DNA from: Triparma columacea
Taxonomy: Eukaryota > Sar > Bolidophyceae > Parmales > Triparmaceae
Direction: 5' to 3'
Length of the DNA: 54,542 bases
NCBI GenBank assembly: GCA_030267965.1
Contig: BRYA01000564.1
Span: 37,794 to 92,335 of the forward strand
The translations under genes and the position numbers were made by a program. This document shows positions 1 through 54,542 of the stretch, one piece after another. Positions within the stretch are counted from its first letter, which is position 1. Every line of letters begins with the position of its first letter. Below the pieces are notes generated by a model, which was not told where the DNA came from, did not search any database, and saw only the letters and a program-made list of their open reading frames with translations.

Positions 1-36
1 CCCCCCTCCCCCCTCCCTCCTCCCTCTCCCAACCAG

Positions 37-2068
37 ACTGCCTTCCCGCCATGGTACGTGGGCTATACCAATAGCACTGAGAAGCCCCTCGACCTTCCCT
101 CTTCCGCCTCCCGTTACGGCAACAGGGGCGCGTACTCGCTTAAGAAGCAACAGTCCAACAGGAATTCTACTCGAAAGACTGGTGAAGCCCTGCCTCACTT
201 TCTGTCGTATCCAAATACGACAAACGTGTTTACCCCCAAGTTGAACGCTGCCCCCTTTAGGCCCAACGGGGCGACCTTCTGCTCCCCCAAGGACTGGCCC
301 GACTCTGCCGCGTACCCTTCCGGCTTCAGGAAGAAGAAGAAGGCAATGCGGGCCTCCCACGCGTACAGGAGGGAGACGACCGCATTGGATGCCTCTCTCC
401 CTCCCTCTTCTGCCTCCGTATCCTCCAGGTCTACTCGTCGTCCAACGACGACTCCAGACAAGCGCCTCTTGCTTACCACGCAGCTTGACGACGACGAGAC
501 GATTCACATGCAGAGCAGCATCGCCAATGACCGGGAGAACATGCGCATGCTGTCGCAAGCTAGTAGGGCGGAGAGCAGGAGGAACAAGGCTGAGTTTTTG
601 AGCCGTCCGCGGACGAAGCATATGATGAGGATTCACTCTGAAGGTCTAATCCCGCAGCGAAACGTCAAGTACTCAGGTAACCAGGTAATCGTCTCCGCCA
701 CGCTCCCAACGTCCTACGCTAAGCATGAGCACAATGTTGAGTCAATGATGCGGCGCTCTATCGGCACGGTAAATGACAGGTGAGGAAGGATGAGCTGAAA
801 GCTTTGCGAACACAGCACTCCATTTTTGTTGGAAGGCGCCTCGTGTTATATATATATATTATAAATAATATAAACTGAACTTATGCACCCCTTCCGGCAC
901 AACTTGCTCATCTCGCCGCACTCCCGCTGCACTCCCGCCGCAGTCTGTCCCTCTCTTCCTCAACAACCTTTGAAGCTCCCTCCTCCAACCTCAAAAACAA
1001 TAGAAACGCCGACCCGCTGTCCCACCGGTGGTCACAAGTCATCCGCTTCGCGAAGGTCCTCCTTGGCACGGTACGAAATCACGCTGTGCACTTTGACCCT
1101 CCCCCCAAGTACCTCACGTTGGTGGCCAACCTTGACGTGCTAATGCAGGAGTTCAAGCAAGTGACGAAGAAGAACAAACACTCTACCCTTATATACCGCG
1201 ATCAATTCATAGCATCAGTTACTGCCAAGGTCGACAACGCCACAGGAAGTCAAGCCAACAGGTGAGAGTGGGCAAGTAGTGAAACAAAGAGCGTCACGAA
1301 TACAGCAGCCCTTCCCTTCACTCTTCAGAAGGCGTCTCGTATTATATAAACTAAAACAAACCCTTTCCGCGTGGACCACTCCCCCCTCGCCGCACTCGCA
1401 GCCTCTTTTCTTCGTTCGATGTAGGCAGGAACAACTACATCCACTACGTTGACGTTCTCGCTTCGTTGCTGATTGTTTGTAAGCACGAATGCACTACCCT
1501 CGACTGCCTTATTGACTTATGGAGGCTCTTTAAGGCCCACAAGGGATCCTATGAGGCAATGAAGACCTGCGGAGAGATATTTACCTTGGTCTGTGGAAAC
1601 CTCGAGGACGTGAAGTCAATGGAGAAGGAGCTCAAGGATGTTTTCAGACCGGCTGCCTACCGGCAAGCGGCCGTGGCAAAAATCAAGCCCAAAGTCGCCG
1701 GACCCAACAATAACAACATATCGTCACCCAAGAAGAAGGAGACTGCAATCCAGCGCAGGAGGAGGTCGCTTAGGGAGCAGAAGCAAAGGGAAGAGGAAAT
1801 AAGGCACCCCCAGACAAACGAAGACGATGCAAATGACGAAATCAAGAGGCCAAACATAACGACCTTCAACCTGTGCAATGGGATGATCGACGAGGCGTCC
1901 TTCACCGCAACCTGTAAACAGTGCCCCTCAATTGTTGAACATTTCGAAATGTTTCGCGAAGAGCACCTGAGCAGCAGCAACGTTTCCAAGTTGGCACCAG
2001 CGAAATCCATATCAGTCGCAGAGCGCGTCAAGGATATCAAGAAACGCAAGGTTTCTTTAGTAATGTAA
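37..2068 (+). CDS. Unknown basic/charged protein, 5'-truncated by window edge (3 exons)
   Basis: Exons 37-779, 944-1261 and 1402-2068. The frame is open to the window edge, but a pyrimidine-rich tract ending in CAG at 34-36 looks like an acceptor, so an upstream exon is missing. Donors are AG|GTGAGG and AG|GTGAGA, and both joins are phase 2. The second acceptor could instead be GCAG at 1425-1428, which stays in frame and removes 9 residues. The protein has an Arg/Ser-rich N-terminal part, a middle helical part around VIRFAKVLLG, a Cys-containing helical stretch (VCKHECTTLDCLIDLWRLF), then a Lys/Arg/Glu-rich coiled-coil-like stretch (RRRRSLREQKQREEE) and a basic C-terminus. There is no membrane segment. 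I do not recognise a family. Both introns resemble each other and the introner family seen elsewhere in the window. Confidence 0.6.
780..943 (+). mobile_element. Introner-like intron 1 of the first gene
   Basis: The intron runs GTGAGG...CCGCCGCAG. It shares with the next intron (1262-1401) the blocks CGAAYACAGCA, GAAGGCGYCTCGTRTTATAT and CTCGCCGCACT in the same order, although the flanking exons are unrelated. It carries a TA-rich run at about 847-875. Classification as an introner is inference from the sequence sharing. Confidence 0.5.
1262..1401 (+). mobile_element. Introner-like intron 2 of the first gene
   Basis: It opens with GTGAGAGTGGGCAA, carries AACCCTTTCC near its 3' end and closes CTCGCCGCACTCGCAG. 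This is the same 5' and 3' signature as introns in the C2/EF-hand gene, the coiled-coil gene and POR. Confidence 0.55.
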
Positions 2069-2258
2069 TAAATAGTATAGTCAGATAGGATCGAATCAAT
2101 CGGAGAGAAAGATTCGGATCATAATACTAGATGATTATACGTTAAATAAATAGTGTGTCACAAAATCAAATGGAAGGATTTTTTGGTTTCACTGGAGGGA
2201 GTTCTTTAATTCGTTCGAATTTTTCGAGGAAATTTGGATTGTCTGATACATTTTTGGA

Positions 2259-5176
2259 ATGAGGGCAGCAATCTTATTGACGTTGCTCCCTGCTGCGTTT
2301 GCAGCAAAATCCGTCCCCGAGATGATCTCCGAAGCCGGTAAAATGAGCCAGAGGCTCTTCCCTGTTGATCCCTCTGCTAGGTAAGTAGGAACCGTGCCAT
2401 TGGCCGTCTAGGAACACCCCAAAATATCTCCCTACGGCCTTCATCTGACTCCCTCCCCCCCCCTTTCGCCCCCCCCCCCCTATTGCCTACACCCTCGTAT
2501 ATAATCAGGTCGCTTGCTTGGGAGTACGATGCTGGGAGGTGCGCTGAGATTCAGCCGGACCGAGAGCCCACAGATTTTATTGAGGAGGAGGACTCGGATG
2601 AGGAAGTCAGCGGGCTTGCATCTGGTGGAGGCAAGGCTGTCGATTTCCTCAACAATCTGCGCGGCGGGAGTGGTACCTTCTACTCGGACACTCTCAACAG
2701 CATTTGGTGGTACTTGTGTGAACAGAAGGACGACGATGAGCTACTCCGTTGCGTGCCTGAGGCTGAGGCCGACAAAGACTGGGATGGCAACTGCATTGTT
2801 CCCCTTGATTCACCTTGCACTTTTGACGGTTTCTGTGAGTCGAAAGATAACTGCAGGTGGAAGAAGGCTGAGCACGGCAAGGTCAGGGAGACGTATTACA
2901 CACCTGAGGAAGGCGAAGCTGCCACGGACTACATAACAGCTACCAACATGGATGGTTACAACTATTCCACCGGCAAGTACTTGGTTGTTGCCATGGCTCT
3001 CGCCCTACTCAACATAGTCTTCTGGTTCATCTTTGTTCTCGGTCGTTGCTGCTGCTGCTGCCTCCACTCCACGTGCTGCTGCATTAAGTGCTCCTCCAAG
3101 CCCAAGGAGGAAGGGTACAGCGTCTGCTACCAAGTCAGGACACCCATCTTCTTCTACCTTTTCTTCCTCGCCTGTATTGTCGGCGCTTCCTTCACCGCCT
3201 TCTTGGGCGACAAGGACATGGGCACTTCTCTAGGTGACCTTTTCGATCACTCTAGGGAAGGACTCGACGATTTGAAATCCTTCCTCGAGGATGCCTCTGA
3301 CCCCATGGAAGAAATTTCTGGCTTGGTTGGCTCCGCGGCTACTTCTGCCTCCACCATCCTCAGTGATAACGATTACGTCAGGGATGACATGGACGCCGTT
3401 GTCAAGTCTCTCAATGACTGGGGAACCATCTACTCCGCAGAGCTCGAAAAGGCCGACGCCAAAGGTATGTTCGACGAGGTCGCCTTGGGTCTCAGTGACA
3501 ACGTTGATCCCATCGTCACAGAAATCCAGTCCACCTTCGACACCCTCAGTGAGGGTTTGGTTGAGCAGCAGGGTTCTACTCAGGCACTCATCGACGACGC
3601 TGTCTTCGAGGTAAACGAGCTCAAGGACACTGTTGATGGCTTTTACGAGCAGATTGACGATGCAGACAAGCGGACCGATGACATGAAGGACCTCCGCACT
3701 GCCAGCGTCCTTGCCATCTTCGGCGTCGCGCTCGTCTGCATCTTCTTCGGTTTCATTGGTGTTATCTCCTACTGGACTACTTGCAAGTGGGACGACTTCC
3801 TTATCTACCTCATGAACATCACCTGGTTCCTCGGCTCAATCATCGTCACCCTGTCCTGGATCCTCGCCGGCATCACCATCTTCATCTCGGTCTTAGCCAA
3901 CGACACCTGCGAGTTCCTGAACATTATCGTTGAGGATTTTACCCCCTACGTTGGGTCTGAGGCTTCCGTCGGCCTCAATGCTTGCTTCAACAACACCCCC
4001 CTCGTCGTCGCCTTTAATATGACCAAGAACTTGGACTTCCAGGATACGATTGACGAGCAACTCGCTGAGATGGAGAAATTCGACGTCGCTGCAGCGATCA
4101 GTAACGTCAGCTCGCCCCTTGCCGACCTTTCCACCGAGATTAAGGCCCTCGTCCCCGACATTATCATGCCCGAGTTCACCGAGTTCATGAACATCGTCGA
4201 TTCTGATAAGTCCGAATACAATACTGTGGACCAAGCCTCGGGAAAGAGCCTCAAGGATCTCTGTCCTTTCGACATGGATTTCATGTCCGCCGCCAACCTC
4301 GCTGAAATGATGAACGACCCTGCTACCCTCGCCTCTACAACGTACAAAGGAGCGGGCAACAGCGTAATCGGCGGAAAAACCCTTGCATCCTGGGTTGATA
4401 TCAACGGAAACCCAATCGAGCTGAATCCTGATGTTCCAGACGTCGACTCTGGAGCTTGGTTCGACCGTGTCATGAGCGTCCAGGGCATCTGCACCGACCC
4501 TGGTCAGGGTTGCGGCGGTGTCACCACTCTTGGTGATCCTTGCCCCTCCGGAAATGGTTGCAGTTTCCCTTGCGCTGATATTATTGCCGTCATGAGGACA
4601 CTCTACTTCGAAACCATCCCCGACACCCTAGACACGCAGACCAAGATGCTCATCGACCTGGGGGTGGAGTACCAGCCCACCGGAACCACCGCGTGCCCCG
4701 AGGTTCTCACCTGGCCCGCCAAAGCAACGTACGGAACAGGCGGGGCCCCCGGCTCCCGTGTCTATGACTGCACCACCGTCACCCCCGAGATGGCAAACGC
4801 CGGAACTACTAAGTCCGTTGAGAAGGGGCTCGACGACTACGGCGCCGCGCTCGCAACTACGCTCGACGAGGTCCTCGACATCGCCACGGGCGCCATCGGA
4901 GATATCATGTTAGAGATTGAGAAGTTCCTCTGCAACATGAAGTGCGGCTTCGTCAGGGACGTCTACACCAACGTGCACGACGACCTCTGCAGCACCCTCC
5001 TCGGGGGCCTGCTACAGGTGTCTGCCGGATTCTGGTTCCTCGCCATCTTCATGTTCCTCACCTGCTTCCTCGGTGCCATGCTCGTCGTCAGGATGAGGGG
5101 AATTAGCACAGAGGAGGCGGAGGACTACGAGGAGGGAGTAGAGATGAAGGCTGTCAACCTCGACCTTTACAACTAA
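2259..5176 (+). CDS. Prominin-like pentaspan membrane glycoprotein (929 aa)
   Basis: Exons 2259-2380 and 2509-5176, joined phase 2 at AG|GTAAGT. The first exon supplies the ATG and a cleavable signal peptide (hydrophobic ILLTLLPAAFA). The layout is: lumenal N-part of about 175 aa; TM1 at about 198-219; a Cys-rich cytoplasmic loop (runs CCCCC and CCC, about 221-236); TM2 at about 255-277; a lumenal loop of about 160 aa; TM3 at about 439-465; TM4 at about 472-503; a large Cys-containing lumenal loop of about 370 aa; TM5 at about 877-900; and an acidic cytoplasmic tail. Signal peptide, five spans, Cys-rich first loop and two big extracellular loops form the prominin (CD133) architecture, and the length is close to the family's. 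The assignment rests on topology, not on a diagnostic motif. A tweety-like protein is the alternative. Prominins sit on membrane protrusions and bind sterols. Confidence 0.6.
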
Positions 5177-5296
5177 CTCTGAGGGGATAATCTAGGACTA
5201 GTTCTAATCAAGAAGGTTTCATGGTTTCATAAGAATGTTTCATCACGAACGTTGCATCATCATCTCTTAATATTAAAGGACCTATCTACGATCCAT

Positions 5297-6466
5297 CTAC
5301 TTCCTCCTCGCCGCCACCACCGCCGCAATCGCTGCAACAGTGGCCATTCCAGCCGCGACTACCGCCCACGTCCTAATTTCCTCAACCTTGTCCTTAATGT
5401 TGCTCTCCCTCCCCCCCATCCCCCCCTCTACGCTGTACTGCTTGTGCAGCCTGCACAGGTTCCTCTCGAGCATCTTGACCGTGACCTTCCCCACCATTCC
5501 AACCACCCTGACACCATCCACGGACAAGATCTTGTCCTCTTCGTAGTTTTTGAAGCTCGCGACGTTGACAACGACAGTGTTAGGCTTGATCCAACCCGTG
5601 TCCATCTTGTAGCTCTTGACGGGAACCCCTAGGACGACGACGTCGCTCTTCCCCACACACTCCTTCGCCTCCAGGTCGCACTTCTCGAGTCTGCCGTTAG
5701 CGAATTCGTATATGGTGTCAATGTCCACAGAGAACACGGTGGCGCCGTCGTTGGCGAGCATGGCGGCTAGGGGACGGCCTACGATCTCGCTCCTGTTGAC
5801 GATGGTGACGGTTTTACCCTCCATCCTACGACCTGGAGGCTTGGAGACTGAAGATACCTCCAGACTCTCCAGTATCTTTACCACGCTAAGGGCGGTGCAG
5901 GGGAGTATGCACTTACGGTTCGCGTCGCCCTCGAGGTAGCGGACGTTCTTGTAGAGGGCCGTGCGGTAGCTCCAGCACAGTCCCTCCACGTCCTTTCGGG
6001 GGGAGACGGAGTCGCGGAGGTAGTCGTCCATGGAGACGCCGCTGTAGCTGGGCTGGGTTCCGAAGCAGGGGTAGTAGACGATTATGCCGCTGACGTCGGG
6101 ATCGGCGTCTAAGGCCTGGAGGTGGGACTCGACGTGGAGAGGATCGGTGCAGCGAATGAGAGAGTATCGAAGGCCATCGGAGAGGAAGGCTTTACCAGTC
6201 CATTCTGCGTAGGACGAGGCGGCAGGATCAGAGGTTGCGAGGATACCGACCTAAAGGGAGAGAGAGTGCATGGTATGAGAATGAATGATAACGAGTGAGT
6301 AATTATGGGGGGAAGAAGTTGGAAAGAAAGATCTCGTTTTGATGTCGATGGGGGAACTCACCAATTTTGGAGTTTTTAAGCCGCGTTCTTGAACAGATTT
6401 AACATATTCTTTTATTTCATTCTCATACGATTTGGCAATTGGAATAACTTTGACTTTTTCGCCCAT
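5297..6466 (-). CDS. MTD1: NAD-dependent methylenetetrahydrofolate dehydrogenase, MTD1 type, with C-terminal membrane tail (352 aa)
   Basis: Exons 6466-6362 and 6250-5297 on the minus strand, joined phase 0 at TTG|GTGAGT...CTTTAG|GTC. It oxidises 5,10-methylene-THF to 5,10-methenyl-THF in one-carbon metabolism. N-terminal VGILATSDPAA and the nucleotide-binding block TVTIVNRSEIVGRPLAAMLA, with downstream VDID, match the monofunctional yeast MTD1 branch rather than bacterial FolD. The catalytic body ends near residue 325, close to the yeast length. After it come a basic/acidic stretch and a hydrophobic helix (WAVVAAGMATVAAIAAVVAA) ending RRK, a tail-anchor-like addition. The start ATG at 6466 lies about 180 bp from the start of the divergent flavoprotein gene, so they share an upstream region. 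Confidence 0.85.
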
Positions 6467-6644
6467 TTTGGAGATTTTTTTCGTTAAAGAAAAGACTGAT
6501 GAAAGAAAGGCGAAGGAATCCGAAGATAGATTTTGGACAATTCCTTCTCTTCCTCATTTTCAGCCTTACACGCCATTATATATCACAATTCAGCCCAAAT
6601 ATTCATTCAATTCGTATCTAAAATACACATACATACCATTTAAG
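6467..6644. promoter_or_regulatory. Shared upstream region of two divergent genes
   Basis: 178 bp separate the start codons of the MTD1-type gene (minus) and the b5-reductase-like gene (plus). The segment is AT-rich compared with the genes (for example TATATATCACAATT at 6577-6590). No specific factor site is claimed. Confidence 0.45.
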
Positions 6645-7897
6645 ATGAATATACGGTGTAAATCAAGAATATTTCTCCCTATCCTTCGAACTCAGGCAAG
6701 GAAACAGGGACAAAATGGATGCAAATCTACACCTCAAACGTTACTGTTCACCACAATACCCCACAAGCCCACCAATACAACGCCCCGTAACATCCAATCT
6801 TCATCCTTCTCCACCTCCCCCTCCTTCTCTACCCCCCCCTCCTCAATTCCTTTCTCCATCCCCCAGCCCTTCACCTTGCTGTCAACTACGAGATGCCAGT
6901 CGTCAGGTTCATACAAGCTCGTATTCGACGACCCTAATGAGTACCACTCCCGTCTCCCTGTCCCAACCGGTTTTAAATACCACCAAATAACAACTGAAGG
7001 TGAGCTTTCATTTGCTCACTTCACGCAACTTCTTTTGTTCGTCTCTTCCCTTCATCCTAACCCCTCCTTTATACTTTCTTCTCTCTGCCCTCGATATATC
7101 TCTCAATCCCCTTCTCCCATCCCTTAGATACTCCTCTCCTCACCTCATCAGGCCTCAACCTAACCCCCGGTAAATCCTACTCCCCTATATCCCTTCCTTC
7201 CTCTTCCCATAAAACCTTCACAATCCTCGCAAAACCTTACCCTCCCTCCCCATCCGGTAAATTCGGTGGTGGTTTCAGTTCTTCCCTATGTTCGCTTCTC
7301 CCCGGTGAACAAGCGTGGATGAGTGTTAAACCCCCCCGTTTAATTCACGGTTCTAAGTCTGTTCTAGGTACTAAAAAATACGTGTATTTAATATGCGGAG
7401 GGACAGGTGTCGCACCTCTTATTCAGATTGCTAGGGGGGAGGTTGAGAGGGGGATTAAGGAGGGGGGTACGATGGAGATGGTTAGGATGTTATTGAGCAC
7501 AAGGGAGAGAGGGGTTGAAGGGATTGAGAAGGAGATTTACGAATTAGTAGAGAGGGGGGGGGGGAGATTCGAGGTGAGAAAAATTGGTGGACAACGAGGA
7601 AAGAGGGAGAGGGTAAAGGAACTACTGGACTAACAACAACAAGTCACGTTTTCCCAACACTCGCAGTTTGTTTTGCACAATAGCGCCGACACTGGTCGGA
7701 GAGCGGGGTTGGAGGAGGTGGATGATTGGGGTTTCGAAGCGGGGGAAAGTTTGACTTACGTTTGCGGGACTGATGATTTCGTCAAGTATTGGGGGGGAGG
7801 GAAGGGGAGAGACGAGAAGGGGAAGAAGACGCAAGGGGATTTGAAGGGGCTGCTTGGGGAGAGGGGGGTTAGGGGGGAGGATGTATATAAGTTCTGA
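6645..7897 (+). CDS. NADH-cytochrome b5 reductase-like flavoprotein (343 aa)
   Basis: Exons 6645-6999, 7128-7573 and 7667-7897. The joins are phase 1 (GAAG|GTGAGC...CCTTAG|AT) and phase 0 (TTCGAG|GTGAGA...TCGCAG|TTT). It should pass electrons from NAD(P)H through FAD to a haem or other one-electron acceptor. Visible motifs are the FAD-binding GKSYSPIS (family RxY[ST]P), the glycine turn GGGFSSSL, the NAD-binding GGTGVAPLIQI and the late YVCGTDDF in place of the family CGPPPM. The last exon ends VYKF, like the family's C-terminal aromatic F. The Ser/Pro/Thr-rich N-terminal about 85 residues start with a basic stretch (MNIRCKSRIF) and may target an organelle. If the second intron is ignored the frame meets TAA at 7631; that stop lies inside the intron. 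It converges with the next gene, whose 3' end is 97 bp away. Confidence 0.8.
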
Positions 7898-7993
7898 GAA
7901 AAAGCTATTGCGCAAATAGATCCGTTTTTGATTCAAACTGGCGTTGTTGTTAAGCCTCCCCCCCCCGCGCCCCCTTCTCTCCCTCCTACCGAT

Positions 7994-9172
7994 TCACATG
8001 TTCTCCTCTAGAACCACGTACTCTCTCACTCCCCCCCCCCATGCCGTCTTCCCCTTCCTCCCTCCGTTCCTCACCCTGCGTCCCTCGTTCTCCATCCAGT
8101 TCTGTCTCTCCACCTTTTCCCCTCCCAGCGCCCTCATCCTGGACATCACTCGAGCCCTATCGATCTCCTTGGTCGCGACGGTCCCAAACGTCCCCATAGT
8201 TTCCATCGTCATCTCGGAAGTGACGCTACCATCGTCACTGGCAGCATTATCATCGTCATGGTAATCGTAGGTGGCATCATCGGGGTCTCCGGTACCATCG
8301 CTGGAAGAGGAAGCGGAGGAGGAAGAGGCGGTCAAGGGCCTCACTCTTGGTGTCATTTGCGTGGAACTGTCGGACCCGGAGGAGAGGGAGGGAGTGGCAG
8401 ATGGCCGAGCACTCATACCAGAGAGCAAATCAAAAACAGCAGGGTCGATAGTACTTTGGGTTGAGGAGGAGGAAGAGGAGGACGAGGAGTGCAACTGTAA
8501 GCGCGAACCCTTCACCTCTACCTCATCCGTCGCCTCCGATGTCGACGACGGAGAAGATGACGACAATGGCGATGATTGCGACGGAGACATAGAAGACGAC
8601 GAAGACGAGGAAGGCAATCCAAAAACAGCTTCCTCCTCTCCTCCTCCCTCGATACTCGCCCCCCCCAAGATGGGTTCCTCCTCCGTGTGCATGTCGAAAT
8701 GCACTCCCGGGCTCTTGTCAGAGGCCAACGCAGCAGTCGATGCAGGGGTTTGCCTCCAAGTCCTCGTAGCCTGATCGAACACGAAGGTACCGGCGGCGTT
8801 CCTGACCTCCCTCGGGGCCTTGCTGCGGGCAGCTTCCACCCGAGTCTCCCCCCTTTTTACCTTGTCAACAACCTCCAATGTGCCACGCCCACCATTCCCA
8901 GCCTGCGTCACCCCCTTCGTGAACTCCTCGACCCCCTGTACCTTCTTCTCCAATTCCCTCTTATACCACTTTGCGACCCTTTTGTGGTTGGGGTTTTGGT
9001 CCATCCGGCTCGACCTAATCACGGCCCAAAGAAGGCCCCACACGTCAGTTTGAAGGCACGTGCTGTCGCTCCAAACTACGGCGTCGTCACAAAGGGGACC
9101 TTCAGGGAAGTAAAACCCTTTCTTGCGCCTCTTATATTTCTCTTCAACCCCTTTCAACCACCTTTCATCCAT
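7994..9172 (-). CDS. Unknown Ser/acidic-rich protein; N-terminus probably longer
   Basis: A single open exon reads from ATG 9172 to the stop at 7994 (392 aa). An ordered N-terminal part contains CDDAVVWSDS and TDVWGLLWAV. A long low-complexity region follows with poly-Ser runs and acidic patches, then a short basic C-terminus. No family is recognised. The frame stays open upstream and looks coding (PSPYWSHLATARLTQDDI) up to a TAA near 9315 without another ATG. A plausible acceptor CCCTCAG lies at 9254-9260, so the real protein probably gains N-terminal residues from an exon I could not find. Confidence 0.5.
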   Translation of the reverse strand: MDERWLKGVEEKYKRRKKGFYFPEGPLCDDAVVWSDSTCLQTDVWGLLWAVIRSSRMDQNPNHKRVAKWYKRELEKKVQGVEEFTKGVTQAGNGGRGTLEVVDKVKRGETRVEAARSKAPREVRNAAGTFVFDQATRTWRQTPASTAALASDKSPGVHFDMHTEEEPILGGASIEGGGEEEAVFGLPSSSSSSSMSPSQSSPLSSSSPSSTSEATDEVEVKGSRLQLHSSSSSSSSSTQSTIDPAVFDLLSGMSARPSATPSLSSGSDSSTQMTPRVRPLTASSSSASSSSDGTGDPDDATYDYHDDDNAASDDGSVTSEMTMETMGTFGTVATKEIDRARVMSRMRALGGEKVERQNWMENEGRRVRNGGRKGKTAWGGGVREYVVLEENM

Positions 9173-9338
9173 AATATCGTCCTGCGTCAGCCTGGCGGTC
9201 GCAAGGTGAGACCAGTAAGGTGAAGGGATGATAGGGTGGTTGTGATGGAGGTACTGAGGGAGACGAGTGGCAAGTTTGCGAAAGTAGGGTAAGATGAGTG
9301 AACGAAGGGTTGGTTAAGAGCTCGCATGGATTCTACAT

Positions 9339-9860
9339 ATGCTGCGCCGAGCTGATAAAGCTTTAACGTATCAGCTTAAAGCAGCCTTACCTCCAACTTT
9401 AAGATCAAGAGAAAAATGTCGTTGGTTGAGGCAATTTGAACTGAGGGAGACTGTGCGTTTGAATATTGAGGACAAGAAGACGATGTTAGTACGCTTAAGA
9501 GAGGTGTCACCGCATGTATACACGCATCTTGTAGTATATGCAGAAATGTGTGGCTTCAAATGTCTAATTCTCATCTGACTCCCCATGTCATATTTCAACA
9601 AACAGAACGCTAAGGAAGCGTACGTTGGCACTACTTACGCTAGTAACACCCTTGAGGGTTGACGCTGAGGAAGCATGAAGCTTACGCACGCGCTTAAACC
9701 AAAGTTTTAGGGCAAGATCCTGCAGCATTTTGGTGAAGGCGAATGAAAGCAAGGACCAGCTCCCCAACTTTAAAAAAGGGCAAGCTGTTGTGATTCAAGA
9801 CGCCTTACTTACATTGTTCCACCTACATAACGGTCTCGACTATACCAATTTTCGCCCTCT
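9339..9860 (+). pseudogene. Possible decayed coding segment
   Basis: An ATG at 9339 opens 79 codons (MLRRADKALTYQLKAALPPT...) that read like a basic soluble protein. Past the TGA at 9576-9578 the same frame still looks coding for about 25 codons before TGA at 9660. A different frame from 9730 gives another coding-looking stretch (KDQLPNFKKGQAVVIQDALL). Broken frames and no splice sites to rejoin them suggest a relic. Base use differs from the GC-rich neighbours. The origin is unknown, and a chance ORF is possible. Confidence 0.25.
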
Positions 9861-9958
9861 CTTCCCCCTCTACTTACGACTCTCCTCTTCCCTGAGCCAC
9901 TTCACTCTCTCACCCTCTCACCCTCGGCATCTCCCTCTTCTTGTTCTTCACTCCTACA

Positions 9959-12900
9959 ATGTCTTCTCCCTCCCCCGTAACTACCCCTTCACGTATTCTC
10001 GCGATCCTCCCCCCTCTACCTCCTCCCAACCCCCTGCTTGGTTTCATTCACATAAATGTAACCTCACTACCAACCTCCTCGACTCCAACCTTGCCCTCAG
10101 AATGGGAGTGCGCCATGGGCGCTGTTTCGGGGCTCAAGCAAGCATGGTACTGCTACGAGGACTACACATCCCTTCCGCCCCTCACTTTAAGGCACGAAAG
10201 AACCAGCAGTGTGCTGATGATTGCGAGCGGTCGCTTCAAGGATTTGCTGGCGGATGACAATGACGGGATCCTTAAGAGAGACGGAGTCACGGGAGTTGAG
10301 GTTAAAGTGGAGATGAGATTTGAGGGGGAGGAATTGTACGTGCCCCGCGATTTGAACGAGATGTGTAGGTAAGTAAAAGTCAAGTCAAACCGAGTGTTGA
10401 AATGTGGACGTTCTCCACACGGAACACGAACCCTCCTCTGAGCCGCACCCCTTTCTAACTCGCTCCCACCGTAGTCTCCACGTCCACGTATGTGGGATAA
10501 GTCAACCTGGCTCAATCCGTCTCTCAATCCAGCGTTCCTGGACCTCTTCGCTCGAGCTACTTCGCGCCTCCTCCGCGCTCCTACCGGCCCCGGGGAAAGC
10601 TAATTTCGGCGTATTAGTGAAGGGATTGAAGGCACATTATATAGGAGGCATGAAGGTACACTGGTGCGCGGTCTCAGGGGACGGGGTTGTCAGTGGGAGG
10701 TGAGCATTGGCCCAAAACCCCCGACCCCTTCTACATTTGTAAATTCAAACTAAGTCACCCATTGTGCTACTTACTCACTTCGCTCCTTTACACTCCGCTT
10801 GCTCGCGCAGGGGGATTGTCAGGGTAGAGGAGGTTTTAAAGGGGGGATGGTTCGTGGGGAAGAAGGGCAGCCCTAGATTGGGGGGGGAGGAAGACGATAG
10901 GGGGGGGATATGGTTAGAAGGAACGGTAGCTGCGGATGAGGTCGAGGAAGTTATGGAGGAGGTGGTGCACCAGACAATCCAGCCACACAAAATAATTACG
11001 CTGACGACCGACAAGATCAATGAAACTCCGCCCAGCAGTCCTGACACACCACCGGTGCCCGTTCCACTTGTATTGGACACGACAATCCAGGTGACCACCG
11101 CGGTAAATTTGCCAACATGCAGCAAGAGGAGGAGGTGAGAATTGACAAGGGTTGAAAATCCGATTTACCTTCAGCTCCTAAACACGCCCCCCGCTTCGCT
11201 CGTCGCAGCTTGTACGTGGTGATGAAACTTGGGGGTGTCAAACTGGTAACCAAAACGAGACTTATACCTAGGAACGGGACGACCGTCACTTGGGGAGAGT
11301 ATTTTGAGTTTTCAGGCAAGGCAGGTGATGTCATAAAGTGCCAAGTACTAGACGCGAAGATTATGAAGGCAGGGAAACGAATGGTGGGATCCTTCGAATT
11401 AACGCTAGGAGAGATAGAAGAGGGTCCCGTGATCGTGGAGATAATGGAGCACACGGCAACTCCTCGCTTACCAGGTGGGGCTCCCGAGGGACCGGCGGAA
11501 ACTCGGCCGAACATCAACGGCGTTTGTAAGATCGGGATAAAATCATGCACAGGCACGGACGAAGAGAGGTCGCAATTCAAGGTAGACAACCCTCCCCCCC
11601 CCAGCCTGAACGACGTAACGGAGCTGCTGCAGGATGTGCCGATGATGCCAAAACCGAAGAAACCGCCTGACTTCAAAGACACGGAAGAGGCAAAGGTCTT
11701 TGATAGCTTCACGAAGCCCGGTTCGGCGTTCATGAGCAAGGACGAGTTCATCAACTATGGGACCATCACAGTTGGCGCGGGTGAGGCGGGGGATGCGATC
11801 AAAGCCCTAGGGACGGAGGACATGAAAACTGTCGTTAGGATCAGCGAGGGGGAGGAGGATGAGGGGGAGAGACAAGTTCTCAAGGTTCTGGCGAGGTGAG
11901 TGGTTTCGAAAGTAGGGTTAAACACTAACGCCACACCTAAACCTCCCTTCTATTCCCCCCACACAGAAACGAATTCATTGCCAGGGTTATCAAATTTATC
12001 CTCGAAGGCTCGGAGGCTACGAACTGGGACGTGGACTTCCCCCGGTGGCTACAGTACCACCGCAAGCACTCCGGCAAATTAGCTGACGGCAGCACGCTGC
12101 AAGAGGCTGAGATTGCGGGCGAGGAATGGATGATGGAGGTGAGAATGGGCAAATGAGAGGGGGGGGCGCGGGGGGGGGCATAGCGACCGGCACAAAGCAC
12201 ACAATGCAACTAACCTCCTTTGCATCGCAGGGCGTGCGGGACAGTTTAGATAAAATCACGGCGACAGCAAATGCACTCAAGGATGAAATTGAGGTCATGA
12301 AGACTGAGAGGTGGAAGGGGTGTGAGCTGGGGGACTGGAGGGACTGGAGCGAGGATAAGGAGAGGTGAGAATGAGCAAGAAGAAAATGCAGATACTATAT
12401 ACATTTCAAAATACTTAACACAACCCTTCTGTCGTCGCTTCGCTCCTCGCCGCAGATGGAGCGAGACGGTTACGCAGTATTTAGAAATGGTGGACGCTGT
12501 CGAAATGCGTTACGACTTACTGGATGATGGGAAGGTAAAGTATGACGACGTCATCGACGGTCTCGTGCTCGACTCCGAGACCATGATTCGGGAAGGAATG
12601 GAGATAAAGGACTTGTTCAGGAAGGTGAACGACCACCTGTTCGACGAATGCCAAAAGGCGCTGGAGGGGTTCGAACCTTTGGAGGTCGAGCGGTTCCACG
12701 ATCTCTACGGGGGTATCGTGGAGGCAACTAAGAGGCACAGCAAGTCGATCAAGAGGGCGAAGGAGATCAAGGAGGCCATTTGGGCAGCCTACGAGTTCAT
12801 GCTGGTGGAGAACGGAGAGGAGATCGCCGAACAGTGGGAGTCCGACCTTGAAAAGATAGGCGGGGACACCGTTCATAAGATTAAGCAGCTTAAGGAGAGC

Positions 12901-15900
12901 ACGAAGAGGGTCAAGATACCGACGAGCCAAGGGGCGACGTGGGGAATGCCGAGAGTCACGGAAAAGGGGCGGAAAGAAGGGATAGAGTCCAACGTGAGGA
13001 CCGAAGGGGTGAGTCTTCGCACCAAAGGCCAGAAGGATGAAAACTATAAAAGCGGCGGGGAACTTTTCAAGGAGGTTAGGCTGCAGCGAAAGCAAGAGGT
13101 CGAAAACATGGCTTCCCTATCGACGCAACTTGATTGGGACATTATAGATTACTACCTGAGGACAGCAAACGAAGGCGATTACACCCCGGCGAGATTCAAA
13201 GCAACCGTCGACGAGCACATTCTCGGCATCTTTAAGAGGGGAACAGGGTACGAGGACACGGTTGAAACTGAGGCTGCAGGGGGACTTGACGAAAGGGAAG
13301 GGGAGAGGGGGATGGTGGAGGCCCTAGGAAACGAAGTTGGCAGGACCTACGACGAGTTTTACAACGATATTGACGGTGACAATGTCAACCCGAGGACCAT
13401 GGTGAAGGAGGCATCGAGGAGGGCAAGCTCGAGGCTATGGAGGGACATTGAAGAGGGCGTCGTCATCAAGCAGGGTGGCATGGTGCCCAGTCCTTCCGAA
13501 AAGAAGAGCGAGGCCCCGAGGTCCCCAACCAATCCAATGAAATTCGACCAAAAGTTGTCTTTTAGCCTAAACGAGGCCAGCCTCAAGGCTCTCCGCAGAC
13601 AATCTACTCCCAACGAGTCTCTCATCCTCCAGTACATCTTCGCAGGGGCATCCCCGAACCTCAGCCTTGACGACCTCTTGAAAGCAATTCAGGAGAGGGA
13701 GGAAGTCGAGAGAAGAGTTAGCGAAGCGGAATCGTGGGAGATTCAGGTGCCCTTTTACTTCAGGGACGAGCCAGTGTACAAGAAGGCCGTAAGGGAGGGG
13801 AAGAGCCTCAAGGAGTGCGAGCAGCTTTACAAGGACTGGAACGAGGCGAGGGAAAAGAGCCTGGAATTGGAGGAGGCCCGAAAACATCGCCAGAGGAACA
13901 TAAAACCATGGGAGAACTGCCCCTCCGAGCTTCGCAGGCTATTCGAGGAGACGGAGGGTTTGGAGGGCGACGCCAAGAAGGAGCAGATTAGAGAGATCCT
14001 CGACTCGGACTATACCCTTGAATCGACGCCTTTTAAGAATGGTTTGACTGCTCTTCATGTCGCGTCCGTCAGGGGAGATACGGACATCATTGTCGTGCTC
14101 ATGGAAAGGGGCGGCAAGGAGAGGAAGGATAGGTGGGGCAGGTGGCCAAGGGATTACACTCGGGACCGCAACATTTTGAGAGAGCTTGGGATGCTCAGGA
14201 CGACACAGCCCCTGTGCGAGCTCAGGTCGACGCTAAAGAGGCGCGTGATGCAAAAGGTGAAATACCTCGTTTCTGGAAGGGGGGGAGAATCGGGCATTGC
14301 GGAGGACTACGACTTTATCAACAAAACCCTCTATGTCATGTGGGACGGTTCTGACGACAAGGTTCAGGTGCCCATCCACATGTGTGCGCTCCGTAAGTGC
14401 CTTATCGACTCTGAGCCCCAGATGAAGCTTTTCGAGGACATATCTGCAAGAGTTCACGCCCTGAGGAACAGGCTTTGCAGGGAGAGCGCAATTAGGGTTG
14501 CAGAAGCAGTCCTCTACGAAGCGACTGAGTACGCTTTTGACTTTATCACGCACTTCCAGGAAGACGTGTGGAACGATATAATCACCGAGACAGTGGGAGA
14601 GATGGCAATTTCGGAAGCTAGTGAAGACATGGCCGAGGCCATTGCCGAGCAGAAGAGGAGAGAGGAAGAGGAGAGGGAGAGGAGGGAGCGCGAGGAGAGG
14701 AGGAAAGAGGAAGAAAGGCAGAGGGCCATCAGATATAGGAACAGGGTCAAGGAGTTCGCGGGGAAACAGGTGAGAGTGGGGAATAAAAGCGATAATCAGC
14801 ACGAAAGTGACGAGAGCCACTAACACAACCCTTTCCCCGGCCCGCTATTTCTCGCCGTAGGTCCAAAGGCTCCTCGACCAGACGGTGCCTTGGCTCAGTA
14901 CTCTCACATATTACTTCAGAAAGTTTGATCAGGACGGCTCGAACACGCTATCTGCTGTCGAGATCGTTGCCGCCCTAAGAATGCTGGGCATATCGAAGGA
15001 GGTCCAGCATAGTAACTCAGCCATCATTGAGCTCTTCACTAAGTTCAGGAGGATGGAGACTGAAATGACCTTAAGGGAATTCTTGGAAGATATGCCTAAG
15101 GAGGTTTACGAGGCGATCCGCATACATGGCGACAAAGAGCGGAAAAAGGTCGACGCGAAGAGGAGGATGCTTTTGGGGATAGGGAACACCATTAAGGTGG
15201 ACGAAAAGAAGGCGAGGTTTGAGAAGGCTGAGTCCAAGAGGGGGAAGAAGATTCGCCAAAGGTTAGTCGAGAAGGTGATGCCGCCATCCTCTGCGGACGT
15301 CTGCAAGGCGGTAATGTCAGAACTGGTTACTTCCATAGTCACGTCAAAGAACGAGACGAGGGCCATAAGTTCGTGGTTCAAGTGCAAGGCGGAGGTCGGG
15401 TTCGACAGCAATGCTTTCTCAAAGAAGTTCGCGGCAAACGTCACTTGCATCGTCGGAGACATTTGCATCTTCTCCTTCGACGGCGAGCAGGTCCTCCCAA
15501 AGCCGAAGCCTGACATGAACGACGACGGTGCGATGGAGAGGTTCGAGAAAATCCTCCAAGAGTACGGAGTGACATTCGACGAAATGCTTGAAGAATTCGG
15601 GGACGTGATCGACATGCACGATGCAGGTTCTGTAGCCGAGGCGTGCGCGGTGGGACTCATGGAGAGGTTGGGTGAGGACTCTCGAGAAATGTACCTAGAG
15701 ATCAAGAAGAAATTGCTCAAGGCTCTCCTCGTACCGCTCGAGTTCGAGCGGCTGCTCGTCGCGTGGAAGGACGGTAAGATAGACAGGGTGGTGTTCGAGC
15801 ATATCAGTAAGGAGGAGGGCACAGGGGGTAAGGTGAAGAAGGTGTTCCTTGACGATTTCAAGAAGAGGGCTCTCAGCGTTGGCTTCAGCTTCTCGGACAG

Positions 15901-16762
15901 GAACAGCTATATCAGCAGCCCTCATATTGAAAGGATAGACGATGATCCCGACGGAGAGCTGCTAGGCCACCACGGCGACGATCAAGACCTCGGGAACGTT
16001 AAGCTTGTGTGCAGGAGGGCAGGGCTCGGTATCGATACTATCGACATTCTCAGCAGCATCTGCGATATTGGATTTGCCTTGCAGAGGGTTTTCGAGCTCA
16101 CGGGCGGCTTTAAGAAGAACAAGCCGAACAAGATCAAGAAGGAAAGGAGTAGATTTACGTACGATGGGGGAACCATGAGATTTGTGGTTACCAAGGAGGG
16201 CGACGGGTGCGTCCAGGAGGCAACTCTGGCAAGCGAGGGCTTAATCGAGTGCTTCATGAAGCTTACATCGATCGAAAGTCTCCGTAAAGGGAACAAACGT
16301 GACTTCGAGGACATCGAAACCATAAAGAGGCTCCATGAACTTGGAATCAGGAAGGCCAAGTTGGAGGGCGAAGTGAGCGAAAATAGCGGAAGGGATAGCG
16401 GGGGGAGTTGGAGGGACAGCTTAGAACGTAAGAAACAGGTCGAAGGGGAGGGCGGGAAGGAGGAGGGAAGAGAGGATGAGGGAAGGGAGGAGGAGGAGGA
16501 GCAGGCGGGGAACGACGATGATTCAGAAGAACTTCCCGAGCTCGAGGATACGGAAGGAGCAGACGCGGCCATTGATGCTGTCGTGACAGCATCAACATTA
16601 GGGGGAAGTCGCAAGAATCTGGCGTCGGTTGAGGGGGGGGCTGCGCACGACGGCAAGGAAATGGGGAAGGAAAATCCGATCGGCGACAAAGCCACAAAAC
16701 CGACAGTGGAAATTGTCAAATCAATACCACCACTAGCAGAAATCGGAAATTTCGAGAAGTAA
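9959..16762 (+). CDS. Large C2 / ankyrin / EF-hand protein, 8 exons (2055 aa)
   Basis: Exons 9959-10368, 10475-10699, 10811-11134, 11209-11895, 11967-12138, 12231-12364, 12456-14769 and 14861-16762. All joins keep frame, most being AG|G-type phase 2 with GTGAG donors. A C2-like beta domain spans about 297-400 (starting IQVTTAVNLP, LYVVMKLGGVKL, with WGEYFEF in the core). One clear ankyrin-type repeat lies near 1180 (GLTALHVASVRGDTDIIVVL). A highly charged helix (REEEERERREREERRKEEE) lies near 1365-1400. A canonical EF-hand loop DQDGSNTLSAVE, with Asp at 1 and 3, Ser at 5 and Glu at 12, sits near 1446. The C-terminal 150 residues are acidic and low complexity. C2 plus EF-hand suggests a Ca2+- and membrane-responsive scaffold. 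No enzyme motif is seen. Several of its introns belong to the introner-like family. Confidence 0.7.
12139..12230 (+). mobile_element. Introner-like intron 5 of the C2/EF-hand gene
   Basis: It opens GTGAGAATGGGCAAATGAG and closes ACCTCCTTTGCATCGCAG, with a G-rich run at 12158-12178. The 12-nt 5' block GTGAGAATGGGC recurs exactly in the coiled-coil gene intron 17614-17689. Confidence 0.55.
12365..12455 (+). mobile_element. Introner-like intron 6 of the C2/EF-hand gene
   Basis: It opens GTGAGAATGAGCAAGAAG and carries TAACACAACCCTTCT, then GTCGCTTCGCTCCTCGCCGCAG at the 3' end. The TAACACAACCCTT block is repeated in the next intron of the same gene. Confidence 0.6.
14770..14860 (+). mobile_element. 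Introner-like intron 7 of the C2/EF-hand gene
   Basis: It opens GTGAGAGTGGGGAATAAA, carries TAACACAACCCTTTCC and closes TTTCTCGCCGTAG. It is 91 nt, the same length as the intron at 12365-12455, and shares the internal block TAACACAACCCTT with it. Confidence 0.6.
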
Positions 16763-16815
16763 GAATCGAAGCAGAGATGAATAATACAACTAATTGTATC
16801 ATAATAAAAAATGAA

Positions 16816-18748
16816 CTATGAGACAACCCAAGCCAAACCACCCCGCGAAATAACCTCCTTCGTCAATTTTTCGCTCGACCTTCTATCTAAAGCCTCCGTT
16901 GCCATCTTCCTAGCTCTGCTCTTCTCCGCGATCTTGACGCCACCGATCTCGGATAGATCGGCTGGAAGTTTTGCAACCCCGTACAAACCTTCCCCTCGCG
17001 CCCTCGACCCGATATGTTTCTCGTATGCGTCCACCGTGGCAGATATCCCACCAGTTGCTCCGATGGGTTTGATATCAGCAGCCCTAATCTTCAGCCTCCT
17101 TTCCTGATCTCGTGTCACCTTGTCCTCGGCATCTCCCATCGTCTGCAGGCGCTCTTCAAGGACAGAGAGAAGCATATTTCGATCCTTGACCTCCTTGTGC
17201 ATGTCCCTAATGGCACCCTTGGCCTCTCTTACTTCCGCCTGAAGGCGGTGGCGCATCTCAGTCTCAATCTCAATCTTCTGATTTGCGACATCCCTGACCT
17301 TGTTTATGTTCGTCGCGTACTGCTCGAGCATGTTGGCGATCTCCTTCTTTAAGGCAGCATTCTCCCCCTCCAACTTTCCGATCCCTGACGAGTCTCTGCC
17401 TATGTCGTCCTTGAGCCTGCTAATTTCTCTCTGGTAAACAACGATGTCCTTCTCGCGCTCTTCGTACCTCGCAATCTGCACGTGGCATTTGTACAATTCG
17501 TCCTTAAGCTGCTCCTTGGTGGAAGCAAAGGTGGACAATTCAAGTTGCATCTGCGTGTTCGAGGCTTTCAGATGATGCATCTCCGTCTTAAAGCGATCGC
17601 TTTCCCTCGACAGCTGGACAAGAGGTGGGGGGGTCAGAATTATAAAGAATAACGATAACAAGTTGCTCGGCCTTGTCGCCCATTCTCACCTTCTCTGTAG
17701 CTTTCTTGTACCGCCTAAGCGTAGTCTGAGCAACAGAGAGCTCCTTCTCCGTAGCTCGATTCTGTTGGCGCAGTTGATGCCGCTCTTTCTCGACAGCCCT
17801 CCCCGCTGCGACCTGCACCCTGTCGACGAGTTCCATGGCCCGGCTCACGCTCTCCTCGCTCCTCTCGATCTTTTCCTTGTAGCCCTGTATAAGTCATAGA
17901 AGGAGCGAAGTGAGCCGAGTTGCACGAAATAAATACGTGCGCATATCGTAGCTGCAAGCGACAACCAACATTCTCACCTTTTCCAGCAGCCCGATGCGCT
18001 CCTGGAGGACACGCTCGGTCTCTTCCGCCGTCAGCTTCGTCCTACGAAGGGATTGGACCTCATCCTGCAGCTGCTCGGTCTTCTGTTTGGATTCTCGCCG
18101 GAGGGCACTCGACTTGGAGTCAGTCACCGAGAGATCATTCTCGAGGGTTGCAACTTTGGCCTTGAGGGCCTTGTTCTCTGCGAGGAGGGGGGGGTGAGCG
18201 GGTGCAGCCATAAAATGAGCGAACGAACTAAGGGCACGTCGGAGCTACAGAGGATCCTCATTCTCACCTGCCTTGAATGAGTTCAGGCTGGTCTCCTTCT
18301 CAGCACATTCATTCTCGAGCTGGGCGTTTGTGCTGATTGCGTCGGGAAGGAAGGGTGGGTGAGGAGGGCGAAGAGAGAGCGGGACGCACACACACACCGG
18401 CAAGAAAAGGCTCCCTGGGGCCGTCAACAATGTAACCACAATGTCTCACCTGGCAAGCTCGGTCAACTGACTCTGTAACCTCTCCACAACATTGAGGGCA
18501 TGCCTCAACGTGCCAGCCTGCACGGAACCCGAAGTAGCGGACGTATTTCCCACATTATTTGAAGAATCATTCAAGGAAAGGATCGCTTGGGCAGGAGTTG
18601 GGAAGGAGCTCCCGTGAAGCGAGGATAGGAATGGTGAAGAAGGGCTATGGTTTGTTGAATTCACCTTTTCGAGGATACGTGACAGTGGTGTTGCCGCAGC
18701 TGAGGAAGTTACCGACGGCGAAGGTGACGCAGGCGGTGGACTGGCCAT
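16816..18748 (-). CDS. Long coiled-coil protein (518 aa, 5 exons)
   Basis: Exons 18748-18450, 18332-18268, 18177-17978, 17884-17690 and 17613-16816 on the minus strand. Donors are all GTGAGA and the frame holds throughout. Residues 1-75 are Ser/Pro-rich and disordered. From about 80 to 430 the protein is almost continuous heptad-like coiled coil (LENECAEKETSLNSF, RRTKLTAEETERVLQERIGLLE, RYEEREKDIVVYQREISRLK). The last 80 residues are basic and contain Gly-rich ADIKPIGATGGIS. There is no motor, membrane or catalytic motif. Centrosomal or ciliary coiled-coil proteins look like this, but that is inference from composition only. The gene converges on the C2/EF-hand gene with 53 bp between stop codons. 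Confidence 0.7.
17614..17689 (-). mobile_element. Introner-like intron 4 of the coiled-coil gene
   Basis: On the minus strand it opens GTGAGAATGGGCGACAAGGC and closes CCACCTCTTGTCCAG (76 nt). The opening matches the introner-like consensus exactly. The 3' half lacks the CTTCGCTC block and may be degenerate. Confidence 0.5.
17885..17977 (-). mobile_element. Introner-like intron 3 of the coiled-coil gene
   Basis: On the minus strand it opens GTGAGAATGTTGGTTGTC, contains GGCTCACTTCGCTCCTTC near the 3' end and closes TACAG (93 nt). Confidence 0.45.
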
Positions 18749-19093
18749 TTGGAGTTGTATAAACGGCTCCTATGGGCCCGGTGGACTGGGCCTTGGCCTT
18801 GAACCTTGCTGAAGAATTTGACCCGGAATTTGAGACCGCGGGTGTCACTTCTGCACACAAACAAATCTCATGTCCCTGCTGGTCGGACGAGCGCTTTTCA
18901 TACTTCCCCGTGTCGCGCGGACAGCTAAATTTTTGACGGTGAGTTTGGAGGGAGACAACTAAGGCCTTACCACATTATGACCCCTCCCCCTCCCCCAACG
19001 CCATCTGTTGCACAAACCCTCTAATTTCTAACCTCCTTCTGCACCTTCCCCTCTCTCAAGATTGCTTTTGCCGATAAGATCTTCGAGGGTACG
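18749..19093. other. Intergenic, divergent upstream regions
   Basis: 345 bp lie between the starts of the coiled-coil gene (minus) and the small membrane protein gene (plus). Pyrimidine-rich stretches at about 18985-19060 precede the plus-strand ATG. No other structure is seen. Confidence 0.4.
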
Positions 19094-19708
19094 ATGTCTC
19101 TCTTCAAACACGACAGACGTCTTGATTCTGCTTATAATTCCGACCTCAAGAGCCCAACATCACTAGAATCACTTTTACATTCTCTTCGAAATAACGACAC
19201 ATCGGTGCAGATTCTCGTGTTAGTGTTACTTCTAGTCGGTGCATTTCTCTTTGCCACATCAATAACCGCCTTGATCTCACTTAACCGAAAGAGCAAGAAG
19301 CTGCGTGACCTCCTTGAGTCAAGATCAATACCTTCAGGTGCTGCCCCAGGCAAGGCACATTTACCATACATACACATTCCTCCCACGCCTCCGCCGCGGG
19401 TCCCCGACGAAGAGAAGAAGGAGGATACAGGGGACGGAGAGGATCTCAAAGGGATGGTTTCCTCCTCTTCTCAGGTGACACCTTCGTTAAAGACAAAGAA
19501 AGAGCCGCTACCCCCCCCCTCTTCCTCATCTCGTCGCCGGCGGACCCCTTCCATTTCCCCCATGAGTAAAAGCGAGAGTCGGAAACAAATTACTTCGACA
19601 ACACAAAGTACAGCAAGTACGCAGTTAGCCAAGCAAGCCTCGTGCAGCCCTCGTGGCGTCAAGAAGCTGACCCCGAACTGGATCAACGAATATTGGAATG
19701 CCGCGTGA
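19094..19708 (+). CDS. Small single-span membrane protein (204 aa), unknown
   Basis: This is a single exon from ATG 19094. One strong hydrophobic helix lies at about 39-63 (VQILVLVLLLVGAFLFATSI), preceded by a charged N-terminus and followed by a basic KSKKLRDLLESR. A long Pro/Ser/Lys-rich disordered tail carries SRRRRTPSISPMSKSES, likely phosphorylation sites. No signal peptide or family is recognised. A type II or tail-facing-cytosol orientation is expected from the basic residues after the helix. It converges on the BspA-like pair. Confidence 0.6.
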   Translation: MSLFKHDRRLDSAYNSDLKSPTSLESLLHSLRNNDTSVQILVLVLLLVGAFLFATSITALISLNRKSKKLRDLLESRSIPSGAAPGKAHLPYIHIPPTPPPRVPDEEKKEDTGDGEDLKGMVSSSSQVTPSLKTKKEPLPPPSSSSRRRRTPSISPMSKSESRKQITSTTQSTASTQLAKQASCSPRGVKKLTPNWINEYWNAA

Positions 19709-19957
19709 ATATACATATTGTAGAAATTTACTATCCATCGTTCTAAAAAAGACAGCACGCTAAAGTCTTGTTTTTGTTATCATTTTCGTTGTTATTAGCC
19801 CGTCAGGCAAGCGCTCTTCTCGTCAAGCGGAAAGACGACGCTACATTCCGCTGTGCTCTCGATCCCCCCTGTCCCTCCCCCCCTCCCTTCCCTTAACCAC
19901 CAAATCGTGGGTCACATTACTGTCATTACAGCTGTAGTGACTGACGAAACTAAACAC

Positions 19958-21925
19958 TCACAGCTTTGGCGTCCAGCACCTTGCCGGGCCATACGGTGAC
20001 GCCTTATCACATATCTCACTTGAGACAGTGTAGTTGTACGCAGCTTGCCACGCAGTCGAATATTTGAACATGCCTTTGTAGGCCTCTGAAGTAAATCCAG
20101 CTGTGTTGGTGGCCCATCCTGTCACATTTTGGTTGAAGTCAGTGTTAGACGCAAACATGTATTGCATACTGGTAACCTTCTCAACATTCCAGTCTTTCAA
20201 GTCTTGGTTGAAAGCGGATTCCGCAAACATATACCCCATGTCAGTGACACTCGAGACGTCCCAGCCACCGATAGGTCGGTCGAAAGAGGAATCATAAAAC
20301 ATTCCGATCATACTTGTAACCTTCTCAACATTCCAGTCTTTCAAGTCTTGGTTGAAACCGGAGCCCGAAAACATACTCCTCATATCATTGACACTCGAGA
20401 CGTTCCACTCCCCGATAGGTTGGTCGAAAGGGGAATCTTGAAACATTCCACGCATACTTGTAACCTTCTCAACATTCCAGTCTTTCAAGTCTTGGTCGAA
20501 ATCGGAGCCCGCAAACATATACCTCATGTCAGTGACACTCATGACGTTCCAGCCTCCGATAGGTTGGTCGAAAGGGGAAGCATCAAACATTGCCAACATA
20601 CTTGTAACCTTGTCAACATTCCAGTCATTCAAGTCTTGGTTGAAACCGGAGAACGCAAACATTCCCGCCATATCAGTGACACTCGAGACGTTCCAATCCC
20701 CAATAGGTTGGTCGAAAGAAGAACCTTGAAACATTGCGTACATACTTGTAACCTTCTCAACATTCCAGTCTTTCAAGGTTTGGTTGAAATCGGATCTCGC
20801 AAACATATACCTCATGTCAGTGACACTCATGACGTTCCAGCCTCCGATAGGTTGGTCGAAAGGGGAAGCATCAAACATTCCGATCATACTTGTAACCTTC
20901 TCAACATTCCAGTCTTTCAAGTCTTGGTTGAAATTGGAGAACGCTAAAATAAACGTCATATCAATGACACTCGAGACGTTCCACCCCCCAATAGGTCGGT
21001 TAAAAGAGGAATCATAAAACATTGATCGCATACTTGTAACCTTCTCAACATTCCAGTCATTCAAGTCTTGGTTGAAATTGGAGTACGCAAACATAAACCC
21101 CATGTCAGTTACACTCGAGACGTTCCAGCCTCCGATAGGTTGGTCGAAAGAGGAATCTTGAAACATTGATGACATACTTCTAACCTTCTCAACATTCCAG
21201 TCTTTCAAGTCTTGGTTGAAACCGGAGCCCGAAAACATACTCCTCATATCATTGACACTCGAGACGTTCCACTCCCCGATAGGTTTGTTAAAAGAGGAAC
21301 ATCCGTAAAACATAGACGCCATATCTTCAACACTCCCTGTGTTCCAATAACTGATATCGGCATTGAACGTCACTCGTGTTACATTCCCTCCGGTTCCACT
21401 TCCACAGTACTTGAAAACCAACTCTCTCATGCTTGTTACCTTAGCGGTATCCCATGCGTTGATCGTGCCGTACGTTGCAGCGTGAGCATTGTTCCATTTT
21501 GCAGGGCTTGCGCACCAGGTTGACATGGCCCAGAACATGGTGCCGGCGGTGGTGCTGTTGCCGTCTTTCAACGGCGTGATAGTAGGCCCGGGTTTGGGCG
21601 CAGGAGTTGGTGCAGGCGTTGGGCTCTCAGTTGGCTGCGGAGTTGTGCCCTTGTTGCCTTTCTTGCCCTTGTTGCCTTTCTTGCCTTTCTTGCCCTTCTT
21701 GCCCTTGTTGCCCTTGTTGCCCTTGTTGCCCTTGTTGCCCTTGTTGCTCTTCTTGCCGTTAGCAAAGATAATGTTGACACTGTCGCTGATGTCACTACCG
21801 CCAAAGGCAAAGTCCTGTAGGCCTCTTGAAGGGGACCTCAGCGATTTGTCAGTCCCGTGGCTAGTGATGACGAGTAGTACAAAAACTAGCAGCGAAGCAG
21901 CTAACAAAGCGACTAGTGACTTCAT
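19958..21925 (-). CDS. Secreted BspA/DUF285-type repeat protein, copy 1 (655 aa)
   Basis: This is a single exon with an N-terminal signal peptide (MKSLVALLAASLLVFVLLVI). Next come a Lys/Gly/Asn array (KGN and KGK triplets, about 58-93), a Thr/Pro linker (TESPTPAPTPAPKPGP) and a conserved cap. The main array alternates FNQDLKDWNVEKVTSM and FDQPIGGWNVSSVTDM half-repeats, the leucine-rich-like pattern of BspA/DUF285 and the bacterial 26-residue surface repeat. Each pair is 48 aa. A capping block with Cys residues ends the protein (EICDKASPYGPARCWTPKL). There is no C-terminal membrane span or obvious GPI signal. The family is secreted or surface adhesive in bacteria and protists. Role in this organism is unknown; wall or extracellular matrix is a guess. 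Multiple Asn-x-Ser/Thr sites (NVSSV) are present. Confidence 0.85.
   Translation of the reverse strand: MKSLVALLAASLLVFVLLVITSHGTDKSLRSPSRGLQDFAFGGSDISDSVNIIFANGKKSNKGNKGNKGNKGNKGKKGKKGKKGNKGKKGNKGTTPQPTESPTPAPTPAPKPGPTITPLKDGNSTTAGTMFWAMSTWCASPAKWNNAHAATYGTINAWDTAKVTSMRELVFKYCGSGTGGNVTRVTFNADISYWNTGSVEDMASMFYGCSSFNKPIGEWNVSSVNDMRSMFSGSGFNQDLKDWNVEKVRSMSSMFQDSSFDQPIGGWNVSSVTDMGFMFAYSNFNQDLNDWNVEKVTSMRSMFYDSSFNRPIGGWNVSSVIDMTFILAFSNFNQDLKDWNVEKVTSMIGMFDASPFDQPIGGWNVMSVTDMRYMFARSDFNQTLKDWNVEKVTSMYAMFQGSSFDQPIGDWNVSSVTDMAGMFAFSGFNQDLNDWNVDKVTSMLAMFDASPFDQPIGGWNVMSVTDMRYMFAGSDFDQDLKDWNVEKVTSMRGMFQDSPFDQPIGEWNVSSVNDMRSMFSGSGFNQDLKDWNVEKVTSMIGMFYDSSFDRPIGGWDVSSVTDMGYMFAESAFNQDLKDWNVEKVTSMQYMFASNTDFNQNVTGWATNTAGFTSEAYKGMFKYSTAWQAAYNYTVSSEICDKASPYGPARCWTPKL
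20173..21325 (-). repeat. Eight 144-bp tandem repeats inside BspA-like copy 1
   Basis: The plus-strand block TAACCTTCTCAACATTCCAG starts at 20173, 20317, 20461, 20605 (one change), 20749, 20893, 21037 and 21181. Spacing is exactly 144 bp every time, so each unit is 48 codons with no indels. Confidence 0.9.
21650..21760 (-). repeat. 9-bp repeat array coding Lys-Gly-Asn/Lys triplets
   Basis: On the plus strand this is runs of CTTGTTGCC and CTTGCCTTT/CTTGCCCTT, coding GNK/GKK triplets on the minus strand. The BspA-like copy 2 carries the matching array at about 24427-24530 with a different unit count and order. Confidence 0.8.
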
Positions 21926-22807
21926 CTTTTGTCAATATGAATATGATCAATAAAGGCGAGGGCTGAGGAAAAGGGCAATTTTGTGTGAGATATCGCACGC
22001 TATGAGGGGAGAATAAGTCTTTAGTATTGTTTTGAAGGATGTTTGTGCCTTATATACGTATGTTTATAGACTTCTAAGGACTCAATCGACCAGAATTTGG
22101 AGTAGAAATCACATATCGAGAACGAGGCGTGTGGCGGAAATCCCTATTTTCTTGAAATGAAACAGTAGCGGGGGGAGGAAAGGCAGTGGTCGATACAAGC
22201 AAGTGATTCCAAAGCGTTTGCAATTGCTTCAACGCTTACCTCTGTCTGATGAAATCTTTTATGAGTTGTATTCCGAATATGAATGATTCCTTTCTTTTTT
22301 CCCTACTTTTTTGCAATTTAATTAATTTTGGTTTTGGATGAGAAGATTCGTTAGGCACATTACGACTACCTTAGTCCATAGATATCACTGGCCTACCTAT
22401 TAGAGGAGACTACGAAGTAAACCTAGGAGAGTCCTGTAGAAATAAAAATTCTTGTTTTTGTTATCATTTTCGTTGTTATTAGCCCGTCTTAGTCTGAAGT
22501 CCTTCTCGTTTCAACCTAAGTTGGTGCTTTCACACCTCACTGGTCGCTACCCGCTCTCTCTCTCTTCGCTCACACGCCTCGCTATCCCGCTCGACAATTC
22601 GCCTTCGTCTCATACATCCATCATTCTTGTTACACTTTCCTTTCACTGTCGCTCTTTTCACGTCGCTTCGCTCCTCATTTCCCAAGCGGAAAGACCACGC
22701 TACATTCCGCTATGCTCTCGATCTCCCCTGTCCCCCACCCCCTCCCTTCCCTTAACCACCAAATCGTGGGTCACATTACAGCCGTAGTGACTTACGAAAG
22801 TAAAGAT
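21926..22807. other. Intergenic between the two BspA-like genes
   Basis: The first part (21926-22440) is the upstream region of copy 1, with TTATATACGTATG near 22050 as a TATA-like candidate, and is closely matched upstream of copy 2. 22453-22490 repeats the start of the duplication unit. About 22487-22680 is extra sequence absent from the same place in copy 1 (between AGCCCGTC and AAGCGGAAAGAC); it ends with GTCGCTTCGCTCCTC, like introner 3' ends. The rest is the 3' flank of copy 2. No gene is supported. Confidence 0.6.
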
Positions 22808-24694
22808 TCACAGCTTTGGCGTCCAGCACGTTGCCGGGCCATACGGTGACGCCTTATCACATATCCCACTAGAGACAGTGTAGCTGTACGCAGCTTGCCA
22901 TGCAGTCGAATTGAAGAACATGTCTTCGTAGGCCTCTGAGGTGAACCCAGTTGTGTTGGTGACCCATCCTGTCACATTTTGGTTGAAGTCAGTGTTAGCC
23001 GCAAACATGTATCGCATACTTGTAACCTTCTCAACATTCCAGTCTTTCAAGTCTTGGTTGAAAACGGAGCTCGCAAACATATCCCCCATGTCAGTGACAC
23101 TCATGACGTTCCAGCTTCCGATGGGTTGGTCGAAAGAAGAACCTTCAAACATTCCGTACATACTTGTAACCTTCTCAACATTCCAGTCTTTCAAATCTTG
23201 GTTGAAAACGGAGTAGTAAAACATAAACACCATGTCAGTGACATGCGAGACGTCCCAGCCTCCGATTGGTTGGTCGAAAGAAGAACCTTCAAACATTCCA
23301 CGCATACTTGTAACCTTCTCAACATTCCAGTCTTTCAAGTCTTGGTTGAAACCGGAGTTCGAAAACATATACCCCATGTCAGTGACACTCGAGACGTTCC
23401 AGCCTCCAATTGGAAGGTCGAAAGAGGAACCATCAAACATTGAGTACATTCTTGCAACCTTCTCAACATTCCAGTCTTTCAAGGTTTGGTTGAAATCGGA
23501 GTAGTAAAACATATAGCCCATGTCAGTTACACTCATGACGTTCCAGCCTCCAATAGGTTGGTCGAAAGAAGAACCATCAAACATTGCGTACATACTTGTA
23601 ACCTTCTCAACATTCCAGTCTTTCAAGTCTTGGTTGAAAACGGAGAACGCAAACATAAAATCCATGTTAGTGACACTCGAGACGTCCCAGCCTCCGATTG
23701 GTTGGTCGAAAGAGGAAAATTCAAACATTGCGTACATATTTGTAACCTTCTCAACATTCCAGTCTTTCAAGTCTTGGTTGAAACTAGATTCATAAAACAT
23801 ATACCTCATGTCAGTGACATGCGAGACGTCCCAGCCTCCGATAGGTTGGTCAAAAGATGTGCTGTAGAACATTCCGTACATACTTGTAACCTTCTCAACA
23901 TTCCAGCCTCCGATAGGTTTGTTGAAAGGTGTAGATAGGAACATTCCGTTCATCCTTGTAACCTTCTCAACATTCCAGTCTTTCAAGTCTTGGTTGAAGC
24001 CGGACAACCCAAACATATACATCATGTTAGTGACATGCGAGACGTTCCATTCTCCGATAGGTTGGTTAAAAGAGGAAGATCTGTAGAATATTGCGTACAT
24101 ATCTTCAACACTCCCGGTGTTCCAATAACTGATATCGGCGTTGAACGTCTCTCGTGTAACATTCCCTCCGGTTCCACTTCCACAGTACTTGAAAACCAAC
24201 TCTCTCATGCTTGTTACCTTAGCGGTATCCCATGCGTTGATCGTGCCGTACGTTGCAGCGTGAGCATTGTTCCATTTTGCAGGGCTTGCGCACCAGGTTG
24301 ACATGGCCCAGAACATGGTGCCGGCGGTGGTGCTGTTGCCGTCTTTCAACGGCGTGATAGTAGGCCCGGGTTTGGGCGCAGGAGTTGGTGCAGGCGTTGG
24401 GCTCTCAGTTGGCTGCGGGGTTGTGCCCTTGTTGCCTTTCTTGCCTTTCTTACCCTTCTTGGCCTTGTTGCCCTTGTTGCCCTTGTTGCCTTTGTTGCCC
24501 TTGTTGCCCTTGTTGCCCTTGTTGCCCTTAGCAAAGATGATGGTGACACTGTCGCTGATGTCATTACCGCCAAAGGCAAAGTCCTGTAGGCCTCTTGAAG
24601 GGGACCTCAGCGACTTGTCAGTCCCGTGGCTAGTGACGACGAGGAGTACGAAAACTAGCAGCGAAGCAGCGAGCAAAGCGACTATTGACTTCAT
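22808..24694 (-). CDS. Secreted BspA/DUF285-type repeat protein, copy 2 (628 aa)
   Basis: It is a paralogue of the previous gene in the same orientation, with a near-identical signal peptide (MKSIVALLAASLLVFVLLVV), KGN array, Thr/Pro linker, N-terminal cap and C-terminal Cys-containing cap. The repeat array differs in variable positions (for example YMFGLSGFNQ, MFEFSSFDQ) and contains a half-unit step: the block TAACCTTCTCAACATTCCAG occurs at 23887 and again at 23959, 72 bp later, where two KVTSM-type half-repeats adjoin. This points to unequal exchange or gene conversion inside the array. It is probably extracellular; the partner or ligand is unknown. Confidence 0.85.
   Translation of the reverse strand: MKSIVALLAASLLVFVLLVVTSHGTDKSLRSPSRGLQDFAFGGNDISDSVTIIFAKGNKGNKGNKGNKGNKGNKGNKAKKGKKGKKGNKGTTPQPTESPTPAPTPAPKPGPTITPLKDGNSTTAGTMFWAMSTWCASPAKWNNAHAATYGTINAWDTAKVTSMRELVFKYCGSGTGGNVTRETFNADISYWNTGSVEDMYAIFYRSSSFNQPIGEWNVSHVTNMMYMFGLSGFNQDLKDWNVEKVTRMNGMFLSTPFNKPIGGWNVEKVTSMYGMFYSTSFDQPIGGWDVSHVTDMRYMFYESSFNQDLKDWNVEKVTNMYAMFEFSSFDQPIGGWDVSSVTNMDFMFAFSVFNQDLKDWNVEKVTSMYAMFDGSSFDQPIGGWNVMSVTDMGYMFYYSDFNQTLKDWNVEKVARMYSMFDGSSFDLPIGGWNVSSVTDMGYMFSNSGFNQDLKDWNVEKVTSMRGMFEGSSFDQPIGGWDVSHVTDMVFMFYYSVFNQDLKDWNVEKVTSMYGMFEGSSFDQPIGSWNVMSVTDMGDMFASSVFNQDLKDWNVEKVTSMRYMFAANTDFNQNVTGWVTNTTGFTSEAYEDMFFNSTAWQAAYSYTVSSGICDKASPYGPATCWTPKL
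23023..23959 (-). repeat. 144-bp tandem repeats inside BspA-like copy 2, with one 72-bp half-unit
   Basis: Anchors of the repeated block lie at 23023, 23167, 23311, 23455, 23599, 23743 and 23887 (144-bp steps), then 23959 (72-bp step). Confidence 0.9.
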
Positions 24695-25286
24695 CTTTTG
24701 TCAATATGAATATGATCAATAAAGGCGAGGGCTGAGGAAAAGGGCAATTTTGTGTGAGATATTGCATGCTTTTAGGGCAGAATAAGTCTGAATTGTGTTT
24801 TGAAGGGTATGTGTGCCTTAAATACGTATATTTACAAGCTTCTAAGGACTCAATCGACCAAAATTTTGAGTAGAAATCACATCGTCGAGAACGAGGCGTG
24901 TGGCGGAAATCCCTATTTTCTTGAAATGAAACAGTAGCGGGGGTGGAGAAAGGCAGTGGTCGATACAAGCAAGTGATTCCAAAGCATTTGCGACTCCTTC
25001 GACGCTTACCTCTGTCTGATGAAATCTTTTATGAGTTGTATTCCGAAAGAAATCCTTTTGTCAGTGGTCAGTGGAATCGAAGGTCTTTTTCCTCTTTCTT
25101 TTTGCAATTAATTTTGGTATTTGGATGAGAAGATTCTTTATTACGACGATCTGGTTTAGCCCATAGATGGATGTCACTGGCCTACCTATTAGAGGAGACT
25201 ACGAAGAAACCCTAGGAGAGTCCTCTAGAAAAGGTGCCCATCATTTCTTCTTCTTCATTTTGACGCCTCTCTCCTCGCTCAGCATC
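24695..25286. other. Intergenic: upstream of BspA-like copy 2, then 3' flank of the endonuclease gene
   Basis: 24695-25230 matches the upstream region of copy 1 (shared AATAAAGGCGAGGGCTGAGG, CGAGAACGAGGCGTGTGGCG). TTAAATACGTATA near 24808 sits where copy 1 has TTATATACGTATG. From 25231 the sequence is unrelated to copy 1. No gene is seen. Confidence 0.55.
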
Positions 25287-27406
25287 CTACACCAACCCCT
25301 CTCTAGCGAACCTCTTCCCCCCACCTGCAATATTCTTTTTCCCCGCTCTGGCCCCGTACTTGGCGTTCCTTTCCTTCCCTCCCCCCCCCTTCTTTCCTAG
25401 TTTGTTGAGCTCCATCTCATACCTCGTTGGACGGTCTCCAGAAAGCTTCCTCTCCCTGCTCAAGATTGAATCCTTCTTGAAGATCAAACAGCAGACACAA
25501 ACAATCACGAAGAAGAGGGCGACCCCGACCCCGATCATCATTGCTGTCGTGATGTCCTTCCCAAATATCTGATCTTCATCACCCCCATTGACCCCCCCAT
25601 TGTCATCCCTAACCAAAAAAGTCATGTCGGCGATGGACTGGTCGTAACCCTTAGTATTGCTTCCCTCCCAATTCTGCGCATCCATTATGCTGCTTACAAG
25701 TTCTGTCTTCGTTCCCTCCATCGTCCCGGTGTACCTGTAGTTCTTCATGTAGGGCAGCGTCACAGCCGCGACGCCGTCTAGCTCTGCTGGACAGGCGCTC
25801 TCGCCAGTCCCAAAGTCAAACTCCTCAACATCATTTCCCTGCTCTCTCATAGCCCAGCCATTCTTGGAGTAGGTCACCCCTCCGATGAAGGCGTACTTGT
25901 GAAGGTCCACCTCACCAGTCTGTCTATTGGTCGGATGACAGTAGGCTAGGATGGCCTCTCCCTGAGTTGTAAGCGCAAAGGAGCCCTCAATAGACTGCAG
26001 TTAATAGCGGGTTAGCTCTTGATGATGTCCTGCCCATAACCCCCGTCCATTCTCACCTCCCACTTATCTTTAAACTTGCCCGTCCCAAAGCCAAAGACGG
26101 TCCCCTTTTTGATGCCGTTCTCTGGAACCTGCAGCGCAACGATCCCCTCATTCATGTAGAAGGCGACTCCCGTCCAAGCGTCATCTGTCACGTAGATAGT
26201 CGTGAATTGCGGGATGTCCACCATTGCGACGAGCTGCAGGCTGTCTGTGGAGGCGCTGTCAAAGGCCACGAACATGATGTCGCCGGCTCTGATTCCGTTG
26301 CAGCCTCCCACAGCGTGCACAGGGGTCACGGCATCGTCTAGAATGGGCGAAGAAGACGTCGAAGGTATTTTTAACGAAGTGTGTTAGTGTTTTCGTGTCA
26401 CGCGAGTGTGCTTGGCGTTGTATTCTCACCTCCACCCCCGTCCTCTCCGCCCCCATCACCGCCTTCCCCACCACTGTCGCCCCCTCCATCATCTCCGCCC
26501 CCCCCCTCACCCCCCTCCCCACTACAATCGATCTCAGAATATTCCTTGATCTCCTCCCCAAACACCTCCCCCACCAGCTCGGGGTAGTCCACGAATACGT
26601 TCCTGTTCCCCTGGTACTCCCCGCACACCCTCTCGTTCCTCTCCCTCTCCCTATCGTCCACCGGGTCTTCTTTGTGCCATTTGATGAGCTGGCTTAGATA
26701 TCCCAGCCGTCCGTTCTCCCCATCTGGGCAGTCGGTTAAAGCCAGGTCCTTCCCGTCGGGGTCGTCGTCGCCGTCGTAACGGGCGTCCATGTAGAACATG
26801 GCGCGTGCGATGTCGCCCCTGAATCCGGAGGGGGGTAGCCAGCGTGTGGAATCGCTTGAAGTATCGTTGGGGCATTCTGCGTTTGCGGGAACGTTGCAGT
26901 CACCTGCATCTAAGCATTCTCCAACTGGGAGGGGGGAGCGAGGGAGGGGGGAGGATATAATCGCGGGGTTGAGAGGTTTGAAACGGGTGCCGACGGAAGG
27001 TGCTCCCCCCCCCCCCCCCACCCCAAAAAAGCCACTTACACAACTTGTTCCCCCTCGCAGCGTTCACCCCCCAGTCAGCTGGCCTCAGGTGGTGCAGGTC
27101 GCTGAAGTCCGGTCCCGTGTACCCCACCCCGTACGACTTTGGCCAGAGGTGCTCCCTGTTCCACCCCTTTGTGTCCCCCTGCAGGTCTGCCGCCATGGGA
27201 GTGTCCCTGTAAATGAGGTGAACATCGGAAGAGCCGGACTTATCGAGGTCGCGGAGACCGTCCCAGGCGTCGACCTTACTGCTTGAGGTGTAAGGGATAA
27301 CGCGGACGTGGGTGTCCTTGAGGAGCTTGTGGAGGACACTGTGGGTTCCCAAGGGCTTACCGGAAGGGTAGTAATTTGAGGGATCACAAGAGGAGGAGAA
27401 CTCCAT
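25287..27406 (-). CDS. Endonuclease I-type nuclease fused to an extracellular-type domain and a C-terminal membrane span (616 aa)
   Basis: Exons 27406-27040, 26924-26430, 26337-26057 and 25994-25287 on the minus strand; joins are phases 1, 1 and 0. Residues 1-275 match endonuclease I (EndA/NucM family, non-specific secreted DNase): the catalytic block WNREHLWPKSYG, then SDLHHLRPADWGVNAARGNK and FRGDIARAMFYMDARY. The first join restores RGNKLFGEC, which supports the splice. An acidic Gly linker (runs of GEGG/GDGG) leads to a domain with AGDIMFVAFDSAST, TTIYVTDDAWTG and ALTTQGEAILAY, a pattern seen in secreted bacterial proteins. A single TM at about 510-535 (MMIGVGVALFFVIVCVCCLIF) and a basic, probably cytoplasmic, tail follow. 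Topology implies an extracellular nuclease, yet no signal peptide is present in the model and no upstream ATG fits, so the 5' end may be incomplete. Confidence 0.75.
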
Positions 27407-27740
27407 CAAAAATGACGACGGACGAAGGGGTAGGGAAGGAGAGTTGGGAGGGAGAGGAGGATTGAATTGACGTCTATCTTTTCAGAAAAAAAAAGAATGC
27501 TGATGGATAATGGATTTCAAGCTTGGTCAAGTTGACCAAGGTTCGGGGACCAAGGGGAAGGGGCCTCTTTTTGAGGACCTTCGCAAAGTAACAATTTAAG
27601 TGTGGTAGGTAGGATTTTGATTTTTATACCCAAGTTTGTCGTGTTATTGATACATTTCTCCCCTTCCCCTTATTTTTTTGTTTTTTTGAATTCCTACTTT
27701 GTCCCTCCCCCCTCCCCCTTTTGTTCTCTCCTAACGTTCT
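27407..27740. other. Intergenic between the endonuclease gene start and the POR 3' end
   Basis: 334 bp. It holds an A-run (27484-27494), a near-palindrome GCTTGGTCAAGTTGACCAAGG at about 27521-27541, and T-runs near 27672-27687. No ORF starting with ATG supplies a signal peptide for the nuclease. Confidence 0.45.
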
Positions 27741-30071
27741 TCAAAGTTCGCATAGCTCCGGGTTGTCCGTACAGTTCAATTCCCCTTTCTCGATCAAGTC
27801 GTTGAGTCTCCTCTTCATTCTCTCCACATCTTTCTCCGACGTCTCAACCTGCACGTTCTCGGTCCCGCGTTCAACTTTGTCTTCGACGCTTCTCTCAGTC
27901 TGGTACGAGCCCTTAACAGCGTCCTCTGGTAGGTCTCCCAGGAACTTGTCCTGCACGGCCTTGACTGCCTTAACGACAGTGCCTTGTGTAATGGCGTCGA
28001 AGTTGTTTGCTGCCTTTGCCTTCAGGTCGATCGCTCCGACCATGCCTGGTTCAGGCTTCATGCGCTTGGCCTCCTCCTTCGCGTTGATGGCCGCGGTGAC
28101 CAGCCCGACGACCTTGAGGGTAGGGCAAGGGGACTTTGCAACGCTAACCTCGGGCCACTCCGCACCCGTGACCTCGGTGGCGTACTTGAAGAGGTTGAAG
28201 GTTGTCTCGATGTCCTTGACCTTGTCGGACTGCGATGAGCGAAGCGAGCAAGCGAGCCAGGAAAGGGTTAGGTTAAGGTAAGGGGGGCTGCTTCAATAAT
28301 CGCCCATTCTCATCCCTCCCCTCCCCCTCCCCTTAACTCTTCGCTACAGCCTCTTAGAGTAACTCCCATTAACTCTGCGCGCTTCGCGCGTCTCACCTGT
28401 TCGTTCTCAAAGATAGAGTCCCACCCCCCTCCCGCTCCTCCCGCTCCCACAATCTGCCCTCCCTTCTCGAGTGCCTCCGCGCCCCTACCTTCACGAGGAC
28501 CACCGTTCCAGCTCCAGTATACGCCTGATTTGGAGCAACGGGGATCGTGGCAGACCTGGAATAAACGCTGACCGGCCTCTTCTTCGCCGACGAAACCACC
28601 GGTTACGAACTTCATGAAAACTGGAAAGTACTTCCTGCGAGGAGCGTAAAAGCGAGCCAGAATTAAGGGTTAGGTTGACGTTTAGGGGTCTGCTTTGACA
28701 ATCGCCCAATACTCACCTAAACCACGGTCTCTTTTCCCTAAAAAGAGGGCTCTCCGCAATGCACCCTGGGTAGATGCTCGAGAAGCTGATCCCCGTAGCC
28801 TTATGGTACCTATCATGTAGCATGTTAGCCGTCATCATAAGCACGAGCTTCGAGTCCTTGTACGCTTTTGCGCCTATGAAGTTGTAGCCGTCTAGCATGG
28901 AGACGGGGTTGGTGAAACCTGCTTTAAGACCGTCGAGATCCTTGAGGTCTGCGACGGGGTAAACGCCACCGCCACCGACGGTGTTGTCGTTACCGGTTAC
29001 GCTACCGACTGTTACGACACGGGCGTCGGGACTGAGGGACATGTCGGCGATGAGCTTTGATATTAGCAAGAAATGAGAGAGGAAGTTCGTCTGCGGGGAG
29101 CGAGAAGCGAGGGCAGGAAAAGGGTTGGATTGACGAAAAAAGGCGGGCTTCAATTGTTAGCCTATTCTCACCTGCATCGTCTGCTCGTGTCCGTCCTCTG
29201 ACCATTTAGCGTGCGGTAGTGAAGGTTGGTATATCCCCGCGTTGCACACAAGCCTGTCGACCGGTTTGGTCTTCTTGAACTCGAAGAGTTCGTCGACGAA
29301 GGATTGGACAGATGAGAAGGAGTTAAGGTCGAGGTGCATAGGTGTGAAGTTGTCGCGGTCGAAGTCGTCGAGTCCGGCAACGACGTCCATCTTGTCGAGG
29401 TCGCGGACGGCACCGATTACGTGGTACTCCCCTGTTCGAAGTAGAGCCTGAGCTGCCTTACGGCCCATGCCGCTGGAGGTGCCTGTGATTACTACGAGCT
29501 TCTTGTCGCCGAACTGCGACGAGTGGACAGGAAAGGGTTGCATGCATTAGTTGGATTGAATTCGGGGATGATGATGCGAGGGTGAAGTTTGCTTAGATTC
29601 TGGGTCGTTCTCACCTGCTTCTTAACATCCATTTTGTTCTGGGATGGGCGAGCGAGCGAAGTGAGTCAGGAAAAGGTTTGCATTGCTTAGTGTGTGTGTG
29701 TGTGTGTGTGTGTGTGCATGTGTGTGTCTGTCTGTCTTCTGTCTGTCTGTCTGTCTGTCTGTCTGTCATCGTCTCCTAAATAATCTACCCCCTCTTCCTG
29801 CCCTCCTTTTCAAAGTCCAACTTCAGGTCCACGTCTAAGACCAAAACACCTTTCGGGAAATCGAGAACGTGTTGCATACTCTCCCCCTCAAACATGAAAA
29901 AAAAAGCCAGCTGCAAGAGGCATCTGCCAACCCCAACGAACTCACCTTGACATTGTTCATGTTGAATGATGGTAACTTCAAGGCGCTCATCCACTCGTAA
30001 GGTGCGGCATGGGGTAAGAAGGCAACCAGGAGGAGGAGGAGGACGGAGAGGGGACACTTCTGAACATACAT
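27741..30071 (-). CDS. POR: Light-dependent NADPH:protochlorophyllide oxidoreductase with bipartite plastid leader (530 aa)
   Basis: Exons 30071-29946, 29638-29615 (24 nt), 29513-29172, 29090-28717, 28634-28397 and 28229-27741 on the minus strand, all in frame. It reduces protochlorophyllide to chlorophyllide in light. It is an SDR protein: NADPH motif [20 protein letters not shown], and catalytic Tyr/Lys in [26 protein letters not shown] and [15 protein letters not shown] are typical of POR. Exon 1 is a signal peptide ([17 protein letters not shown]) followed by FLP, the stramenopile plastid-entry signature, with a short transit part. The protein runs about 130 residues beyond the usual POR end, with a charged C-terminus ending in NPELCEL. 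Four of its introns are introner-like, and intron 1 carries microsatellites. It diverges from a plastid 2Fe-2S gene. Confidence 0.9.
28230..28396 (-). mobile_element. Introner-like intron 5 of POR, apparently nested
   Basis: The minus-strand intron starts GTGAGACGCGCGAAGCGCGC, itself a hairpin. About 75 nt in, the block ATGAGAATGGGCGATTATTG occurs, which is the introner start with GT changed to AT. It is followed by AAGCAGCCCCCC, AACCTAACCCTTTCCTGG and CTCGCTTGCTCGCTTCGCTC..CGCAG. An introner within, or beside, an older intron end is the simplest reading. Confidence 0.6.
28635..28716 (-). mobile_element. Introner-like intron 4 of POR
   Basis: On the minus strand it opens GTGAGTATTGGGCGATTGTC, then AAAGCAGACCCC, AACCTAACCCTTAATTCTGG, and closes CTCGCTTTTACGCTCCTCGCAG (82 nt). 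It matches intron 5 block by block. Confidence 0.65.
29091..29171 (-). mobile_element. Introner-like intron 3 of POR
   Basis: On the minus strand it opens GTGAGAATAGGCTAACAATT, then GAAGCCCGCC, AATCCAACCCTTTTCCTG, and closes CCTCGCTTCTCGCTCCCCGCAG (81 nt). Confidence 0.65.
29514..29614 (-). mobile_element. Introner-like intron 2 of POR
   Basis: On the minus strand it opens GTGAGAACGACC, carries AATCCAACTAATGCATGCAA and CAACCCTTTCCTG, and closes TCCACTCGTCGCAG (101 nt). It shares the AACCCTTTCCTG block with introns 3-5. Confidence 0.55.
29690..29768. repeat. TG and TGTC microsatellites in POR intron 1
   Basis: A (TG)n run from about 29690 to 29727 passes into (TCTG)n to 29768. It lies inside the 307-nt first intron of POR (29639-29945). 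Confidence 0.9.
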
Positions 30072-30430
30072 GATTACAGCAGATGATGTCGGGAAATTAT
30101 GTGGGGGTGGATTTTGGAACGATTTGGATATCTTTCGGCGTTTTAATGAGTGATTAGGATACTATGGGTATAGATATGTGTTTGTGGGTAGTTAGTTATG
30201 CGATTTGTACTAATTTAGAGGAAGAAATGGAGAAATTGAGGTTTGTGGATTCTTCTGCAATCCGAACAAAGCTGGCTTTCCAAACTTCAATTCTTCTTCT
30301 TCTCTTATCCGTCGTTTTTATACACCTCAGACCAATCACATACACAATATATTACCACTAGATACTAATAAGTACACCAAACGCTCCTAAATATCTCTAA
30401 ATCAACAATCATCTTCAGCCGAGATCACCA
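30072..30430. promoter_or_regulatory. Shared upstream region of POR and the plastid 2Fe-2S gene
   Basis: 359 bp lie between two divergent start codons of plastid-targeted genes. The region is AT-rich, with CACAATATATTACC near 30340 and TATACACC near 30319. Co-regulation by light is inference from gene content; no motif is asserted. Confidence 0.45.
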
Positions 30431-31508
30431 ATGATGTATACCACCATAACACTCACTATGACCATCATGCTCGTATCCATGTTCCTCAATGTGGATGCAT
30501 TCGTCGTTATAAAGACTGGAGGGTGTTTAAGGTGAGGCAAAAAGGTGTTTAAGTGCCTAAAGATAAAGCTGGCCCGAGGTGAAGTTGAGCTCGGTTTGGT
30601 TGAGGTTGATATACACACACATATATATAGATGGAAATAGTTTATTCATTGACCCTCCCTCCCTCCCCTCCCCCAGTGTCTCTCCCCTTTACGTAATGAA
30701 GCCTCCCAATAAGTTAAAGAAGGCATTATGGGAGGACGTTGACCGTAAGCTCCTCGCAGACACCGAATCCGGAAAAACCACCGGAACAGTATCCGTAACC
30801 TTCACCCAAGGCTCAGACACCCGCAACACCATGGCTCTCCCAGGTCAGGGCTTAAGCGAGGTAGCGACTCAGGCTGATCAGTTCATAAAATACAAATGCA
30901 AGAAGGGTGAATGCGGGACGTGCGAAGTCCTGGTTGACGGGCAGTGGGTTAGGAGTTGCGTTACGAAGATTCCAGGGGGGGTGGAGGAGTATAACGTGCA
31001 GGTTAGACCGAGCATGGTTAAATCTAAGAAAGGTAAGAGATAGGGGGAGGGGGGAGGGGGGAGGGGTTGGGTTGACGTCAAAGGGTTGGAAGAACGTGAG
31101 CGACGAGGTGGCCTATATGAAGCTCTCTGACGTCTCGCTTCGCTCGCCACCTCGCTTCGCTCGCCACCTCGCTTCGCTTGCCGCCTCGCTTCAACTCCAC
31201 TTTGTCAGCGTCCGGTTTCTTCTCTGTCCAATCGTTCCGTGACGGTTTCGTAAACAACGCCCTAGGTATGGTCGGACTCGTCACGGAGGGAGCGAAGGAA
31301 GATGAGAACTTCGATCATAGGATGACGGAGGAGGAAAGGTGAGGGAGAGGTTTTGGGGGAGGGGGGGGGGGGGGGAATGAAACTATGCTAGAATCACGAA
31401 TCGTAGACACGAATCTAACACTTTAGTGAATTCGTCGCGACGACGCGTTTTAGGATTAAGGAAATGGTTAGGAGGAAAAAGGAGGAGAGGGAAATGAACG
31501 GGAATTGA
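30431..31508 (+). CDS. Plastid-targeted 2Fe-2S ferredoxin-like protein (222 aa, 4 exons)
   Basis: Exons 30431-30531, 30677-31032, 31209-31338 and 31427-31508; joins are phases 2, 1 and 2. The N-terminus is a signal peptide (MTIMLVSMFLNVDA) followed by FVV, the phenylalanine-type cleavage signature for complex plastids. The 2Fe-2S ligands are Cys at about 108, 113, 116 and 128 in KCKKGECGTC...SC. The C-x4-C-x2-C-x11-C spacing is that of succinate-dehydrogenase-type iron-sulfur subunits rather than photosynthetic ferredoxin (last gap about 29). The body before it (GTVSVTFTQGSDTRNTMALP) fits a beta-grasp fold. After the cluster comes a charged tail (DHRMTEEERSEFVATTRFRIKEM). It probably does electron transfer in the plastid; the partner is unknown. 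It lies head-to-head with POR. Confidence 0.75.
31134..31194. repeat. Triplicated CTCGCTTCGCTC block in an intron
   Basis: Three near-identical 17-bp steps (CTCGCTTCGCTCGCCAC) stand in tandem in intron 2 of the 2Fe-2S gene (31033-31208). The unit is the same block that marks the 3' end of introner-like introns. Confidence 0.8.
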
Positions 31509-31673
31509 AGAGGAGAGGGTCGGGGGTGAAAGCTGAGCGGGCTTGAAAATGCCAATGCTGGAGTAACGAGAAAGGAAGTAGGGGGGGGGACAGTCTCCAA
31601 CTGGTTCGAATAGTGAACATAGCTTCATAATTTGCTTGTGAAAAATGTTTTGACGAAAAATTAATGGATAATA

Positions 31674-33871
31674 CTACCTCACATGAGCTTCCATTTGCCT
31701 CTTGATATCTTCGATCATGCCGTCCAGGTTCTTAGTGATAGAATCCGGGTGCCTATTGGTCCCTCCCAGCCAGTCTGGAACGTCCTGCTCACCGTTTGGC
31801 AATATCTTGATCAGCTCCTCCTTGAAGTTGGAAGGCAGGAGCATTTTTGACTTTATAGACAGCGGGAGAACAGGCTTCATAAGCTTCATGAGTGCCTGCG
31901 CCACGGCGTTGCTCTTCGCCAGGAAGAATCCCAGTCTGTCCGGGAACGCCTTCACAAAGAGCTTGGCCATCCCCAAGAAGAATGCCGGCTTCGTCACGGC
32001 CCTCGCATATGGCAGCGTCTGCGAGTCAGCGACGACGGTGAACTGCGTCACGCCCTCGGGCATTACACGGTAGACGGACTCGAAGAGAAGGACGTAGAAC
32101 CTTATCTTCCGGGCGCTGTCGAACCTCCTCCAGTCCATGGCACCGAAATTCTCCCAGAGGATCGGACGACCGGACTTGTCAACACCGTGCCAGTACACGG
32201 CGCCCTCGAGGAACTCGATGTTGAGGTCGGAGTCTTGTCCAGCTGACAAGAGCTGCGGATGAGGCGAAGTGAGAAATTGAATCGCAAAATTAGCAACGGG
32301 GGGGGAAAACATAGACTGCCTTTCGCCAGCCCCCCCCCGCCTCACCTCATCAACGCCGGACTTGCTCCGCCACTCCATGTAGGCTTCGAACTTCTTACGC
32401 GCGTACTCGATGGTACGCCGCTCGCTCCTCTTCTTGCTATTCGGCTGGCTTAATACGGACTTAAGGTATGTGTCCGTGATGATGGATTTAGACTCTGGTA
32501 AAATTATGCTCAGGTCGCTCCTGAGTTTCGAAGCGTCGGCGTCAGGGACCGGGTAGACCATCGAAGTAGCAGACGAGCTCTTGAACTCCGCGGCCGTCGG
32601 CTCTGCTGCTCCGGCAGCTAAGGCTGCTGTGGGAGATTGGGCCTCATCGGTGCTGCTGATGTCCTCGCTGGGGTGATCATTGCAACACATGCACGAGTTG
32701 AGGTGTTCGATAGTAAGCAATAAGAAGGAAAGAGACAAAAAGGCGTGACTCCCTACATTATAACGCTCGCCGCCTTACCTTCTGTTCTTAGATCCACCGA
32801 AGTTGAGGCTAAGCAAAGCAACGGAAGCAGAGGCGATGAAAAATGTTAGAAGGAAGCGGGCAAAGCTTTCGTGAGGGTAGTATAGGGAAACATAATGGTA
32901 TAGGTTGATGGACACAAACGTGAGGGCGAAGTACTGAAGAGAGCGAAATGTTTCATTTTTCTCACGATTTTCGTCATTCGACGACAACGACCTTGACGGC
33001 AGCGACGACGACGTTGAGGAGCGGATCAATTTGGGGCTAGAACTAGCCCTGCGGTGATTGGCAGATATCTTGACATCATTGAATCTATAGTGGACCTTGT
33101 CCTTGATCGGACTGGCCGAGTTTGAAGTGCCAGAACTTCGAAGCAGGTAACCTTCTTGGACCAATTGGCGCAAGATTTCCTCAGCCTCTTCGGGTGAGGA
33201 AGCACTTCCAGAGTCCATGGTGAGGCACTTTACAAATGACCTTCCACTGAACTTCGGCGGCTTGCCTGTCTTTTGGGAGATGGACGCATCGAAGGAACAT
33301 GACAGCTTGAGGTGGCCAATGAGCTCGAGGAGCTCATGGTCCGGCCTCTTGATTACCATTAAGTTATCCCTAGGGGGTGGGCTTATCGATGGGCAGAGGA
33401 GGAAATGAAAAAATAATGTTACGGAGGTTGAGAGGGTGAGGGGTTGGTTTGGGCCTTGTAGCGTGCAAATGGAAGGAGAAAAACACTACGAGTTTAGCAA
33501 AAGAACAAAGGAAGGGTGAAGCTCGGCGGGGGCGTTTCGGTTCAAAACCTTTTAGTGGGTGCAACAGTTGGTGGTGATGCAAAGGCTTGGAAATTTGGAT
33601 CTTTCTGAACTGACCAATTTACCCCCTCCCTTTCTCTCTTTCTCCCAACATTTACCGTCGATTTTACTAGCAGAAAACTCAGAAACAAGTATACCGACCC
33701 TACTGCCCATAGTATCAAGAAAAAGACTGTAGAGTTAGTGTCCAAAGCTAGGAGAGCAAAATCTAACGCTGCTCTAGTTGTATTGCAACTGACAGCCACA
33801 TCTTGGGGTGAGGAGTCCGGGGAGGTGTTCGCAGGCCCGGGAATGGATTGGGAGAACGCACGAGGGCGCAT
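31674..33871 (-). CDS. DEP-like plus CRAL-TRIO (Sec14) lipid-binding membrane protein (604 aa)
   Basis: Exons 33871-33549, 33369-32779, 32667-32346 and 32252-31674 on the minus strand; joins are phases 2, 2 and 0. A TM lies at about 48-70 (VFFLILWAVGSVYLFLSFLL). A DEP-like region lies at about 115-190 (DHELLELIGHL, FSGRSFVKCL, EEAEEILRQLVQEGYLL). A pair of hydrophobic helices lies at about 260-300 (YFALTFVSINLYHYV, FLLTFFIASASVALLSL). The C-terminal CRAL-TRIO domain contains YWHGVDKSGRPILWENFG, TVVADSQTL and LPLSIKSKMLLPSN. Such domains carry phosphoinositides or other hydrophobic ligands between membranes. The first donor is weak (AAAAG|GTTTTG), so the 33871-33549 exon could belong elsewhere; without it the ORF can start at ATG 33359. 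The third intron is introner-like. Confidence 0.7.
32253..32345 (-). mobile_element. Introner-like intron in the CRAL-TRIO gene
   Basis: On the minus strand it opens GTGAGGCGGGGG and closes TCTCACTTCGCCTCATCCGCAG (93 nt). It is divisible by three and lacks stops, so it also reads through as ORF. The protein alignment around it (GVDEV then LLSAGQDSD) is cleaner when spliced. Confidence 0.45.
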
Positions 33872-33970
33872 ATTTTGGTATTGGCGACGCTCCTTGGACT
33901 TGGCTCTGGCTTAATCCGACCAAAATCTTCTGCAACACACAACCTCTTCTAACTGTACCCCCCATCCCAG

Positions 33971-36296
33971 ATGACGGACCAAAAGAAGAGCTCGTTTGAT
34001 TTCGAGTCAATTTCTTTCTCCGTTCCTTTGAAGGGAGGGAGTAAAAAGACGATTATCAATAATGTCTCCGGGCAGGTATGGCGAGCGAAGCGAGCCGTGG
34101 GGGGGGNNNNNNNACCCCCCCCCACGGCTCGCTTCGCTCGCCGCCCTCCAGGTCAAATCTGGGGAGACGCTAGGCGTGCTTGGGCCCAGTGGAGCGGGAA
34201 AGACAACGCTTATGAGCGTGCTAACGCTCGAGGGCTTTGGCGGAATCTCTAGTGGATCCTCGACTTTGAATGGCCATCCGCTTACCCCAACTCTGTTCTC
34301 CTCTCATTGCGTCATGGTATCGCAGGCTGACCACCACTGGGCCTTCCTCACAGCCCGGGAAACAGTCCGTATCGCTGCCCAGCTCTGCTTGCCCCCCAAA
34401 ACTGACATCGACAGTGTAGTTGAGAATATGCTTTCTGATATGGGTCTCCAGATTTGTGCGGACACGAGGGTTGGTAATCAGTTCATCAAGGGGCTCTCGG
34501 GCGGCCAGAAGCGCCGGCTCTCCTTAGCGGTCGCTCTGATCAAGAGGCCCGAGCTGATTTTCCTCGATGAACCCACGTCGGGCTTAGACGCCGCTGCTGC
34601 TGCGTCAATCATGACTTGGTTGAGCAAAACAGCAAAGAGCAGCAACCTTATTGTCTTCTGTACAATTCACCAGCCATCTACCAAGGTCTTCCTGATGTTC
34701 GACAAAGTGATGCTCCTTTCAAACGGCCGCACCGCATACTTCGGCCCCTCTCAGGACGCCGAGTCGTACTTTAATTCCATTGGCCATCAGCTCCCCCCTT
34801 CCACCAACATTGCCGACTTCATGTTGGATCTCGTAAACTCGGAGTTCACAGACAAAGAGCAGGTACTATCGATACTCGACACATGGGCAACGCGCTCGTC
34901 CGCCCCGCTGACTTCTGTCACACCCTTAACGGCCGAAACAGCCTCGCACACGCTCTTCAGCGAGGTCAAGATCCTTCTTCGCCGTCACTTCATCCTCGTC
35001 TTCCGCGATCCCATGGTGTACCTAGGGCGTTGCCTGATGTTTTGTTTCATCTGTTCTTTCTTTGCAGCTATCTACATCAAGAGTAGGGACAGAGTACAGG
35101 AGCAAGTTCTATTCCGCATGGTGAGGGAAGGGAGTGCGTGGGTGCGATGGGGGAAGGCTTTGCCTACCTTATTTCGCGCAAAAAGACAACGCGTACCCCT
35201 ACTCACTCTAACAATCAATACCCCCCTCCCCCCAGTTCTTGATTATGTGGCACGTTGCAGTCCCAACATCCCTGGGCGTCATTGCAGTCTACGTGTACAA
35301 CACAGAGTTCTTCAGTGTGAAGAAGGAGGTTAAGAATGGGTTATACAGGCCACTCTCCTACATGATCGCCAACTTTATCATCCAGGTCCCGTTCATGGTT
35401 ATCCTGTCCATGTGCGCCGTGACCATATCAGGGTACGGGATAGGGAACTGGAGTTTGGAGAACTACCCCCAGATCGTCATTGTATACGGTTGCGGCCTGT
35501 TCGCGTTTGAAAGCGTGGCACAGCTTTTTTCAATGCAATCCGACCCCCTATTGGGAATGCTCAACTTCATGAACGTCTGGTTTAGCGCTTTTCTCTTCGC
35601 TGGCATCATGGTCCCACGGGAGGACGTTGTCTGGCCCTTCAGGTGAGTATTGAGAGATGCTTTGGAGATGACGTCTTCGTCTTTGCGTGTTATCTTTCTT
35701 TGCGGCATTCTATTTTAAGCAATATACTCGCTTCTCATTCTAACATTCACACACGCACACGCAAATCTCATCTCGCACATCTTTTTTAAATTTTTTTTTT
35801 TTTAAGGCTGGCCTGCTACATTCTACCTCTCAATTGGGTCCTTCGCTCCATGGCATATTTAGAATTCTCCGCCGGCACGTACGATGGAGCCGAGCTTTGC
35901 ACAGACACTTCAGACCAGGCGTGCTTCTTCCACGTGGACGGGGACGGTAACCAGATCATTCCGGGCTGGACTTGCGGTGAGAGCAACAAACTTCAATGTA
36001 TGGGAAGAGAGGGTATTCAGGTTCTCGACTCTATGGGAGCAAACTACAAGAGTCTCACCTCTGAGAACAACGTGGCCAAAGACATTTCTATTTGCCTCCT
36101 AATCACGGCAGTTTGTAAGGTCGGGTACATTTTGTTGATGAGGCACAAGTGCCTAATGGCGTCGAAAATTCTCTCTCCTGAGGAAGCTCACAAGGCGGCG
36201 TCGGCTTCGAAAAGCAGTTCAGGGTTGGGGGAGTTCGAGGAGAGAAAGAAAAGCACCCAGAAAATGGTTAACGTCACGGATAATAGCAGGCTCTAG
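33971..36296 (+). CDS. ABCG/White-type half ABC transporter (656 aa, 4 exons)
   Basis: Exons 33971-34075, 34152-35120, 35236-35642 and 35807-36296; joins are phases 0, 0 and 2. An N-terminal ATPase domain precedes one membrane domain, the reversed order typical of ABCG. Walker A is GPSGAGKTT (about 45-53), the Q-loop region is MVSQADHHW, the signature is LSGGQKRR and Walker B is LIFLDEPTSGLD, followed by the His loop CTIHQPS. Membrane helices follow from LGRCLMFCFICSFFAAIYI, with the ABCG-like NGLYRPLSYMIANFIIQVP and a Cys-containing extracellular loop before the last helix. Length fits a half-transporter, so it should dimerise. The substrate cannot be read; lipids or sterols are common in the family. 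Intron 1 is a long hairpin with an assembly gap. Confidence 0.9.
34076..34151 (+). mobile_element. Hairpin intron with assembly gap in the ABCG gene
   Basis: The intron GTATGGCGAGCG...CTCCAG contains GGCGAGCGAAGCGAGCCGTG and, after seven N (34107-34113), its exact reverse complement CACGGCTCGCTTCGCTCGCC. The arms also hold G- and C-runs. The arm core is the CTCGCTTCGCTC block found at other intron 3' ends. The true intron length is unknown because of the gap. Confidence 0.7.
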
Positions 36297-36372
36297 GTAT
36301 TCACTAAAATTAAATCCGCATGCTACATCTGAAAAGTATTTGTCCTCCAAAATCTTTTTGGATTCTTAAAGA

Positions 36373-37470
36373 TTACCCAGCGTCCTTTGCTTGCGTTGTC
36401 TTTCTCGTTTTCCTAAAGTGCCTCGACAGCTCTCCAACGGCTTGGATTGACGTGTCAGTCACACCAGGCATATGGACTTTATTACGCGTCACGTACAAAC
36501 TTGGATGCTCCGAACTTGCTCCAAATCTCTTTGGCTTGACGATAACGCTCCTGTTTATCAGCTTATTATAAATAAAAACCTGCCTGCGGCCCATCTTTAC
36601 GTACTCAATAGCAGGCAGGTTGACAGGGAGCTGAGCAGTGTCTTTCGAGTGAAGGTGATCGTTCGTCTCTTCTATTGTGTGGCTCGACGAATTGGCCTCA
36701 ATCGATCTCTGGTATTCAGCCAGTTTCCGACTTTCCAATTCGTTCTCCAGCCTCTTTGCCTCCTCTTCTTCAAACCGTCGATCTTCTTCAGCCTTTCTTC
36801 GCTTTTCTTCATACATTGTCTCCATTTCCTTCACTTTTGCCTTGCGGTGGCTTGAGGCTTGCTGGTTCACAACCTGTTCCAATTTTCTTCCCATGTTCGC
36901 GTGCCCTCCAGCTCTTGCCCAATGCCGCGGTGTCTCGCGATCCTTGTTGAATGTTTGCCAAGTCGCTCCGCACTCAATTAGCGCAAGACAAGCATCACTC
37001 TTGCCATTCCTAGCAGCAAAGTGCAAAGGGGTGTGCCAGCCGAATGTCGTTTTAGCATTTGGATCTGCGCCCGCCTTTTTTATGAGATATTCTATAACGT
37101 CGGCGTGGCCTTCTGCCGCAGCTCTGTGCAGCGCCGTCACACCACTCCACTTGGTTTTGTTTACATTCTCTCCCTCCCACTCAATAAGCTGCCGAAGACG
37201 CTTAACATTCCCCAACCTAGCGGCCAAGTGGATATCTCCAATCCCGTGATCACCACGGACGTCAAATCCATCGTCAGATACTTCTTTTCCTGCAGGGTTT
37301 AGTGGTAGGCGACCCTCAACACGAGCCGCTGCCTTCTCCCAGGGCCTCTCTTCATCGAACTTTGCGTATGCATCATTGGCAAGCTCATCCTGATACTTCT
37401 TCTTTTCTTTGCGGGAGTTCTGCTTCTGCAGCGACGCAGTCAGCTTGATCTCATAATTGTTTTTGAACAT
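36373..37470 (-). CDS. Ankyrin-repeat and coiled-coil protein (365 aa)
   Basis: This is a single exon from ATG 37470. At least three ankyrin repeats lie at about 77-190 (DIHLAARLGNVKRLRQLI, TALHRAAAEGHADVIEYLI, PLHFAARNGKSDACLALI), each with the family's TPLHxAA and G-x-x-x-hhxxLL pattern. A charged helix follows at about 205-260 (RRKAEEDRRFEEEEAKRLENEL). The C-terminal about 90 residues hold a basic segment (NRSVIVKPKRFG). There is no membrane span or signal. Ankyrin repeats bind proteins; the partner is unknown. It converges on the ABCG gene, with 76 bp between stop codons. Confidence 0.8.
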   Translation of the reverse strand: MFKNNYEIKLTASLQKQNSRKEKKKYQDELANDAYAKFDEERPWEKAAARVEGRLPLNPAGKEVSDDGFDVRGDHGIGDIHLAARLGNVKRLRQLIEWEGENVNKTKWSGVTALHRAAAEGHADVIEYLIKKAGADPNAKTTFGWHTPLHFAARNGKSDACLALIECGATWQTFNKDRETPRHWARAGGHANMGRKLEQVVNQQASSHRKAKVKEMETMYEEKRRKAEEDRRFEEEEAKRLENELESRKLAEYQRSIEANSSSHTIEETNDHLHSKDTAQLPVNLPAIEYVKMGRRQVFIYNKLINRSVIVKPKRFGASSEHPSLYVTRNKVHMPGVTDTSIQAVGELSRHFRKTRKTTQAKDAG

Positions 37471-37895
37471 TTCAGAGCGCTGCAGTTAGTCTCAAGATTT
37501 TGTACTTGAGGCGTTCTTGAAAATCCAGAAGGTCTTAAGAGACGATCCAGAGTCGAAGAAAAGAGAAGTCAGTAACAGTTTGGGAGAAAGGCGTAGAATA
37601 CAGAGATGGGGGTTGGGTGGAAAGCCCAATTTGGGTTTTCCAGGTCAAAAACCTCAAAAGCTTCCTTAACAAACAAACGGACTTAATATAAAGGAGGAAA
37701 AGCAGCGGTCTTTCACATTTAATTCATGGTCACTGCGACAAGAAGCAGGGACTGGAGTTTAGGCAACGCAATGAACGTTGAGGAAATTATAAAACACCAG
37801 AAAGGTGGTTACACTTTTTATGTAGCAACAACATTATGACAGAACGTAGAACCACGTGCTGGGACCTTACGCAGCTATTATTAGCATCCGTCACA
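37471..37895. other. Intergenic upstream of the ankyrin gene
   Basis: 425 bp contain the ankyrin gene promoter (minus strand) and the 3' flank of the GT61 gene. AT-rich, with CTTAATATAAAGG near 37682. No ORF or RNA gene is seen. Confidence 0.4.
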
Positions 37896-40800
37896 TTAGC
37901 ATATTTCGTACCTCCCTGTCACCTCGCTGAAGCAAACAATGTCGCTTGCTTTAAGGGTTTTTCGGTTCGATGATGTGTCGGGGAAAGCGGCAGAGAGAGC
38001 GTCATTCACAATTCTCTTAAACCTTGGAATGTCCTTTACTCGAATAGCAACCTCCTTGTTGGGAATTCTGCATCGAATGTCTGCAGTGCACGCTGCAGAC
38101 GTCCATCCCTGGAAAATGTCTGAATAATTGGGCTCTGTCTCTCCTTCGGACTCAGAGGCCAGGTAGCGGTAGTGGTGCAGTCCGGAATTGGCGGAGAGCC
38201 TCTGGAAAATGGGATGCTCAAAGCGCTCAGAGCTGATTTCAATAACACTAGTACCTGGCGGCATGAACATAGTGTTGACGAGCGCCGCACCGTGGATGCT
38301 GATGACCAAAGTCGACTTAGCGACCGCAGTCATCTGCTCTTCGAAGGGTGTTTTCTCATCAAAGGATACAACCTTGATGCTAGAATTAAGGTTAGGAAAT
38401 AATTTGGAAAGTACATCACCAATCGAATTCACGACCTCCTCTTGATTCAGCAATTGCCGGCCCTTTCCAACCCCGGGCTCTCTCACGAGAAGGGTGACCA
38501 GAGGTGAATGCCCAGGGGGAGAGTAGGGGGAACCTTGCAAGAGTCGATCCTCGATTTCGAAAGAAGATCTGCCCTCGTAATAGCTAGAGACTCGGGGGTA
38601 GGACTTAGCGACGAGTGAACGGAGGGATTGGGCATCAATTACCCCACCGACGAGCTGGATTGATGGACTGACGACGGTCAACTTTTCCGCACACGCAGTT
38701 TTGGACGAGAAAAAGGTGGAATCCAGAATTGGCGACGAGGCGGTGACTAAATTCAGGAATGATGACTGCCAATCTGTGAAAGAACTGACGTTTCTGTCGG
38801 TTTCAAACGTCACGTCGAATCGATCATGCCTTAAGGACGCTGTCAAGGCAGGAATCGCGCAGTGCCATGCAAAATGACACGGGTTTGTGGTCCCCCCGTC
38901 GATATCTGGAGGTAAGAGGAGGGCCGACTCATAGCTATCAAAGCTTTGGTACAATTCTTGATCATTTGAGATCTCTACGATCACGTTCGAGGAGCGGGGG
39001 AACATCACATCTGGTTTAGGGAGGGGCGGAAAGGAGACGGAAAACACTGGGATAGCTAGACGTGAGTCGAACTCATGGTTTCCCGAGACATACACGGGAG
39101 GAGAATCCGTCAGACGAGGAAAAATAGTCACCTTCCGAACGCCTCCCTCAATCTTGCTGACACAAGCCTTGAAAGGCAACGTGAGCATTTCCGTGCCATC
39201 GCCAAACGTCGTTGTTATAGACGACGACGTCTTTCCCCCAATTTGTTCCTTATCATCGCAAATAGGGTTGCATGTTTCCGCCAAGAGGCGCCCTCCATTT
39301 GAATCGTAATCGAGTTCTTCACACCCGATTAGTTGCCTCACTGTTTCTATCTCTTCAAGGCTTATTTTGAAGTCCCCCTCTGAAGCATCTACGAGGAGCG
39401 AGTGTGCGGTGAGCGAAGCAGGCCTCAAGAGTATACTTTTACCGTTGTGAATTTTGGCATAGTGCACCCAATCTCACCTTCTCCGACGCAGTTGCCCTCC
39501 CCGGGAATTTGGACAAGGAAAACTCCCCTCAACCTCGCGATTTGAAACACCTCCCAGTCCTCCGTTCGGCAAGGTGGCATGATCTCAACGTACAGCGAAC
39601 CCGGCCGCATGAAGGCCAAACCGGCCGCGTGGGCGCCCCTGGGAGCGATCACGACGTCAGCCGATCCCCACAAACTAATTTGGTCATGCATTGTCATGTC
39701 CCCAAAGATTGGCTCTGTAACGTTGAGGCCGATTTCTCCCATTTCGCCGCAGAATTTCGTTCTCACCAAAAGATCCTTCAGCTGATTATAGTTCCCCAGC
39801 CTCCTTCTTGGTGCGTCTTGACGGCCGTAGATGGAGACTTGAATTTCTTTCCCGGACCTAACTGGAAGATCTGTGTTTTTCACCTTCGCTGCGTCCGCGA
39901 AGAGGCTGATAGCTTTGGCTTGCTTGGATGCTGTCGTATCCATAACGAGGCCGTCTCTGTCAAGATCTCCCGGAATAACAATTTCAGAAAAGCATCGCAC
40001 AGTATCGACATCGTTGTCATATTCGACAATATCAGGTTTCTGTTGGGAGTAGGAATCCTTTAAAGCGAGATAAAGCCAAGCCGCCAATGGTTCACATCCC
40101 CCCCCGCTAAATTCCTTTAGTCCGCTCGACCGCATGCTTTGGTGCAGCACCGCATCCTCAGTTGGTGTGCAACTTGTATTTATCATTGACCAGCGCTTCG
40201 GAATGACCAGCCTTTCGAACCCCCCCCCAACCCTCTCGGTAACAAAGTAGGCAACCTCCCGCGCGAAATCGCTAAATGCATGACCGAAGTTCAAGAGAGT
40301 ATGGGAGTCGTGCACAAATAAAGTTGACCCGGTCTCCAAATCAGCAGGAAGCTTCTCAGCCCGTTTCACCTTGAGTTGACGAGGTTGACAAAATGCGTCC
40401 AAGCACTGCTCGCCTATATTGTATCCCCATGGCACGGCGTCTGGAACAATTCTCATTTCGTCTCCAACAACAATAAGGCTTCCCTCCCCGTCGACGCAAG
40501 CATTTTTGAGACTGGAGACCGACCTATAAACGTTTATCTCGGGTGCGTTTAACATGGTGATGGCTATCGGCTCGGCAAGCTTGAAGCATAGCAGGATATG
40601 ATTGAGGTACTCTCCAGCTTCGGCACGCACAACTTCAGTCTTTTCAATGTCGAGAACAAGTGGGTTCCCCGCCTCCCTAGAGAACCGTTCAATATCTCGT
40701 CGCCACCGGGCGGGCGTTTTGCACCCAACATGACCGTCCCCATGTTGACTCGGCATTGCCGCCGAGAAGAGCAGACGGCTCGTGCTCGATTTCCGAAGAG

Positions 40801-41962
40801 CCCTGGCTAGCCAGCGAATCAGGAGGGGATGCTTAGATGGATGCACATGTTCGGCAGCTTCAAAGGACATCACAAGCTCAAAGTCGCCCGAGAGGAGCGT
40901 TGGATCGGTGCCTCTCGTAGTCGTTTCTATGGGAGGAGGTCCGGACAAATAGTCTGTAGAATCCAGTGTTGCCCCAGGAAATAGACAGTGCTGGCTCACT
41001 AGCGGCTCGACGGTCACCCGTCGACCAGCCCCTTCCGGGAAGGCAGCTGCGTACATTCCAACAGAACCACCAAAATCAACCACGCCTGCGGGCGGGCAAG
41101 TGAGGAAGAGAGAGCGAGTGCATGAGAAGCCAGCGGCAGGACAAGCGAAGCGACGAAGCTGAAGGATCATATCATTAGGCACCTCACAGATGTCGCTGCG
41201 CTGCTCCTGCCCTCGTTAGATCTCACCTTTCCCTGTACTCGCAACAGTGGGGAACAGTGACGGTAAGGCCGCCCTGAAGGACGCCTGTTCCGAAGCACTG
41301 TACGTTACACACCCCCCACCCCCGTCGCCCTCTTGCTTCCATAGCCACGCCCCGCCAACATCATCCGCACAGCTTCCTCGTTCCCCTCGGCTGCTGCAGT
41401 TCTTGGAGGAATCCTTGGTTTCCTCCTCATCGCCGACGCGCTCCCACCACTCTTCTTCGGAGTCCTGGGGATGCATCCAAACATAAGCTCCGCCGGCTGT
41501 TTGGTCGCCCGCGCTCCAGAAGCAGCACGCAGGTCCACCCGCAAACTTGGGCTCACCCGCCCCCTCAAAACCTCTGCACTCTACCTCTCCCCAATACCAG
41601 CACTGGTTCTCAACCGCCCGCCACAAACTTTCAGAAACCGTTTTTGTTCCAACGGGAACGCCGCGCTGTGCAGCCTCAGCGGCCATCATATTGGCAGCCT
41701 TGTCTATGAGATCCCTTGAGACTATGTCATAGTTATTCGGCTTCCACGTCGCCAGAAAGATTCGTCCATCGTCGGAAGTGAAGGGAATAGAAACCCCTGA
41801 CACCTCCCTGGCTTTATTATAAACCTTGTAAGACGTAATTTGAGCTGCCACAATGTCATCACGATCCTCCCATGTTATTGTTGTTGGGCCTGCTTCAACG
41901 CCCAATGGTCCGAAGACAGCACAGTTGATCGCGACCAATCCAAGCAAACGCATACAAGCCAT
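37896..41962 (-). CDS. Secretory-pathway protein with methyltransferase and two GT61 glycosyltransferase domains (1278 aa)
   Basis: Exons 41962-41227, 41085-39478 and 39388-37896 on the minus strand; both joins are phase 1. ATG 41962 gives a signal peptide (MRLLGLVAINCAVFGPLGVEA). Residues up to about 245 form a Trp/Cys-rich lumenal region of unknown type. A class I SAM-methyltransferase follows (VVDFGGSVGMYAAAF, then FELVMSFEAAEHV, about 246-440). A first GT61 domain has NFGHAFSDF and SADVVIAPRGAHAAGL, and a second has VISIHGAALVNTMFMPPGTSVIEI. GT61 enzymes (plant xylosyl- and arabinosyltransferases, animal EOGT) add sugars to glycoproteins or wall polysaccharides in the ER or Golgi. The fusion suggests a made-and-methylated glycan; the donor sugar cannot be read. 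Some acidic catalytic positions may be lost in one copy. Confidence 0.75.
39389..39477 (-). mobile_element. Introner-like intron 2 of the GT61 gene
   Basis: On the minus strand it opens GTGAGATTGGGTGCACTATG and closes CCTGCTTCGCTCACCGCAC...CTCCTCGTAG (89 nt), with the CTTCGCTC block near the 3' end. Confidence 0.5.
41086..41226 (-). mobile_element. Introner-like intron 1 of the GT61 gene
   Basis: 141 nt. On the minus strand it opens GTGAGATCTAACGAGGGCAGG, and later carries GTCGCTTCGCTTGTCCTGCC, partly complementary to GGGCAGGAGCAGCGCAGCGAC near the start. Ends TTGCCCGCCCGCAG. Confidence 0.45.
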
Positions 41963-42515
41963 TTCAAGGGACCGGCGCCTTGAAAGCAAACTTTTGCAAC
42001 CCAAAGGTGAGGACAACAGATTTTGAGCACTTTTTTTGGACTAGGGGACAGAGGACTTTCACCTCACACGGAGCTTCTCTGGGTAAGTAGCTCGATCCAT
42101 GTACGAGAGACGGACTTGGCGACGATAGTTGCGCACCAAATGGGCAAGAGTGGGCAATTTCCTCATATCCTCTGCTCCCGATGTTGGATTGAAAAATCGG
42201 AATCTGACATCTCCTGTTGGGCGTCAACGTTGATTTACTTCAAGATTTCCGGGATCTAACTACAGGGGATGACGGGGCGGTCACAAGTTCTCACCAAAAT
42301 TACCAGGGAGCCGAGAGATTTCCCATGGTCTCTACACTCCGACACTCTGCTCCAGAACTTCAGTTGGTCGAACGTCCCAATGGTTGTCTCAACGCCGGGC
42401 CTGTCCTTTTCGTATTGACTTTCGACATTGTCAAGCTCATACATATTCTAACCTTCACCGATCCGTACACCCACCGCTCAGATTCCAAGATACAACACGA
42501 GTTGAGCAACCGCAC
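41963..42515. other. Intergenic between divergent GT61 and giant START/Xkr-like genes
   Basis: 553 bp between two start codons facing apart. Short plus-strand ORFs here lack ATG in a coding-like frame. The in-frame upstream part of the giant gene (from 42384) opens with TTG, so it is taken as 5' UTR. No clear core promoter motif. Confidence 0.4.
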
Positions 42516-45500
42516 ATGGACGTGGAGAATGAACCCCGAGGGGGGAGCGGAGAGGGCGTAGAGGAGACTAATATGCCACAAGTCAGTGCCTCAGTGTCTG
42601 AGAATCGACTCTGCGAACCTAATATAGGCAGTGAGAGGACAACTGTCTCAACATTGGGTATTGATAGGCCTCATGGAGACGCCGGACAAGGTGAGTTTCG
42701 CGTCGGGGGTGGAGTTGGAAGAGCGCTTATTGTATATTCCAGTGGATAAAGGAGAAGTGTTTGAGGAGCATGTTGAAATGTTATCAAAAATCTCAAAAAA
42801 ACATCATATCGCCAACACCTGCAGACTCTGAAAATGATCAGGGGGACGCCAGACGAGGTGAGTAAGCGTCGGGCGCTCGAGGAGGAAAAGAACATTTTTA
42901 TACTTCAGTAGAGGGCCGGAGATGTGTCGGAGGACAAGATGAAGTTTGCCACTTTTGCTCACTTTTCCCCTCTTTGTCGTTTCCTCTGCAGCATCTGAAA
43001 TGTCTCACGAGGACGCAGGACGAGGTGAGTTGTGCGTTGAGCACCAGATAAGGAAAAATGCGTTTTAAGCGGAACACGCGGAGCCGTTCGCAGAGGGCCT
43101 GGCCCTCGGCGTCGAGCTCGACGGGCGGCGGCCACGGCGCGCCGGTCTGCGGTGACCGCATCGGGTCCGTCTCCGGCGACTGCATGGGTTTCGTCTGCGG
43201 CGACCGCATGGGGCGCTTTTGCGGCGACGGCATGAGTTCCGTCTCTGGCGACCGCGTGGGGCGCTTGATATGCTACACAGAAACGAGGAGCACGCGTTGA
43301 TATCTCTTCATGTTGACTAACAAACACCATAGTCGCCATTACCGCAGACTCTCAAAACGGTCACGAGGACGCCAGACAAGGTGAGTTGTGCGTTGAGAGG
43401 CGGAAAAGAAAAATACATTTTAATACTCTAGGGGAGAGCGGGAGAGTCGCGGGAGGAAGCGTTGAAACTTTGTAGTTTTTTATCACCGCCTGCGTGCGGA
43501 ACGCGCGGAGCCGTTCGCGGAGGGCCTGGCCCTCCGCGTCGAGCTCGACGGGCGGCAGCCACGGTGCACGCACGCGTGCGCCGGTCTGCGGCGACCGCAT
43601 GGGACCCATCTCCGGCGACCGCGTGGGTTCCGTCTGCGGCGACCGCATGGGGCGCTTCTGCGGCGACCGCATGGGGCGCTTCTGCGGCGACCGCATGGGT
43701 TCCATCTCCAGCGACCGCGTGGGGCGCTTGATATGCTACACGGAATCGAGGAGCACGCGTGGAAATCTTTTAATTTTACTAACAAACACCATAATCGCCA
43801 TCACCGCAGACTCTAAAAATGGTCACGAGGACGCGGGACGAGGTGAGTTGTGCGTTGAGAGGCGGAAGAGAGAAAGGACAATTTAATACTCTAGGAGAGA
43901 GCAGGAGAGTCGCAGGTGGACACGTTGAAACTTTGTATCTTTTTCTCACTTTTACAACAATGTTGTCCCCTTCACAGTCTCTAAAAGCTCTCACGAGGAT
44001 GCTAGACGAGGTGAGTTGGCGTAGTCGTGTAGGCGAAGAGTAGAGTATTTTGATTTTAGAGGAGAGGGCTGGGAAGCCGTTCTAAGGGAGTTTCAGATTT
44101 TGCCTTTTTTTGACCCTTTTCCACCAAAAATTCCCCCAAAACCACCCCCAGAAATTTCTGGCCATCCTCATCTTCAACCTGGATTTGAAAATGTCATCGC
44201 CATAATTTCCGACGATCCCTTAAACGGAGGAATAGTCCGTGAGAACAATCTAAGCGTTATACCGCCTGCTGTCGGGTGCGCGATTCCCGGCCAAATGCCA
44301 GTCGACCTTGCGACTGTCAGCCACGCCACTGCCGCTCAGCCCACATTAGATCCTGACAACACCATTAGGAACAAAGACCCCCCGCAGTCCCTCTCTAGCC
44401 CCGATCACGCTTCTTCCACTACGCAAGGGCAAGTTGATATCGATTACGCAGCACTTGGACACGAACAAGGCAAACTTGTGAAGCTTCTTGAGGAGAGAGG
44501 AGCAGTTGAAGGCCTCATCGACACTTCCACCGGCGATGATGTGAAAGCTTTAGGGCTCGCTGGTGTTTTCCACAACGAGCGCGACAAGATCGTTGACTTT
44601 CTCCTCACCGATTGTGAGCAGGGCAAGTTCCGAAGGAAGACCCTCCAGGAGTATGACGAAAAGGAAGGAGACACTCACAGACTCATCTGCTGGCAGCACT
44701 ACGGCAGCGGTGATAAGTTTGTCGAATTTCTCCTCGACGTCAAAATTGTCTCTCCCAACGAAACGACGAACATTATGGAGTTGGCACCCCTTGATGAGGA
44801 TGAACTTTCTGATGAGGCAACTGCGATGCTTGTCGAAATTCTAGCATCAATAAAGACCAAGACTGTCAAGCGAGGTGTCATTAAGGGCAAGCTCAGCTTC
44901 ACTGATTTTGGGTTTGGACAAACTGCAGTCACCATGGTGGGAACTCTTAAGGCAGAGGAGAGAGCAACAGAGACGAAATCAGAAGTTGATGTTCGCACAG
45001 TCAAAAGCTTTAAATCTGCTAAGATAAACATTGGAAGGAAAATAAGCAGCATCAGCAGTGTCAAGAAAGGAGCTTACAAGGATGTGTTTGTTTCATGGAA
45101 GGGAATTCTAAATGAAGTCATGAAGAAGTGCAGACAGCCTGCAGTCATTGACGAGCGGAGGAAAAGACACTTTGTGGAGGAGATCATGCCGAGGGCACCG
45201 CCTCTGACAATAGAGGAGGACGGAATGCTGGAAACTGTTGCAGGGCTGGAGGAGAAACTCTACAAGAAGGGAAAGAGAGTCAAGGGGACACTGAAGGAGG
45301 GCATTGACAAGTTCCTGTGGAGAGAGGGGGACAATGTGTGGGCAGCCTTTGGGGTCATTGTGGACAAGTCGGCAAAGGATATGCTGGCAGAGCAATTTCT
45401 GCTTGACACATTTGCGCGATCTGAGAAACAATTCAAAAATAATGGGAACTTACCAAGGGTTATCAGGAATGATTTTGAGGGAACGAGGAGCATGCACTAT

Positions 45501-48500
45501 CATTTTGGCGTGAAGGTCCCTGCCGCCACCAATCGACTCTTTGAGAATTGGTTTGTGTGGAAGGAAGTCAAACTTGAGAATGGCCTGACTTCATACATGT
45601 TAGCTTTTGTGCCACTGACAGAGTACCCTGGAGGAGGCTTCAAGGACCTCAGTAAGGAAGGGTTTGTGCTAGCAGAGGCTACAGGTGCCTACTTCTTCAA
45701 TGAGATTGCTCCAAATGTCTGCAGGGTGATGCGTATTCAGACAGTTGATCTGCATTTCAAAGGCCTTCAAAAGACACTGATGGACAATGCTATTGACTAC
45801 CTTACAAAGAGTCAGCTTGTTGAGGCCAACAGGCTGCAGGAGAAGTTCAGGAGGAACGGGAAGGAGGTTGATGCTGAGGTCAGGGGGGCCTTGGTGGAGA
45901 GGATGAGGGAGGGCGTTGAGTTGGAGGAGGACCAGAAGAAGGTGTTTGAGGAGTTGGAGGCGCTTTCTGGCGGGGAGGATGAAGAAGGGTGGGGGCCTGT
46001 CAAGTCACCTTATGTAGGAGTGAAGATGGAGATCAAATATAGACAACAGATGAAGGGAGAGATAAGCATATTACTAGGCAGAGCTCTTGGTGAAGCAGAC
46101 TGCACTGCAGAGGAGGCAGCTGCTTGGTACTTTGAGCTCTGCAGCAGGGAGAGGATGGCTATTGACAGGGAGGAAGGGAATCTGGCTAGATTAGAGATAC
46201 CAACATACAAGGGTAAACCCAACGAGAAAGTGGTTGCAACTGTGAAGAAATTACCACAGTTCATAAGTAACCGAGAGTTTGTCTTCAAGGTAATACTGAG
46301 AAAGGACACACAAAAATCCATTTCCGTTGCTGTTTGGCCTCTGAAAGATAAGATTGATTACGGTGGGAGTGCTGGGAATTTTTTGAGAGGAACAACTCAA
46401 GCCATCTTTATTGCAACTAACATTGAAAATGTTAGTGGAGTTCCTCAGTGCAAAATTGAGCTAGTGCAACATGCTGATTTAGCGGGCCACTTACCTAAAT
46501 ATCTTATTGAAAAAAAGACACCGAGTACCCTGGGTGTAGTTGCTGAAATAAGAACATCTTTCAATAAAGATGATGAGGTTGACAAAGCTGCATTAGCGTC
46601 CCTTGCCAACATCATCAAGAGTGAGCCCCAAGATTATACAGATGAGGAGAAGGTTGCAATCAGGAAGGGAAATGAATTCTATGAGAAGTGCAAGGCGGAT
46701 AAGAACTTTGATGATCTGAAGAGTCCTGATGAGAGAGTCAAGATGAAGCTAGTTCTTGTTGACGGGACAAGCAATGGGACTGGTGTTGCCACTACTGTAG
46801 TTGATGCGAGTGTAGAGGAGTGTGCAGCAAATGTAATAGTCGCTCTAGACAGCAGGGAGAAGGTTAAGAAAGCTAAGAAGAGAGGAGTAACCTTCTTGAA
46901 AGTCATCAATGTGAACCCCCATACTCTCTACTACATCACAACGAGGGAATTCGGTCTCCCTGGTTTTGTTCCACGTGATGTAAGGAGTAACATTACCTGG
47001 TTCAAGCAAGATGACGGCAAATTAATTATTGATTTTGCAGATACAGATAAACTTCAGGTAGACTTTCCAGTGAAGATTGGGAATGTTTTATTGAAGGTAC
47101 ACACAGTCTGGGCATTTGAGCCGCTTGACCCCATTGGAGGTGTGCCACAAACATCAGTGACCCTAACAACAAATATAGACCTTGGTGGTGTCATAGACTT
47201 TGTAGTTTCAATCATCAAAAACACAATGGTCCCAAAGTTTCTTGCACAAGTCTCAGACTTGAGGAAGAAGTTTGACAAGAGCAAAGAGATCGGTGCCTTC
47301 AAGAGGCAGCAGATCATTGCAAAACTTGATGAGATTGCAATTGAGGGGGCACCAGGGATTCAAAGCCACTTTGACGAGATTGTGGGAGCTCAAGAGATCA
47401 GCAGTGCGTTGACTGGACAGACATTGATAAAGGCAGAGAAGGGAATTGGATGGGGGAAGACTAGAATAACTGTGAGAGCATCTAATGAAGAAGTTGCAGC
47501 ATTCTTCTGGGGCATTACAAAAGGAGTTGAATCCCAGCTTGAGCTTCACAGAATTAACAACAAGACACTTGTAATCACAGTCAAACACGAAGGGCATCTC
47601 ACAGCTGTAAGGTTCTCAGAGGTTGACCAGATGAAGACAGAAGTAGAAATGATGACTAGACATAAGGGTTTAGGAAAAGCTGCCAGCAAACAGAGTGTAA
47701 CTAAGGACCTGAGCATGGCAACTGATGCTGCTCACTACTTTGACAACCTTCTGAAGAGCACAGAAGCAGGGGAACAGGATGGGAGGAGGTTTGGGGAGCA
47801 GCTGATGGAGAGAGTGAAGAAAAGGAATATTGGGGACAGTAAAGTAGAGGTCGTGAGGCAATTTATTGCTGCCAATAGGACACTGGGAGAGATTACAGAG
47901 CAGCATGGTTTCATAAGAACTATGCTGTATGCTGTGATTATGAATAAATTGAAAAGGAGAGCAACAAATGAGGGAGAAGATAAGAGTGAGGAGGGAGCCA
48001 GGGGGTGGGAGATAGGGAGTGCAATGACAGCAGTCATGTTGACCACAGCAACTGCTGCTCATGCTGTAGATGAGTGGGCACATCAATTTACTGAAGTGCA
48101 AGAAGTCATGAATGAACAAGCATGGTTAAGGCCCATGCTTGAGGAGATAGTTATGAAACTATTTATGAAGTCCAAATTAGGCTTGAAAGCAAGGGTCACT
48201 GTTGGTGCTGCCACAAGCATGCTTGATTTGGTGACCGATGTGTATGTGACAAACATGTTTTGGAGAGATAAGAAGTATGGATACTTTAACGCATCTTTGG
48301 CTAGTTTGGTAGCTTCAATTGGGTTGCAGATATTTTTTGTTTGGGGAACAAACAGGAAGTTGGGGATGTTGAGGGTGCTTAGGGAGGGGTTTCCTATTTT
48401 GATTGGATTTAAGCCTGCTGTTGATGCTTACAGGGTGGCAACTGGAGCAAAGCAGGAGGTTGGGGCTACAGCTGACCCAATGATGGAAATGACAGTTATG

Positions 48501-51500
48501 AGATGCATTGAGATGTTTGCTGAGGCAATCCCTGGAGTGATCATCCAACTCATGGCTATAGCAACAAGTGACAAAGAGGTTGGAACTTCAGCATGGCTTT
48601 CAGTTGCAGTGTCAGCTATCACAACAGGCTTTGCCTCTGCAACAATTAGTTATGACTTTGACACCAACCCAGTGAAGAGAAAGCAAGTGCCTGACTTTTA
48701 TGGGTATGTGTCTGCAAATGCCACCAAAAGATCAATCATATTTGTGTCAATGATGCTCTTTAGTGCAGGCATGCTTATATTAAGGTGCATGACAATAGTT
48801 GTGTTAGGTCTACTTGGTGGTAGATGGATCTTTCTCTATGTTGGTGCTGATATGCTTCTGTACTTGTTGGTGAAGGTCTTAAGAGGAGACTTTTGGTATT
48901 GGCTTCCTGCAGGAGGCAATGTAGAAATAGTGAGTAGCCTTTTAGCTAGAGTACTGGTGAAGGTAGTCACAGACTTTACATCAATTGTGCAGTTTAGACA
49001 CCCTTATGATCTTGGTGGAATGTATTGGATGTTTGGATTTGTTTTGACAATGGGAAGTCTTCCAGTAGCTATTATTCTAACTGAAAGAGAAGATATTGCA
49101 GACAATGTGCTTAAATTTGCATGGAAAGCAGCTGGATTAGTTATACCATTTGCTGTTGTGTCTTTTGTTATCTTTCTCTTGAGTATAGAGAAGAAATATT
49201 TTGGCACCTTCTTTAGTTTGCAAAGGGGTAAAGACTTCACTGTAAGGCTTTTCAAAGAGGCAATTATAGAAGACTCAAAAGCTGAAGCAATACTGAACAA
49301 CTCAAGACATCATTGGAAGTCAATTGAAGAGGAAGTGAGAAGCTGGGTGGAGGCAAATTGGGAGAGATGGGAGGAGGAAAAGCCATCTTGGTTAAGTGAT
49401 GCCTGGAAAGCTAGAATCCCAGTTGAATTCATTCCAACTAAAGAAAACAGAAGGAGGGAGAGTGTTAGGAGAGCAAGTGTTGGCTTGGACAATGGAGGCG
49501 CAATGATTGCTTCACATGCTGTGAAAGATACTATACAAGACTATGCAGGTTTAGATCCTAAACAAATAGGAAAGTTGTTGGGTGAGCAACTGTTGGTTGC
49601 AATAAGTTTCAGGAAGAAGGGAATGACAAAGGAGGAAGCTGTCAGGTCATTTATAGGTTTAAACTACGTTCTGAGACAGGCTGCAGAGAAACATGTGTTT
49701 GTCACACCAATGCTTGGCGCTGTTGTCAAGAATAAGCTGTGTAAGTTGAGGAAGGTAGAGGGTAAGGCTGTAGATCTGGGAGATAAGGAAGGAAGGGAGA
49801 TTGGAGAGTCTCTAGCAAGGAGTTTGGCTATCAATACTCAGCCAGTTGCTGCTGTAGATGCCTTCATTTTAAATTTCTCTGCTCTACAGGAGCTTGATGA
49901 GGAGTATGAATGGTTCAGACCTATGCTTGAAACAATTAGCTACAGGCTTTTGGAGGAAGTTCCTTGGGGGTTGAAGGCGAGAGTGACTGTTGGTGCTATT
50001 ACTAGTATGGTAGATTTGCTGACTGATGTGTATGTGACGTACATGTTTTGGGATGATAAGAAGTATGGGTACTTCAAGGCTTCTTTGGCAAGTTTGGCAG
50101 TATCAATTGGGTTTCAGATGCTTTTTGTTTGGGGTCAAAACAGAAAGTTGGGGATGAAAAGGGTCTTAAGGGAATTGTTTCCTATTTTGGTTGGGTACAA
50201 GCCTGCTGTTGATGCTTATAGGGTAGCAACTGGGGCCAAACAAGAGGTTGGGACTGCACTTGAACCAATGATTGAAATGACATGTATGAAAATGGTTGAG
50301 ATGTTTGGTGAAGCAATCCCAGGTGTGATAATCCAACTTATGGCTATTGCAACCAGTGACAAAGATGTTGGAACTTCAGCATGGCTTTCAGTTGCAGTGT
50401 CAGCTATTACAACAGGCTTTGCCTCTGCAACAATTAGTTATGACTGGGACACAGACCCTGCAAGGAGAGAACAGGCACCAGACTTCTATGGTTATTTACC
50501 AGCAAAAGCAAGCAAGAGAACAGTAGTGTTTGTTTCTATGTTGCTATTCACTGCAGGAATGCTTCTAATAAGATGTACAACAATAATTCTTCTGGGGTTA
50601 ATGGGAGGAAGTTGGGCCTTTCTCTACATTGGAGCTGACCTTGGCCTGTATTTTCTGGTTAAGATATTGAGAGGAGACTTTTGGTATTGGATTCCTGTAG
50701 GGGGGAAACTAGAAATTGTGAGTAGCATCATTTCCAGAGTCATAGTAAAGATCATTGTGGACTTCACTTCAATTGTGCAGTTTAGACATCCTAATGAGGT
50801 AGGAGGAGCCTATTGGTTGTTTGGTCTTTTGTTGACAATGGGAAGCCTACCAGTGTCAATCTTTATAGCTTCACCTCATGTTGATGAGCGAGCTACTGAT
50901 ATTGCATCATCAATTGTGAAGTATTTTATATTAATAACTACCTTATGCTTTGCTGTCTTCTTTTTGAACATTGAGATGAAGTACTGGCATACCTTCTGGA
51001 GTACACAGAAATCAAAGGAATATTCTATGGCATATTTTCTTGAAGGAGAAAGTGACAAAACTAAGTTTGAAGTTTTAGACAGATCTAGGAAACATTGGGT
51101 CTCAATTGAAGGAGAAATTAAGAAATGGGTTGAGCTAAATTGGGCTAAATGGGAAGCGGAGAAACCAGAGTGGTACTCTGATGTATTGAAAGCTAGGGTA
51201 CCAGTTGAGTTCATTCCAGCAGATGGAGATGCTAGAAGAAGAGAGAGTATTAGGAGATCAAGTGTTGATGCTGAAGCTGAGGGTGGTCTAGCAGGTGCTT
51301 TAAGAGCAAGTATTAGGAGAGCAAGTGTTGGAGGCGCTGATGGTGGAGATATTATAGGAGTAGGAGGTGGAAAGGTTAACACAAGCAGTGTTGTTCCGAT
51401 CGAAGTTGATGCCTTCAAGAGGCAGCAGATCATTGAAAAGTTTGAGGAGATTGCAATTGAGGGAGCATCAGGGATTGAAAGTCACTTTGACGAGATTTAT

Positions 51501-53873
51501 GGAGCTCAAGAGATCAGTAGTGCATTTTCTGGACAGACATTGATAAAGGTAGAGAAGAGATTTGGGTGGGGGAAGACTACAATAACTGCGAGAGCATCCC
51601 ACAAGGAAGTTGCAGCATTTTTCTGGAATGTTGAAAGTCTTGCCATGAAGGGGTGGGAGATTGTGAGAAAAGTCACAAAGAGGCAAGACTTTGAAATAGA
51701 GTTAACAACAACAGAGAAAGGCTTTGGGAAGCGTGAGTTGGAGTACTATTCGAGGATGAGCGTGTTCAGGGTAGATAACACGACACTGGTGATTACCTGC
51801 AATCCTACAACATCGGCAGCACCACTTGTGACTGCCACTTGGAGATTCTCCAAACTTGGGGATAAGAAGACCAAGATTGAGCTTATGACTCAGGTTGAGC
51901 ATAGAGGGGGCAGCAAGAGTATGGTGGAGACTAGCTTAAAGAGGCACCTTGAGGCAGGGAACAAAGCTGCAATCTATTTTTCCAATCTTCTATGTAGTGA
52001 AGAAGCAGTAGAGAAGGATGGAAAGTTTTTTGGTGAAGCACTCATGCAGAGGGTTGAGAAGAGAGAGAAGAAGAAGAGCAAGGATGACACAGTGTCTGCT
52101 TTTACAAATGAAAACTGTGCACTGAATGAGGTGGTTAAGAAGTACCCTTGGTTTGCGATCTTGTTGAATCGTGCAGTACTTGGAGAGGTTAGCAGGAATC
52201 ATTCATTGTCAATGAGACTTGAAGAGGTAGGAGAGGAAGAGGCCCTTGTTATTGGGAACAACCTTACTCCATGCTTGAAAAGTAGGAAAGTTGTGGAGGC
52301 AGGTGTCGACCAGTGGCGTCTGCAGAATGCTGCTGTGGGGGAGCTCTTTGAGGAGTATCCTTGGATGAACGCCATGTTTGTAGCTGTTGGGTATGGCGTA
52401 GTGAGCAGAGCTCCTTGGGGGCTTAAGATGAGAGTGACTGTTGGTGCAATAACAAGTATGACAGATTTGTTGACTGATGTGTATGTGACGTACATGTTTT
52501 GGAGTGATAAGAAGTATGGGTACTTTAAGGCATCTTTGGCAAGTTTGATGGTTTCAATTGGGATTCAAATGCTTGCAGTTTGGGCACAAAACAGGAAGTT
52601 AGGGATGTTGAGGGTGATTAGGGAGTGGCTTGCTATTTTGATTGGCTTTAAGCCTGCTGTTGATGCTTACAGGGTAGCAAAAGGAGAAAAACGAGAAGCT
52701 GGACAAGCAATAGATACACTGACAGAGTTAAGTTTCATGAAAGGGATTGAGATGTTTGCTGAAGCCATACCTGGAGTGATTATCCAACTTACGGCTATTG
52801 CAACAAGTGATGGAGAGATTGCAGATGCAGCTTGGGTCTCACTTACAGTTTCAGCACTGACAACAGCCTATGCATCAGCAACTATCAGCTATGACTATGA
52901 CACTGACCCAGTGAAGAGAGAACAAGTGCCTGACTTCTATGGGTATGTGCCTGCAAATCCCACCAAAAGGTCAATCATATTTGTGTCAGTGATGCTCTTT
53001 AGTGCAGGTATGCTTGTGATACGGAGCATGACAATAGTTGTGTTAGGGCTCCTTGGTGGCAAATGGGTCTCTCTCTATGTTGGGGCTGATCTTGGTCTAT
53101 ACTTGATAGTGAAGGTCTTGAGAGGAGACTTTTGGTATTGGATTCCTGCAGAAGGCAATGTAGAAATAGTGAGTAGCATTGTAGCTAGAGTGATGGTGAA
53201 AGTTGTGGGAGACTTCACTTCAATTGTGCAGTTTAGGCATCCTAATGAGGTTGGAGGGATGTATTGGATGTCTGGAATTGTGTTGACGATGGGAAGTCTT
53301 CCAGTAGCTATAATTATAGCTGAAAGGGAAGACGTTGCAGACCATGGGCTTAGATTTGCATGGAAAGTAGTTGGAATATTTATACCATGTACAGTCTTGT
53401 TGTTTGCTGTATTTTTCTATAACATTGAGAAAAAATATTGGGGCACCTTCTTGAACTTTCAAAGGGGTAAGGACTTAACAGTGAAGAATTTCAGAAAAGG
53501 AAAAGAGGATGCAACAAAGGCAGTTTACACATTGCAGATATCAAAACATCACTGGAAGACAATTGAAGACGAAGTGAGAGCTTGGGTAGTGGCAAACTGG
53601 GAGAGATGGGAGGATGAGAAGCCAGAATGGTTTGATGACGCTATGAGAGCGAAAGTGCCAGTTGAGTACATTCCAGAATCTGGAAATGCAAGAAGGCGAG
53701 AGAGTGTAAGGAGAGCAAGTGTTGATGCTGAAGCTCAGGGTGGTCTAGCAGGTGCTTTTAGAGCAGGTATTAGGAGAGCAAGTGTTGGAGGCGCTGATGG
53801 TGGAGATATTGTAGGGATAGGAGGTGGGAATACTAAAGTAAGCAGTGTAGTGCCAGATGAGGATGGAGAGTGA
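42516..53873 (+). CDS. Giant START-like / Xkr-like multi-span protein with microexons (3353 aa, 7 exons)
   Basis: Exons 42516-42690, five 33-nt exons (42825-42857, 42992-43024, 43348-43380, 43810-43842, 43978-44010) and 44152-53873. Every junction is phase 1 (G|GTGAGT). The microexons give an 11-residue repeat, consensus DSxNxHEDAxR. Then come START-like lipid-binding regions: at least two at about 220-650, one near 800, one near 1000-1150, one at about 1200-1320 and one at about 2560-2720 (WGKTTITARASHKEVAAFFW). Three membrane modules start near 1455, 2052 and 2868, each with DLVTDVYVTxMFWxDKKYGYF, PAVDAYRVA, EMFAEAIPGVIIQL and LRGDFWYWxP. The first parts resemble XK/Xkr scramblases (DxxTD, then ExxPQ-like). 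Each module ends with a HHWKxIExEVRxWV..WERWE block and an RRASV tail, likely basophilic-kinase sites. Function in lipid transfer or scrambling is inference. It is the last gene before the telomere. Confidence 0.8.
43070..43305 (+). repeat. GC-rich 24-bp minisatellite insert in microexon intron, copy A
   Basis: Located in the intron between microexons 2 and 3. A core CGGAGCCGTTCGCAGAGGGC...GAGCTCGACGGGCGGC is followed by degenerate 24-bp units (TGCGGCGACCGCATGGGGCG). On the minus strand the units read as an 8-residue peptide repeat MRSPQxxP next to PPPVELDAEGQALCERL. Four or more units are present. Confidence 0.75.
43490..43760 (+). repeat. GC-rich 24-bp minisatellite insert in microexon intron, copy B
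   Basis: Located in the intron between microexons 3 and 4. It shares core and units with copy A but has one or two more 24-bp units and a 12-bp difference after the core (GTGCACGCACGC). It ends GATATGCTACACGGAATCGAG like copy A. Confidence 0.75.
48170..53860 (+). repeat. Three diverged copies of the membrane-module coding unit
   Basis: The block GGGGGTTGAAGGCGAGAGTG and its variants start near 48178, 49968 and 52417, followed by parallel coding for about 1.4 kb each. Some stretches are nearly identical at DNA level between copies 1 and 2 (about 48595-48655 and 50385-50445). The longer step between copies 2 and 3 is due to a START-like domain at about 51410-51990. Confidence 0.85.
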
Positions 53874-54354
53874 CTAATAGGGCAGCAGCATTTGTAGGAG
53901 AAATTGATTTGATTTGTTATTGTTGGGAATATTGTGGAGGTGAAGTAGATGTATTGTGGGAATGTTATAAAGGTTTGTGAGTATAAAGGAAGTGTAGTAA
54001 ATGTTTTGTGGAATATTATTGTGGTTTGTGAGTAGTGAGGAAGTGTAGTAAATGTGTATGGGAATTTGAAGAATTGTGGAAGTGTTAAAGTGGTTTGTGA
54101 GTGTTGTGGTATTGATATAAATATGTATGTAGTTTTGAAGAAATGTGAAAGTGTTAGAGTGGTTTGAGAGTATAATGGAAGTGTAGTTGATGTGTATGGG
54201 GATGAATAAAAGATAGATGAGTGTGATTGTGTAGAGGAGAGAGAGGAAGTGAGAGAGAAGAGGAGAGGAGGGTATAAGGTGATATGGTGTGTGTGTATTT
54301 GTAAATGTGGTTGAAGGTGTGTATGTGTGTGTGTGTGTTGGTGTAAGGGTAAGG
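53874..54354. other. Subtelomeric AT/GT-rich sequence with degenerate repeats
   Basis: No ORF. Degenerate repeats of about 70 bp share GGTTTGTGAG, GGAAGTGTAGTAAATGT and TGTGTATGGG (53990-54210). A G/A-rich tract (GAGAGAGAGGAAGTGAGAG) and TG runs follow. The first part must include the 3' UTR of the giant gene. Confidence 0.7.
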
Positions 54355-54490
54355 TGTGTGTGAAGGTTGAGTGTGTAAAGGTTGAATGTGTAAAGGGTGT
54401 GAAGGGTGTAAAGGGTGTAAAGGGTGTAATGAGTGTAAGGGGTGTGAATATTGTAAAGGGTGTAAAGGGTGTAAAGGGTGTAAAGGGTGT
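54355..54490 (+). repeat. Telomere-adjacent GGTGTAAAG repeat array
   Basis: An array of 9-10 bp steps (GGTGTAAAG and variants GGTGTGAAG, GGTGTAATGA) runs directly into the telomere repeats. It is T/A-variant from the canonical unit. Confidence 0.8.
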
Positions 54491-54542
54491 GGGTTAGGGT
54501 TAGGGTTAGGGTTAGGGTTAGGGTTAGGGTTAGGGTTAGGGT
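54491..54542 (+). repeat. Telomere: TTAGGG repeats at the chromosome end
   Basis: GGG followed by eight perfect TTAGGG units and a final T. The G-rich strand reads outward to the window end, as expected at a right chromosome terminus. Confidence 0.97.

Follow-up and report, generated by a model that had tools for sequence, protein, structure and literature searches.

To our knowledge, the lipid transfer proteins and scramblases that are known to work in pairs are separate proteins. A lipid transfer protein adds lipid to one leaflet of a membrane or removes it, and is thought to require a scramblase partner, according to a study that also proposes this division of labour for VPS13A and XK (PMC9436381). 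A partnership between lipid transfer and scrambling is likewise reported for Osh6 and Ist2 (PMC12617493). Here we describe a giant gene of Triparma columacea (Stramenopiles, Bolidophyceae, Parmales) in which the same proposed division of labour would fall within one polypeptide. The carriers differ as well, VPS13A being a bridge-like carrier whereas START units are the feature of the protein described here.

The separate parts of this protein have familiar counterparts. It has the helix-grip fold in common with START and StARkin proteins (STARD4, StAR, CERT, STARD10, PCTP), but holds four units and a truncated one, followed by membrane modules. The XK-related scramblases (XKR4, XKR8, XKR9; Pfam PF09815) are alike in Pfam score, fold, the DxxxD of TM1, the ExxxE-x2-P of TM3 and the serine of TM4, but here there are three modules per chain, fused to START and helical (HEL) domains and carrying RRx[ST] tails, with 10-16% identity in structural alignments. 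Expanded START multi-domain proteins have been described in the same clade, the Parmales (Ban et al. 2023, PMC10328945); the main text of that paper uses neither 'telomer' nor 'scramblase'. In chromosome-end location, copy number and variable build the genes recall subtelomeric families such as those of Plasmodium, but they encode a membrane protein of lipid-handling type, under purifying selection and with no variant-antigen evidence. Among the papers covered by our search, none joins 'START domain' with 'XK-related' or 'Parmales' with 'telomere'. Literature searches on algal subtelomeric families, single-chain lipid transfer and scrambling, algal XK proteins and subtelomeric START proteins listed no paper on the family.

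The window, i.e. the whole stretch of 54,542 nucleotides that was analysed, reaches to the right-hand end of contig C498, which is 92335 bases long. The giant gene is the last long frame before the telomere repeats that close the window, and it is transcribed outward, which bears out the subtelomeric position given by a first-pass annotation of the letters alone. We propose, with a probability of roughly 55%, that this telomere-adjacent nuclear gene encodes one protein, an N-terminal START array followed by three tandem XK modules, in which carrier and scramblase would be coupled in cis. We favour this reading because of the two folds, the conservation of residues and the known pairs that act in trans.

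The largest part of the gene is one uninterrupted open frame (44100-53873, + strand) of 3257 amino acids counted from the first TTG, or 3282 counted from 44025. A predicted seven-exon GT-AG model of 10062 nt and 3353 residues, with its sole stop at the end, starts at 42516, where the first-pass annotation had already placed the start. Its claim of a single frame of 9.7 kb with START and Xkr-like parts also holds, exon 7 being intact over 9722 nt (Table 1). Each of the five microexons encodes one 11-residue repeat. The array (42825-44010, + strand) is embedded in repetitive introns whose tandem units measure 24 nt and 48 nt, and the microexons look like mutual copies. Similar microexons lie 5' of five of the 19 other contig-end ORFs searched (L019, L022, L027, L028 and L034), some of the upstream stretches being short (<450 nt for two of the 19).

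Table 1. Features of the giant gene and its protein, in positions of the window
Feature	Positions	Strand	Basis
Exon 1 (predicted), start codon (ATG) and N-terminal peptide	42516..42690	+	Open in frame, donor GTGAGT at 42691; inferred gene model
Five 33-nt phase-symmetric microexons (predicted)	42825-42857, 42992-43024, 43348-43380, 43810-43842, 43978-44010	+	AG/GTGAGT borders, frame kept on joining
Exon 7 (predicted), 9722 nt, holds all recognised domains	44152..53873	+	
S1, conserved unit without established START link	44436..44939	+	Own HMM
S2, START-type unit	45102..45791	+	Own HMM and hhalign profile comparison
S3, START domain	45981..46586	+	Fold
S4, START domain	46698..47309	+	Fold
S5a, truncated START unit ahead of XK1	47286..47957	+	Own HMM match in two pieces, summed length below that of S5b
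HEL1, helical linker domain	47898..48161	+	Own HMM
XK1, XK-related membrane module, TM1 included	48162..49502	+	PF09815 stretch and own HMM
HEL2, helical linker domain	49686..49949	+	Own HMM
XK2, XK-related membrane module	49950..51290	+	PF09815 stretch and own HMM
S5b, START domain ahead of XK3	51402..52193	+	Fold
HEL3, helical linker domain	52140..52406	+	Own HMM; helical in structural model
XK3, XK-related membrane module bearing conserved acidic residues	52407..53747	+	
C-terminal tail past XK3 with RRx[ST] motifs; similar tails past XK1 and XK2	53748..53870	+	
Telomere repeat GGGTTA, 8.7 copies	54491..54542	.	Ends the window

Repeats of GTGTAAAGG (54388-54490) separate the gene from the telomere, and a complement-type repeat (CCTTTACAC) opens other contig ends, e.g. 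L034. Upstream, the gene adjoins a pair of adjacent glycosyltransferase 61 domain proteins (37896-39467 and 39425-41182, - strand; E = 4.7e-13 and 2.5e-9). A CRAL/TRIO domain protein (31674-32738, - strand) and an ABC transporter (34062-35333, + strand) lie at a distance of roughly 20 kb from this chromosome end. Two further neighbouring genes are alike in build (19958-21925 and 22808-24694, - strand): in both, a collagen-like stretch of low complexity, containing 9-nt tandem repeats of TGCCCTTGT, precedes Pfam DUF285 repeats (E = 4.8e-238 and 1.2e-183). A repeat period of 144 nt was also seen.

By our own HMMs, the domains run in the order S1 to S4, truncated S5a, HEL-XK1, HEL-XK2, S5b and HEL-XK3. 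The protein holds four START units, S2, S3, S4 and S5b, in addition to the truncated S5a. The helix-grip fold was found for S3, S4 and S5b by fold comparison, and S2 was assigned by comparing profiles. The first-pass annotation had spoken of several START-like domains, and these four stand, whereas S5a is truncated and S1 could not be established as START: its hhalign values stay at or below 8.4% (units cut by position) and 31% (iterated profiles), and it has no Pfam START match. With units cut by position and aligned over 12-20 diverse relatives, S2, S3, S4 and S5 match one another at 98.0-100% (S2-S3 99.1%, E = 1.5e-18; S3-S4 100%; S4-S5 99.0%). With 11-14 close paralogues (13 of the 18 contig-end ORFs were used), S3-S4 reaches 98.7%, whereas S2-S3 drops to 11% and S5b does not exceed 23%. 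An earlier hhalign comparison of S2-S5 with iterated profiles was partly circular, these having absorbed one another's members. In iterated profiles HEL matched S5 only (99.5%), probably because the S5 profile extends into HEL.

In the whole protein the Pfam START model (PF01852) finds one weak stretch (E = 0.028); S3 alone scores E = 4.3e-4 and 20.1 bits, below the cut-off of 22 bits, and S2, S4 and S5b, each queried alone, give no START match. For START, the profile check suggested by the first-pass annotation stays under the cut-off for the window's own units and succeeds for the family, where 10 of 27 homologues match START at E <= 0.001 (best 2e-20) and some paralogue frames exceed the cut-off, unlike the copy studied here. 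Family profiles compared with solved structures found StAR, STARD10 and PCTP (E = 0.025).

Homology of the membrane modules to Xkr, at first read from motif layout and topology, is now supported by a PF09815 score of 59.3 bits (cut-off 24.8) over three stretches, which overlap direct repeats of ~300 nt that are 79-82% identical. At E 0.001 the same model matches 12 of the 27 homologues. The family profiles also found XKR9 among the solved structures; a PDB sequence search with the whole protein as a single query gave no match. The proposed comparison with Xkr structures returned the same fold over the membrane domain, at the identity given above. In our first division of the protein, TM1 of each XK module closed the HEL segment; we therefore shifted the HEL/XK borders to include it in XK.

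A shared fold does not establish function. Scrambling is known for some Xkr members, and XKR7 gave no detected PtdSer (PMC10938166 and PMC10495444). The XK modules may accordingly be anchors, channels or some other transporter, with the START array alone acting on lipids, but we regard this as very unlikely, since acidic residues required for Xkr4 activity are retained (PMC10495444). In Xkr4, D123 and D127 of TM1 and E310 of TM3 coordinate calcium, helped by T307, S311 and S339 (PMC10495444). The family columns that match D123, D127, E310 and S339 hold D in 32 of 32 rows, D in 32 of 32, E in 30 of 32 and S in 31 of 32. T307 is not kept: 31 of 32 rows carry M, L, I or V at this column, and the remaining row has a gap. 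S311 is kept in about half (S 16, A 13, other 2, one gap). These positions were assigned via profile alignments to XKR9 and the numbering in PMC10495444, not by superposition. Equivalents of D123, D127, E310 and S339 are all present in every one of the 41 complete modules of the window and 18 contig-end ORFs. A stricter residue pattern was missed by two modules of L035, which deviate outside the calcium-site residues. L035, at the left end of contig C305, is a paralogue frame with four XK modules and S5 as its only START unit.

Behind every XK module lies a basic tail, with at least one RRx[ST] in 41 of 41 cases and at least two in 39. These tails make up 6.4% of the sequence and host 108 of the 134 RRx[ST] motifs, compared with 3.7 expected after tail shuffling. 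We take the motif to be a kinase site of the PKA-type consensus. XKR8 is switched on when its tail is cleaved or phosphorylated (PMC10938166). Among Xkr proteins, a caspase site in the tail is a feature of XKR4, XKR8 and XKR9 only. Several single-XK relatives lack RRx[ST] (e.g. P0006, P0019, P0020, P0045, P0049, P0054 and P0055), and a tail switch is therefore either not ancestral or not universal.

Is the fusion itself real? Three sequence searches gathered 61 homologues (P0002-P0062). With thresholds of at least 100 residues for a START unit and at least 70 for XK, both occur in one chain in 48 of the 61, and 37 of these 48 have an XK match of at least 380; ten homologues are without a qualifying START unit and three without XK. 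Among hits with an organism name there was no relative outside Bolidophyceae/Parmales (one name ends at 'Bolidom'), in a search limited to relatives that share short words. One could suspect that the frame or the assembly fuses separate START and XK genes: the assembly is a draft in many contigs, and public T. columacea relatives, annotated as 'hypothetical protein', have models of 1094-1606 aa, a length that most frames here exceed, e.g. the TrCOL_g854 model of 1570 aa compared with a frame of 1974 aa on C8. The chance of this is very small for the copy studied here, the frame of which is uninterrupted. At the level of the family it is refuted by the 48 single-chain homologues, by intact frames, 18 of 20 contig-end frames spanning 1997-2987 aa without X, and by fusions among transcript-derived relatives.

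All four homologues from transcript collections are fusions, each with one XK module; none of them was identified as the window's copy or as a multi-XK gene. Because these are all single-XK, the family probably descends from a fusion with one XK module, the multi-XK form having arisen later. The 18 other contig-end ORFs hold between one and four XK modules and differ in START content. Two of the 20 contig ends, L017 and L021, were left out of the domain, dN/dS, residue and tail counts, which cover the remaining 18 and the window.

Relatives of the gene are concentrated at contig ends. In the 37.85-Mb assembly of 789 contigs, 112 matches to the Pfam XK-related model were scored, and 110 of them point outward and lie no more than 10 kb from a contig end. 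All 68 minus-strand matches are this close to a left end; of the 44 plus-strand matches, 42 are this close to a right end, the other two being C470:4815 and C133:39666. With XK3 of the window as query, 101 of 101 scored matches obey the rule, for which uniform placement would give at most ~21% (789 contigs, 10 kb each, one orientation). Both searches together yield at least 143 outward ends on at least 135 contigs (144 contig-strand combinations minus the internal C133), and copy numbers are lower bounds, with 119 of 580 candidates scored for the Pfam model and 101 of 747 for XK3. Contig ends cannot simply be equated with telomeres: of 20 ends, 8 begin with long CCCTAA arrays and 12 do not. 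Among the 17 telomere-repeat sites listed, four hold a properly placed scored XK (C12, C52, C62 and C71, left ends), a number that, with few candidates scored, is compatible with the family being present at most telomeres or at a minority of them. The gene belongs to a subtelomeric multigene family, with many related copies near chromosome ends.

Pairwise codon comparisons indicate that purifying selection acts on this family. Median dN/dS is 0.263 for XK, 0.324 for S3, 0.323 for S2, 0.287 for S1 and 0.225 for HEL (150, 86, 111, 88 and 138 usable pairs, from at most 150 drawn per unit); the S2 and S3 sets may include neighbouring START units, and high dS (XK 0.97, HEL 1.28, S3 2.2) makes the ratios rough. 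The averages lie well below 1, with no diversifying signal at that level. With XK dN/dS at ~0.26 and 100 of 101 scored matches free of stops, a selfish or decaying repeat is unlikely. XK modules of one gene share a mean identity of 0.697 (28 pairs); for modules of different genes the mean is 0.698 when they hold the same position (166 pairs) and 0.697 when they do not (174 pairs). We saw no position-specific ancestry of XK1, XK2 and XK3, as identity is ~0.70 whatever the gene or position. Such uniformity agrees with exchange among chromosome ends, without proving it, and as modules are ~70% identical within and between genes, module counts are not independent.

The number of outward ends with scored copies, the variable XK number and START content, and the equal identity within and between genes would also suit a diversifying telomeric repertoire like the variant surface families, serving surface presentation or variation (recognition, virus resistance) with lipid movement secondary. 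We think this improbable: XK shows no diversifying selection in pairwise averages, the calcium-site residues are nearly invariant, and passive spread could account for subtelomeric copies.

Under the reading that we prefer, a carrier and a scramblase coupled in cis, the protein may work as follows. In Xkr proteins both termini lie in the cytosol. By this topology both ends of each XK module would be cytosolic, and every START domain would face the cytosol. The START domains would carry single lipids to or from the leaflet they face, and the XK modules would equilibrate lipids across leaflets, allowing lipid movement without leaflet imbalance. Neighbouring XK modules might pair into a dimer within one chain. 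The most likely control would be calcium gating at the TM1-TM3 acidic cluster, together with phosphorylation of the RRx[ST] tails.

Alternatively, the START domains may detect a lipid or sterol and gate the adjoining XK scramblase modules accordingly, with no bulk carrying. In many relatives the last START unit immediately precedes HEL and the XK module, and the truncated S5a suggests that not all units have retained the capacity to carry. Four START units exceed the need of one switch, however, and XK2 has no START unit immediately ahead of it. With so large an array, a truncated S5a and an XK2 that no START unit immediately precedes, there is room for a sensor role, which we hold to be a minority reading but the least unlikely of the rivals considered.

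At least 143 contig ends are a surprising location for a lipid-handling protein. Why would end-to-end exchange favour such a gene? It is possible, if speculative, that the chromosome ends form a recombining stock of one-chain machines for lipid transfer and scrambling. Subtelomeric exchange would reshuffle their START and XK parts, variants might move or expose different lipids, and calcium and a kinase might gate internal XK dimers or trimers. In pairs of separate proteins, the coupling of carrier and scramblase is difficult to probe. Here both kinds of domain stand in one chain, in a ratio that varies among copies, and the idea of coupling would be testable in one purified protein.
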